Shown piece after piece: positions 1 through 43,658 of a DNA stretch of 43,658 nucleotides (its first letter is position 1; each line of letters opens with the position of its first letter). The notes beneath the pieces are model-generated. The model worked only from the letters and a program-made list of their open reading frames with translations, was not told the DNA's origin and ran no database searches. The translations under genes and the position numbers were made by a program. The stretch is from a virus: IMG/VR virus record IMGVR_UViG_3300035016_000044, positions 1 through 43,658 of that record, one strand, 5' to 3'.

Positions 1-1332
1 GTGGGCAAGGGCCGCTACTCCAAACGCAGCGACAGCGAGATCTATTTCTACGTTCGCAGGGTGCCCCGGCACATGGCCGACCTGGACGGTCGCAAGGTCA
101 TCCGGGAAAGCCTTGGGACGCGCAGCGAGAACGAAGCGGCGACGCTGTCCGCTCAGATCGACAAGGATGTTGAGGCATACTGGGCAGCCCTGCTGGCCGG
201 CCACAATCCCACCGACAGCCGCGCCCGCTATGAAGCGGCGATTGCCCTGGCCCGATCGCTGGGCTTCGTCTACCGGTCGGCCGCTGACATCGTGAAGATG
301 GGCCCGGCGGAGACGATGAAGCGACTCAAGTTCCTCGAGGACAAGGTCGCCAAGCCGAAGATTGTGGAAGCGGTGATGGGCACAGCGCCGGGATCCGTGC
401 TGACGCTCCACACCCTGGTCTCGACCTATCTCGAGAAGAACAAGGTGGACCTGATTGGCAAGTCGCCGGCGCAGTACCGAAAGCACAAAGAGCAGCGGGA
501 GGGGTCGGTGGCCGTGGCGGTCCGGGTTATCGGCGACAAGCAGCTCGCAGATATCACGAACTATGACACCATGATGTACCGCCAGCACTGGGCAGACCGC
601 GTTGCGGCCGGCGAAGTGACACGCGAGTCGGCCAACCGCAGCATGTCCGACGTGAAGGGGATGCTGACCGTCATTGACGACGCCTACAAGACCGAGTTCG
701 GCAAGCCTTGGGAGGGCTTGCGGATCAGGGGCAAGAAGAAGGTGCGGGACAAGCGCCGGCGGCACCCCTACCCGCTCGACTTCGTTCAGAACCGGCTGCT
801 GGCACCAGGCGCACTCGACGGCATGAACGAAGATGCCCGCTACAGCACCTATGGCATGGTTGAGACCGGCATGGGGCCGAGCGAGATCTGCAACCTGAGG
901 CCCGAGGACATCGTGCTTGATCACCCGATCCCGCATGTACGGGTCGCGGAGCGCGACGATCGGGAGCAGAAGACTGTCTATCGCATCCGGGAGGTGCCGC
1001 TAGTCGGGGTGTCACTATGGGCATTCCAACAGCGGCCGCAAGGCTTCATCCGCTATCGCGATCGAGGCACGGCCCTGTCCGCAGTGATCAACAAATACCT
1101 CAAGGAGAATGGTCTAAAGCCGTCGCCTCAGCACTCGGTCTATTCCCTGCGCCACACGTTCCAGGATCGCCTTGTCGCCGCCGGTGCTGTTGATCGGCTG
1201 CAGGTCGACCTCATGGGTCACGAGCTGGGCCGCCAGGAGTATGGCGCCGGCGCCACGCTGGAGCAGAAGCGCGCTATTCTCCAGTCGATCAAGTTCGAGT
1301 GGTCCGCGACATTGCCAACGCGAAAGCTATGA
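1..1332 (+). CDS. int: Phage integrase, tyrosine recombinase with DUF6538-type N-terminus
   Basis: Site-specific recombinase expected to integrate and excise the prophage at att sites. The 443-residue protein starts with a GTG at the first base of the window. The N-terminal stretch to about residue 65 resembles the DUF6538 arm-binding region, residues about 130-240 the core-binding domain, and residues about 255-430 the catalytic domain. Visible catalytic signatures are YSLRHTF (Arg384, His385), MGHELG (His407) and RQEYG with the likely nucleophile Tyr414. Oddly, the box I motif reads ETGMGPSEICNL, with Gly292 where the first catalytic arginine normally sits. The gene converges on the ATPase gene. 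The family assignment is secure, but activity is uncertain because of Gly292. No att core could be identified. Confidence 0.93.
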   Translation: MGKGRYSKRSDSEIYFYVRRVPRHMADLDGRKVIRESLGTRSENEAATLSAQIDKDVEAYWAALLAGHNPTDSRARYEAAIALARSLGFVYRSAADIVKMGPAETMKRLKFLEDKVAKPKIVEAVMGTAPGSVLTLHTLVSTYLEKNKVDLIGKSPAQYRKHKEQREGSVAVAVRVIGDKQLADITNYDTMMYRQHWADRVAAGEVTRESANRSMSDVKGMLTVIDDAYKTEFGKPWEGLRIRGKKKVRDKRRRHPYPLDFVQNRLLAPGALDGMNEDARYSTYGMVETGMGPSEICNLRPEDIVLDHPIPHVRVAERDDREQKTVYRIREVPLVGVSLWAFQQRPQGFIRYRDRGTALSAVINKYLKENGLKPSPQHSVYSLRHTFQDRLVAAGAVDRLQVDLMGHELGRQEYGAGATLEQKRAILQSIKFEWSATLPTRKL

Positions 1333-1499
1333 ACTGTCGCTACGTTCGAGTACCGTCGAGATCACCATGAATCAAAATTCATCAATGAAGTCAAAGAGGC
1401 AGGCCCGCACCGCGCGCAAAATCAGCCCCTTGATCGGATTGAGGTTTTCGCCGCTTCACCCGCACCTTCCTAGCGCATATCACCAGAACAACGGATAGA

Positions 1500-3611
1500 T
1501 CACCTAGCCAGCGACGGGGGAAGCTGAGCGTCGAACTGCCTGAACAGGATCTGCAAATTTTCGTCGGTCTCTGCCAATCGGCGGAGTAGTTCCCACGTCT
1601 TCTCGCCTCCGATCTCCTTGATGACCTCCAACCGGGAATCACCCCCCTCGATGTCAGCGATCTCCAGCATGCTGGCGAGCAACTCCACATACACAGCCCT
1701 GCACTCGGTGAAGATTTCACTCCAAGTCTTAGGCTCGATGCGCCTGTCGTTCACCACGTAGGAGCCTCGGTTGCCGACCAAAACGCCAGTAACGACTGCC
1801 TCGGACCGTTGTGCCTTGATGAAGTCCAAGTATGAGACCAGCTGCCTCTCCTGTTCAACACCAAGGGGCAGCTCGGGTTTTTTGATCTCCACCACCTTTA
1901 TCCGCTTGTCGTCAGGCGATGTAAGAAACACAAAGTCAGCTCGCTGATTGGCGTCCATGCCTTTGATGGCAACGCCGGGATCATAGCGACTCTCGTCTCC
2001 CAAGGCGTCTGCAGCTGCGTCAATCGTAGTCTTCAACCACTTATCGGCCGTGAGTAGATCTCCCCTTGGCTGCAGGATCCAAGGAAACTCTGTCACCAAT
2101 CTCTGCAGGTCTGTTTCGGACCGCTGGTGTACAAGCTCATACAACACTGAGAGCGCAAATGCGCGCTGCGAGAAGGTCAACGCCAGCCCCATTTTTTCAG
2201 GGACCGAATATAGCGATAGTTTGTTGACCACGTCGGCCAACTGCGCAGGAGTTGCATTGGTGGAGAGCAGGCTTTTCCATAGTTCTCCGAGGAAGATGCG
2301 CGTGGGCTGATTTATCCACGCCTTCGAGACGGCGATCAGTAGCTCCTCGCGGGTTGCCTCCGCTTCCTTAGTTTTGCCGATCTCTCTGGTAGCCTCAGAT
2401 ACAAGGTTTACGATCTGATCATTCTCGGCCCGTGAATATGTGTTCACCTTTTTCTCTGCCCGAAGAGCTACTGCCTGATCTGCAACTTGCCGGTCCTGCT
2501 TCTCCTTCCTGAATGCCTCGTAGGAAGTGATCCAGGCCCCGACCTTCTTGTTACCCCAATCGTGCAACTCCTTCATTTTTGGGGAGCTCCAGTCGATCGC
2601 CGTACGGTCGGTCGAAATCAGATCCTCATCCTCCTCGTCCACCCAGTCAGCTTCGACAACTGCATACAGATACCGTTGGAAGACTTCCTTCCCCTTTCGA
2701 TTGAAGAAGTAGGGTCTCGTCTGAGCGATCTTGCCGTGGGCAAACACGCCCACCCCCGCTTCATCAGCTGGCCACTCTGCAGCCCCCACAAATCCAACCC
2801 AATACTTCACTTGATGGCCACCAACGTCCTCAATGAGCACATCGGTGTCAGAAGGTATTCTAAACTCGAACTTTGGCAGGGCGTCCTCCTCGGTGAGTTG
2901 TACTGAGCCGATGCGGACGGAAAAGTCCGGCCTAAGGAGTATGACGGTGAATCTGGACCCTAGTTCCTTTGCAATGAACTCCCTAGTGGGCATCTGATTT
3001 GCCACAATGCGGCTCATGCAGATTAGCGTGCCAGTAGCTTCGGCACCCCCGGCTTTCAGCGCGTCCAGAAACGAGTTGACTCGCGACGTGAGATAGCTGT
3101 CGCTTAGAGCGACGACTTCCGTGGCAGGCACATCCTGCAGGTGGAACTTAGGAGGATACGCACCCGTGGCTCCCACCTTTAGAATTTGATCCAAATCCAG
3201 TGTAAATAAGTTGAGCAGGCCGCCGTGTACGGTGGCAACGTCTACAGTTCTCGCGATTCCGAAGGGAGCTAGCTTGCCAAGGCCTTTGCGACCCATTGGC
3301 ATACGCCCGCCGGACGATCTTTCCTTTGCGGATTTTCGCTTGGGCTTACCCACCTGCAGATAGTGGTCGCGGATTGTTTCGAACGACATGCCCACCCCGT
3401 TGTCGGCGATAACGATGCGTCCGTTGCCGTCATCTCCGGCATTCTCGTCAAGTTCTATGTCCACCCACTTTGCATCGGCGTCCCAGCAATTCGCCACTAG
3501 CTCGGCCAGGACGTTGCCGGCTTTGTTGCGGTAAAGCTTGATGCCCAAGTGCTCAATTACATTGTGGGAAAACCTGAGCTCAGGCCGGATTCCACCTTCA
3601 ACGACAGCCAA
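1500..3611 (-). CDS. GHKL ATPase fused to a C-terminal PD-(D/E)XK nuclease-like domain
   Basis: 703-residue protein, probably an ATP-gated nuclease of a defence or restriction system. The N-terminal GHKL (Hsp90/MutL/MORC-type) ATPase shows an N-box ELVANCWDAD (Glu37, Asn41, Asp44), G1 motif DNGVGM (Asp70) and glycine lid GRKGLGK (107-113). The C-terminal part shows ADFVFL (Asp559), then VVEIKKP (Glu575, Lys577) and a downstream Gln/Tyr-containing helix, the PD-(D/E)XK pattern also seen in Shedu-like nucleases. The middle of about 350 residues is not recognised. The start is TTG 3611, preceded by a purine-rich AAGGGGG; no suitable ATG precedes the N-box. It is transcribed divergently from the RHH and methyltransferase genes. 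MutL/MORC-like ATPases paired with DNA methylases are known in R-M systems, but the role here is inferred. Base composition is visibly lower in GC than in the phage genes. Confidence 0.85.
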   Translation of the reverse strand: MAVVEGGIRPELRFSHNVIEHLGIKLYRNKAGNVLAELVANCWDADAKWVDIELDENAGDDGNGRIVIADNGVGMSFETIRDHYLQVGKPKRKSAKERSSGGRMPMGRKGLGKLAPFGIARTVDVATVHGGLLNLFTLDLDQILKVGATGAYPPKFHLQDVPATEVVALSDSYLTSRVNSFLDALKAGGAEATGTLICMSRIVANQMPTREFIAKELGSRFTVILLRPDFSVRIGSVQLTEEDALPKFEFRIPSDTDVLIEDVGGHQVKYWVGFVGAAEWPADEAGVGVFAHGKIAQTRPYFFNRKGKEVFQRYLYAVVEADWVDEEDEDLISTDRTAIDWSSPKMKELHDWGNKKVGAWITSYEAFRKEKQDRQVADQAVALRAEKKVNTYSRAENDQIVNLVSEATREIGKTKEAEATREELLIAVSKAWINQPTRIFLGELWKSLLSTNATPAQLADVVNKLSLYSVPEKMGLALTFSQRAFALSVLYELVHQRSETDLQRLVTEFPWILQPRGDLLTADKWLKTTIDAAADALGDESRYDPGVAIKGMDANQRADFVFLTSPDDKRIKVVEIKKPELPLGVEQERQLVSYLDFIKAQRSEAVVTGVLVGNRGSYVVNDRRIEPKTWSEIFTECRAVYVELLASMLEIADIEGGDSRLEVIKEIGGEKTWELLRRLAETDENLQILFRQFDAQLPPSLAR

Positions 3612-3724
3612 GATTCCCCCTTAAAACAATGTAGCGCACAACTTTTAGAGCATTAATCCGCTCTGAAACGCATCACAACAGCTTTGAACTAGCATATTGT
3701 TAAGGTGCACCACCTCTGGCATGG

Positions 3725-3743
3725 TGGCGCCACAATGGCGCCA
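3725..3743. promoter_or_regulatory. Tandem palindromic operator between the ATPase and RHH-methyltransferase arms
   Basis: Two copies of the perfect palindrome TGGCGCCA lie at 3725-3732 and 3736-3743, 11 bp apart centre to centre, i.e. on the same DNA face. A related palindrome, GGTGCACC, lies at 3704-3711. They sit 10-50 bp before the RHH start at 3754 and upstream of the divergent ATPase gene. Arc/MetJ-like RHH proteins bind such tandem half-site arrays, so autoregulation by the adjacent RHH protein is the natural reading. That is inference. No convincing -35/-10 pair was found. Confidence 0.5.
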
Positions 3744-3753
3744 TGGGGCAGTT

Positions 3754-3933
3754 ATGACGAAATCGCGAGACGAGTGGCGCGGTAGCCTCCGCATGCCGAA
3801 AGAGATGTATGATGCCGTTGCAAGTCTCTGCGACAAGAGAGCAGGAACGGTATCCGTTAATACTTGGATCGTCGAGGCAATCGCGGAGAGACTTGATCGA
3901 GAAGGTTATCTTCAAACGGGCGGTAAGGCTTGA
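3754..3933 (+). CDS. Small Arc-like ribbon-helix-helix regulator
   Basis: 59-residue protein beginning MTKSRDEWRGSLRMPKEM. The short segment WRGSLRMP is the expected beta-strand, followed by helix A (EMYDAVASLCDKR), a turn with SVN, and helix B (TWIVEAIAERL), the Arc/MetJ/CopG fold. ATG 3754 is chosen because the upstream extension would run through the palindromic operator and gives an unlikely N-terminus. The stop is 2 nt before the methyltransferase ATG, so the two genes are probably translated from one message. Its likely role is a dimeric DNA-binding controller of the restriction-like cassette, analogous to C proteins of R-M systems. Family is fairly sure; target is inferred. Confidence 0.75.
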   Translation: MTKSRDEWRGSLRMPKEMYDAVASLCDKRAGTVSVNTWIVEAIAERLDREGYLQTGGKA

Positions 3934-3935
3934 GG

Positions 3936-5045
3936 ATGGATTTTCTCGAGTTCTTCGCGGGCGGGGGGATGGCAAGAGCCGGTTTGGGTCTGGACTGGCG
4001 ATGCGTGTATTCCAACGACTATGATGCCAAGAAGGTCGCGTCGTATGTCGCCAACTGGGGCGATCAGGAAATTGAATGCGGCGATGTGAAATCAGTAGAA
4101 CACGTTAGCCTGCCATCAGCGAAACTGGCATGGGCGTCGTTCCCGTGTCAGGACCTATCGCAGGCTGGGGCGGGCGCAGGACTAGGCGGAGAGCATTCCG
4201 GCACGTTTTGGCCGTTCTGGGACAAGATCAAAGGGCTTAAGGAAGCCGGCAGAGCCCCAGACCTCGTGGTCTTAGAAAACGTACAGGGGTCCATCACCTC
4301 TCATGGCGGGAAGGACTTCGCTGCGATCTGCGATGCCCTTGCCGGCACCGGCTACCGCGTTGGCGCAGTCTTGATCGACGCTGCGCTGTTTGTTCCTCAG
4401 TCTAGGCTGCGGCTGTTTGTAATCGGGGTGTCCGAAACAATAGATATTCCCGAGCACATGGTTTCCGACAAGCCTCAGTCCCCTTGGCATAGCCGCTCCC
4501 TATCCGCCGCAGCCCGAGCTCTTCCGGAGCGCACAAGACAAATGTGGCTTTGGTGGAAGTTGCCCGTTCCGCCTCCCAGAAGAACGACCTTGCTCGACTT
4601 GCTAGATGATGACGAGCTCGCGCAAGGCTGGCACACAGAGGAGGAGACGGCACGTTTGCTCGCCCTGATGTCGGAACTTCACAAGAAAAAACTGGAGGTT
4701 GTGGCTGGCCTAGACCGGCGCGTTGTGGGGTCGGTCTACAAAAGGAGAAGGACTGAAGAGGGCGTGAAGCGTCAGCGCGCTGAAGTGAGATTCGATGATG
4801 TTGCAGGTTGCCTGAGAACGCCGACCGGCGGCTCCAGCCGTCAAACTGTTCTCATAGTTCAGGGAGAAAACGTGCGGTCACGGTTCCTCCAACCTCGTGA
4901 GGCGGCGAGACTCATGGGTCTCGACGATGAGTACCTACTTCCAGACAATTACTATGAAGCATATCACCTCGTTGGAGACGGCGTGGTGGTCCCGGTGGTC
5001 AACTTCCTGGCAAAGAACATCCTCACACCACTTGCTCAGCAGTAA
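3936..5045 (+). CDS. DNA (cytosine-5) methyltransferase, Dcm/HhaI type
   Basis: 369-residue C5-cytosine methylase. Motif I (LEFFAGGGMARAGLG) begins at residue 3, so the N-terminus is complete. Motif IV carries the catalytic Cys in SFPCQDLSQAG, motif VI is LENVQG, motif VIII QSRLRLFVIGV, motif IX FLQPREAARLMGL and motif X VGDGVVVPVVNFLA. The region between motifs VIII and IX (about 165-290) is the target-recognition segment, so specificity cannot be read. ATG 3936 is preferred over an in-frame TTG at 3930. It follows the RHH gene with a 2-nt gap and is divergent from the GHKL-nuclease. It probably protects host DNA from that nuclease; a solitary protective methylase is the alternative. Confidence 0.93.
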   Translation: MDFLEFFAGGGMARAGLGLDWRCVYSNDYDAKKVASYVANWGDQEIECGDVKSVEHVSLPSAKLAWASFPCQDLSQAGAGAGLGGEHSGTFWPFWDKIKGLKEAGRAPDLVVLENVQGSITSHGGKDFAAICDALAGTGYRVGAVLIDAALFVPQSRLRLFVIGVSETIDIPEHMVSDKPQSPWHSRSLSAAARALPERTRQMWLWWKLPVPPPRRTTLLDLLDDDELAQGWHTEEETARLLALMSELHKKKLEVVAGLDRRVVGSVYKRRRTEEGVKRQRAEVRFDDVAGCLRTPTGGSSRQTVLIVQGENVRSRFLQPREAARLMGLDDEYLLPDNYYEAYHLVGDGVVVPVVNFLAKNILTPLAQQ

Positions 5046-5121
5046 ATTCTGACACTTGAGTCCTGCCGGGATCGCCAGCCACTTTTCGCCCCGTTGTTTC
5101 CGTTGGCTTTTTCAGCCGATT

Positions 5122-5159
5122 TTGTCCCACTATCTCGCAGCATATTTCGAGTGGGACAA
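5122..5159. repeat. Perfect 10-bp inverted repeat in the gap after the methyltransferase
   Basis: TTGTCCCACT (5122-5131) and AGTGGGACAA (5150-5159) are perfect inverted copies separated by 18 nt, inside the 187-nt gap 5046-5232 between convergent genes. It could be a weak bidirectional terminator, a protein-binding site or a remnant recombination site at the edge of the cargo island. The loop is long and no strong T run follows, so a plain terminator is not compelling. Nothing else was recognised in this gap. Confidence 0.4.
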
Positions 5160-5232
5160 TTTTGTTCCCCGCGTGTTCCCGCACCAGTTACTGGCAACGC
5201 CCTCAAAGCCACCGCCCTCGCTTCCGATGGGC

Positions 5233-5677
5233 CTAGGGGTTAGGCGGTCCGATGAAGTGCTCACCATGCCGTTCCGCCTTCTCGATCGCCTTGAGTTTTG
5301 CCCGGGCCTCAGCGTTCATCACCGCATTGCTCTTGATGCCCAGCCGCTTCTGCTCTGCCTCGAACTCGTGATGCAGCCGCGTCGCTTCCTCGACCGATAG
5401 AGCCGGACGCTGGCTGCCGTGGCCACCCACCCCCGGCTCTTTTGTCCGGTTGCAGCGGCGGATGAACAATGAGGGTGGCACCGCGCTGCCCGCACTCTTC
5501 ACACACGAGCCGGGCGAAGGCGGTCCGGTCCCGAACGAAGTCAGCATCGGGTCCGAAATACTGGATCAGCTGATCCCATGACGGCGTCCAGCTATGGTGG
5601 CACGCTTCACCCAGGTCGGAGCGGCAGTAGAGCGTCATGCTCCACCCCTGGTCTTTCATTTCCCGCAGCGTTGCCAT
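5233..5677 (-). pseudogene. Frameshifted gene for a small Cys-containing hypothetical protein
   Basis: Reading starts at ATG 5677 (MATLREMKDQGWSMTLYC...) with two Cys groups (residue 18 region and CEEC), compatible with a zinc-ribbon-like fold. After GATLIVHPPLQPD the frame degenerates into arginine/glycine-rich nonsense. A different frame continues sensibly (KEPGVGGHG, then SVEEATRL... to EHFIGPPNP, stop at 5233). Removing one A from the run AAAA (plus-strand TTTT 5440-5443) joins the halves into about 147 residues. The change needed is +1/-2, not a usual programmed -1 slip, so a mutation or sequencing error is likelier. It is 15 nt downstream of the 54-residue gene, in one operon. Function unknown. 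Confidence 0.6.
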
Positions 5678-5692
5678 GGGCGCGGAGCGTAG

Positions 5693-5857
5693 TCACGTGC
5701 GGCGCTTGGCCTTCTGCTTTCGGTAGAGCATCGCGGCCTTGATCTGGCCCGCCGTGACGCCAAGTTGCTCCCGCAACTGCTCGTCTGACAGTGACGGGTC
5801 GGCGGCCTTGGCACGGCGGATGCGCTCCGCAGGGCTGAGCTTGATGGCAATGTTCAT
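5693..5857 (-). CDS. Small hypothetical protein, HTH-like, 54 residues
   Basis: Begins MNIAIKLSPAERIRRAKAAD and ends in a basic tail KQKAKRRT. The middle (LSDEQLREQLGVTAGQIKAAM) looks like a helix-turn-helix: two helices around GVTAGQ with a following recognition-type helix, so DNA binding is possible. The start ATG 5857 has a strong Shine-Dalgarno, GGAGGTG, at normal spacing. A GTTC-N7-GTTC box lies about 40 nt upstream. The downstream gene in the same direction is the frameshifted one at 5233-5677. I do not recognise the family; SOS-linked expression is inferred from the box. Confidence 0.65.
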   Translation of the reverse strand: MNIAIKLSPAERIRRAKAADPSLSDEQLREQLGVTAGQIKAAMLYRKQKAKRRT

Positions 5858-5897
5858 GGGTCACCTCCAGCTGGGAAGTGACGACTCCTAGCACCGT

Positions 5898-5912
5898 GAA
5901 CAGAATAAGAAC
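5898..5912 (-). promoter_or_regulatory. Putative LexA (SOS) box, GTTC-N7-GTTC
   Basis: On the minus strand the sequence reads GTTCTTATTCTGTTC, an exact GTTC-N7-GTTC direct repeat, the known alphaproteobacterial LexA recognition pattern. It lies between divergent genes (minus start 5857, plus start 5955), so it could control either or both. The match is exact, but the pattern has only eight fixed bases, so chance occurrence is possible. Confidence 0.5.
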
Positions 5913-5954
5913 AATATGCTTGCCGATCACATCGCTTCCGGCTAATTTGCCGCC

Positions 5955-6224
5955 ATGGAAAGCCGCGACAAGAAGCCCGCCCAGCCCACAAAGCTCATCG
6001 TCCTGCTCGCCTTCGTGCGGGACGAGGAGGGCGAGCTGCAGCCTGCTTTTGAGCCGAGGGAAGTGCAGTCCGAGGACAAGGCCAAGATGGATGCCCGGCG
6101 GCTGGCAGCTCTGGGGACCTATGAGGGCGTCATCGCCTGGTCGCGCAGTGCCGATCTCGTCAACGGCGAGTTTGGCGACCCCGTCGTGCTGTTTCAGCAC
6201 GGCACCATTCCGGACATGGAATAG
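5955..6224 (+). CDS. Hypothetical protein, 89 residues
   Basis: Acidic protein beginning MESRDKKPAQPTKLIVLLAF. A beta-strand-like LIVLLAFVR, a helical KAKMDARRLAAL, and strands GVIAWSRSA and GDPVVLFQHG suggest a small compact alpha/beta protein. No signal peptide or membrane segment is evident. It is divergent from the 54-residue gene across the LexA-like box and converges on the membrane gene at 6226 with one base between stop codons. I do not recognise the family. Coding is supported by natural composition and start position. Confidence 0.7.
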   Translation: MESRDKKPAQPTKLIVLLAFVRDEEGELQPAFEPREVQSEDKAKMDARRLAALGTYEGVIAWSRSADLVNGEFGDPVVLFQHGTIPDME

Positions 6225-6225
6225 G

Positions 6226-6567
6226 CTACCGCGGCCCGCGGACCTTGTCCGCCAGGGCCCGAACCTCGTGGCGCAGCTCGATCACCTCGCGAATGAAGCG
6301 GTCCAGCACACCGGTCATCTCATCGCTGGCATCCTGGGTCACCTTGTTCTGCTCTGCTAGAGTGACATTCAAACCCTCGATCGAGGCGGCTACCTGGTGC
6401 ACCGCCGATGCGTCCAGAGTCATGGCGGCAATCTCGGCTTTGCCACCGCCCGCCTTGCGGTTGTTGACGATGGCAACGGCAACGCCGGCCATGGCTGCTA
6501 TGATGGCGGTGACGACGCCGATGACGGCAACCTGTGTCGGCGAATCTAGTGCGGTGAACCAATCCAC
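6226..6567 (-). CDS. Small membrane protein with C-terminal coiled coil, end of lysis cassette
   Basis: 113 residues from a GTG at 6567 with AGGAG six bases upstream. One clear membrane segment (VAVIGVVTAIIAAMAGVAVA, residues 13-32) follows a short polar N-terminus. The rest is helical and heptad-like (ASIEGLNVTLAEQNKVTQDA, FIREVIELRHEVRALADKV). It is the last gene of the minus-strand lysis block, following another membrane protein. It could be an accessory holin/antiholin or a membrane-anchored structural helper. Function is inferred from position only. Confidence 0.75.
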   Translation of the reverse strand: MDWFTALDSPTQVAVIGVVTAIIAAMAGVAVAIVNNRKAGGGKAEIAAMTLDASAVHQVAASIEGLNVTLAEQNKVTQDASDEMTGVLDRFIREVIELRHEVRALADKVRGPR

Positions 6568-6995
6568 AGCCGGCTCCTGATGGCTAGATAAGTGTCCATC
6601 CCGGCACGGGCGGAGTTGAACAGGTCTCCCGCCATCAGTACCAGGGCGAGAATCATGGCCATCGGTGGGCCATACTGGTTTGTCGCCATGGCATAGCCGG
6701 CGGCGATCGATGAGAAGAGCCCGACGCCGGCAATGGCAACGACGCAGCGGATCGGTGCGGAGACCTCCGGCTTATGACCGTTCAGCCACAACGCTCCGAT
6801 GCGGCTGGCGCCGAGGATGAGGCTTGCAGCGACCCACCAGCCAACGGGCGCGATGACGGAAAAGCCCGAAAGCCCCGCTCGCTCGAAAGCGGTCGGCCAG
6901 ATCACCAGGTAGAGCCCGATCAGGATCATGGCGATGCCGCCCAGCCATTCGGCAATGCGGAGCGGTATCTTCTCTCGGAAGCGGAGATAGATCAC
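6546..6995 (-). CDS. Multi-pass membrane protein in lysis cassette
   Basis: 149 residues from GTG 6995, whose start overlaps the Rz1-like stop (GTGA). Four hydrophobic segments can be seen: about residues 16-35 (LGGIAMILIGLYLVIWP), 46-65, 84-105 and 112-127. This resembles small phage membrane proteins carried beside holins. The C-terminus overlaps the start of the 113-residue membrane gene. It may be an additional holin, antiholin or lysogenic-conversion protein; no diagnostic motif is seen. Confidence 0.75.
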   Translation of the reverse strand: MIYLRFREKIPLRIAEWLGGIAMILIGLYLVIWPTAFERAGLSGFSVIAPVGWWVAASLILGASRIGALWLNGHKPEVSAPIRCVVAIAGVGLFSSIAAGYAMATNQYGPPMAMILALVLMAGDLFNSARAGMDTYLAIRSRLWIGSPH

Positions 6996-7216
6996 GGCCG
7001 CCTCGCACAGCGGTCGAGAGCGTCGTAGTGCTGGCTGAGGTCAATGACCCACCCTGCCGCCTGCTCGTCCCCCCGGGCCGCCTTCTCAAGGGCATCCACG
7101 GCAGCGGCCGGCGGCGAAGGCAGATCAGGGCAGACGCCGATCGCCGGTACCGGAACGCTGGCGCAGCCGGCCAAGAGCATCATCGAGGCCGCGATCATCA
7201 GCATGGATTTCATCAT
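6992..7216 (-). CDS. Rz1-like outer-membrane spanin lipoprotein
   Basis: 74 residues: MMKSMLMIAASMMLLAGC shows a signal peptide and lipobox (LLAGC, Cys18), followed by a Pro-rich stretch VPVPAIGVCPDLPSPP, as in Rz1 proteins. It should be lipidated, sit in the outer membrane and pair with the Rz-like protein for the final lysis step. Its first 92 nt overlap the Rz-like gene in another frame and it extends beyond it, the overlapped spanin arrangement. Start 7216 or the adjacent ATG 7213 are equivalent. Confidence 0.8.
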   Translation of the reverse strand: MMKSMLMIAASMMLLAGCASVPVPAIGVCPDLPSPPAAAVDALEKAARGDEQAAGWVIDLSQHYDALDRCARRP

Positions 7217-7373
7217 AGTCTTGTCGCAGGGCCTCCGCCTGCGCCTCCTGTTCCCGTTGCACCTCGGCCCTGCCTTCGATCTTGCCCTGCTGCCGATTGA
7301 GCCACGTCGACAGCCAGGTCTTGAGCAGGCCGAGCAACGCCCGGCCTACGAAGCTTAGGAAGGCGCTACCCAT
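7125..7373 (-). CDS. Rz-like inner-membrane spanin subunit
   Basis: 82 residues: an N-terminal amphipathic or membrane segment (FLSFVGRALLGLLKTWLSTWL, roughly residues 5-25) followed by a charged helical domain rich in Gln/Glu/Arg (IEGRAEVQREQEAQAEALRQ), typical of short i-spanins. It overlaps the holin-like gene end (7366) by 8 nt, and the Rz1-like gene begins inside it. Sequence similarity to named Rz proteins is weak; the call rests on topology, overlap with a lipoprotein gene and lysis context. Confidence 0.7.
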   Translation of the reverse strand: MGSAFLSFVGRALLGLLKTWLSTWLNRQQGKIEGRAEVQREQEAQAEALRQDYDEIHADDRGLDDALGRLRQRSGTGDRRLP

Positions 7374-7902
7374 TGGAGGAAACCGGATCGGAGTAGAGCA
7401 GCGACCGCTCCGCCTGCTTGGCCGCCGCGGCCTTGAGGATCCAGTTCTCCGACGGCTTGAGGGACTTCACGGCATCGGGAACCGAATCCAGCACCGACTG
7501 GATGACATGGGCGGCGGCCGGCGAGCCGACATCGAGCTTGAGCCCTGCGCCGTACTTGCTGACGGCCGAGCCGAGGCTGGTGGCGACGGCCGAGTGCAGC
7601 GCCTCGCGGTGCTGCGCCTCGATCGCGCGGTACTGCGCCTCGAGGTCGATCTTCCACTTGTCGCGCAGAAGCTTCACCAGCCAGAGGCCGGCGAGCCCCA
7701 GAACGGTGAGCACCAGCTCGGCCGCGATCGGCACCAGGGCCAGCAGCGGCGAGCCGAGATCGACCGTCGACGTCGGCTCCTGGGCGAAGGCCGCGACCGT
7801 CAGGGATAGCGCCCAAAGGATCAGGGCCAACCCGACGATGATCCAGCCACGGGGAAGTGAAAAGGCAAGCGGGCGCGCCGCCTGCAGCATGTGCAGTCGC
7901 AT
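7366..7902 (-). CDS. Holin-like protein (LLH-type phage holin)
   Basis: 178 residues with two membrane segments: about 19-41 (GWIIVGLALILWALSLTVAA) and about 54-75 (LLALVPIAAELVLTVLGLAG). A helical cytoplasmic domain follows (KWKIDLEAQYRAIEAQHREA) with the sequence ALHSAVATSLGSAVSKYG. This layout matches LLH-family holins. It sits directly downstream of the endolysin and upstream of the spanins, as expected for the protein that permeabilises the inner membrane. Exact family membership needs a profile search; position strongly supports the role. Confidence 0.7.
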   Translation of the reverse strand: MRLHMLQAARPLAFSLPRGWIIVGLALILWALSLTVAAFAQEPTSTVDLGSPLLALVPIAAELVLTVLGLAGLWLVKLLRDKWKIDLEAQYRAIEAQHREALHSAVATSLGSAVSKYGAGLKLDVGSPAAAHVIQSVLDSVPDAVKSLKPSENWILKAAAAKQAERSLLYSDPVSSNG

Positions 7903-7938
7903 GGGTAGTCTCCTGGTTATCGTGAGGGGGGCAGAACG

Positions 7939-8700
7939 TCAGAGGACGGTGCCGAGCTGGTCCAGGCGCACGTCAAAGGATGGGCACGCCTTAGCGGCGT
8001 ACTGATTGTGGCCGGTGACGGCCGCGATGCCGCGGTGCCTGCTGCGCAGTTCCCGTACCAGCCAGAGCAGCGATGCGCGCTGCGCCCGGGTGCGGGTATC
8101 TTTGGCGGCCTTGCCGTCGGCAGTCACGCCACCGACGTAGCTGATGCCGATCGTCCCAGTGTTGCGGCCAGCCACGTGTGCGCCGACCTGGCCAACGGGG
8201 CGGCCAGCCATCACCCGACCGTCGCGATAGACGACATAGTGGTAGCCGATATCGGTCCAGCCACGCTGCTTGTGCCAGGCGCGGATGTCATCGACGGTGA
8301 AGTCCTTGCCGTCAGGCGTCGCCGTGCAATGCACAATGACTTCGGAGATCGGCCGCGCTGTCTCGAGCAACTTGACCGCAGCATCGTTGGGCGGAGGGGC
8401 GCTCGCCACGGGGTCCGCCGGTGCGCTGCAGACCCCCTCCCGCATCGCGGCCTTGTCAGGCTCAGGCCGCCCCGGCTTGGGCGACTCAGCAGCACGACGC
8501 AGTGCGGTCAGCGTCTGCTGGCCAGCAAGACCGTCGACGATCAGGCCAAGCCTGTCCTGGGCAGCCCGCACAGCCGTTTCGGTGGCTGGCCCGAAGTCGT
8601 TGTCGACCAGCAGCACGGGCGAGGCGCCGGCACGGTTGAGCAGTTCCTGCAGCGATCGCACGGCAGCACCGTGCGACCCCCGCTTGAGCAGCGTGGGCAT
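7939..8700 (-). CDS. Endolysin: peptidoglycan-binding domain plus N-acetylmuramoyl-L-alanine amidase
   Basis: 253 residues. Residues 1-75 form a PG_binding_1 domain (LKRGSHGAAVRSLQELL, DNDFGPATETAVRAAQ, VDGLAGQQTLTAL). A Pro/Ala linker of about 40 residues leads to an amidase_2 domain (118-250). Zinc ligands are recognisable as in T7 lysozyme: His124 (VIVHCTATP), His231 (TGHNQYA) and Cys239 (KACPSFDV). No signal peptide is present, so export needs the holin. It is the first gene of the lysis block. Cleaves the amide bond between MurNAc and L-Ala of peptidoglycan. Confidence 0.93.
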   Translation of the reverse strand: MPTLLKRGSHGAAVRSLQELLNRAGASPVLLVDNDFGPATETAVRAAQDRLGLIVDGLAGQQTLTALRRAAESPKPGRPEPDKAAMREGVCSAPADPVASAPPPNDAAVKLLETARPISEVIVHCTATPDGKDFTVDDIRAWHKQRGWTDIGYHYVVYRDGRVMAGRPVGQVGAHVAGRNTGTIGISYVGGVTADGKAAKDTRTRAQRASLLWLVRELRSRHRGIAAVTGHNQYAAKACPSFDVRLDQLGTVL

Positions 8701-8747
8701 GTGATTTTCTCCTGGCTGGAAGGGGACAGGCCTCGCCGGCCCATCGT

Positions 8748-8767
8748 GAAAAGACTCGACTCTTTTC
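8748..8767. repeat. Inverted repeat in the endolysin/OMP divergent gap
   Basis: GAAAAGA (8748-8754) and TCTTTTC (8761-8767) are perfect inverted copies around CTCGAC, about 40 bp before the outer-membrane gene start. It may be an operator for that moron or a short hairpin. It is AT-rich and the assignment is weak. Confidence 0.3.
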
Positions 8768-8805
8768 CGGTCACGCCTTTGAATGTTGGCGGCTGGGGAA
8801 CATCG

Positions 8806-9414
8806 ATGTCCAAAAGAGTAGTGCTGGCAGCCTCGATCTGCCTATTCGCGGCGCCATCGCAGGCTTTGGACTGGACTGGCTTCTATTTCTGAGTTGAGGC
8901 TGGACAGCACTGGAACGACACGCTTAGCCACATCACCATGGCGCCGATGTCGGCAGTAAACTGGTCCCTTGGCCTTACAGGCGGATACTCATGGGGTGCT
9001 GGTGCCGACGCTATTCTCGGTATCGAAGGAGAGATTGGATTTTTGAACGATGGCATTGCGTCGACGCCGCCCAGCATCGTGGCCTACCATCGAACAAGAA
9101 CCTACGGCAGTCTCTCGACCCGAGTCGCACTGTCCTACGATCGGTTCCTTCCGTACGCCTCCGCAGGGCTCCGGCTCATGTATGTTGATGTAGGCGTAAC
9201 AAACGCGAACCCTGCCCTGAGCGCCACACTACGAGGTCTAGGGATACTGCCGACAGCCTCTGTTGGAATTGAAGTCTCGATGACGGATCATCTCTCCTTC
9301 AAGGCCGAGTACAGCGGCACATTCGGCAGCGTATTTCTCCGGCAGGACAACGGAGCAACGTCCGACTTCTACCCTCACTCTGCTCTGAATGTTGGGATGA
9401 ACTACCGGTTCTAG
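8806..9414 (+). pseudogene. Outer-membrane beta-barrel (Omp25-like/porin-family) moron, interrupted by TGA
   Basis: Reading from ATG 8806 (GGGGAA upstream) gives a signal peptide (MSKRVVLAASICLFAAPSQA) and the start of a mature barrel, LDWTGFYF. An in-frame TGA at 8890-8892 follows. The frame then resumes as VEAGQHWNDT and runs to a barrel C-terminus ending in Phe (NVGMNYRF). Changing TGA to GGA would restore GFYFGVEAGQHW, the usual opening of this family, so a single nonsense mutation is the simple reading. The full product would be 202 residues. It lies on the plus strand between minus-strand tail and lysis genes, like lambda lom, suggesting lysogenic conversion. It shares a CTAG with the convergent tail gene. 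Confidence 0.75.
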
Positions 9415-9779
9415 CCCGCCGCGAATTGCCAGAGAGCATCCAGCTCTGCCTCACTGATGCCGATTGCCTGCTGCGCTGCCAGCACCAGCGGATGGTCCCG
9501 CTCGAAGTACTTGGCGAACTCAAGTTTCGCCGATGCCGAGGCCCATGCCACAGGATCATAATACGGGTTGGGCTCATGGCCGTTCTCGCCCTCGATTGTC
9601 GGCTCGTCGAGGCTGGCCACGAATGCACGAACATCAGCGTCATAGCCAGAGGCTCGAAGGCCGAACCAGAAGCGGTCGGGTTCCAGGTCGGGGAAGGCCA
9701 GTTTGCGCGCCGCAGCCGCCGCTTCTGTCGCCTTCTGTTCGGCGGTGATGATGGTGGAGGGATCAGGGCTCCACATTGG
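9411..9779 (-). CDS. Hypothetical tail-end protein, possible tail fibre assembly or accessory
   Basis: 122 residues beginning MWSPDPSTIITAEQKATEAA. The start ATG 9779 lies inside the end of the previous gene, with GAGGAG seven bases upstream. The N-terminal helix rich in Ala/Glu (ITAEQKATEAAAAARKLA) and the position as last gene of the tail operon resemble the short accessory proteins that follow fibre genes in alphaproteobacterial prophages. The C-terminal half (EFAKYFERDHPLVLAAQQAI) is helical. No function can be assigned from sequence. Confidence 0.7.
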   Translation of the reverse strand, partial: PMWSPDPSTIITAEQKATEAAAAARKLAFPDLEPDRFWFGLRASGYDADVRAFVASLDEPTIEGENGHEPNPYYDPVAWASASAKLEFAKYFERDHPLVLAAQQAIGISEAELDALWQFAAG

Positions 9780-10092
9780 CAGGCTCCTCTGGCTGGGCAT
9801 CGGAAGGAACCGGGATCGGCCCGTCCTCGGTCATGGTGATCGGCTCTGGGAAGGCCACAGCCTGTGACGGGTTTGGGCCGTGCGGCAGGATCAGTGTCAG
9901 GCAGACCTCGCCTTCGATCCGTTCGACTGGCCCGAGTATCCACTCGCAAGGAATGACCCCGTTCGGGATGGTGTCACCCTCTTCCAGAGGGTTGAAATTG
10001 AACAGTTCGCCATTGATACGCAGCCGATCGCCAGCCGACTTTTCAAGCATCAGTGTTCCGTCCATGCGGACCGGGGAGAAGTTGACTTTCAT
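9763..10092 (-). CDS. Conserved phage hypothetical protein downstream of tail fibre
   Basis: 109 residues: MKVNFSPVRMDGTLMLEKSA, then a beta-rich sequence (LRINGELFNFNPLEEGDTIP, WILGPVERIEGEVCLTLILP HG) and a Pro/Glu-rich tail. This form (strand, 'F.PLPEG', 'GPVERI.G') recurs after fibre genes in related prophages; its role in assembly is unknown. ATG 10092 is chosen because AGGA lies six bases upstream; ATG 10095 is possible. Its end overlaps the next gene. Confidence 0.75.
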   Translation of the reverse strand: MKVNFSPVRMDGTLMLEKSAGDRLRINGELFNFNPLEEGDTIPNGVIPCEWILGPVERIEGEVCLTLILPHGPNPSQAVAFPEPITMTEDGPIPVPSDAQPEEPANVEP

Positions 10093-10106
10093 CATGCGTC
10101 CTGTGG

Positions 10107-11522
10107 TTAGAACCAACGGCCTGCGGCTATGACGTTTACCGGCCCGTACAGTCCCGAAAGCGCGCCATAGGTGGCGGCCCGAAAAAGCATCAGTCCAATT
10201 GTGCTCGAACTCTTCACCGCGGTGACTTGATGCAAGCGGTTAAGCCAGTCGTTGACATCACCGGTGGTTGGCGAACCTGCAAAGCTCAACGACAAGCCAA
10301 CATCAGCAGTGGCAAAGGCCGCCGGGTACGAAAAGAGCTGATAGGACGTGTTGTTGAAGTCGACCGACGACGAGCAAATGCAGATCTGAGTGCCGTTCGC
10401 GAAGCGAGCATATGAACCGTTGCCGTTGCTCCCACTCTCTATCAGTGCCCCGCTTGGGCCCCCTGATAAGTGCGACACCGTGCCGAGAATATTGCCCCGA
10501 CGAAACGCTTTGTCGGGGGTGAGATCGTCACGGATATGGCTGTTCGGAATTTGGCCCAAAGTCGAAAAGAAGGCCGCCGCGCTCGCGTCGTCGAGCAGCG
10601 ACTGCGCGAAAGCGGACACGCCAAGCCCAGTGAGAGCCGCGCCAGCAGTTGCATCGGCCCCCAGTCGCGAGACCCAGAATGGGGTCACCCCGTCGATATC
10701 GCCCGTGAGGCCCTGAGGAATAGATATGTCGATCCGGTACCCGCCGGTGACCGGCACAAAGTCGACAGCAGCAGGTTGATCAGGCGCCAGCGTCGTCGTC
10801 GTGCCCGGTACGATGATCATGCCGCTCGGGATTGCGAACGCGAGATTGTACCCACCAGCCACAGGTGTGAGAGTCACGCCGGGTGGCGCACCGTGGGGCA
10901 CCGCGTCCACCTCGGTGACATCGAGAGTGATGGCCGGCCCCGACACATAGGCCGGATCAGACCAGTCGCCGCTGGCGTCGGAGCTCTTGGAGTAGATGGC
11001 AGCGCGGCCGTCACCCGAATTGCGCACCAGGACCGCAAACCCCCGACTGTCTGCCGTTGGCCCGGGCCTGGTGCTATAAGCCGCCAGGTCAGCAAGGGCA
11101 TCCACCGCCTGGTCGTAGTCTGCTCCGGATACCAGGTCAGCGATCGCCACAGTAGTAAGGCTGCCGGGCCCGGCAAAACCCAGCACCGTCTGCGCTGCTC
11201 CCTCCACGTCTGCAAGCGACTGTAGGTTGCTGCCTGACAACTGCTGCAGCATCGCCACCAGCTTGGCAGAGATCGTCGCGGCATCGTTTCGGGGTAGGTA
11301 CTGGTAGGCCTTGTCTTCAGCCGTGGTGCCCTGCCACTCCACCACGCCAAGCGCAGCCGTGTCGCTGGTAGGGTCTTCCGCCAGCTGCATTTCGCCGAGG
11401 CCGGGAATGGAGATCACTGAACCAGCCCGCATGTTCTGAAACAGCGTGCCGGTGCCGGCAATGGCCATGGAGCCCTGGGTGAAGGTCACCGTGCCGGGAT
11501 TGGCGGGAACGAAGATGCTCAT
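10107..11522 (-). CDS. Tail fibre / receptor-binding protein
   Basis: 471 residues. The N-terminal part (MSIFVPANPGTVTFTQGSMA; FQNMRAGSVISIPGLGEMQL) resembles virion-attachment regions. Two repeat units with 'GGYNLAFAIPSG' (about residue 220) and 'GGYRIDISIPQG' (about 260) are short fibre-shaft repeats. The C-terminus holds an adhesin-like domain with GSNGNGSYARFANGTQIC and ends in the typical AAGRWF. It should mediate host recognition. It follows two large tail proteins and precedes small accessory genes. Receptor unknown. Confidence 0.8.
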   Translation of the reverse strand: MSIFVPANPGTVTFTQGSMAIAGTGTLFQNMRAGSVISIPGLGEMQLAEDPTSDTAALGVVEWQGTTAEDKAYQYLPRNDAATISAKLVAMLQQLSGSNLQSLADVEGAAQTVLGFAGPGSLTTVAIADLVSGADYDQAVDALADLAAYSTRPGPTADSRGFAVLVRNSGDGRAAIYSKSSDASGDWSDPAYVSGPAITLDVTEVDAVPHGAPPGVTLTPVAGGYNLAFAIPSGMIIVPGTTTTLAPDQPAAVDFVPVTGGYRIDISIPQGLTGDIDGVTPFWVSRLGADATAGAALTGLGVSAFAQSLLDDASAAAFFSTLGQIPNSHIRDDLTPDKAFRRGNILGTVSHLSGGPSGALIESGSNGNGSYARFANGTQICICSSSVDFNNTSYQLFSYPAAFATADVGLSLSFAGSPTTGDVNDWLNRLHQVTAVKSSSTIGLMLFRAATYGALSGLYGPVNVIAAGRWF

Positions 11523-11537
11523 TGGATAGCTCTCTGG

Positions 11538-12371
11538 TTACGGCGCATCGATGAAGCCCGGTTTGATGATGATGTCGCCCGTCCAGGTGGAGGCGTAGCT
11601 GATGCCCGTCATGTCCATGGAACAGGGCACGTTATTCGAGGAGCCCCACTCCTTGCCTGGTGGCCGATGGGTTGGGATGTCCTTGTCCGGGCCGAGCTGC
11701 TGGATCCGCTGGCCATGCGTGGCGTACTTGGAGCCATCAACCGGAGCGTTGGTGCCTGGGTAGAAAAACTCCGCGTTGCCCGCCGCCCCGGAAGGATTGT
11801 TGCGCAGGAAGCCAGGCTGCACGATGCCGCCTAGTGCGTTCACCGACTGATACCGTCGGAGCAGAACCGATGTGCCGCTCAGGACGAACTCGAACTGGCG
11901 AGCCACGCCGCCGAACTCCTCGACCACGCAGGAGTGACCGTCCAGCTTGACAGGCAGCCCCTCTGGGAAATTCGACGCCAGGGCGAGGTCGAGGATGTTG
12001 GCTGGGTTCACCGTCCGTGTGAGAGTGACCCACACTTCCAGATAGTCTGTGCCCGCCGGAACGGTGCCGATGGCTATGTCCGGGAGATTGTTGGGCGCGG
12101 CCTCTGCGGGCCCCCACTCCTGCTCAACGAGGCCGGCCCAGGTGGAGCAACCGAAATAATCAGCAAAGACCCCCGGAACGGTCTCCACCGTCTGGCGGGT
12201 CTGGTAGTACAGCGTGCCTTTCCACAAGTCGGGCCAGCTGATGGAGTAGCCCGTCAGGGTGATCGCTGCACCAGGCACCAGGTTGAGCATCGGCACCTGC
12301 GTATCGATCGCCCTGCGACCGGCATGCTCGGCAATGACATGGCCGTCCTCTGTGTATTCGAAGAAGCTCAT
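11538..12371 (-). CDS. Tail tip-associated protein, 277 residues
   Basis: Begins MSFFEYTEDGHVIAEHAGRR with an AGGACC ribosome-binding region. Beta-rich composition with many aromatic and Gly residues, no signal peptide or membrane segment. It lies between the 260-residue protein and the fibre in the tail operon, where alphaproteobacterial siphophages carry distal tail or baseplate-like structural proteins. The family is not recognised; a virion structural role is inferred from position and composition. Confidence 0.65.
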   Translation of the reverse strand: MSFFEYTEDGHVIAEHAGRRAIDTQVPMLNLVPGAAITLTGYSISWPDLWKGTLYYQTRQTVETVPGVFADYFGCSTWAGLVEQEWGPAEAAPNNLPDIAIGTVPAGTDYLEVWVTLTRTVNPANILDLALASNFPEGLPVKLDGHSCVVEEFGGVARQFEFVLSGTSVLLRRYQSVNALGGIVQPGFLRNNPSGAAGNAEFFYPGTNAPVDGSKYATHGQRIQQLGPDKDIPTHRPPGKEWGSSNNVPCSMDMTGISYASTWTGDIIIKPGFIDAP

Positions 12372-12375
12372 GGTC

Positions 12376-13158
12376 CTATTCCACGCTGCACTGGATCGAG
12401 GGAGAGCCAGCGAACGTGCCGGTGTAGTTCGGGCTGGTGAAAGTGGTGCCGTCTGCCAGCACGGTCCGGCTCACGCCGCCGCGGATGTCGCTTGTGCGGC
12501 CCAGCGGCACGTCAAATGGACTGGCATCTGCGAGCTTCGACTGGCGCAGCTGCTTCAGGTCGCCGCGCCACTTGCCGTAACCCATGTTGAACACGCCAGC
12601 GTCAGGATCGATGTCGAGCATATAAGCGCTATCTGCCACCGGCTGCTTGAACACGATCACCCGATACGTCATGGCCAGCGCCGGCAGGTCCGACGCCGAA
12701 GAGATGCCCACGTCCAGCAACCCAATGTGAGTGCTGGTCGCATACGGGCTGACGCGACGCACCCCCACTCCCGCGACCGTCTGGATCAACGACGACTGCC
12801 CTATGAGACCCCCATATGGACCCACCACCATGTACGCGGGAACATATGGGAGCCCGTGGGCCACAAGGTTTATGGAGCTCTTTGCAACCTGGCCGACGCG
12901 GGTGATGGAGGGTGCGGTTGCCACGACCGTGCTGGCTCCGGGCGTCGCAGGATGGACTATGGCAATGCCGCTCGTGTCGGTGCTGACCTGGTAGTAGTCG
13001 AAGTCAGCGTTGAACCGGGTCCTCGTCAGGTGCGTGACAGGATCGTTCAGCGGCGCGTTGCGGACGCTGTTCGGGTCTTCGGGGTCGCCCGAAGTGCCGT
13101 TCTCTTCGAAAACCGCCACGCGCCCCGTCGCCGGGTCGTTCATGAACACGTAGACCAT
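12376..13158 (-). CDS. Tail tip-associated protein, 260 residues
   Basis: Begins MVYVFMNDPATGRVAVFEEN. ATG 13158 overlaps the stop of the J-like gene (TGATG), implying translational coupling. Beta-rich, with segments such as DYYQVSTDTSGIAIVHP and YMVVGPYGGLIGQSSLIQ. No enzymatic motif is visible. It is likely a structural protein of the tail tip attached to the J-like host-specificity protein. Not recognised as a named family. Confidence 0.65.
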   Translation of the reverse strand: MVYVFMNDPATGRVAVFEENGTSGDPEDPNSVRNAPLNDPVTHLTRTRFNADFDYYQVSTDTSGIAIVHPATPGASTVVATAPSITRVGQVAKSSINLVAHGLPYVPAYMVVGPYGGLIGQSSLIQTVAGVGVRRVSPYATSTHIGLLDVGISSASDLPALAMTYRVIVFKQPVADSAYMLDIDPDAGVFNMGYGKWRGDLKQLRQSKLADASPFDVPLGRTSDIRGGVSRTVLADGTTFTSPNYTGTFAGSPSIQCSVE

Positions 13159-16100
13159 CAGCCGCCGAGCCTCATGGCACCAGCCGTGAAGTCGATAAAG
13201 GAATTGCCGCTCACAGACCGGGCTTTGCCTGTGAAAACTACCCGATCTGCATCGAGGACCATGTCGCGCGTGCCGTCCGAGGCAAGCCGCATGTAGAGCC
13301 CGACAGGCAGGAACTCATTGCCCGTCGCGGCCCCTCGCAGGGCGAAATAGGCGTTGACCTCGAACCCTTGCGGGTCCGCCTCAGCAATGATGCCGATGGC
13401 GCCCCCAGCCAGCACGTCGCCAATGGAAGCCTCGACCGCCTCGATCGATGATGCCGTCGCCGCAAACTGCGCCGTCACGGACGTGGTGAGCTGGCTCAAA
13501 GCCGTCGCCGTTGCCTCTAGCCCCGTGTCCGGGTCTTCAACAGTGGCTTCCAGCTGCTCCGCGCGAGTGGCCAGGGCGCCGAGACTGTTGGCCACGACGT
13601 TGACTTCTTTGGTGTAGGAAGCCCGTGTCTCTTCATAGGTAGCTGCCAACTCGGTGCGCAGCTTGTGCCATTCCCCAGGCCCCTGCAGCAGGGCGTCGGT
13701 CATTTGAGCGATGAGCACGTCCCGTTCGGCTATCAACTGCTCGATGGACCGAGACGCCAGGATGCGAGCGGCATTGACCTCGTCGGTTAAGTCGTTAGGT
13801 CCGATGGGGCCCAGCACGATTTGCGGCACCTCACCTAGAGTGAAAACCCGCTTCGTCCATGGCCCCTGCAACACCCCAATCGCGGCCACCCGCAGCACCA
13901 GCTTCTGAGGAAGAACCGGAGCCGTGAACCGGTTGGCGAAGCCGCTATAGACCGGTGTCCAGGTCTTGGCAGCATCGGGAATACTGTCGTCATCATAGCT
14001 CACTTCAGCCACGTACCCGCCGATAGCGCCTGGTGTAGGCTGCCACATGGCATCAAGCTCAAGCTGCGCAATGCCTGCCTTTAGCTGCGCGAACAGGCCG
14101 AATACCAGCGGACGTGCCGGGTTCTGCGGTGGCAACACCGGCGGCGTCCATGGCGACGGCATCACCTCGGTGGCGTCGGCAAGATAGACTTCGGGTGCAT
14201 CGACCACGGAGAGGATCGACACCTTTCCTGCCGCATCGGGCACTGCCGAAACGACCAGGCCGTTGAAGGGTCTCATCTCGCCATCACAGACCAGCACATG
14301 CGCCCGCTCTGAGCGCTCGGCAGGCAGGATGCTCGCCATCTCTCCCATGGAACTGGCGACAGCCGCACGGTCCGCGGCGTCAAGGGTCAACACCCGTCCG
14401 GCAAAGCTCTGGACCAGGCACGGCCCCCACTCCGCGCCGTCTTTGCCGCGCACGATTACATAGGCGTCGCCCTCGATCTCATGTTCAAGATCGCGGTCCA
14501 GCGTCAGAGCGTCGCCGGCGCGGGACGCGAGTGCAGCAGTCTCGACCCCCTGCACAAACGGATGCTGCACGAGGATAGGATCGCCGCGCACCAGCAGCTT
14601 GCCTTCCCAATCGGCCGTGAAGCTGACGAACTCGCGCTGAAAGGCGTTCACCGCCGCTTCCGTGACGCTTTCCCGCCAGACCTGATCCCGGTCGGTGATG
14701 CCGAACCACTCGATCTTCTGCGGCGAGTCGCTGCCGACGCTGGCAAGGCTGGCCGTCACTTCACGCGTTTGCCACGTGACCTCATCGACGTAGCTGCCCA
14801 CGACGCTGTCAGGCTTCTCTTCGTCAAACAGAACCAGCTTGTGCTGGAAGCTCCCGCGCACGACGTTGCGGGGCGTGAACGTCGCGCGCTTGATGGACCT
14901 CGGCTGGAGCCGGACAAAGCCGATCTTCCCGGCGATCCGGACCGGCTGGGCGCGGCCCGCCCTCAAAATGGCCCGCAAGGCATCGGAAACGGTCCAGGAT
15001 CGATCGAACAGCGCATTGAATGTGTCGCCACGTCCCGCCCAGGTCACCGCCAGTGCGGCCAGTGCCGCAAGGTCATATTGGCCGTCGGACAGGCCGAGCG
15101 AGTAGTCGGCGTTGCGCAGCACGTCGGCGGCTGCCCAGGCAATGGAGCGTGTTGGCTCCAGAGCCCACGAAGACCCATTCCATACCGGCAGGTGCCGCTT
15201 CGCCAGCACCCTGATCTGGCTGGTTGAAAGCTGGCTCAGCTGCTCGTTCGCCCGGATCTTCATGGCTAGCAGCGTCGTGTTCGGCGGTGTGACGAAGCCG
15301 GTGAGATAGCCGCGTAGGCCCGCCCAGGCCACCCTGTTGACGGCAGTGCCATCGTCGGGGTCAAAAGCCTCGTCCGCCAGAAACTGAACCTGATAGCGTC
15401 CAGGCACGACGTCGACAGCGCGCGACATGCGTTGCGGAGTGCGGGTGGCGGCGCTGATGGTTTCGGCGAAGATATCCGCCCATCCACCGGTTGGTGTCCC
15501 GGAAGCATCGATCGACTGATACTGCGCCCTCAGCGCAATCGAGTTCGCAGTGACGCCCCGGTTGTCAGCCGTCCAGAGGCCCCCAGGGAAAACGAAATCG
15601 ACGGCCAGCCGGTCTATCGTTGTCCCCGCCGCATTGACGACGAACGGGCCGAGCTTGGCAGCGGGATCTGGAACAGGCTGTCCGCTGACCTCCGACGAAG
15701 TGACCACGTTGGCAGGGAACAGGGTGATCGCCTGCCCGGGCTGGATGATTTCGAAAGTCACGTCGGAAAAGCTCGACGAACAGCCCGTCGTGGAATTCCA
15801 GGCCTCGGTTTCACCGATTTTGATGCGGGCGATATCCGCCTTGCCGGCCGTTACGGCGAACAGCTGGTACAGATACTGGTCGTTGCCCGCGAACTCGCTA
15901 TAGGGCCGCGAAGCGTAGCGCGGCGCGAACTCCAGCTCTCCATAGAGCGTGGGGACCACATCCAGTGGCGTGGCCTGATTGTTGGCGGCCGTCACTGAAT
16001 AAACCCGGCCAGCCTCCGCGCCTGCACTGGCGTCGACTGGCTGCGGCATCAGCGCGTTGAGCAGCAATGAGCCGCCGGTCAGCAGGGCCGCTGACACGAT

Positions 16101-16484
16101 GGATGCGGCCAGCGCCGAGCCGCCAAAGAAGGCGCCGGCGACAAATCCCCCGATCATGGGCGCCGCGATCGAGAGCGCCAGGGCCGCGACCAGTCCGATG
16201 ATCTGCTTGCCGTCGCCCCCTCCTTCCCCGCCGCCCCTCGGCACGGCGATAAAGGCCAGGAGCTCGTCCGGCTTAACCACTCGGATTGCCCAGCAACCGC
16301 GCAGCACCGGCTCTCCACCCATGACGGCGATCGTCGGCAGGCGGAACGCGAGATCATGCGCAGCAATCACCTCGGCAATGGTCATCGGCCGGTCGAGATG
16401 GATCGTGCGCTCGGCGCCGCCGAACGGACCGGTGAGCAGCACGGCTTGGCCGCCCGCAGCGATGTGTGGGTCGTGGAAGGTCAT
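13158..16484 (-). CDS. J: Host-specificity / tail tip protein, lambda gpJ-like
   Basis: 1108 residues, the largest tail-tip gene. The N-terminus resembles a gpI/J ubiquitin-like region (AERTIHLDRPMTIAEVIAAH), followed at about 95-150 by a Gly/Ala hydrophobic segment (IIGLVAALALSIAAPMIGGF) typical of this family in alphaproteobacterial phages. The centre (about 190-700) is the Phage-tail_3-like core. A fibronectin-like region lies around 770-860, then a coiled coil (AARILASRSIEQLIAERDVL), and a DUF1983-like C-terminus. ATG 16484 with GAGG five bases upstream is chosen over TTG 16487. It should form the central tail fibre and determine host range. Confidence 0.88.
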   Translation of the reverse strand: MTFHDPHIAAGGQAVLLTGPFGGAERTIHLDRPMTIAEVIAAHDLAFRLPTIAVMGGEPVLRGCWAIRVVKPDELLAFIAVPRGGGEGGGDGKQIIGLVAALALSIAAPMIGGFVAGAFFGGSALAASIVSAALLTGGSLLLNALMPQPVDASAGAEAGRVYSVTAANNQATPLDVVPTLYGELEFAPRYASRPYSEFAGNDQYLYQLFAVTAGKADIARIKIGETEAWNSTTGCSSSFSDVTFEIIQPGQAITLFPANVVTSSEVSGQPVPDPAAKLGPFVVNAAGTTIDRLAVDFVFPGGLWTADNRGVTANSIALRAQYQSIDASGTPTGGWADIFAETISAATRTPQRMSRAVDVVPGRYQVQFLADEAFDPDDGTAVNRVAWAGLRGYLTGFVTPPNTTLLAMKIRANEQLSQLSTSQIRVLAKRHLPVWNGSSWALEPTRSIAWAAADVLRNADYSLGLSDGQYDLAALAALAVTWAGRGDTFNALFDRSWTVSDALRAILRAGRAQPVRIAGKIGFVRLQPRSIKRATFTPRNVVRGSFQHKLVLFDEEKPDSVVGSYVDEVTWQTREVTASLASVGSDSPQKIEWFGITDRDQVWRESVTEAAVNAFQREFVSFTADWEGKLLVRGDPILVQHPFVQGVETAALASRAGDALTLDRDLEHEIEGDAYVIVRGKDGAEWGPCLVQSFAGRVLTLDAADRAAVASSMGEMASILPAERSERAHVLVCDGEMRPFNGLVVSAVPDAAGKVSILSVVDAPEVYLADATEVMPSPWTPPVLPPQNPARPLVFGLFAQLKAGIAQLELDAMWQPTPGAIGGYVAEVSYDDDSIPDAAKTWTPVYSGFANRFTAPVLPQKLVLRVAAIGVLQGPWTKRVFTLGEVPQIVLGPIGPNDLTDEVNAARILASRSIEQLIAERDVLIAQMTDALLQGPGEWHKLRTELAATYEETRASYTKEVNVVANSLGALATRAEQLEATVEDPDTGLEATATALSQLTTSVTAQFAATASSIEAVEASIGDVLAGGAIGIIAEADPQGFEVNAYFALRGAATGNEFLPVGLYMRLASDGTRDMVLDADRVVFTGKARSVSGNSFIDFTAGAMRLGG

Positions 16485-16499
16485 CAATGCCTCAGGAAA

Positions 16500-16907
16500 T
16501 CAGACCGGTACGTGAAACCGGAACTTGCGCCAGCCGACCGCCTCGAGCGTAGCGATCGTGTCGGCGACAACGCCGCAATCTTCGATGGCATGCACGATCA
16601 TGCCGCCGTCTTCGTCAAGCCAGGTGCCCAGGTGGTAGCCGCACTGGTTGCGCGCCATCGTTACCAGTGCGCCGTCGACCGGCGCGTCGATCTCCCGCCA
16701 CCGGCCGCGCTCAGGATGCACCGTGATCGCGGCGGCAATGGCCGTGCGCCCCGCCTCGCCTGGCATGGCAAAATCCGGCATGTCCCGCCCAAACAGGACG
16801 CGCTGCAGGTGCCTCGCCGATCCGTAGCAGTCCACGCTGCCCGGTTTCCGTCCGCCCAGGTCATAGGGCGTGCCGATATGGGCGTTGATGAGCTCCACCC
16901 GGTTCAC
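16500..16907 (-). CDS. NlpC/P60-family tail assembly peptidase (lambda gpK-like)
   Basis: 135 residues from GTG 16907, whose GTGA overlaps the DUF1833 gene stop. The upstream in-frame extension is a shadow of that gene. Catalytic Cys is in PGSVDCYGSARHL and the candidate His in CGYHLGTWLDEDGG, with a further His in MIVHAIEDCG. This matches NlpC/P60 cysteine peptidases that sit beside gpJ and probably aid tail tip maturation or peptidoglycan penetration. Lambda gpK also has a JAB domain; none is seen here. Confidence 0.85.
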   Translation of the reverse strand: MNRVELINAHIGTPYDLGGRKPGSVDCYGSARHLQRVLFGRDMPDFAMPGEAGRTAIAAAITVHPERGRWREIDAPVDGALVTMARNQCGYHLGTWLDEDGGMIVHAIEDCGVVADTIATLEAVGWRKFRFHVPV

Positions 16908-17470
16908 GAGACACCGCCGAACAGGCCCGGATAGTTGTTCATGTCGAATGTCATGCGCGGAAACGACTTGTTGAGCAGGTCCACAAAACTTGCCGTCCCC
17001 GAGAGGCGCAGCTGCGTGGCGGTCACAACCTTCATGGTTAGCTGGTCGATGATCATGTCGGGCGGCCCCACGACGGAATAGTCGGACCCCGCCTTCACTG
17101 CCACCCACTCCCGATAGATAACCAGGGCCGAGGCGCGCACCTTGGCGGCCGCCTGCAGCTTGGGCCAGATCGTGCGCGGCACGTTGTCCAGCGACAGATT
17201 GAGCGATCCCATGCTGTTCTCGGATTGCTCCGGCAGGCTCACCCGCAAAGCCAGGGGCTCGAACCGCTTCACCTGCCCACCGAACAACGGCGCCCCGGCT
17301 TCAAGCTCGAGGTCCCATGCACGCTTGTCCAGTGCGACGCGGATGCTGTCAGCCGCATCGTTGCTGTCGACAAACGCCGGGTGCAGCAGCTCCAGCGTGT
17401 GCACGATGAAGTCATCCGCTGGCGCCGACGCATAGGCTTCGGCGAGAGCTGCGCTCCAGGGGTCCGCCAT
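16904..17470 (-). CDS. DUF1833 family minor tail protein
   Basis: 188 residues: MADPWSAALAEAYASAPADD followed by FIVHTLELLHPAF, the recognisable DUF1833 opening. ATG 17470 overlaps the stop of the upstream tail gene (TGATG). DUF1833 proteins occupy the gpL-like position between tape measure and NlpC genes and are structural at the tail tip. No catalytic motif is expected or seen. Confidence 0.85.
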   Translation of the reverse strand: MADPWSAALAEAYASAPADDFIVHTLELLHPAFVDSNDAADSIRVALDKRAWDLELEAGAPLFGGQVKRFEPLALRVSLPEQSENSMGSLNLSLDNVPRTIWPKLQAAAKVRASALVIYREWVAVKAGSDYSVVGPPDMIIDQLTMKVVTATQLRLSGTASFVDLLNKSFPRMTFDMNNYPGLFGGVS

Positions 17471-17835
17471 CAATAGTCCTCGACATCGAGCACGACGGTC
17501 ACCAGGTGCCGGATGCCCCGCCCCGGATCGTCCGCATACGGCTGGCGGAAGGTGCAGGTCTTGGTTTCATAGTCGGCGCCGGTCCATACCGGCACGTCGA
17601 AGGAAAGCGTCCCGTCGACCAGGTCGTCGCGAACCCAGAGCTTGAACAGGTCGAATTCGTCATTCTCCATCTTGATGACGAACTGGAGCCCGGCCAGCTG
17701 CAGCGTGCTCGAGCGCCGCCGGCGCTGCTGGCCATCATCCATGTCGGTGGCAAGCGGCGCCTGGAACGGGTTGAGCACCCGCAGGCTGTTGGCCCGCGGC
17801 GCATGAGGAACATCGCTCGGCCACAGTTCAGGCAT
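17470..17835 (-). CDS. Minor tail protein in lambda gpM position
   Basis: 121 residues beginning MPELWPSDVPHAPRANSLRV. A beta-rich core (LQLAGLQFVIKMENDEFDLF, WVRDDLVDGTLSFDVPVWTG) and the position directly after the tape measure gene match gpM-like tail-tip proteins. Stops and starts overlap on both sides (17835 with the tape measure, 17470 with DUF1833), indicating tight coupling. Function by position. Confidence 0.75.
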   Translation of the reverse strand: MPELWPSDVPHAPRANSLRVLNPFQAPLATDMDDGQQRRRRSSTLQLAGLQFVIKMENDEFDLFKLWVRDDLVDGTLSFDVPVWTGADYETKTCTFRQPYADDPGRGIRHLVTVVLDVEDY

Positions 17836-20123
17836 CAGCGACCCTTCCGCTTGACACCGAAGACGCCATCCATAATGCCATCGAACCGGCCCTCGGCGAG
17901 CCCTGAATTGACCGTGCCAATGATGACCTTGGTCACGTCGACACCATCGGCCCCGCGCGCCTGTTCGGTGCGCACCTGCTCGCTTCCGTAGTTGTGCACT
18001 TCCGTGCGATGCTGGATCGTGACATCGGTCTTGCCCCCGTACTTGCGCCGCAACTGCTCCGGCCAGCCGATCTCTTCCCCCTGCATGCCGATGAACGGGA
18101 CTTCGCCAGGCTTGAGGAAGTCGGTGCCGGTGTGAAAGCGCGGCACCTGAAAAAACATCTCGGCCGGCAGCAGCCTGTTGGCTGGAGAGGAACCGATCGT
18201 GGCCCCGCTATGCCCCACCCCGGCCTGGTAGCCCAGCCGGAGCGCGGCCGGGTTGGTGGGGTACCCCGCGCCGCTGAAGAACGTGTTGATGATCGAGGAC
18301 AGCCCGGAAATGCCCTGCCTCACGCCCATGCGCAGCAGGTCCGACATGATCTGCTTGCTGAAATCATCCCACTCGAGCTTGCCGGTTTCGAAGGCATCCA
18401 TCAAAGCATCTTCGAAGCTGCTCGCCGCTGAAACCAGCGAGTCCTCGATGGTCTTGCCGATGTCGCTTTCCTGCGCCATGGCTCGCAGTCCGCGCTCGAC
18501 CCCGGCCAGCCAGTCAGTAGATGCGGACAGGCGCCTCTGGGTCAGGTCTTCGAGCGCCTTGGTGTATTCCGCCTCGCTGACGATGCCGGCCGCCAGTGCA
18601 CGTTGCAGCGCCAGCTGCGCCGCACGGTATTCTTCGGTTCCGTCAGCGGCGCCGGCATACTCCAGCGCCGCCTTGGCCGTCGCCCGTCCATGCGTTTCCT
18701 GCGTGATCAGGCCGCGCGCCAGCATGTCGTCGAGCTCGGCCAGCCGCGCGGCATAGTCTTCAGTCGCCGTGCGCACCTGCTCGGTCAGCCGGGCCGCCTC
18801 GCGCAGTGCCTGCGACTGGGCGCGGGATTGCTCTGGCGTCAGGACCGGCGGCGGCAGGTCGCCATCATCGACAGATCCGGAACCGGGCCGTGTGACTGTC
18901 GGTAAGGGCGCCGTAAGGTTGGCTGCGGCCTTGCGGGCGTCGAGCATTTGCGTGATCGCGGCTTCTTCAGCGCGGAGGGCTGCGAGATCGCGGTCGACCT
19001 GGGCGAGGCGATCGACGAAGATCATATTATTCGTGCCGCCGGCCGCCTGCTGCTCCCGGGCAATCTTCAGACGGTCAGCATCTAGCTCAACTATTTGCCG
19101 ATTGATGTTGTAACGCGTCTCCGTCAGTCCCGCGACCGACTTGCCTTCCAGTTCGCTGAAGAAGTCTATGAGCCGCTGCAGCCCGGCGGACACGCCGCCG
19201 ATGAACTCCAGTGCCATCCGCAGCGACGCGACAAGAGTATTGCCGAACATGCGCACCGCTTGCAGCACGTTCGGGTCCGACAGCACCTCGGCCAGGCGGA
19301 TCATCGACTGCCGCAGGTCGTCGCCGCCGCCCTCGCCCTTCACCAGGTCCTCGAACAGGTTCTCCATTGCCTTCTCGGCCGCGAGCGTGGCCTTCTCCAG
19401 CGGCGTCATGCCCTCTTCCGCCACGCCCTTCACGTCGGCTTCGAGCGCATCGAGGATGACCCGCTGCGCACTGGCAATATCGTTGACCGCCATGAAGCGC
19501 TTGACCAGGTCGCCCTGCACGTCCGTCAGGCTGATGCCGCGTTTTTCCAGCATGGCAAAACCCTTCTCGGGATCCGCCAGGGCGCGCGCCAATCCCTCGA
19601 GGTTCTGCCGGAGCTCGCCGCCCCAGGCCGCGGACATGTCGTTGGCCAGCTCGATCGAGCGATAGAACACCTCATTGTCGAATTTGAAGGTCGCGAGGTT
19701 CCCGCCGATCGCCATGATCTCTTCGGCTGCCCGACCGGTGCGCAGCTCGAGCTCGTCGGCGAAGGCGGCAAGTTCAGCCGCGCTCGTTTTCGCCGTGTTT
19801 CCGGTATTGGACAGCGCCCGGTCCACCTGGGCACTCAGCTTGTCCATTTCCTCCAGCCGCTGGATTGCTCCCCTTATGCCGAGCACGAACCCAGTGGCCA
19901 GCCCTGCCGCAGCAAGCGCGACGCCAGTCTTAAGACGATCCATGCCGCGATTGACCCCGCTGGCGGCGGCGCTCAGCGCGTGCAGGCTGACAGAGCTCCG
20001 GTCCGCAGCGTTCTCGATGCGGCCAAGCGCATCCTGCCCTTCTTTGCCCAGGCTCTTAAGCGCCCGTTCGACCAGTTCCTTGTCCTTGACCAACAGTCTG
20101 ATCCCGATTTCCTTCGTCGCCAT
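17835..20123 (-). CDS. Tail tape measure protein
   Basis: 762 residues from ATG 20123 (AAGGA upstream); the in-frame extension to 20153 overlaps the frameshifted GT reading and is rejected. N-terminal MATKEIGIRLLVKDKELVER is followed by long helical heptad regions, a hydrophobic stretch (GVALAAAGLATGFVLGI, about 70-90), Gln/Glu/Arg-rich coiled coils (about 330-530) and a C-terminal Gly/Pro-rich domain with GMQGEEIGWPEQLRRKYGG, typical of lambda-family tape measures. It sets tail length and is the partner of the G/GT chaperones encoded just upstream. Confidence 0.93.
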   Translation of the reverse strand: MATKEIGIRLLVKDKELVERALKSLGKEGQDALGRIENAADRSSVSLHALSAAASGVNRGMDRLKTGVALAAAGLATGFVLGIRGAIQRLEEMDKLSAQVDRALSNTGNTAKTSAAELAAFADELELRTGRAAEEIMAIGGNLATFKFDNEVFYRSIELANDMSAAWGGELRQNLEGLARALADPEKGFAMLEKRGISLTDVQGDLVKRFMAVNDIASAQRVILDALEADVKGVAEEGMTPLEKATLAAEKAMENLFEDLVKGEGGGDDLRQSMIRLAEVLSDPNVLQAVRMFGNTLVASLRMALEFIGGVSAGLQRLIDFFSELEGKSVAGLTETRYNINRQIVELDADRLKIAREQQAAGGTNNMIFVDRLAQVDRDLAALRAEEAAITQMLDARKAAANLTAPLPTVTRPGSGSVDDGDLPPPVLTPEQSRAQSQALREAARLTEQVRTATEDYAARLAELDDMLARGLITQETHGRATAKAALEYAGAADGTEEYRAAQLALQRALAAGIVSEAEYTKALEDLTQRRLSASTDWLAGVERGLRAMAQESDIGKTIEDSLVSAASSFEDALMDAFETGKLEWDDFSKQIMSDLLRMGVRQGISGLSSIINTFFSGAGYPTNPAALRLGYQAGVGHSGATIGSSPANRLLPAEMFFQVPRFHTGTDFLKPGEVPFIGMQGEEIGWPEQLRRKYGGKTDVTIQHRTEVHNYGSEQVRTEQARGADGVDVTKVIIGTVNSGLAEGRFDGIMDGVFGVKRKGR

Positions 20124-20876
20124 CCTGATCGTCCTTCTCGTTGAGGGCTGCAATCATGCCTTGCTCACAGGCGCCCAGCAGGTCCTCGGCCAGACCTTCG
20201 TCCATTCCGGCGCGCACCAGCTGGCGCAGCGCCGGGCCGCTCTCCAGCCCCAGCACCACGCCCATGCCGCCGATCCGCAACCGCCAGGCTTCCGTCCGAA
20301 ACACTGCCCACGCCAGCCGCTCGGCGTCGTTGCGGCCATCATGCTTGTGATAGGGGCACGTCCGTCGCGCCGTCGTGGCGCATGCCGCACCGATGCCGGC
20401 ACAGCCGGCGCAATAGTCAGGGCCCTTGCCAAAATGCCACCTGGCAAGGGCCCTCAGGCGTTTCCCGCTTCGATCTCCGCGTGCACGCCGCCAAGATAGC
20501 GGGGCAGGAAGCTCTGCGAGACCATCGGATCGGTGAACAGCTCCGCCAGCCGCCCCGGGTCGAACTTGAGCGGCTCGCCATCAGCATCGAGGATATTGCG
20601 CCAGTCCGAGCAGCCCAGCTCCGCCAGCGACACGACGAACAGCGCCCGCCGCATTCCGTCTGCCGCCAGCTCGTCGGCAACATCGGGCACGTCCACGATC
20701 TGCCCGCCCGCCTTGGTCACCGCCACGCCGGCATCCTTGAGATCCGCCAGCAGGCTATCGGCCCGGGACTGAGCCAGCTGCACCATGGCCGTCGTCGCCG
20801 GCAGCACATATAGACTGGCGCCGTTATAGAGTTCCAGCCAGCCCGCTTCACGAGGTTTGCCGAGGGTTATTGCCAT
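20056..20876 (-). CDS. Tail assembly chaperone GT fusion made by programmed -1 frameshift
   Basis: The G frame (ATG 20876) reaches the slippery heptamer GGGAAAC (20466-20460) one codon before its stop. A -1 slip there continues as RLRALARWHFGKGPDYC... to a stop at 20056, adding 134 residues to 139 for about 273 in total. The T part has a Cys/His cluster (YCAGCAG, later CPYHKH) that could bind zinc, then helical FRTEAWRLRIGGMG and GLAEDLLGACEQGM. It has no good start of its own near the junction, which supports expression as a fusion. In lambda, gpGT bridges the tail tube and tape measure. The end overlaps the tape measure start by 68 nt. Confidence 0.85.
20419..20466 (-). promoter_or_regulatory. 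Programmed -1 frameshift signal: slippery heptamer plus stem-loop
   Basis: On the minus strand, G GGA AAC in the G frame (plus positions 20460-20466) is followed by a 5-nt spacer. A perfect 13-bp inverted repeat follows (plus 20442-20454 pairing with 20419-20431, 10-nt loop), starting AGGGCCCTTGCCA. Lambda uses GGGAAAG at the equivalent place. The heptamer, spacer, stem and an open -1 frame past the G stop together make a strong case. Confidence 0.88.
20454..20876 (-). CDS. Tail assembly chaperone, lambda gpG-like
   Basis: 140 residues: MAITLGKPREAGWLELYNGA, with helical Ala/Leu-rich regions, ending in EIEAGNA. It starts at ATG 20876; the longer frame to 20954 would run into the oppositely oriented moron and is rejected. 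It lies between the tail tube and tape measure genes, as gpG does, and its last codons contain the slippery site that yields the GT fusion. The protein should coat the tape measure during tail polymerisation and is not expected in virions. Confidence 0.85.
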   Translation of the reverse strand: MAITLGKPREAGWLELYNGASLYVLPATTAMVQLAQSRADSLLADLKDAGVAVTKAGGQIVDVPDVADELAADGMRRALFVVSLAELGCSDWRNILDADGEPLKFDPGRLAELFTDPMVSQSFLPRYLGGVHAEIEAGNA

Positions 20877-20941
20877 TGCTTGGATTTGCTCTCTAAACTT
20901 TGCGAGACATGGGGGCATGCCGAGTTGTGAGGTCAGCAAGT

Positions 20942-21301
20942 ATGATGAAGGCAATTTTCCGCACCGTTGCGACGGTCACTGCCTGTCTGGTTTCAGGCTT
21001 CGTCCAAGGGCAAGACGTGAACCCATTCATGCAGGCCTGCGCCATTTGGGGCGAGTATTCCGCCGAAGATGGGCTGCCTTATCGGGCAACTACGTTCGAA
21101 CAGGCACATCGGAGCATCTGGGCCAGATTCGAGGTAAAGGGACGCGAACAAGTGGTAAAATGCACTTTTCGCGACCTCGCCGATGAAGTTCCGGAACTGG
21201 TCTCGGTGGAAATAGACGGCACCCAGATGTCTAGCGAAGACCTGTTCCTTCTCAACTTGCGCATCTGGAACCACTTCGTTCCGGCAGATCACCACGGCTA
21301 G
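20942..21301 (+). CDS. Secreted moron inserted in the late tail operon
   Basis: 119 residues from ATG 20942 (or 20945), with GAGGTC upstream. MMKAIFRTVATVTACLVSGF plus VQGQ looks like a signal peptide cleaved before QDVNPF. The mature part (about 95 residues) has two Cys (QACAIWG, VVKCTF) that could form a disulphide in the periplasm. It is opposite in orientation to, and lower in GC than, the flanking tail tube and G genes, and shares a CTAG with the tube gene's stop. Such genes are usually morons expressed from the lysogen (conversion, superinfection exclusion). Family not recognised. Confidence 0.75.
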   Translation: MMKAIFRTVATVTACLVSGFVQGQDVNPFMQACAIWGEYSAEDGLPYRATTFEQAHRSIWARFEVKGREQVVKCTFRDLADEVPELVSVEIDGTQMSSEDLFLLNLRIWNHFVPADHHG

Positions 21302-22287
21302 GCGTAGCTCGTCACATCGTTGACCAGCACGACTTCGAGCATGTGACCCGCTGTCTGGTCGAAGGCCGCGCGCCAGTTGGCCGTCACCGAAATACCCCCC
21401 GGCCCCTGCACCGGCTTCTTCGTCTTGGGGAAGAACACGCGTGGCATATTGAAGGTGAGGCTCCAGTCGGGCTGCGACGGGATGGTAAAGGCGAGTTGCA
21501 GAGCCGCCGGCGTGTTGGCATCGGCCAGGTCATCGAACGTGCTGTCCGCGCCGAACCGCAGGTCCACCGTACCGCTAAGCGTCCGCAGCCCGTCATCGAC
21601 GCCGTCGATCATCATGTCGGCGCGGATCGTCTCGACTGGCTCAAGCCCGTTGGAAAAGTTGAACTGCCCGCCCGTAATGTTGGCCACCGTGGCGCCTTCG
21701 ACCTTGACCGAGCCGCTGGCATTGTTGAACGGCAGGTAGTCGTAGATCAGCGGCGATGCATCCCGCGCCCCGCTGGCATCCTTCACTTCCGACTGCCCGA
21801 TCAGCGGAATCGTCATCAGCGCCCGGCCGTTGCGCTGCATGGGAAACTGCATGCCGCCCGCCTTGACCCCTAGATGGGTCCGCCACTTCGGCGTGCTGAG
21901 CTTCGGGTGCCCGATCTGGTGGGTGAAGCTCAGCAGGTCCTTGCCGGACAGGAACACATGCTCGAAGACATCGGTATCGACGCCCGTCTCGGCACTGACA
22001 GCGGGCCCTAGCGCCATCAGCAGCGCCATGCCGACGCCGCGCGCATCCATCGGCAGCACGATATCGCCCGTCACCGTCAGGTTACCCTGTGCCGGGTCGC
22101 TGTCTTCCGGCCGCGACCGGTTCCACACCGGATCGTCTTCGAGCGGCTGTTCTGCGCCCAGGCTGTAGGAGCGCAGCGGCATGCGACGATAGACACCGCC
22201 GCCCGCACCGCTGATCGGCGTACCATAGACGGTTTCCTTTGCGAGCAGGTGTACGGCATCCGAACCTGAGGCGCGGGCTTTGGTCAT
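21298..22287 (-). CDS. Major tail tube protein
   Basis: 329 residues from ATG 22287 with GGGAG upstream; the longer frame upstream is a shadow of the tail-terminator gene. It opens MTKARASGSDAVHLLAKETV, then 'YGTPISGAGGGVYRRMPLRS', the usual start of lambda gpV-like or tail tube proteins of this phage group. The body is beta-rich, and the C-terminus 'VTANWRAAFDQTAGHMLEVV' is typical. It polymerises into the tail tube around the tape measure. Position between terminator and chaperone genes agrees. Confidence 0.88.
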   Translation of the reverse strand: MTKARASGSDAVHLLAKETVYGTPISGAGGGVYRRMPLRSYSLGAEQPLEDDPVWNRSRPEDSDPAQGNLTVTGDIVLPMDARGVGMALLMALGPAVSAETGVDTDVFEHVFLSGKDLLSFTHQIGHPKLSTPKWRTHLGVKAGGMQFPMQRNGRALMTIPLIGQSEVKDASGARDASPLIYDYLPFNNASGSVKVEGATVANITGGQFNFSNGLEPVETIRADMMIDGVDDGLRTLSGTVDLRFGADSTFDDLADANTPAALQLAFTIPSQPDWSLTFNMPRVFFPKTKKPVQGPGGISVTANWRAAFDQTAGHMLEVVLVNDVTSYA

Positions 22288-22313
22288 TTGTAGTCTCCCG
22301 ATATGAGAATGGA

Positions 22314-22727
22314 TCAGCCGACCGACTGGTCGGACCAGTAGTCGATCTCGATTGTGAGGTCGGCGGCTTTGACGCCGACGGCGCCCCAGAGATCGGTCGC
22401 CGAGAAGTCGGGATCGACGGCCCGCAGATCGTCGATGAGCCCGGCCGTGATGAGCTGCTGTCGCGCCGTGTCCAGCAGGGCAACCTGCGCTTCGATCAGC
22501 GCCGACATCGCCGCGTTGCGTTCGGCTGGCGTTCCGCCCTCGACGGCCAGCACCAGGACCGGTCGCGCCTGCCACTCGAAGATCGGACCGTTCAGGAACT
22601 CTTCCGTCTTTTCCAGCTCGCCATCGCTGAGGCTGCGCCAGGTCGATTTGAATTCGCCGATCGGGGTGTTGCGATCGAGCGCCAGGGTGGTTGCCAGGCT
22701 GGCCAATATCGCTTCGCGTTTGATCAT
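22314..22727 (-). CDS. Tail terminator / gpU-position protein
   Basis: 137 residues from ATG 22727, which overlaps the DUF6441 stop (ATGA). MIKREAILASLATTLALDRN begins a mixed alpha/beta protein with WQARPVLVLAVEGG and a long Ala-rich helix. Small size, position between the DUF6441 gene and the tail tube gene, and 26 nt to the tube start agree with tail terminators, which cap the tube and join it to the head. Sequence alone does not prove it. Confidence 0.7.
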   Translation of the reverse strand: MIKREAILASLATTLALDRNTPIGEFKSTWRSLSDGELEKTEEFLNGPIFEWQARPVLVLAVEGGTPAERNAAMSALIEAQVALLDTARQQLITAGLIDDLRAVDPDFSATDLWGAVGVKAADLTIEIDYWSDQSVG

Positions 22728-23377
22728 TCCGTCCCCCACGCTGCAATGATGCTGCTCACCATGTTGTTGACGGCGCCGGCATAGGCCGCATCGAGGTCGA
22801 AGACCTTCTTGAAGCGAACCTGCGGCACCAGGAAAAACATTACGACGCTGGCAACGCCGACCTTGTAGCCCCCGCGGGCATTGCGACCGGCATTGGCCAG
22901 CTGCCGCCCGACGCGGCCCGACTTGTTCCTGCGCACGCCGTCCACCACCAGCAGCGAGGCCTTGCCGGCGCGATAGACGAATCGCAGCGGCCCATAGCGG
23001 TCGGCATTCCAGTTCGAGGGTGTGACCCGCTTGCCCATGAACTGCTTTGGTGCATCCGACGACGGAATTGCTAGAAAGAACCCGTCCTTGCTGCGCACCG
23101 GCGCGGCATTGGAGAAGGCTTCGATGATATGGGGTGCATTGGTGTGCACCGTGCCCGCGGCGCCCAGGCTGGCCTGGGGCGGACGCGGATAGGTATTGCC
23201 GCGCCAGGCATTGGCCAGACGCTGAGAACCAAAGGCCGTCACCGTCAGCTGGCGCAGGTGGTTCTTGAGACCGTTTGTCGCCGCTGCTGTGCCCGAAGTC
23301 ACGGCACGCGCGCCGCGATCCAGCTCTTCAGCCATCATCTTCTCGAGGTTGCCGGTCAGCGCCGCCTGAAGCCTCAC
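22724..23377 (-). CDS. DUF6441 family phage protein
   Basis: 217 residues from GTG 23377, overlapping the upstream stop (GTGA). N-terminal RLQAALTGNLEKMMAEELDR, NGLKNHLRQLTVTAFGSQRL and ANAWRGNTYP match the DUF6441 pattern. The C-terminus has a hydrophobic strand VASVVMFFLVPQVRFKKVFD. The family lies in the head-tail connector region of alphaproteobacterial siphophages and is probably a structural or minor tail component analogous to gpZ. Mechanism unknown. Confidence 0.75.
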   Translation of the reverse strand: MRLQAALTGNLEKMMAEELDRGARAVTSGTAAATNGLKNHLRQLTVTAFGSQRLANAWRGNTYPRPPQASLGAAGTVHTNAPHIIEAFSNAAPVRSKDGFFLAIPSSDAPKQFMGKRVTPSNWNADRYGPLRFVYRAGKASLLVVDGVRRNKSGRVGRQLANAGRNARGGYKVGVASVVMFFLVPQVRFKKVFDLDAAYAGAVNNMVSSIIAAWGTE

Positions 23378-23667
23378 GATACGACCTCCGCGGCGGCAAT
23401 CTCCCATTCCAGCGGCGCATCCTGCGGTGTCCGCTTGTCAACGATCTCGTAGGTCACGCCGTCGACAATCAGCGTCTGCCCAGCGGCCAGTCCGGGAAAG
23501 CTGGCCTTGACCCCGCGGAACCAGTGCGTGGCACGCCGTGCCGTGGCGCCGAACATGTCGAAGTCGACGTCGCCGCCGCCCTGGTAGACCTGCACAGGGT
23601 TTGGCGAGCCGCTCCATACCGCTTCCGCGAACAGGGCAGCGGAGGCGGCGCCCAGCACCACCTCCAT
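23374..23667 (-). CDS. Head-tail joining protein
   Basis: 97 residues from ATG 23667 (AAGG five bases upstream); a GTG at 23682 would add five residues. MEVVLGAASAALFAEAVWSG then VYQGGGDVDFDMFG and PGLAAGQTLIVDGVTYEIVD are beta-rich, with the 'dTLTVDGVxYEI' feature common in small connector or joining proteins such as gpFII-like ones. Its position between DUF2190 and DUF6441 fits. Exact family not proven. Confidence 0.6.
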   Translation of the reverse strand: MEVVLGAASAALFAEAVWSGSPNPVQVYQGGGDVDFDMFGATARRATHWFRGVKASFPGLAAGQTLIVDGVTYEIVDKRTPQDAPLEWEIAAAEVVS

Positions 23668-23683
23668 CAGGTCCTTGCGCACC

Positions 23684-24013
23684 TTAGGGAACCGGCACCA
23701 GCCTGACGCGGGCCGTCGCTGCTCCGGACGCCCGGGCTTCGGTCGCGTGACCGATCAGGGTGTTGGCGGTAGCGGTTTTCGTGACGCGGGAGTTTGTTGT
23801 GTCCCAATAGATCTTGTCGCCCGCCGAAATAGTCGCGGCGACACCATAGGGCAGATCGTAGACTCCGGTGGTCTTGTGCGGGACCGTGTCGCCAGTCACC
23901 CCCGCCTTCTGGGCAACGCCCACGATGCTGCCCTGGATGGTGATGCCACCCGAAGCCACGTCGGCCGTCAGGATAAGGTCGAGGACATCGCCGACCTGCA
24001 CAAAGTTCTTCAT
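23684..24013 (-). CDS. DUF2190 family capsid-associated protein
   Basis: 109 residues: MKNFVQVGDVLDLILTADVA with G-rich beta sequence (GDTVPHKTTGVYDLP, ISAGDKIYWDTTNSRVTKTA, IGHATEARASGAATARV), the DUF2190 pattern. These small beta proteins follow major capsid genes and are thought to be capsid decoration or cement proteins. It is separated from the capsid gene by an attenuator-like hairpin. Confidence 0.8.
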   Translation of the reverse strand: MKNFVQVGDVLDLILTADVASGGITIQGSIVGVAQKAGVTGDTVPHKTTGVYDLPYGVAATISAGDKIYWDTTNSRVTKTATANTLIGHATEARASGAATARVRLVPVP

Positions 24014-24061
24014 GGATGCTCTCCGTTATTGGCGCCGGACAATTCCGGAAGCCACAAAGGC

Positions 24062-24087
24062 GAAGGGCGCCGCAGTGGGCGCCCTTC
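24062..24087 (-). terminator. Hairpin between capsid and DUF2190 genes, possible attenuator/processing site
   Basis: GAAGGGCGCC (24062-24071) and GGCGCCCTTC (24078-24087) form a perfect 10-bp stem with loop GCAGTG. On the minus strand it is followed by GCCTTTGT, only a weak T tract. It lies 23 nt after the capsid stop on the transcript and could lower downstream expression or stabilise the capsid mRNA 3' end. Leaky termination is inferred. Confidence 0.5.
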
Positions 24088-24109
24088 CGCAACAGTCGGT
24101 TTGAAGTTA

Positions 24110-25651
24110 CTAGACGCCCGCGTTCTTGAAGAGGCCGCGGTAGTCGAGTGGGTTCACGCCGGCATCGAGGCGAACCTTGAGTTCGGTACCATCGATGTTC
24201 CAGCCGTCCTTGCTCTCCACCACCGGCTCTTCATTGCCGTCGAGGTAGGTCACCTCGATCGTGTCGAACTGGTTGGGATCGGCTGCCATGAACCACTGAT
24301 TGCCCGGGATGCGGCGATCGGTAATCGGCGTGACCAGGCCCTTGACGGTGTTGGCTACCGCTGCGCTCTTCTGCGCCTCGAGCGAGCCGGTCGAAGTCAG
24401 CAGCTGCTGGGCCAGGAACTCGTGTGCGCCCGACAGGAAGTATTTCGGGCGGATGTTGAGCGCCGTGGCGATCTCATCATCGTCCGTCTGACTTCCCATG
24501 GCGTTGACGGCAGCTTCCCACGCGGCGGCCGAGGGATTGGCAGCGACCGAGGCCAGGTTGCCATGGTCAGCGTGGAACACCGGCACACCGTCGACGAAGT
24601 TGGGGTTGTTGACCAGCACGCCATAGACCAGGTTGCCGACTGTGCGCTTGGCCGCTCGGCCCATCTTGATCGGCAGCCTGCCCAGGATCGACATGTCGTC
24701 GTTGATGATCGCCTGGCGGGTGATGGCAATCATCCGCCCATAGGTGGCCAGCACGACGGTGACCCCGCGGTCGCCGATCTTGGCATACTTATATTCCCCG
24801 CCCTCTTCGACCTTGGCCAGATTGGGGAACAGGCCCAGATCGACGCGCGCGATCGGCTTAAAGTCGGATGCTTCGCCCTTCGAGGTCCACAGCTGGAACG
24901 TCTCTTCGGCTTCCTGGTAGCCCTTGAGTGCCGATTTGGCAGCCACGTTCTGCAGGATGAAGGCAAAGTCCGAAGTGGAGTGCATGCCGCCGATCATCGT
25001 AGCGCCGCCGCCGGTGAATGCGGTGCCGATCATCAGCATGCGATCCATCCGCTTGGCGTCCGTCACACCGGCAACCATCAGCGCCTCGCGGGCCAGTTCG
25101 GCCATGGATAGGCCGGAGAACTCGTTGCGCTGCCCGTCCTTGTGCCCAACCTTGGCCATGAGAGCCAGCGACGCGCCCTCGCGGAACTTGTCGCGGGCAT
25201 CTTCGGTCACATGGGCCGTCGCAGTCGGCGATCGCCCTCCCCCGTTCATTTCCGCGACCTTGTCGATGATGGCCGCAAGCGCGCCGTCGCGGGTCTGATT
25301 GGCTGCCGTCATGATCGTGTTGACGGTGGCGATGTCGAGGCCGGCCGATGCGCCGCGGCGATAGAGGTCGTTGACGTCGACGGCTGTCATCGTGGTTGCC
25401 GCAGCCGGCTGGCCCGCAGGCTGCTGCACCGGCGGCGTCACTGCCGTTGGCTGCACGGCCCCGAGCATCTCGGTGACCTTGCCCTTGATCGCGTCTTTGG
25501 CGGCGACCATGGTGGCAGCATCCTTGACCAGGGCGACAAGCCCGGGCTGTTCGATACCGGCCATCATGGCCTGGTTGAGCGTCATCTTCACTTCGTCCGC
25601 CGCAATGCCAAAGCGGGCGGCAAGCATCGCAATCAGCTGTTCAAGCGTCAT
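24110..25651 (-). CDS. Nested scaffold-capsid product from an internal start
   Basis: Inside the fusion gene, ATG 25651 (Met222, MTLEQLIAMLAARFG) is preceded by AAGGAG at good spacing, better than most starts in this operon. The 513-residue product would contain the putative scaffold region (about 120 residues) and the whole capsid domain without the protease. This echoes lambda C/Nu3, where scaffold starts inside the protease gene, and would give many more capsid than protease copies. Expression is inferred from the RBS, not proven. Confidence 0.6.
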   Translation of the reverse strand: MTLEQLIAMLAARFGIAADEVKMTLNQAMMAGIEQPGLVALVKDAATMVAAKDAIKGKVTEMLGAVQPTAVTPPVQQPAGQPAAATTMTAVDVNDLYRRGASAGLDIATVNTIMTAANQTRDGALAAIIDKVAEMNGGGRSPTATAHVTEDARDKFREGASLALMAKVGHKDGQRNEFSGLSMAELAREALMVAGVTDAKRMDRMLMIGTAFTGGGATMIGGMHSTSDFAFILQNVAAKSALKGYQEAEETFQLWTSKGEASDFKPIARVDLGLFPNLAKVEEGGEYKYAKIGDRGVTVVLATYGRMIAITRQAIINDDMSILGRLPIKMGRAAKRTVGNLVYGVLVNNPNFVDGVPVFHADHGNLASVAANPSAAAWEAAVNAMGSQTDDDEIATALNIRPKYFLSGAHEFLAQQLLTSTGSLEAQKSAAVANTVKGLVTPITDRRIPGNQWFMAADPNQFDTIEVTYLDGNEEPVVESKDGWNIDGTELKVRLDAGVNPLDYRGLFKNAGV

Positions 25652-26314
25652 GCTGGTCTCCTTCTGGTGAGGTGGGGCGGCATGAGCCGCTGGCTTGGTC
25701 ATGGCCGCCACCGTCCGCGAGATGCGGAACAGGAAGCTCGGCGCATTGTCATTGAGGGCATAGTCGATCATGGCGACGGCCTGCCCGGCTCCGTCGTCAA
25801 TTTCATCGGCAAAGCCGAGCGCAACCGCTTCGTCAGCGGTCAGATAGGTCTCTGCCACCATGATCTCGCGAGCCTTGTCCTTGGACTGGCCGGTGCGGGT
25901 GGCGTAGATGTCGGCATACTCACCAGCAGTTTTCTCCAGCTGCTCGGCGGTCTTGAGGTGTTCGGCAGCGGTACCGCGATTGTCGGTTCCCTGGGCGGGA
26001 TCGTGGATCATCATGCGCGCGCCCTTGCGCATCACGATCCGGTCGCCGGCCATGGCGATCAGGCTGGCCGCAGAGGCGGCGATACCCTCGACGATGACAG
26101 TGACCTTTCCGGGGTAGTCCCGCAGCGCGTGGTAAGCCGCAGTCCCTTCGTCGGCCAGGCCCCCGATGGAATTGAGCCGGACGGTGATATCGCCGCTCAT
26201 CTGCGCCAGCGCTTCGATGACCTCGCGCGCCGTGAAGTAGTCCTCGGAAAACAGGAACACGTCGCCAATAGTGCCGAACAGCACGAGCTGGCCGTTGATG
26301 ATGAGCCTATGCAT
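24110..26314 (-). CDS. Prohead protease (ClpP/S49 type) fused to major capsid protein
   Basis: 734 residues. Residues 1-190 are a ClpP-like protease: LNSIGG (residues 48-52), catalytic Ser81 in GIAASAASLIAMAG, His104 in MMIHDP, then AETYLTADEAVALGFAD. A Pro/Ala/Gln linker (about 205-320, including a scaffold-like MTLEQLIAMLAARF) leads to a capsid domain (about 350-734) ending in the HK97-fold-like VNPLDYRGLFKNAGV. This matches the known 'prohead protease/major capsid protein fusion' architecture. An internal start at 25651 probably gives the capsid without protease. The start overlaps the portal stop by 8 nt. Confidence 0.9.
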   Translation of the reverse strand: MHRLIINGQLVLFGTIGDVFLFSEDYFTAREVIEALAQMSGDITVRLNSIGGLADEGTAAYHALRDYPGKVTVIVEGIAASAASLIAMAGDRIVMRKGARMMIHDPAQGTDNRGTAAEHLKTAEQLEKTAGEYADIYATRTGQSKDKAREIMVAETYLTADEAVALGFADEIDDGAGQAVAMIDYALNDNAPSFLFRISRTVAAMTKPAAHAAPPHQKETSMTLEQLIAMLAARFGIAADEVKMTLNQAMMAGIEQPGLVALVKDAATMVAAKDAIKGKVTEMLGAVQPTAVTPPVQQPAGQPAAATTMTAVDVNDLYRRGASAGLDIATVNTIMTAANQTRDGALAAIIDKVAEMNGGGRSPTATAHVTEDARDKFREGASLALMAKVGHKDGQRNEFSGLSMAELAREALMVAGVTDAKRMDRMLMIGTAFTGGGATMIGGMHSTSDFAFILQNVAAKSALKGYQEAEETFQLWTSKGEASDFKPIARVDLGLFPNLAKVEEGGEYKYAKIGDRGVTVVLATYGRMIAITRQAIINDDMSILGRLPIKMGRAAKRTVGNLVYGVLVNNPNFVDGVPVFHADHGNLASVAANPSAAAWEAAVNAMGSQTDDDEIATALNIRPKYFLSGAHEFLAQQLLTSTGSLEAQKSAAVANTVKGLVTPITDRRIPGNQWFMAADPNQFDTIEVTYLDGNEEPVVESKDGWNIDGTELKVRLDAGVNPLDYRGLFKNAGV

Positions 26315-27794
26315 CCTGTTCTTCCTTTTCCGGTGGGACTTCGGGCACTGCCTGCGCCTGCTGGGGGTCGACGTTGGTGTCGTAGGCGAGGCCGAGCGAC
26401 CGCTCGCGCTTCAGTTCTTCAGCCCGTTCCCTGTCGACGGTTTCCGGGTCAAAGCCTTGGCCACGAAGGAAGCGGGAACGCGTTCCCAGCCCGTCGCGGG
26501 CTGCCTGGGCGGCAGCCTTCAGCTCATTGGCGGGATCGATCATTTCGCGCCGTGGCGGCACGTGATCAATCCGACACTGCGCCGGGACCGACGCCATGAG
26601 CCGCAACCCATCGAGGATCCATTGCCCGATCTTGCCGCACATCTGGGGCATCAGCATCTGCTCGGTCCACGACGTCAGGTTTCGATACATCTCCAGCCAA
26701 CCCATGCGGCCGGAGGAAAAGTTGACGCCGCTGAGATCGCCGGTCAGCGCCTCGTACGTAATGCCGAGACCGGCAGCGATGTCGCGGCCGTTGACCTGAA
26801 AGAAGACCGCCAGATCACCAACGACGGGTGGCGCGCCGAACTCCACTTTGTCGCCATCATCGAGGTATTCGATCATGCCCGGCTCGACTGTTTCCAGCCG
26901 GTTTCCCGCACGCGTGGCGTCGACATCCTGCGGGTCCCCTGCCCCGGCACCACGTGTGACGAAGGCGGCAAAGCATGCCGCAATTTTCTGGCGCAGAATG
27001 TAGGCGTCCTTGGTGTCCTCGAAGTCGCCCAGCCTCACAATGACCGGCGCCAGCCACGAAACGCCGTGCGCCTGGCCGGGCCGATCGATGCGATAGAGAT
27101 GGACCACGTCTTCCGCGGGATATCGTGTGCTGGTGTTGGTCGAGAACACCGTCATGTCGCCGGGATGATGGTCGTAGAGATGATAGGCAACGACGGCGCC
27201 GGCGGCATTCACCTCGACGCCCTCAATGCCGACATTGCCATTGGGCAGGCGCCCGTGGACCCGCTCATCGAAATAGTCGCATTCCAGAACCGAAATCTGG
27301 AACGGCAGCGGCAGGCCTTCCTTTGCTTTGGCCCGGCGCCGCACCATCAGGCTCTCGCCATCGCGCACTGCCGCCTTAACGGCCGTGGATTGCAGCCCAT
27401 ACAGATTCTGGCGGCCGGCAACGTCGATCTTGGGCGTATCGCAATGAGCGTTGACCACTTCCTGCAGCCGGTCGCGTCGGGCGCCCTTCACCCCCGCGAC
27501 TGCCGGGATGATGCCGCCGCCGATCAGGTTTGCAGCCAGAACACTGATGCCGCGATGCGCCAGCGGATGGTTTCGGTCCATATGGCGGGCTGAGTACCGC
27601 AAGCGTTTCGCGGCTGTGCGCAGCGCGCTGTTGGCATCGCCGGGCAGATATCGCCGATTGGCGTTGCGGTGCGAACCGCTGGCGCCATCGAAGGCTGTTT
27701 CGAGCATGGCGGCGCGTTTGCGGTGCGCCAGGCGGGCAGCACCGCGCGCCGGGCTCACATAACTGATGGCCCGGTCAAGAATGTTCATTTTCAT
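26307..27794 (-). CDS. Portal protein, lambda gpB family
   Basis: 495 residues: MKMNILDRAISYVSPARGAA, the Arg-rich N-terminal region, 'NPLAHRGISVLAANLIGGGI', 'QISVLECDYFDERVHGRLPN', 'YPAEDVVHLYRIDRPGQAHG' and 'LTGDLSGVNFSSGRMGWLEM' are hallmarks of the lambda-type phage portal family. It forms the dodecameric DNA entry ring at the capsid vertex and binds terminase. It lies between gpW and the protease-capsid gene, the canonical order. Its end overlaps the protease start by 8 nt. Confidence 0.95.
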   Translation of the reverse strand: MKMNILDRAISYVSPARGAARLAHRKRAAMLETAFDGASGSHRNANRRYLPGDANSALRTAAKRLRYSARHMDRNHPLAHRGISVLAANLIGGGIIPAVAGVKGARRDRLQEVVNAHCDTPKIDVAGRQNLYGLQSTAVKAAVRDGESLMVRRRAKAKEGLPLPFQISVLECDYFDERVHGRLPNGNVGIEGVEVNAAGAVVAYHLYDHHPGDMTVFSTNTSTRYPAEDVVHLYRIDRPGQAHGVSWLAPVIVRLGDFEDTKDAYILRQKIAACFAAFVTRGAGAGDPQDVDATRAGNRLETVEPGMIEYLDDGDKVEFGAPPVVGDLAVFFQVNGRDIAAGLGITYEALTGDLSGVNFSSGRMGWLEMYRNLTSWTEQMLMPQMCGKIGQWILDGLRLMASVPAQCRIDHVPPRREMIDPANELKAAAQAARDGLGTRSRFLRGQGFDPETVDRERAEELKRERSLGLAYDTNVDPQQAQAVPEVPPEKEEQDA

Positions 27795-27798
27795 CGTG

Positions 27799-27996
27799 TC
27801 AGTACCCGCTGACGAACCGAGCGACGGTGCGCCGAACCGGCGCCGCCCCTGCGACCTCGCGCTCCATGTCCTTGAGCAGCGCCTTCATTTCCGCCATCGA
27901 GTGGTATTCGACCGACCCGGACGTGTACTGGACACGCTTGATACCACCCTGCATGGCCTTCTTCAGCGCATCGACATCCGTTTGTGTCCAGGCCAT
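27799..27996 (-). CDS. gpW-like head-tail joining protein
   Basis: 65 residues, close to the 68 of lambda gpW: MAWTQTDVDALKKAMQGGIK, then VQYTSGSVEYHSMAEMKALL, the characteristic helix, beta-hairpin ('Y..GGrSVeYrs') and helix. It completes DNA-filled heads and forms part of the connector. Its position between the large terminase and portal is canonical. AGGA precedes the ATG. Confidence 0.9.
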   Translation of the reverse strand: MAWTQTDVDALKKAMQGGIKRVQYTSGSVEYHSMAEMKALLKDMEREVAGAAPVRRTVARFVSGY

Positions 27997-28005
27997 GAGC
28001 GGGTC

Positions 28006-30174
28006 CTACCTGCCGTTGAGATAGCCGCGCCGTCGTCCGCCGAGCCATCCTTGCGGACGAACTGGCGCCGAAGGCTTCGGCGGTTCGGGTTGCTTCGGCA
28101 CCTCGACCGGTGCCGTGACTGTTGCGCCCTCGATCAGGAGGGCGAACGCGTTCTTTACCATGGGCGCAGCCCAGTCGACTGGATTGGACCAGTCGATCTT
28201 TTCGCCGCCCTTCACGATGACGACGGCCTTGCCATAGACCGATAGGTCGAGCGCCTCGTTGCGTTTCACGCCCGCTCGTTTGACCCAACCTTCCTTCTCG
28301 GTGCGGGTCTCGGCGGCGAGTTCGTCGAAGACGCGCTCATCAAGCCGATCGAGCACCCGATAGGCGCCGGCGCCATACTCATCCCGGGTCAGCGCGGCGC
28401 TGATCTCATCTTTGAGAGCGTCGGTGCCGACCCAGATCAACGGGACGTCGAGCTGCGTCTTCTTGCCGTTCTCTGTCGACTTTTCCGGATAGGCGACATA
28501 GGCCCGACGCTGCGTCTCCGGCAGGCCGCGCTTCACATGATTGCCGCGCACCAGCATGATGCGGTGATGCAGCCGTTTCCGCTTCGCCCGGCGCCAGAAG
28601 GCGTAGGCGTTGGCAGTCACGCCCGGCTCGCCGGCGCTGTCGCTGACCAGGAAAGCCGGCTTCAGCGCATAGCCTGTGCCATCGACTTCATAGGTACGGT
28701 CGAGCAGCGCAAACAGCACATCCCAATCGGTCGCATATCGCGCCGGATCGAGCGCCCGCAGCTCCTCTCCGGGCACCTGAAACAGCTCGAAGCGGTCGAT
28801 CATCCAACGCTCCAGCCCGACGCCCCAAGCATCGACCTGCACGACGAACTTGTTGGACTGGACGTCCGCCTGCATCGTGATGAAGCGCGTTGCCGAGGGC
28901 ACAAGCTTGCCGTCGAGGCTGGTTGCCCGCTTCCGGATTTCAGAGGCGGTCATCAGGCTTGCGGCCTTCATCGCCTTCGGTCGGTAGGCGTCGCCCTGGT
29001 CGACGTTGACCGTGGTCTTGAGCCGCTGCTCATCCCCAGTGAGCCGAAACACATCGAGCGCTTCGAGATAGGTGGTCACCAGCGACTGCCAGGTCTGGAA
29101 GCGGGCCATCGGACCAAACATCCAGTAGCTCGCCAGGTTAGCCGGCCGCACGTTGCCGTCGATCGAGGTCAACCCGATCCGCCTCTTTCGCCCGTCGATC
29201 TCGACGATTTGGGCGTCGGCAGTTTCATGCAGCCAGTGGCTGGCCGCGACCAGCTCGCCTTTCAGTTCGGGCGCGATCGGGTAGCCGCATTCCGGGCAAA
29301 CCAGCACGACCTGCTCGCCGGCCTCAACAGGCGGCGCGTCCGCCGGGTACTGCAGATGCTCAAAACGCGGCTCGAAATCTTCCTCGCATTGCGGACACGG
29401 GCAGTAGAGCCTGCCACGGGTGCCTTGGCCAATGACGCTCAAGATGCCCGTTGTCGGCGGCGGCTCGTGCGGAGTCGACGGCTTCCAGTCGGCATCGAGG
29501 ATCGGCCGGCCCGGGGAACTCTCCAGCATATACTTTCCGAGCGATCCAACCGATTCCAGCCGCTTTCTGGCGAGGGCGAAGAGATCGCCTTCTCCGTCGA
29601 TATCGTCTGGCATGCGGTCATAGTCGGTGACCAGCACATCCGATAGCGTCGTTGCCGACACCTGGCTGATCACTGGCCAGCCGATCGACAGCAGCATGCC
29701 GCCGGCAAAGCGCTTGTCGAAGATATTGTCCGACGACCGCCCCGGCATCAGGCGCTTGCGCACCTCCGGATTGTCGCGGATCAGCTTGTCGATCGTCTTG
29801 ATCGAGAACTTCCGCGCGCTGACCTTGTCCATGTGGACAACCAACACGTCACGCGGCTGCGCGATGACGCGATGCATGATCGTGTTCACCACCAGCGCAT
29901 CGGTCTTGAGCGTGCGCGCGGGTCCCGCGAACGCCACCCCCTCGAACCGGCGCGATGTCAGCATCTCTGCTGGCTCGACCATGTACGGCGCGGTCTCATT
30001 GAGCCACTTGCCGCTATAGCCAGGCGCTTCCACGTTTCGATCCGCCGCAAGCGCGGGAACCGTGATCCGCTGCGCCGGTCCCAGGGCTGGCAGTGCGTCC
30101 AGAACACAGCCCCATGCTGATGCATATGGCGGCAGCACCCCCTTGTCGCGCCGATAGTCCGGCTCGATCTTCAC
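28006..30174 (-). CDS. Terminase large subunit, gpA family
   Basis: 722 residues from GTG 30174, overlapping the small-subunit stop (GTGA). A P-loop-like GPARTLKTDALVVN (Lys90-Thr91) and acidic VLVTDYDRMPDDIDGE form the ATPase. A zinc-ribbon-like region holds CPCPQCEEDF and CPECGYP (about 255-305). MQADVQSNKFVVQVDAWGVG begins the nuclease region, with a later DSAGEPG. This is the lambda gpA-type architecture, which cuts at cos-like sites and drives packaging. The C-terminal tail (PKQPEPPKPSAPVRP) is Pro-rich. Confidence 0.95.
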   Translation of the reverse strand: MKIEPDYRRDKGVLPPYASAWGCVLDALPALGPAQRITVPALAADRNVEAPGYSGKWLNETAPYMVEPAEMLTSRRFEGVAFAGPARTLKTDALVVNTIMHRVIAQPRDVLVVHMDKVSARKFSIKTIDKLIRDNPEVRKRLMPGRSSDNIFDKRFAGGMLLSIGWPVISQVSATTLSDVLVTDYDRMPDDIDGEGDLFALARKRLESVGSLGKYMLESSPGRPILDADWKPSTPHEPPPTTGILSVIGQGTRGRLYCPCPQCEEDFEPRFEHLQYPADAPPVEAGEQVVLVCPECGYPIAPELKGELVAASHWLHETADAQIVEIDGRKRRIGLTSIDGNVRPANLASYWMFGPMARFQTWQSLVTTYLEALDVFRLTGDEQRLKTTVNVDQGDAYRPKAMKAASLMTASEIRKRATSLDGKLVPSATRFITMQADVQSNKFVVQVDAWGVGLERWMIDRFELFQVPGEELRALDPARYATDWDVLFALLDRTYEVDGTGYALKPAFLVSDSAGEPGVTANAYAFWRRAKRKRLHHRIMLVRGNHVKRGLPETQRRAYVAYPEKSTENGKKTQLDVPLIWVGTDALKDEISAALTRDEYGAGAYRVLDRLDERVFDELAAETRTEKEGWVKRAGVKRNEALDLSVYGKAVVIVKGGEKIDWSNPVDWAAPMVKNAFALLIEGATVTAPVEVPKQPEPPKPSAPVRPQGWLGGRRRGYLNGR

Positions 30175-30773
30175 TCCGCTGCTTCCTTGAACGCCGAGCC
30201 GGTCGCCTGACCTTCCAGCCGCCGCTGCGCTGCCGTTAGCGCCTCGTCACGGACCTTGATAACGAGGTCGAGCGGCTTTCCGGTCAACCCCGCTTCCCGC
30301 TCCATGCGATCAGGCATCGACGTGATGATATCTCGCACAGTCAGCATCACGTCCTCGAGTACGCTGACCATATCGTTCCGCTTGACGAGGTCCCCGCGCT
30401 GCAGCGCCGTGAGCATGAAGCTTTGCTCCGCGTCATAGAGCTCGCGCCGTTCCTTCGGGCTCAGACCACCGTCGCCACTGGCATCTGTCCCACCAACCAG
30501 CGCCAGGCGCATCTGCCGGACCGAAGCTTCCGCCGCGGCGTCGGCATCGGCTGCTGCCCGCTCGCGCTCACGCATCCAGCGCCAGCAGTCGGACAGTTGG
30601 AATTCGTAGGCCTTGCCGTTCGTGCCTTCCGTGATGAAGGGCAGACCTTCCCCGATCCAGGAAGTGATCGTCGGTTCCGATTTGTTGAGCGCCCGGGCGA
30701 GCTGCGCACGGTTGAGAACCGCATCAGCAACGCCATCGGGCAAGCCGTTGTCGCTGGTGTCCATCGAACCCAT
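30171..30773 (-). CDS. Terminase small subunit, Nu1/DUF1441-like
   Basis: 200 residues from ATG 30773 (ATG 30764 also possible; neither has a strong ribosome-binding site). The N-terminal wHTH (VLNRAQLARALNKSEPTITS WIGEGLPF) resembles the Nu1 DNA-binding domain that recognises the packaging site. The rest is helical (KERRELYDAEQSFMLTALQR), with a C-terminal region for contacting the large subunit. It overlaps the large subunit start. The cos-like site is probably in the gap 30774-30905, but cannot be defined by eye. Confidence 0.85.
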   Translation of the reverse strand: MGSMDTSDNGLPDGVADAVLNRAQLARALNKSEPTITSWIGEGLPFITEGTNGKAYEFQLSDCWRWMRERERAAADADAAAEASVRQMRLALVGGTDASGDGGLSPKERRELYDAEQSFMLTALQRGDLVKRNDMVSVLEDVMLTVRDIITSMPDRMEREAGLTGKPLDLVIKVRDEALTAAQRRLEGQATGSAFKEAAE

Positions 30774-30902
30774 TGAAAAACAACAAGAACCTAAATCGCA
30801 GGTCCGGAAAAATCTGAAATATCCACGCAGCAAGCGCCTCGACGCCCCACATGATGTTTTGAGGCTAGGAAGGACCCAAGGCGGGCAGCGAGCGCGGTGA
30901 CC

Positions 30903-30941
30903 AAACGAAAACGCACCGCTCAGGGGTGCCTGAGCAGTGCG
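30903..30941 (-). terminator. Rho-independent terminator between early and late leftward genes
   Basis: On the minus strand the stem CGCACTGCTCAGG / CCTGAGCGGTGCG (12 of 13 pairs, the mispair being a G-T type; plus positions 30912-30941) with a 4-nt loop is followed by TTTTCGTTT. It lies 50 nt beyond the stop of the 268-residue gene and before the terminase small subunit. It would end early leftward transcription unless antiterminated, a natural place for late-gene control. Confidence 0.75.
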
Positions 30942-30991
30942 TGTGATTCCCTATTGGGATGACTGAGATATGCCGCAAATTATGCGTGCAA

Positions 30992-31798
30992 TCAAGCGGG
31001 CCTCTTCTTCTGCACAGCTTTGCGCGGCGCGGGCTCGGCGAAGACCACGGTCAACGGGCCGCGCACCGGCTTCTCGCCTGTGCCTGGCGCACCCCAATCC
31101 TGCGCCCTGGCCTGCACAGGCTCCGAGGCCAGCCGCCGCCGCGCCGGCAAACTGATCTCTCGGAGCTGCTCAGGATCTTCGTCCACTTCGTCGGCATCAT
31201 CTTCCTCGACCGTCTCATCATCTGGGGCCGAAGCGGCATGATCGTTGATATCGAGCCAAGGCTGGGCCTTAGCCTCGGGCCCAGTGGCAAAGTGCGTTTC
31301 CATCACCGCATTCAGCGGCGCCACCAGGTCGACCAGCGCCTGCCACCACACGGCGTATTCGGCACGCTCGAAGGCAATTCGTTCTTTCCGAGCGGAGAAT
31401 GCCAGCATATCGAAGCGCGGAGTCCGAGCGCTTCGACGATTGTTAGCATCAGCATAGCGCCACATCGGCTGGCCGCGTCGGTTTTTCATCTGTTGCGGCT
31501 GACCTATGCCCTCCTCGCCGAATGGCGGCCGTAGCGCCGCGCGACAATACTGGATCACGAGCACACGAGCCTCGAATGGCAGCTGGTCGACCGCCGACTT
31601 CACCGCCGTCGCATCGTCATCGCTCAGCAATCCGATCGTCGGGTGTGAGCCGGTTTCGTTCTCATCGATGATGGTGCCATAGTCGCTGAAGTCGAGCTGC
31701 TGACGCTCTTTGCCGACCCAGCCCAAGCCCTGGTCGCGCAGGGCCCAGATGAGCAGACGCTCGATATCCCATCTCTGCCGCGTTTTCCGTCCGCTCAC
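30992..31798 (-). CDS. Hypothetical phage protein upstream of terminase, possible late regulator
   Basis: 268 residues: MSGRKTRQRWDIERLLIWAL RDQGLGW, with FEARVLVIQYCRAALRPPF and a strongly acidic stretch DDETVEEDDADEVDEDPEQL (about 205-225), then a basic Pro/Ala-rich tail ending KKRPA. Proteins with the 'IERLLIWALRDQGL' opening are common just upstream of terminase genes in alphaproteobacterial prophages; their role is unknown. The place resembles that of lambda Q, and the terminator right downstream makes antitermination worth testing, but no Q motif is seen. Start overlaps the replication gene stop. Confidence 0.7.
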   Translation of the reverse strand: MSGRKTRQRWDIERLLIWALRDQGLGWVGKERQQLDFSDYGTIIDENETGSHPTIGLLSDDDATAVKSAVDQLPFEARVLVIQYCRAALRPPFGEEGIGQPQQMKNRRGQPMWRYADANNRRSARTPRFDMLAFSARKERIAFERAEYAVWWQALVDLVAPLNAVMETHFATGPEAKAQPWLDINDHAASAPDDETVEEDDADEVDEDPEQLREISLPARRRLASEPVQARAQDWGAPGTGEKPVRGPLTVVFAEPAPRKAVQKKRPA

Positions 31799-32802
31799 CG
31801 CGCCAACCCTCCCCAGCCCCTGCGATCCTGTCCAAGCGCATCTATCGCTTCAAGTAACACCGGCAATCCATCACCCTTTCTCTGCATTTCGGCTTTGATT
31901 GCGACCTGCCAGACCGTCCCTATGTCCATCGATCGAGAGAGACCTTCGGCGAATCCAGCCTTGTCCGATGGCAGAAAGGTCGCTCGCAGATGCGCATCGA
32001 GTTGCCCGAACAGCTTGGACCGCACCGCTTCCTCCGATTTCTCCCGACCGCCGCCGATCGGCATCATGATCTCGAGCTGGCGCCGGTCGCGCTCTTGGTC
32101 CGAACGCCTGCGCCGTTCTCTCCCCAACATCGAACCTGAATCTGGTTTCCTAAGATGGTTTTGGGTGACAACCTTGTCCGGGTCGGCGGACAGAGTTGGC
32201 CGGGTCAGATCACCCTCGCCCGCTCGCTCGACGATCAGCGGCCAGTTCGGTTGGTAGGCGTTGGCGTGGTTGCGCCCGCCATGCCGAAAACGCCCGAACA
32301 GCCCGCTGTTGACCAGGTCGGTGACCGAACGCCGCACCGTCCGGATGGAAACCCCGCAGCTGGCCGCCAGCGAGGCAGTGCCGGGGTCGCAGCGCCCGGT
32401 ACCGAGGTTGAAGTGCTCGATGAGCTGCGAGCCGATGGCAATGGCGCTGGGCCGCAGCATCGATTGCGCCAGCGCCTTGCGCGCCAGGGCTTTCGCGCCG
32501 TCCGGCGGGGGTGTGACCACCACGGGAGCCAGCATCGGCCTGGCCGCCTTGCTGGCCGCATTGACCCGGACAGAGTTGGCCGGCTCGTTCATGTTGGCAA
32601 CGGCCGGCACCGGGACAGCGGCCACGCCGGCAACAGCGCTATTCATCGCCCTGACCACCGAGCGAACGACAACCAGCTTGAGCCGATCGAACGCTGCGAC
32701 GTAGTTCGCGCCCTCATAGCCTTCGGCCATAAGCTGCCGAGCGAGGTCACCACAGGCCTCGGCAACCAGCATGGCGATCGCTTCAGATGCTGTATCGGTC
32801 AA
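31795..32802 (-). CDS. wHTH replication-type protein (phage replication initiator candidate)
   Basis: 335 residues from a TTG at 32802 whose TTGA overlaps the upstream stop; ATG 32772 is an alternative, and a longer frame to 32862 would overlap the PP-loop gene by 64 nt. The middle contains a winged HTH: CDPGTASLAASCGVSIRTVRR, then SVTDLVNSGLFGRFRHGGRN HANAYQPN, the pattern of phage and plasmid replication proteins and lambda O-type N-termini. The N-terminus is Ala/Val-rich and the C-terminus helical and basic. Two perfect 17-bp direct repeats lie within the gene. No DnaB-loader or helicase gene is nearby, so replication initiation is inferred. Confidence 0.65.
   Translation of the reverse strand: MTDTASEAIAMLVAEACGDLARQLMAEGYEGANYVAAFDRLKLVVVRSVVRAMNSAVAGVAAVPVPAVANMNEPANSVRVNAASKAARPMLAPVVVTPPPDGAKALARKALAQSMLRPSAIAIGSQLIEHFNLGTGRCDPGTASLAASCGVSIRTVRRSVTDLVNSGLFGRFRHGGRNHANAYQPNWPLIVERAGEGDLTRPTLSADPDKVVTQNHLRKPDSGSMLGRERRRRSDQERDRRQLEIMMPIGGGREKSEEAVRSKLFGQLDAHLRATFLPSDKAGFAEGLSRSMDIGTVWQVAIKAEMQRKGDGLPVLLEAIDALGQDRRGWGGLAR
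32187..32583. repeat. Pair of 17-bp direct repeats inside the wHTH gene
   Basis: CGGACAGAGTTGGCCGG occurs exactly at 32187-32203 and 32567-32583, 380 bp apart. The two copies are read in different codon contexts, so a protein repeat does not explain them. They could be iteron-like sites for the encoded protein, as in the lambda O gene origin, or chance in GC-rich DNA. No third copy was noticed. Confidence 0.35.
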
Positions 32803-34025
32803 TGGTTGCCCCGGAAGAGTAGAGGCTGCACCGAGCCGTCCTGAAATACACTGTCGAGCCACATATCTGCCGGCGGCTCGTCCCCCACCCAGCCATTCGG
32901 CCAGGTCCGTTCTGCTATCAGCTCACGAATGCGCGCCTCTTCCTCGGCATTGATCAGGTCAATCACCGGACGGCTCAGCCGGATCGCGGCAGCGTTGCAA
33001 TCGGCTTGGATGGCAAGCACCCGGTCGAGCCCCATCAACCGAGCTTCAAAGTTCAGGGGGCCCATGCGTTGCGGGTTAGCGGCGATCGAGCCGTCCTTGA
33101 GCCGCTCCAGCCCTTCCTTGCGAATCCGATGCCGCGGCTCCCGCAGCTCGCGATAGAGCGGCTTCAGGCCTTTGAGCGGCGCGAGGTAAGACCACGCAGG
33201 AGTGGCAACGACAGTATCGAGCGCCTTGTCCTGGTCAGTGAGCGGACAGCCGGTGCAGCCCGTCCGCGTGTTAATCTCGGCAGCTTCCTCGCCACCATAC
33301 GCATCGGCCACGGCAGCCGTTTCCCAGCCGCCATAGCGCTCCGATGGTGCGAAGATGCGCAGCCAGTCCCACACGTTGCAGACGCGCCAGTGCAGCAATG
33401 GGGCCAGCGTGGCGATGCGCCCACGTACGCCCTTGGCATTCGGCAGCACCTGCTGATACCAGCCCTGGCCACACTCTGCGCCGTCCTTGGAACAGCTCAT
33501 GACGATGCGCTGATCACGGATCGCGCTTTCGCCCTGCCGCACACCGGTAATCATCAGGATGTTGCCGTCCAGCTCATCGATGCGGCTGGCCAGCGCCTCG
33601 GTCATCGGGTCGACCTTGATTTGCCGCGTGCACCACCGAAGCGTGTTGTTGTTGGGCGGCGGCACACCGCGCCCGAGGATGTAGACGAGGAACCGCTTTT
33701 CGAGTGGCGCCCGGACAACCTCCACCCGTATGCCACGGGCGCGCAGCTGCTGCATGACGCGCTCGGCCGCGATGGCCAGCGGCGGCAACTCCTGCCGCGT
33801 GTCAGCATAAAAGACCGATAGCGACTTCGGCGGCTGCAGCAGCCCGACGTCGATCAGGTGCGCTATGACGGTCACAGTTGCCGAACTGTCCTTGCCACCC
33901 GAATAGGCAATCGCCCAATGATCATGCGACGCGCCATAGGCCCGCATCGAGGCAAGCGTCATCTCCATGGCGTCGTCGTAGCTAAGACGCTGCGTGCCGC
34001 CGAACAGTGTGGGCTGGAAGTTCAT
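32799..34025 (-). CDS. PP-loop ATPase of the PAPS reductase / DndC-like family
   Basis: 408 residues. A PP-loop (AYSGGKDSSATVT, 40-52) binds ATP. RWCTRQIKVDP and ITGVRQGESAIRDQR are typical of phage PAPS-reductase/DndC-like proteins. Cysteines in RWC, MSC, AEC and CTGCPLTDQD could bind an Fe-S cluster as in DndC. DndC acts in DNA phosphorothioation with DndA, B, D and E; none of those is seen here, so sulphur modification is only a possibility. It might instead act in nucleotide or tRNA modification. The start overlaps the HNH gene stop (ATGA). Present in a DNA-processing early operon. Confidence 0.85.
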   Translation of the reverse strand: MNFQPTLFGGTQRLSYDDAMEMTLASMRAYGASHDHWAIAYSGGKDSSATVTVIAHLIDVGLLQPPKSLSVFYADTRQELPPLAIAAERVMQQLRARGIRVEVVRAPLEKRFLVYILGRGVPPPNNNTLRWCTRQIKVDPMTEALASRIDELDGNILMITGVRQGESAIRDQRIVMSCSKDGAECGQGWYQQVLPNAKGVRGRIATLAPLLHWRVCNVWDWLRIFAPSERYGGWETAAVADAYGGEEAAEINTRTGCTGCPLTDQDKALDTVVATPAWSYLAPLKGLKPLYRELREPRHRIRKEGLERLKDGSIAANPQRMGPLNFEARLMGLDRVLAIQADCNAAAIRLSRPVIDLINAEEEARIRELIAERTWPNGWVGDEPPADMWLDSVFQDGSVQPLLFRGNH

Positions 34026-34870
34026 GCCGCCGACCCGCGCCTTCGTTCACGCGCCTGGTGCTCCAGCTTGGCCACGGCCATGATGGTCGGCTTTATCTCC
34101 GCCGGCGCATCATCGAACGCCACATGCCGCTTGTTGCGGCCACCGTTGAGCCGCGGCAGCACCGCGCGCGGCACCATCTCCCAGTTCGAGGGGTCCGTGT
34201 TGGTCTTGTCGCCGTCGAGGCACTTCAAGGCCATGCCCTTCGGCAACGGGCCGTTCTTCTGCTCCCAAAGCCAGCGGTGCTTGTGCACCGGCCGGGTTGC
34301 GGCGCCAGTCCATGGATTGCGCTCAGCGACGATCAGGATGACGTAGCCGTCCTTGCTGTCGATCCGCTCGTGCCCGGGCCCGCGATACGTGTGGGAGACG
34401 TTGCCCTTCTTGAACTGGGTCTTCCGGGCGTTCGGGTGCCTTCCGCCCTTCCCCGGCGGGCAGGGGACGCCCTTGTTGAACGGCACCTGCCCTTTCTCAA
34501 AGCAGCCGGTGCGCCCGGTTTTCCACCCCATCCGCTTCCGGAGAGCGTGCAAATTTTGTGGGCGCACATCCTCGCGCGAGAACATCGCCAGGAACGCGCT
34601 GTGGTACTCACCGATCGGCAAGGCATGGTTGGCCTGGAGCCACGCCATTTCCTCGTGACTGAATCGCCTATGCCGCCCCTTGTAGCGATCCCCTTCCCGG
34701 CCGGTTTTCCAGCCCCTGCGCTTGCGCAGGCCGTGCAGGTGCAGGGCAGTTATGTCTGGCCGATCAAACGCAGCGCTGAAGGCGCGGTGATAGTCGCTGA
34801 TGACCATGGTGCGGTTGGCCTCAAGCCAGGCCATCTCAACATCGCTGTAGGCAATCCGACGCCCTCTCAT
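34022..34870 (-). CDS. HNH endonuclease with duplicated N-terminal module
   Basis: 282 residues. Two similar modules, Y8-G60 (AWLEANRTM...RGWKTGREG) and F70-G122 (AWLQANHAL...MGWKTGRTG), are spaced 62 residues apart and look like DNA-binding repeats. A basic linker (FNKG, TQFKKGNVSH) precedes an HNH nuclease of the HNH_3 type: RPVHKHRWLWEQKNGPLPKG (His196/His198), then DPSNWEM (Asn229). It could be a homing-type or packaging-linked nuclease. It overlaps both neighbours (ATGA) and so is fixed in the operon rather than recently inserted. Confidence 0.87.
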   Translation of the reverse strand: MRGRRIAYSDVEMAWLEANRTMVISDYHRAFSAAFDRPDITALHLHGLRKRRGWKTGREGDRYKGRHRRFSHEEMAWLQANHALPIGEYHSAFLAMFSREDVRPQNLHALRKRMGWKTGRTGCFEKGQVPFNKGVPCPPGKGGRHPNARKTQFKKGNVSHTYRGPGHERIDSKDGYVILIVAERNPWTGAATRPVHKHRWLWEQKNGPLPKGMALKCLDGDKTNTDPSNWEMVPRAVLPRLNGGRNKRHVAFDDAPAEIKPTIMAVAKLEHQARERRRGSAA

Positions 34871-35127
34871 CGGTCGTCGGCCTCGACCGTCACCGGACCG
34901 CCGATGAGCCCCGACAGCGCGGGCCGGTATCTGTCGCCGTGGGTGGCCACAAACGTGGCGGCCTTGAACGTCAGATCGGCATTGCGGATGATTTGATCCG
35001 CAACGGCAACCATGGCGTCGGTCCGCTGCACTTCGCTTTCGATCTGCTCGTTGGTGAGCCCCTCTTCGGACAGCCGCTCAAGCTGCGCAAACAGGTGATT
35101 GTTGAGGTCGACGAGTTTGTTCTTCAT
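34867..35127 (-). CDS. Small hypothetical early protein, 86 residues
   Basis: MKNKLVDLNNHLFAQLERLS begins a mainly helical protein (LTNEQIESEVQRTDAMVAVA, QIIRNADLTFKAATFVATHG). The ATG at 35127 overlaps the stop of the tiny membrane ORF; GTG 35130 is alternative. It is conserved in form with small early-operon phage proteins next to HNH or MTase genes, but its function is unknown. No motif seen. Confidence 0.75.
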   Translation of the reverse strand: MKNKLVDLNNHLFAQLERLSEEGLTNEQIESEVQRTDAMVAVADQIIRNADLTFKAATFVATHGDRYRPALSGLIGGPVTVEADDR

Positions 35128-35222
35128 CACATGTCATTCCCGAAATAGATGCAGGCGGCGGCGTAGATGGCGACCAGCGCCACCAGGCACACGACGATGG
35201 CTGGCCAGTTGTTGACGATCAC
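35127..35222 (-). CDS. Tiny single-pass membrane protein, 31 residues
   Basis: GTG 35222 overlaps the upstream stop (GTGA). The product starts MIVNNWPAIVVCLVALVAIY and continues AAACIYFGNDM, one hydrophobic span with short polar ends. The stop overlaps the next start (TGATG). The exact overlap at both ends supports coding despite its size. Function unknown. Confidence 0.6.
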   Translation of the reverse strand: MIVNNWPAIVVCLVALVAIYAAACIYFGNDM

Positions 35223-35452
35223 AGCAGCACCCCCTGGTTGGGGTCCGGCTTGCTGACCAGCCCCTTGGCTTCGGCCAGCCAGCGCGGCAGCGTCACGAGG
35301 ATGCGGCGGCCGAGCCGTTCGGGGGCGATTTCGATCTGGCTGGTTGGCAGAAAAACCGCCGCGACCTCGGCGCCGGGCAGGCGCACGCAAATGGAATCTC
35401 GCTCCTCCCGCTCTAGATGAAGTGTCAGCGAAATCGGTGGCGCTGCTGTCAT
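35219..35452 (-). CDS. Hypothetical early phage protein, 77 residues
   Basis: MTAAPPISLTLHLEREERDS then VRLPGAEVAAVFLPTSQIEI and RRILVTLPRWLAEAKGLV: beta-rich with a C-terminal helix. This 'vtLPrWLAeakGLv' ending recurs in phage early proteins of unknown function. It follows a terminator downstream of DUF2303, so it may have its own promoter or be reached by readthrough. Confidence 0.75.
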   Translation of the reverse strand: MTAAPPISLTLHLEREERDSICVRLPGAEVAAVFLPTSQIEIAPERLGRRILVTLPRWLAEAKGLVSKPDPNQGVLL

Positions 35453-35477
35453 GGCGGGTTCCCGGCGGCCTCAATGG

Positions 35478-35501
35478 AAAACGCCCCGCACCCATGGGGC
35501 G
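35478..35501 (-). terminator. Rho-independent terminator after DUF2303
   Basis: On the minus strand CGCCCC / GGGGCG (plus 35482-35487 and 35496-35501), loop of 8 nt, followed by TTTT (35478-35481). It sits 15 nt after the DUF2303 stop. The stem is short but GC-only, so partial termination is plausible. Confidence 0.6.
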
Positions 35502-35515
35502 CGAGGCTGGTCGAG

Positions 35516-36367
35516 CTAGGCGGTGTAGAAAACCGGCGTATCGGTTTCGGTGCGGACCTCTTCCCCGATGCGGCGGAACTGGTCGCGCTCGATCTTGTCG
35601 AGCCCCGGCACAGTCACGATGAAGGCAACGACGCCCTTTTCCATGCGGTATCGCAGCTTGGCCACCAGCTCGATCAGCGGCCCGCCCTGGAAGATCGGGA
35701 CGATGATCTTGATCTCTTCGGGAAGATTGACCTTGCCGCCGCCATTGTCGCCGTCGCCTTCGATCTCCTCATAGGTCAGCTGAACGGTGCCATTGCGACG
35801 GTTCACCCCAGACTTGAAACGTACGGCGCGATCGATGCGCAGCTCGTCGATTGCCTCCTGCAGGTCAGCTACTGCCGGTTCACTGATGGTATGCACCAGA
35901 TCTTCCAGCACATTGCCGAAGCCATTCTGCGTCAGCGGCTTGTCGAACACGCCGCGCCACTTGGCATAGTCGAGGTCGAAGGGGCACTTGAGCGTCACCG
36001 TATGGACCGCCCGCTGCGGCAGCGCACTGTCCCGATCGCCCTCTCGCGCCCCACCATGGTAGTCCAGCACGGCCACGATCTCGTTGTGGCCCAGCGATGC
36101 CTTGCAGATCGCAGTCGAGCTCTTGAAGGCGACGATATAGTCCTTGAACGACTTCGGCTCGACCACCACCTCGGCGGCAGCGACAAAGCTCGGCAACGAG
36201 GGGTTCAGCGCCGGCATCACTTCAGGCACGAGGCGGGCCGAACGGAACACCACATAGCTGCCATCCTGGCGAACTTGCGGCTCGGAAACGAAGTGCTCGC
36301 CTAGCTCGTCGATGACGACCTCGATGTCGCCTCGCTGCTGTTGCCCCTCTGGGCTGTGGTTCGCCAT
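35516..36367 (-). CDS. DUF2303 family protein
   Basis: 283 residues: EVVIDELGEHFVSEPQVRQD, 'FKDYIVAFKSSTAICKASLG', 'VAVLDYHGG', 'HTVTLKCPFDLDYAKWRGVF' and a C-terminal beta-rich 'IKIIVPIFQGGPLIELVAKL' match DUF2303. The family is found in phage early regions beside DNA metabolism genes; its biochemical role is unknown. No nuclease or ATPase motif is visible. It follows the 113-residue gene with 3 nt between. Confidence 0.85.
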   Translation of the reverse strand: MANHSPEGQQQRGDIEVVIDELGEHFVSEPQVRQDGSYVVFRSARLVPEVMPALNPSLPSFVAAAEVVVEPKSFKDYIVAFKSSTAICKASLGHNEIVAVLDYHGGAREGDRDSALPQRAVHTVTLKCPFDLDYAKWRGVFDKPLTQNGFGNVLEDLVHTISEPAVADLQEAIDELRIDRAVRFKSGVNRRNGTVQLTYEEIEGDGDNGGGKVNLPEEIKIIVPIFQGGPLIELVAKLRYRMEKGVVAFIVTVPGLDKIERDQFRRIGEEVRTETDTPVFYTA

Positions 36368-36370
36368 GAC

Positions 36371-36712
36371 CTATTCGTCCTTCTCTGTTGAGCCGCCGCG
36401 GCGGCGATTGAGTTCGTCGGCCTCGACGACGGACGGGTGGAGCGGCTGGCGCGGATCGCGCCGGGTCAGCTCACCGTTGTCATTGAGGAACATCACCGTG
36501 GCCAGCCGCTCAGGCTTGCTCAGCTTGTGAGTGAGCTCGGGCATGATCTGCACCGCGCCGTTCTTGGTCTTGAACTTGACCTTGATCGTCACTTCGCCCG
36601 TCCGATCGTGCTCATCGGCAAGCGCCGTGAGGATTTCCTCGATTGCGTCTTCCGCGTCCTGCAGCAGCTGCCCGCGATCGGCTTCGGCAATGATGTTCTG
36701 TATCGAGCTCAC
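36371..36712 (-). CDS. Hypothetical protein paired with DUF2303, 113 residues
   Basis: From GTG 36712 with GGGGAGAG upstream; the frame upstream of this is not natural. MSSIQNIIAEADRGQLLQDA, then TIKVKFKTKNGAVQIMPELT, and a charged C-terminus with RRRGGSTEKDE. Mixed helix then strands, no known motif. Small proteins of this form precede DUF2303 in many prophages, suggesting a functional pair. Function unknown. Confidence 0.75.
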   Translation of the reverse strand: MSSIQNIIAEADRGQLLQDAEDAIEEILTALADEHDRTGEVTIKVKFKTKNGAVQIMPELTHKLSKPERLATVMFLNDNGELTRRDPRQPLHPSVVEADELNRRRGGSTEKDE

Positions 36713-36762
36713 GGCTCTCCCCTTTGGTTCTGCGCCCTCACGGGCTGGTGACCAATTTGCCC

Positions 36763-37134
36763 TCACGGGATGATTCCTCTTTTGCCCTCGGGCGGCAGGT
36801 CCACCGTGCGGAAGGCACTCAAGTCGGGGCGCGAACGGCGCACCGCGTCGAGCTGCGCACCAAAACCGATCCACGCGCAGCGCACGTCGGTCGTCGTGCC
36901 GCTGAGGTCGAGGTTGACGTAGGAGCCGTCGGCGTGCCGGAGCCGATACCGATACTGACTGCGCGCCCAGGCCTCGCGCCCCAGGCGCGTCTTGCTGGCG
37001 GGCATCGGTTCACCGCAGGCAGCGAGGTTCTTCCGCAGATATTCATGACCGCCGCCGGCGGCCCGGATACGCAGCTTGTGCGCCATGCCGGCGGTCTCTC
37101 GGCTGGACGCTGACTTCACGGCGATCGATTGCAT
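36763..37134 (-). CDS. Hypothetical basic early protein, 123 residues
   Basis: MQSIAVKSASSRETAGMAHK, then KTRLGREAWARSQYRYRLRH and ADGSYVNLDLSGTTTDVRCA. The N-terminal half is Arg/Lys-rich and may bind nucleic acid. The start overlaps the end of the ParB-MTase gene. I do not recognise the family. Coding is supported by natural composition and coupling; the start could also be Met17. Confidence 0.6.
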   Translation of the reverse strand: MQSIAVKSASSRETAGMAHKLRIRAAGGGHEYLRKNLAACGEPMPASKTRLGREAWARSQYRYRLRHADGSYVNLDLSGTTTDVRCAWIGFGAQLDAVRRSRPDLSAFRTVDLPPEGKRGIIP

Positions 37135-38561
37135 ACGGCTTTCTCCTTGTTGAATCCTTCGACCATTGCCGCGCCGCGCGCCGCCAACCGGGCCGCGCTT
37201 GTCAGCTCCAGGCGATGCGCCCAGGTGCGGATCGTGCCGATGGGGCGACCGATTATCCGGGAAAGCTCTTCGCCGCTGGTGGTGGCGTATTTCGCCTGCA
37301 GGATGGGCGTGGCTGCCTCAAAGCTCATCGCGATCGCTTCGGACTCGGCATGCACCGCCTCCGGCGCCTCGAAGCCCCACGCATCCCAACCCGGGCGTCG
37401 CGCGCGGGCATTCAGTTCGATCTTCGCCAGACTTGGCCAATAGGCTTCCGCGATCTCATGCGCGAACGGCGGCTTGGCCGAATGCTCGCCGAGCGGATAG
37501 GCCAGCGCCGAGCGGAATTGGTCCCCCATCGCCGGCGCCGGGACAACGCCGCGCGTGCCGAGCAGCAGCAGCTCGTGCTGGTTGCGAAACCAGTAGCCGG
37601 TGCCGATCTGGTCTTTCATCCACACCGCATGCGACTTGTAGGCAAAGCCCCAGGCCGCCATCACCTCGAGTGCCTGCGGCAGCATCGGAACGGTCGCCCA
37701 CAGCAGCAGCGCGCAGTCATCGGCGGCAATATCGGCCACCGGCCGCGACTTGATCACGTCCAGGGTCGAGGTCGGGTAGTGATTGTCGGCCGCCCGATCC
37801 ATGCCGGACTCGGCACTGTACGGGACAAACTTCCACTCTGGATCGGCCAGGACGACGCCGAAGCGCTTGTCGGGCAGCGCTGCTTGGCGGGCGCCGAGTT
37901 CGGCCTCGCGTTCGGCGCGACGCTCTTTCTTTTCCGCCTGCACCACACCGCGATGTTCCTTGGCGGCCGCCCGAAACTCGCGCGGGTGGCTTTCGCGCAG
38001 AATCCGCAGCTGTTCGTCGACCGGCAGTTTGGCCACATCGGCCGCGGCGGATACCGCGACCTCGCCAGCATCGACCCGGGCAATCAGCTCGGGCGCTCCG
38101 TGCTCGATCACCTCGCGCGCCGACGCCACCGAGCGGGTCGACACGTGCAGCCGATCGGCGGCATCGGGCTGCGTCGTGCTCTGCAAATTTGCAGAGCTTT
38201 TCTTCTGGCCGTTGCCCAGGTTGGCGATGCGCGCGGCCACCATGGCCCGCTGGCTGTCGTCGAGGTGCCGGCGGTGCAGGTTGAGGCTCAGCACGAAGGC
38301 CAGCGGATCGCCGTCCTGCGCCGGCAGGAAACGCCGATAACGCGTCAGCCACAGGTCGCTGCCTTCCGGCGGCACTTCGCCGTCCACCAGACCCAGCGCT
38401 TCGAGTTGCTGCTGGCGGTTGCGGCCATCGAGCACCATGCCGTCGAGCAGGATGATGCGCTCGCGCTGCCCGCTGCTGGCCAGGTCTTCGCGCAGCGACG
38501 CGCCATCGGACACCGACAGCATCGGAAACAGCTCCGCATAGGGGTGTGCCGGGATGCTCAT
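37116..38561 (-). CDS. ParB-like domain fused to MT-A70 adenine methyltransferase with C-terminal HTH
   Basis: 481 residues, ATG 38561 (TGATG overlap with the upstream gene). Residues 1-110 are a ParB/Srx-like N-domain (LLDGMVLDGRNRQQQLEALG, FVLSLNLHRRHLDDSQRAMV). A linker with HTH-like segments follows (ADRLHVSTRSVASAREVIEH). The MT-A70 part starts at VVLADPEWKF (about 235), where DPEW replaces DPPW, a variant common in phage members, and includes NHYPTSTLDVIKS and LLLWATVPMLPQALEVM. The last 70 residues contain another HTH (EELSRIIGRPIGTIRTWAHR). It should make N6-methyladenine in DNA, for self-protection or regulation. Fusion order is well supported. Confidence 0.9.
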   Translation of the reverse strand: MSIPAHPYAELFPMLSVSDGASLREDLASSGQRERIILLDGMVLDGRNRQQQLEALGLVDGEVPPEGSDLWLTRYRRFLPAQDGDPLAFVLSLNLHRRHLDDSQRAMVAARIANLGNGQKKSSANLQSTTQPDAADRLHVSTRSVASAREVIEHGAPELIARVDAGEVAVSAAADVAKLPVDEQLRILRESHPREFRAAAKEHRGVVQAEKKERRAEREAELGARQAALPDKRFGVVLADPEWKFVPYSAESGMDRAADNHYPTSTLDVIKSRPVADIAADDCALLLWATVPMLPQALEVMAAWGFAYKSHAVWMKDQIGTGYWFRNQHELLLLGTRGVVPAPAMGDQFRSALAYPLGEHSAKPPFAHEIAEAYWPSLAKIELNARARRPGWDAWGFEAPEAVHAESEAIAMSFEAATPILQAKYATTSGEELSRIIGRPIGTIRTWAHRLELTSAARLAARGAAMVEGFNKEKAVCNRSP

Positions 38562-38848
38562 CACAGCAGCCTTTCCACGCGCACGAAGGACGTATCGGGC
38601 CGGTCGTCGTCCAGATCGGCGAAGTCCTCGAACAGGTCCAGCGCCTTGCGCAGCTCGGCGGCGTTGCCGCGGCTGATGATCATGTGGCCGAGGTCGCCTT
38701 CCAGCCGCAGCTCGAGCAGTTGGGTTCCTGCAGTCGTGCCGGTATGGCCCAGAGCGATCAGCCGCGCCTCGGCAGCCAGACGGCGCCGGTGCTGCGATGC
38801 CGGCCGCGTCAGATCAGCGCCAGAGCTGCGGATGGCGCGGGCCCTCAT
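38561..38848 (-). CDS. Hypothetical early protein, 95 residues
   Basis: ATG 38848 overlaps the upstream stop (ATGA); its own stop overlaps the MTase start. MRARAIRSSGADLTRPASQH then ELRLEGDLGHMIISRGNAAE LRKALDLFEDFADLDDD: basic start, short strand-helix middle, acidic end. Function unknown. The longer frame upstream is an artefact of the neighbouring gene. Confidence 0.7.
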   Translation of the reverse strand: MRARAIRSSGADLTRPASQHRRRLAAEARLIALGHTGTTAGTQLLELRLEGDLGHMIISRGNAAELRKALDLFEDFADLDDDRPDTSFVRVERLL

Positions 38849-39159
38849 CGCGCGATCCTCTGCTGGGACCGGTTGTGGTTTCCGATCGCGCCGTCGAACA
38901 ACGACACGCGCTCCCGGGCCGCCGCGACTGAAAGCGTCTCTTCTGCCCGCGAAAGCACCACCTGCGGCGCGGGCTCCGGCATCACACCCGCCGGCACCGG
39001 ATTGATGGTTTCCCGATGCAGGATCTGCAGTTGCACCTGGTGGGCGGTTTCGCGGCCATGACGACGTGCGATCGCCTCGGCCCCGGGCCCGAACCACTCA
39101 GCTCCACAGGTGGAACAGGCCGCCTGCATGACCTGCCGATAGACCAGAGGCGCCGCCAT
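38845..39159 (-). CDS. Small Cys-containing early protein, 104 residues
   Basis: MAAPLVYRQVMQAACSTCGA with CSTC and a later HGRETAHQVQLQILH suggests a zinc-binding Cys/His knuckle; the C-terminal half is helical (LSRAEETLSVAAARERVSLF). ATG 39159 overlaps the preceding stop (TGATG). Possibly a nucleic-acid-binding or regulatory protein; family not recognised. Confidence 0.7.
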   Translation of the reverse strand: MAAPLVYRQVMQAACSTCGAEWFGPGAEAIARRHGRETAHQVQLQILHRETINPVPAGVMPEPAPQVVLSRAEETLSVAAARERVSLFDGAIGNHNRSQQRIAR

Positions 39160-39650
39160 CACTGGGCCTCGGCTTCGGCCGCAACGGCCGCATCGAGTTC
39201 GGCCAGGTCAACCTGCAGGTGCCGGATACGCTCATGAATGATGGCGCGTTCCGGGCCGCTCAGCTTCCCGTCGCTGAGCGACTGGCCCAGCTCCATCATC
39301 AGCGCGCCCATTTCCTGGGCAGAACGCCCGGAGGCTTCCATCACCTTGGCCGGGCCGCGCCCGGTCGGAATGCGCACCGGCAGGTAACCGAGTTCACGGG
39401 CAGCCAGCTCGAAGTGCCGGGCCTGCCCACCATGCGCCAGGTTGTATTTGTCCAGCTCGATCGCGGTATCGAAGGGCACCACGCGGTTCACGTGCTTGAT
39501 GCTGGAATAGTAGGAAAAGAACTGGTGGCTGCTGATGCGTGTCGAGACCGCAACTAGCACCTTGTCGCCGTGCAGATCGTCGCTGGTCCGCGCCGTAGCG
39601 TCCTTGACCAGCACCCAGAACGGAATGGGTAGACCGGCGGGAGCACTCAT
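39159..39650 (-). CDS. Hypothetical early phage protein, 163 residues
   Basis: MSAPAGLPIPFWVLVKDATA then SSHQFFSYYSSIKHVNRVVP and AIELDKYNLAHGGQARHFEL. The C-terminus (ELGQSLSDGKLSGPERAIIH) and the final Ala/Glu helix look like regulatory proteins of the CII/DUF type, but the match is weak. It follows the Cro-like gene in the leftward operon after an uncertain 370-nt stretch. ATG 39650 chosen; upstream GTG 39659 possible. Confidence 0.7.
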   Translation of the reverse strand: MSAPAGLPIPFWVLVKDATARTSDDLHGDKVLVAVSTRISSHQFFSYYSSIKHVNRVVPFDTAIELDKYNLAHGGQARHFELAARELGYLPVRIPTGRGPAKVMEASGRSAQEMGALMMELGQSLSDGKLSGPERAIIHERIRHLQVDLAELDAAVAAEAEAQ

Positions 39651-39724
39651 CGTGCGCACCCATGATTCGTTTTAGCCGGCCCGCGCACCATGACGGCGGC
39701 GCCGCCGGGTGCGACATAGTCAGT

Positions 39725-40015
39725 ATGAAAAAACCAGTGGTGCCCCAGTCCCCAGCTATGCGCGCCGCCATCGCAGCGCTGCAAGAAGCGACCGATGCAA
39801 TGCGCACCAGCAAAGAGCGCCGGCAGGAGCAACGTCCTGCCGGCCAGTTGGGAGGTATTTTTGGAGGCTCCCCGGTCCAGTCCGGAGCCGAGTTGAGCGG
39901 CGGCCCCGACAAGACCCCTGCACCGGGGCGAGAAGGCGCCGACGGAAAGGAGAGCGGACCGGACAACGCCCCTCCCGATGCCGCCGACGCCTTCACGTCC
40001 AGATGCAAGAAATGA
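39725..40015 (+). CDS. Possible small plus-strand protein, 96 residues
   Basis: MKKPVVPQSPAMRAAIAALQ continues as an Ala/Arg helix (EATDAMRTSKERRQEQRPAG) and a Gly/Pro/Asp-rich disordered tail. Composition is natural in this frame. It is opposite in orientation to the leftward operon between the Cro-like gene and the 163-residue gene. A competing minus-strand frame (39647-40030) has ATGA overlaps at both ends but an unnatural composition. No strong ribosome-binding site. Moderate confidence only. Confidence 0.45.
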   Translation: MKKPVVPQSPAMRAAIAALQEATDAMRTSKERRQEQRPAGQLGGIFGGSPVQSGAELSGGPDKTPAPGREGADGKESGPDNAPPDAADAFTSRCKK

Positions 40016-40026
40016 CGTGTTCCGGT

Positions 40027-40269
40027 TCATGCCGGCTCCTCAATTGGCAAGAAGTCCGCAGCAGAAACCTCGACGCCGTGTTTCTTGGCGTAGCGAAGCA
40101 AGGTGATGGCGTGATCGGTAGGGATCAGGCCCCCTGTGCCGCCCTCCGACTTCGGACGCGTCCATCGATAGACCCGAGTACGACTCACACCAGTGATGGA
40201 GCGAACGACCATGTTCCCGCCGAAGCGCTCAATAATGCTGTTTGCCGGTTCAAGTGCTGGTTCGGTCAT
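40027..40269 (-). CDS. Cro-like / YdaS-type HTH repressor
   Basis: 80 residues: SIIERFGGNMVVRSITGVSR TRVYRWTRPKSEGGTGGLIP, with HTH (VVRSITGVSRTRVYRW) and LITLLRYAKKHG-like helix, the YdaS/Cro pattern. It is the first gene of the leftward operon and divergent from the CI-like gene across three operators. Expected to oppose CI and favour lytic growth. Operator O1 (40278-40294) sits right before its start. Confidence 0.85.
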   Translation of the reverse strand: MTEPALEPANSIIERFGGNMVVRSITGVSRTRVYRWTRPKSEGGTGGLIPTDHAITLLRYAKKHGVEVSAADFLPIEEPA

Positions 40270-40277
40270 GGCGGCAA

Positions 40278-40363
40278 TGTGCTATAATCGCACAATACCG
40301 TCAAGCACCGTTGTGCTTTTTTCGCACGAGACAACGTGCACGGCAATGTGCGAAAAACGCACA
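40278..40363. promoter_or_regulatory. Three CI/Cro operators between the divergent repressor genes
   Basis: TGTGCTATAATCGCACA (40278-40294), TGTGCTTTTTTCGCACG (40312-40328) and TGTGCGAAAAACGCACA (40347-40363) share TGTGC-N7-GCACA dyads at 34-35 bp spacing, about three helical turns. The first contains TATAAT, a -10-like hexamer, and the third overlaps the CI start codon. This is the OR-like switch region. Binding is inferred from symmetry, spacing and recurrence at 41388-41438. Confidence 0.8.
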
Positions 40364-41046
40364 TGATCCGCGACCCATACATCGAGTGGCTCCGCGCGGG
40401 CCTTGAGCAACCCGGCAAGACGCAGTCCGGATTGGCTGCGCTGCTGGGGTTGCACCCTTCAGCGATAAGCAAAGTCCTTAGCAACAAGCGCAAGTTCAGC
40501 ACGTCTGAGCTGAACCTGGCGGAGGACTATCTGGGCATCCCCGCACCAGCTTCTGAACTCCGCCTCACACCCACAGCCACAGAACGCCTGCCGGTGGCGG
40601 GCAAAGTAGCAGCCGGTGTGTTCCGAGAAGTCGACCCCTACGATCAGTCCGAGATCGAATGGCTCTCACTTCCCCCCGATGAACAGTTCCCGCATGCTCG
40701 GCGGATGGCCTTCGATGTTGAAGGCGATAGCATGAACGAGCTTCAGCCAAGGCCGATCCTTAGTGGAGACCGTGCCATCTGTGTCGACTTCTCCGACATA
40801 GCCGAAGAAGTGAAGATCCGGACGGGCATGGTCGTGGTGGTCGAGCGCTCGCGGGACGGCGGCCAGACCCGGGAATGGTCTATAAAACAGATAGAGTTCT
40901 ACCCCGACAGGATAGAGTTTTGCCCGCGCTCCAGCGTCAAGAAATACAAGCCCATCCTGGTCAATCACGATCTGCATGCAGACAGCGGCGAAACGGTCGA
41001 GATCATCGCTTTGCTGCGAAACGTGATCTCTAGCTATACCTTCTAG
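40363..41046 (+). CDS. CI-like prophage repressor, HTH plus S24 (LexA-like) protease domain
   Basis: 227 residues from ATG 40363; an in-frame GTG at 40336 is possible. N-terminal HTH (KTQSGLAALLGLHPSAISKV LSNKRKF). A linker with KVAAGVF holds the likely Ala-Gly self-cleavage site. The S24 domain has catalytic Ser in VEGDSM and a candidate Lys in REWSIKQI. It should repress the early operons and be inactivated through RecA during SOS. No Shine-Dalgarno precedes ATG 40363 and an operator covers it, so a leaderless message, as with lambda cI from PRM, is possible. It shares CTAG with the convergent zinc-ribbon gene. Confidence 0.92.
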   Translation: MIRDPYIEWLRAGLEQPGKTQSGLAALLGLHPSAISKVLSNKRKFSTSELNLAEDYLGIPAPASELRLTPTATERLPVAGKVAAGVFREVDPYDQSEIEWLSLPPDEQFPHARRMAFDVEGDSMNELQPRPILSGDRAICVDFSDIAEEVKIRTGMVVVVERSRDGGQTREWSIKQIEFYPDRIEFCPRSSVKKYKPILVNHDLHADSGETVEIIALLRNVISSYTF

Positions 41047-41294
41047 GCCGCATCGATCGCCGGAGCCTCCCACTCGTCGCCGCACTCCCCCTCCAAGGTA
41101 ACTGCGACTAGGATGCCGCTAGTCCCCTCGCAGTGCCGGCAATGAAACGGCACGTTGGTCATCGCCGCGCTGCTCAGAAACTCATCGATGGTGCTGGGGG
41201 CCTCCTCGACTCGCGGGACAGCAACTGTTTGCACTGATGGCCGGACGCAGTTCGAGCAACGAAGGTGCATTGTGAATTCGCGAAGGTGGGTCAT
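41043..41294 (-). CDS. Small zinc-ribbon protein, 83 residues
   Basis: MTHLREFTMHLRCSNCVRPS opens with CSNC; FHCRHCEG supplies a second CxxC about 40 residues later, a classic four-Cys zinc ribbon. The C-terminus is acidic (GECGDEWEAPAIDAA). ATG 41294 is preferred; Met at 41270 is possible. It converges on the CI gene, sharing a CTAG, so it is probably an independent, lysogen-expressed gene. Function unknown. Confidence 0.7.
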   Translation of the reverse strand: MTHLREFTMHLRCSNCVRPSVQTVAVPRVEEAPSTIDEFLSSAAMTNVPFHCRHCEGTSGILVAVTLEGECGDEWEAPAIDAA

Positions 41295-41387
41295 CGCGGG
41301 TCGCCTCAAATTAGAACAGATAGAGAACAAACCACTCATGCGGCCTTGAGTCGAGTCCGATTCGAAAGTTCCCTCGCAAATTCACTC

Positions 41388-41438
41388 CGTGCTATAATCG
41401 CACACCTTGCTTGACTTGTGTTGTGCTATTATCGCACA
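41388..41438. promoter_or_regulatory. Two CI operators before the rightward early operon
   Basis: CGTGCTATAATCGCACA (41388-41404) and TGTGCTATTATCGCACA (41422-41438), 34 bp apart, match the sites next to CI almost exactly and enclose TATAAT and TATTAT, likely -10 elements. They lie 31-80 bp before the ATG at 41469. CI bound here would block the rightward promoter. No good -35 hexamer at 17 bp was found. Confidence 0.75.
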
Positions 41439-41468
41439 ATGGCCCCAGTTTCACCACTGGAGGCCATC

Positions 41469-42278
41469 ATGCATCCCCGTTCCCGCAACCGCGCCCGGAT
41501 CACCCCCGACACTCTGCGCCGCCAGGCAGCGCAGCCCGCTCTGCACGTCGTGCGGCCGCAGACCGCCTTCCGTGTCGTCGCCGGCACCCTGGCCGTCATC
41601 CGCCCCTTCGAGATCAACTGGCCCTTCACCGGCACCAGCATCGCCTTCGTCGCCGGGGAGGAGGTTCACCTGGCAAAGCCCGAGGACTGGATCGGCGGCG
41701 AGAGCATCGTCATCGTTGTCGAGACGCGCACGATCATTCTTGACCCGGCGAAACCGCTGGGTCTGACCGCCCTGCCGCGCCGCCTGGCGAACCATGGCGA
41801 CACCGTCGTCGGCGGTTTCGACCTTGCTCCCGACTGCGCTGTCCTCGCCGGCAGTATGTGGGACGCCAACCTCAAGTCGGCCGCTCCAACCCCGGCACCG
41901 GAAGCCGTTGAACGCATGGCGGACATCTTCATTGCCCGCCAGCGCGACGGCTTCGACGACACCACCCACCACGACCTCGTTCGTGAAGGCGTATCTGAAA
42001 GCGACATTGTCGCCCACTATGACGCCGCCGTTGCCCGTGCCGCCCGCATGCCCCGCGATCGCGACGTTGCCGATGCCGGCGCCAGCTACGACCGGCAGGC
42101 CCGCGTCATGCGCGGCGCCAACGCCCTTGTCGGCGAACTCGACCCGAACAGGGTGCACACCACCCTACGCCTCGCCGGCCTTTCCACCCCCGAGATCGGC
42201 AACCTCTTCGACGACATCATCGGGGAGTCGATGCGCATGGTGCGCGAAGGCCACGCCGCCCTGGCTGGGGCACACTGA
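41469..42278 (+). CDS. First gene of rightward early operon, hypothetical, 269 residues
   Basis: ATG 41469 with GGAGG upstream (MHPRSRNRARITPDTLRRQA); longer starts fall in the operator. The first half is beta-rich (FRVVAGTLAVIRPFEINWPF, SIVIVVETRTIILDPA), the second helical (EAVERMADIFIARQRDGFDD, ESDIVAHYDAAVARAARMPR). No known domain recognised. Being directly behind two CI operators it should be the first lytic gene expressed on this side. Confidence 0.75.
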   Translation: MHPRSRNRARITPDTLRRQAAQPALHVVRPQTAFRVVAGTLAVIRPFEINWPFTGTSIAFVAGEEVHLAKPEDWIGGESIVIVVETRTIILDPAKPLGLTALPRRLANHGDTVVGGFDLAPDCAVLAGSMWDANLKSAAPTPAPEAVERMADIFIARQRDGFDDTTHHDLVREGVSESDIVAHYDAAVARAARMPRDRDVADAGASYDRQARVMRGANALVGELDPNRVHTTLRLAGLSTPEIGNLFDDIIGESMRMVREGHAALAGAH

Positions 42279-42279
42279 C

Positions 42280-42414
42280 ATGGCCACCCGCACCAAGAGG
42301 CGCAGCCGATCTGGCGCCCACGTGCCCTGCCCCCATTGCGGCAAGCGCGTCCGCACCGAGAAGGGCCTCAAGCGGCACATGGCGGACGCCGGCTGCCAGA
42401 CGGAGGCCCGCTGA
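42280..42414 (+). CDS. 44-residue C2H2-like zinc-finger microprotein
   Basis: MATRTKRRSRSGAHVPCPHC, then GKRVRTEKGLKRHMADAGC: CPHC, then RH and a final Cys give a CxxC-x12-H-x5-C finger, with a basic N-terminus suited to DNA or RNA. It follows the 269-residue gene by one base and its TGATG overlaps the next start. Likely a regulatory or anti-host microprotein; function unknown. Confidence 0.7.
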   Translation: MATRTKRRSRSGAHVPCPHCGKRVRTEKGLKRHMADAGCQTEAR

Positions 42415-42524
42415 TGTGGTCCCGCTTCGCCTGCTGGCTGTCGCGCGGCGACAACGCCTTCAGCCTCCTGCTCTGGGCCGTGGCCCCGCCCCTTCTGACC
42501 ATTGTCGGGATTGGATTCTTCTGA
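42414..42524 (+). CDS. 36-residue single-pass membrane microprotein
   Basis: MWSRFACWLSRGDNAFSLLL continues WAVAPPLLTIVGIGFF, one hydrophobic span after a short amphipathic start. Both start and stop overlap neighbours (TGATG at each end), which supports coding. Function unknown. Confidence 0.6.
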   Translation: MWSRFACWLSRGDNAFSLLLWAVAPPLLTIVGIGFF

Positions 42525-42658
42525 TGGCACGATGGCAAGATCACGCCGACGTTTTCACCTGCGTCGATTGCGGGGAGCAAATTATCTCGATTAGCCGAAG
42601 CGGCGGGAATTGCGTCTGCGCAAAGCATGTGCGGCAGATTGGCGGGCCTCGCAAATGA
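42524..42658 (+). CDS. 44-residue zinc-binding microprotein
   Basis: MARWQDHADVFTCVDCGEQI and GGNCVCAKHVRQ contain CVDC and CVC plus His, a possible zinc knuckle. Coupled by TGATG to the previous gene and by ATGA to the HD gene. It may be a small nucleic-acid-binding or inhibitor protein. Family not recognised. Confidence 0.65.
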   Translation: MARWQDHADVFTCVDCGEQIISISRSGGNCVCAKHVRQIGGPRK

Positions 42659-43233
42659 CGCGCACCACCAACATCGCCACGCTCACCGGCCTGCTCGACC
42701 TGTCCGAGCCGGATCCCGCGCAGGTAACGCTCAAGGACATTGCCCTCAAGCTGGCCACCAAGCCACGCTGGGGCGGCGTGCTGCAGCCACCCCTGTCAGT
42801 TGCGCTGCATTCCCTTCTGGTCGCCGACCAGCTGCCGCCAGCCATGCGCATCTACGGCCTGCTGCATGACGCGCACGAGGCCTATATCGGCGATATCACC
42901 ACCCCGCTCGAAACCGAACTGACCCGCGTCCTACCCGGTTTCGGCGCCCATCTCGCCAATCTGAAGAACCGGCTCGATATCGCCATTCGCACCGCCCTTG
43001 GCGTGCCCGAGCCAAGCATGGAGACGCGCGCCACGGTGCACAGCGCCGACATGCGCATGGCCGCCACCGAATGGCTGTCGCTGATGCCGGACGCCTGCGG
43101 CCCCAGCCCGATACCGGCCGAGCCCTACCGCCAGATGCGCGTTAAGCCGCTGGCCTGGCCCGACGCCGATTCCCGCTTCCGCCAGGCCGTCGAGCTCGAG
43201 CTCGCCATGCGCAGCTGGGAGGTGCTCCCGTGA
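42655..43233 (+). CDS. HD-domain hydrolase (YfbR-like nucleotidase candidate)
   Basis: 192 residues from ATG 42655 (ATGA overlap). SVALHSLLVADQLP provides the first His, IYGLLHDAHEAYIGDI the HD pair, and ATVHSADMRMAATEWLS the final Asp, the H...HD...D metal-binding pattern of HD hydrolases such as YfbR 5'-deoxynucleotidases. In phages these proteins adjust nucleotide pools. Substrate not known. Confidence 0.85.
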   Translation: MTRTTNIATLTGLLDLSEPDPAQVTLKDIALKLATKPRWGGVLQPPLSVALHSLLVADQLPPAMRIYGLLHDAHEAYIGDITTPLETELTRVLPGFGAHLANLKNRLDIAIRTALGVPEPSMETRATVHSADMRMAATEWLSLMPDACGPSPIPAEPYRQMRVKPLAWPDADSRFRQAVELELAMRSWEVLP

Positions 43234-43658
43234 ACCCCGACATTCAGTTCGTCAGCGTTCTCGCTGACCACCCGAGGCTCTTTGCCTTCGTGCTGACGGC
43301 TTTCGCGGACGGCATCGACAGCGGGGCTTTTCCTGCTGGTCGACTGCCGCCCACGGGCACCGAGTCCTGCGCATTCCACGCGCCCGACGGCGTCGAGCCG
43401 ATTGCCTTCGCCACATTCTACCAGCCGGACGAACGGTCATTTGTCTGGCTGGACCTTCTTTGGGTGGAGCCGGAGTTCCGCGAACGCGGATGGGGCGGAG
43501 CAATCATCCAGGCCTTGGCCGACCGCTCACGCCGCGTCGGCCATAGCCACCTGGAGTTTGGCACGCTGGCCAGCAACGGGGCGATGCAACAGCTGGCGGA
43601 AAAGATCGGCTGCGACCGGTTCACCATCGGCTACCGGCTGGAGCTGGCACATGGCTGA
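43230..43658 (+). CDS. GNAT-family N-acetyltransferase
   Basis: 142 residues from GTG 43230, overlapping the HD gene stop (GTGA). LDLLWVEPEFRERGWGGAII QALADRSRR is motif A with the acetyl-CoA-binding R-x-x-G-x-G (RERGWGG), followed by HLEFGTLASNGAMQQLAEKI and a final strand, typical GNAT. The acetylated target is unknown. The gene ends on the last base of the window; the operon probably continues. Confidence 0.85.
   Translation: MNPDIQFVSVLADHPRLFAFVLTAFADGIDSGAFPAGRLPPTGTESCAFHAPDGVEPIAFATFYQPDERSFVWLDLLWVEPEFRERGWGGAIIQALADRSRRVGHSHLEFGTLASNGAMQQLAEKIGCDRFTIGYRLELAHG

What the first reader, a model, noticed from the sequence alone, without database searches (positions are those of the whole stretch)
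1500..5045. Compact GHKL-ATPase/PD-(D/E)XK nuclease paired with a C5 methylase and an RHH controller
Seen: one 703-residue protein combines an intact GHKL ATPase (N-box Asn41, DNGVGM, GRKGLGK) with a D...EIK nuclease signature, divergent from an RHH gene and a complete m5C methylase. No separate restriction enzyme or helicase is present. MutL/MORC-like GHKL ATPases linked to methylases are known in comparative genomics of R-M systems, but usually with extra helicases or endonucleases. Here ATPase and nuclease are one chain with a self-contained regulator, carried as cargo by a prophage. It may be a minimal ATP-gated, methylation-sensitive restriction system.
Basis: partly seen in the sequence, partly recalled or inferred. 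Interest (0 to 1): 0.78.

Follow-up and report, generated by a model that had tools for sequence, protein, structure and literature searches.

The report
GHKL restriction nuclease with swapped methylase
A prophage carries a compact two-enzyme DNA-defence cassette, most likely an ATP-driven DNA-cutting enzyme plus the methylase that marks 'self' DNA; this design is already known (paraMORC3, HgiDII/BbrUII), and what is new is that its methylase module was probably borrowed from a different restriction system, whose own cutter is missing here.

Summary
The protein at 1500-3611(-) is an intact GHKL ATPase with a C-terminal PD-(D/E)XK nuclease: E499-D559-E575 are invariant in 43 aligned sequences and K577 is kept in 39. 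It is divergent from an RHH gene (best start 3754) and a complete m5C methylase. It is the paraMORC3 architecture published in 2008, and NCBI curates a family for it (BbrUII/HgiDII restriction enzymes); this protein is a divergent relative below that family's cut-off. Of 56 relatives with enough flank, 47 lie next to a C5 methylase, against 1 of 28 in a more distant GHKL group. New here: (1) the RHH-methylase module comes from a conventional R-M family that normally carries its own type II endonuclease, absent in the window; (2) the nearest ATPase relatives have methylase + separate endonuclease + ATPase, and their methylases are not sisters of the window's (AU p=1e-6), so the module was probably swapped; (3) a conserved operator, two TGGCGCCA palindromes 11 bp apart, lies just upstream of the RHH gene here and in related plasmids and phages. 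Most likely a type II-like R-M system whose GHKL nuclease is the restriction enzyme. Cleavage, ATP dependence and methylation sensitivity are untested.

The parts
1500..3611 (-). GHKL ATPase (res ~11-330, with S5-like transducer), helical region (~344-496), PD-(D/E)XK nuclease (~499-612) and C-terminal helices; predicted restriction nuclease, 703 aa, TTG start
3725..3743 (.). Predicted RHH operator: TGGCGCCA-CAA-TGGCGCCA, two perfect 8-bp palindromes in 11-bp register
   Evidence: only such tandem in the window (0.15 expected per simulated window); conserved upstream of RHH-MTase modules in plasmids and phages
3754..3933 (+). Ribbon-helix-helix (Arc/CopG-like) regulator, 59 aa from ATG 3754 (ORF extends to 3697)
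3930..5045 (+). m5C DNA methyltransferase (DruM2/PDLC00028-type, 371 aa), start overlaps RHH stop (TTGA)
3612..3753 (.). 142-bp divergent intergenic region between ATPase and RHH-MTase operon (promoters not found by consensus scan)
1..1332 (+). Tyrosine integrase adjacent to the cassette (prophage end; may be cut by the contig end)

Best explanation
A prophage-borne type II-like restriction-modification cassette of the paraMORC3 / HgiDII-BbrUII kind. The GHKL-PD-(D/E)XK protein is the restriction enzyme. By analogy with MutL, MORC and VcSduA, ATP binding would dimerise the N-terminal GHKL domains into a DNA clamp, and hydrolysis would control the C-terminal nuclease, which cuts unmethylated target sites. 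The m5C methylase marks the same sites as self. The RHH protein represses its own RHH-methylase operon through two TGGCGCCA boxes, so a newly arrived prophage could make methylase first. Shown here: domain architecture, conserved catalytic residues, family-wide adjacency to m5C methylases, the conserved operator, absence of another REase of the expected kinds, and non-sister methylases in the sister loci. Inferred: cleavage, ATP gating, methylation block, shared target site, repression.
For: NF050001 BbrUII/HgiDII restriction enzyme 1.5e-48 over residues 12-580, and PADLOC type II REase models 2e-28. Relatives in phage PhiR44_1 and Haloplanus score 751 and 794 bits against the 550 cut-off, each beside a Dcm-type gene. 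Adjacent C5 MTase in 47/56 relatives with flank vs 1/28 of distant GHKL proteins. E37, N41, D70, E499, D559, E575 are invariant in 43 aligned sequences. Many clade members are bare ATPase+MTase pairs (L002, L023, L034, L100-L104). The C-terminus matches NucS and the Shedu nuclease fold; the N-terminus matches MORC ATPases. The operator co-occurs with RHH: 8 of 12 RHH loci vs 1 of 47 others, and that one, L012, has an RHH by BLAST. The target-recognition region of the MTase is strongly conserved across its family.
Against: The window protein is far below the NF050001 equivalog cut-off (166 vs 550 bits), so HgiDII's activity cannot simply be transferred. The sister loci L019, L020 and L027 keep a separate type II REase between MTase and ATPase, so in that lineage the ATPase was not the only restriction enzyme. 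A near-identical MTase+REase pair without the ATPase exists (L166). A distant relative, VcSduA, acts without a methylase. The window MTase is the most deviant of its close family (differs at 19 of 158 conserved columns), which could mean relaxed constraint.
Confidence: 0.6

Rival explanations
1. Two separate modules: an autonomous Shedu/VcSduA-like GHKL nuclease that senses phage DNA without any methylase, lying next to an RHH-regulated methylase that became an orphan when its own REase was lost (anti-restriction or silent cargo).
For: VcSduA (GHKL + PD-(D/E)XK, no methylase) defends against phages and needs both active sites. The MTase family normally has its own REase: 37 of 59 family members with the 285-aa REase (3 of them with the ATPase too) and 8 with DUF4928. 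The MTase in the window is not the sister of those in the closest ATPase loci, so the two genes did not travel as one unit. Best PDB match of the C-terminal model is the Shedu nuclease domain.
Against: Across this ATPase clade and beyond a C5 MTase is nearly always adjacent (47/56), whereas the more distant GHKL group, tested the same way, has it in 1/28. The window protein has no match to SduA_C. In the window the two share one 142-bp divergent intergenic region.
Confidence: 0.24
2. The ATPase is an accessory factor of a conventional R-M system (DNA looping or activating a separate REase, as Iyer et al. proposed for MORCs), and in the window it is stranded because the REase was lost.
For: MTase-REase(PDLC03501)-ATPase gene order in L019, L020 and L027; the window is nested among them in the ATPase tree (SH-aLRT 95 with L019), so REase loss is the parsimonious reading.
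Against: The nuclease residues of the window protein and of 39-43 of 43 aligned sequences are conserved, and many clade members have no other recognised REase nearby. M+R modules without the ATPase are the norm.
Confidence: 0.1
3. A DNA-repair or degenerate remnant: MutL/NucS-like ATPase-nuclease acting on mismatches, or an inactive relic.
For: C-terminal profile matches NucS/EndoMS mismatch endonuclease (2e-7); MutL models hit the N-terminus weakly.
Against: All catalytic residues are intact in both enzymes, the frames are open, the ATPase branch length is ordinary (0.28), and the R-M association is family-wide.
Confidence: 0.06

Closest known systems
paraMORC3 family (Iyer, Abhiman & Aravind 2008, PMC2292703)
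   Same: N-terminal GHKL + S5, C-terminal RE-fold nuclease with E-D-ExK, found in R-M gene neighbourhoods with cytosine methylases, laterally mobile
   Different: No SFII helicase or Vsr within the cassette; RHH with its own operator; MTase module of the REase-bearing DruM2/PDLC00028 family
BbrUII/HgiDII restriction enzymes (NCBIfam NF050001; M.HgiDII methylates GTCGAC)
   Same: Single-chain GHKL-type restriction enzyme beside an m5C methylase, two-gene cassette
   Different: 166 bits against a 550-bit cut-off, a separate clade; its MTase belongs to another family (about 22% identity to those partners), so the target site need not be GTCGAC
VcSduA, GHKL-type Shedu (PMC12137116)
   Same: GHKL ATPase + PD-(D/E)XK nuclease in one chain; both active sites needed for phage defence there
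   Different: VcSduA works as a single gene without a methylase; no SduA_C/DUF4263 match here
RHH-MTase-REase(-Vsr) type II R-M modules of plasmids and phages (PDLC03501 or DUF4928 REase)
   Same: Same RHH type, same operator TGGCGCCA x2, same MTase family (up to 59% identity)
   Different: They carry a dedicated REase downstream of the MTase; the window has none and has the GHKL nuclease divergently instead

Membership tests
paraMORC3 | GHKL domain with intact ATP-binding motifs | tested here: met
   HATPase_c_3 2.6e-19; E37, N41, D70, G72, G74, G107, G110, G112 invariant
paraMORC3 | S5-like transducer after the GHKL domain | tested here: met
   AF2 model (pLDDT 82.5) aligns over ~400 columns with MORC2/3/4 and Hsp90 GHKL+transducer structures, though with rmsd about 7 A
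paraMORC3 | C-terminal RE-fold nuclease with E-D-ExK | tested here: met
   E499/D559/E575/K577 conserved; NucS profile hit; Shedu/EcoO109I/McrC/Kpn2I in fold search, best E 0.004
paraMORC3 | R-M gene neighbourhood (m5C methylase) | tested here: met
   MTase 319 bp away, divergent; 47/56 relatives
BbrUII/HgiDII equivalog (NF050001) | Score above the curated 550-bit cut-off | tested here: not met
   165.8 bits, while PhiR44_1 and Haloplanus relatives score 751 and 794
BbrUII/HgiDII equivalog (NF050001) | Cleavage at GTCGAC blocked by cognate m5C methylation | not testable with these tools
   No biochemical assay possible
Shedu (SduA) | SduA_C / DUF4263 domain | tested here: not met
   No PF14082 match in the window protein at E<=1; only a structural resemblance to the Shedu nuclease
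Type II R-M with C-protein control | HTH controller (C protein) gene ahead of REase | tested here: not met
   The controller is RHH (Arc-like), ahead of the MTase
RHH-MTase-REase plasmid modules | Dedicated REase (PDLC03501 or DUF4928) after the MTase | tested here: not met
   tblastn of both REases finds nothing in the window
RHH-MTase-REase plasmid modules | RHH gene with tandem TGGCGCCA operator upstream of this MTase family | tested here: met

The most novel reading that the evidence does not exclude
A GHKL-nuclease has displaced a conventional type II endonuclease as the restriction partner of an RHH-regulated methylase, keeping the methylase family's target site while switching to an ATP-gated cutter; the sister loci with methylase + endonuclease + GHKL-nuclease would be the intermediate state.
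Probability: 0.3. Interest if true: 0.55.

Novelty: new variant of a known kind. Interest (0 to 1): 0.36.

Why it matters
R-M systems with GHKL (MutL/MORC-like) proteins are the proposed ancestors of eukaryotic MORC silencing proteins, yet I found no biochemical account, in the papers I could search, of how the ATPase gates the nuclease. This prophage cassette, with natural relatives that carry or lack a separate endonuclease and different methylases, makes it possible to ask directly whether the GHKL nuclease is the restriction enzyme, whether it needs a matching methylase, and how the RHH operator times expression.

Tried and rejected
Single-protein scans of viral and genome contigs found no relatives because the patterns were too specific; alignment queries worked. 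Phage records alone are too poor: 3 weak hits. phmmer against PDB gave nothing useful for the ATPase. The fold search with the full-length model shows only ATPase matches, so the C-terminus was modelled apart. The PWI and HSDR_N_2 Pfam hits are sub-threshold and were ignored. Consensus sigma-70 and terminator scan: nothing beyond shuffles. The exact operator as a marker for this system was rejected: of 19 exact matches in viral contigs only one lies by an RHH-MTase, so the motif counts only in context. Joint descent of the window MTase with those of L019/L020 was rejected by the AU test, with the caveat of the window's long branch. 'Relatives' search is not possible for a virus record. The Shedu classification paper PMC11805627 is not held. 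No paper found on RHH-controlled R-M with these operators. The methylase target site could not be inferred: no characterised close homologue was found, and GTCGAC is not transferable.
Full report
OBSERVATION. The ORF at 1500-3611(-) is open for 703 residues. It matches HATPase_c_3 at residues 33-148 (2.6e-19). The named motifs are present: N-box with E37 and N41, DNGVGM at D70, GRKGLGK at 107-113. The divergent ORFs are an RHH protein and a complete C5 methylase. The RHH ORF opens at 3697, but the domain, the operator (below) and the sequence before ATG 3754 (GGGG-CAGTT-ATG) favour 3754-3933. The ATPase TTG start has a Shine-Dalgarno AAGGGGG four bases upstream. The contig is a tailed prophage or phage: terminase, portal, head protease, tape measure and tail fibre genes lie on the minus strand, and a tyrosine integrase lies beside the cassette.

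THE NUCLEASE. In an alignment of 43 sequences (the window and relatives from other genomes) E499, D559 and E575 are invariant, and K577 is Lys in 39 and Met in 4. This is the E-D-ExK set by which paraMORC3 was defined. A profile of the C-terminal 249 residues matches the nuclease region of archaeal NucS/EndoMS (2.2e-7). An AlphaFold2 model of that part (pLDDT 83.7) finds the Shedu nuclease domain first (8ti9, E 0.0037, probability 1.00) and then EcoO109I, McrC and Kpn2I. The E-values are modest and unrelated folds appear further down the list, but the leading hits are PD-(D/E)XK nucleases. The full model (pLDDT 82.5) aligns its N-terminal half with MORC2, MORC3 and MORC4 ATPase structures.

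WHAT IT BELONGS TO. NCBIfam's BbrUII/HgiDII restriction enzyme model hits residues 12-580 at 1.5e-48 but at 166 bits against a cut-off of 550. PADLOC calls it a type II REase. Relatives that do pass the NCBI cut-off lie next to cytosine methylases, among them a phage protein already annotated 'ParaMORC3' beside 'Dcm'. M.HgiDII is an m5C methylase of GTCGAC (PMC5867850). Iyer et al. (PMC2292703) described paraMORC3 as GHKL+S5 with a fused RE-fold nuclease in R-M operons.

PAIRING. Of 66 distinct relatives scoring >=300 bits with my profile, 44 have a C5 MTase within 300 bp; of the 56 with at least 1.5 kb on both sides, 47 have one within 1.5 kb. Among more distant GHKL proteins (<200 bits) the figures are 0 of 32 and 1 of 28. 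The association is therefore specific to this family, and not a property of GHKL proteins of similar length in general. Within the window's own clade (18 rows, SH-aLRT 99) three MTase families occur, which barely align with each other. MTase families have been exchanged while the pairing persisted.

THE METHYLASE MODULE IS PROBABLY BORROWED. The window MTase is up to 59% identical to plasmid and phage MTases, most of which sit in ordinary R-M modules: RHH (sometimes), MTase, a dedicated REase (285-aa PDLC03501 type, or DUF4928 type) and often Vsr. Of 59 family members, 37 carry the 285-aa REase, three of them together with a GHKL nuclease, 8 carry DUF4928, and the window alone has a GHKL nuclease without either. 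No REase of either kind is encoded in the window. The three nearest relatives of the window's ATPase (67-69% identity; L019, which is also viral contig L099, L020 and L027, all alphaproteobacterial) have the order MTase - 285-aa REase - ATPase on one strand. In the ATPase tree the window is nested among them (95 with L019), but its MTase is not: a tree holding window, L019 and L020 MTases together is rejected (delta lnL 105, AU p 1.3e-6), and the reduced tree puts the window near L009/L011/L018/L144 (DUF4928 modules; L009, L011 and L018 have the same RHH type), SH-aLRT 86. The caveat is the window's long branch: it deviates at 19 of 158 family-conserved columns, the most of any member compared. 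Since MTases of this family share a strongly conserved recognition region, a swap within the family may have kept the target site; that is inference.

A CONSERVED OPERATOR. Just upstream of the RHH start are two perfect copies of the palindrome TGGCGCCA, 11 bp apart (3725, 3736). It is the only perfect tandem 8-bp palindrome in the window; 0.15 are expected in a simulated window. The same boxes in the same register (one or both copies perfect) precede the RHH genes of Serratia, Burkholderia, Methylocystis and Azospirillum plasmids, phage Menos, and three viral contigs, with a single copy in some others. They occur in 8 of 12 loci with an RHH hit and 1 of 47 without (Fisher 1.9e-6), and that one (L012) has an RHH by BLAST. 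Related sequences inflate such a p-value. Tandem short palindromes one turn apart are what MetJ/Arc-type RHH dimers bind (established knowledge), so autoregulation of the RHH-MTase operon is likely; whether the ATPase promoter, with its start codon 114 bp away, is also controlled is unknown.

MECHANISM. Best-supported: a type II-like R-M cassette whose restriction enzyme is the GHKL nuclease. Evidence that such a chain works by ATPase plus nuclease comes from VcSduA, where E27A and K557A each abolish phage defence (PMC12137116), though VcSduA works without a methylase. The main rival is therefore an autonomous Shedu-like nuclease beside an unrelated, orphaned methylase. Family-wide methylase adjacency argues against it; the presence of a separate REase in the sister loci argues for caution.

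VERDICT. Observation confirmed; interpretation partly supported; the architecture is known, and the module exchange and the operator are the new parts.

Noticed in passing
window 37116-38564(-): A second DNA methyltransferase, ParB-like fused (phrog_359, phrog_21315 and phrog_4715 matches), is encoded among the phage's own genes, apart from the cassette.
   Followed up: no
window 32799-34025(-) and 34022-34870(-): A PAPS-reductase moron gene (phrog_12882, 1e-232) adjoins an HNH endonuclease gene.
   Followed up: no
L025 (Chromobacterium alticapitis), 2509-10408: Two adjacent GHKL-nuclease genes follow TniQ/TnsD-like genes (by eye); L004 (Acinetobacter plasmid) also has its MTase-ATPase pair beside annotated TniB/TniQ. 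The cassette may travel on Tn7-like elements too.
   Followed up: partly
L021, L022, L024 (Pseudomonas, Lysobacter): Three-gene arrangement: GHKL-nuclease, C5 MTase, then a second GHKL protein of about 690-700 aa; in L021 the second one has a weak SduA_C match. Possible heteromeric system.
   Followed up: partly
L019, L020, L027 around 5000-5930: The 285-aa type II REase (PDLC03501; H-D-Y and (D/E)LKG motifs) has no Pfam or NCBIfam model and no PDB sequence relative, though it is widespread in plasmid and phage R-M modules.
   Followed up: partly
viral contigs L124-L142: 19 exact TGGCGCCA-N3-TGGCGCCA sites, only one beside an RHH-MTase; the others may be operators of other RHH regulators.
   Followed up: no
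L166 vs L019: Nearly identical MTase+REase modules with and without the downstream GHKL nuclease: a natural presence/absence pair.
   Followed up: partly
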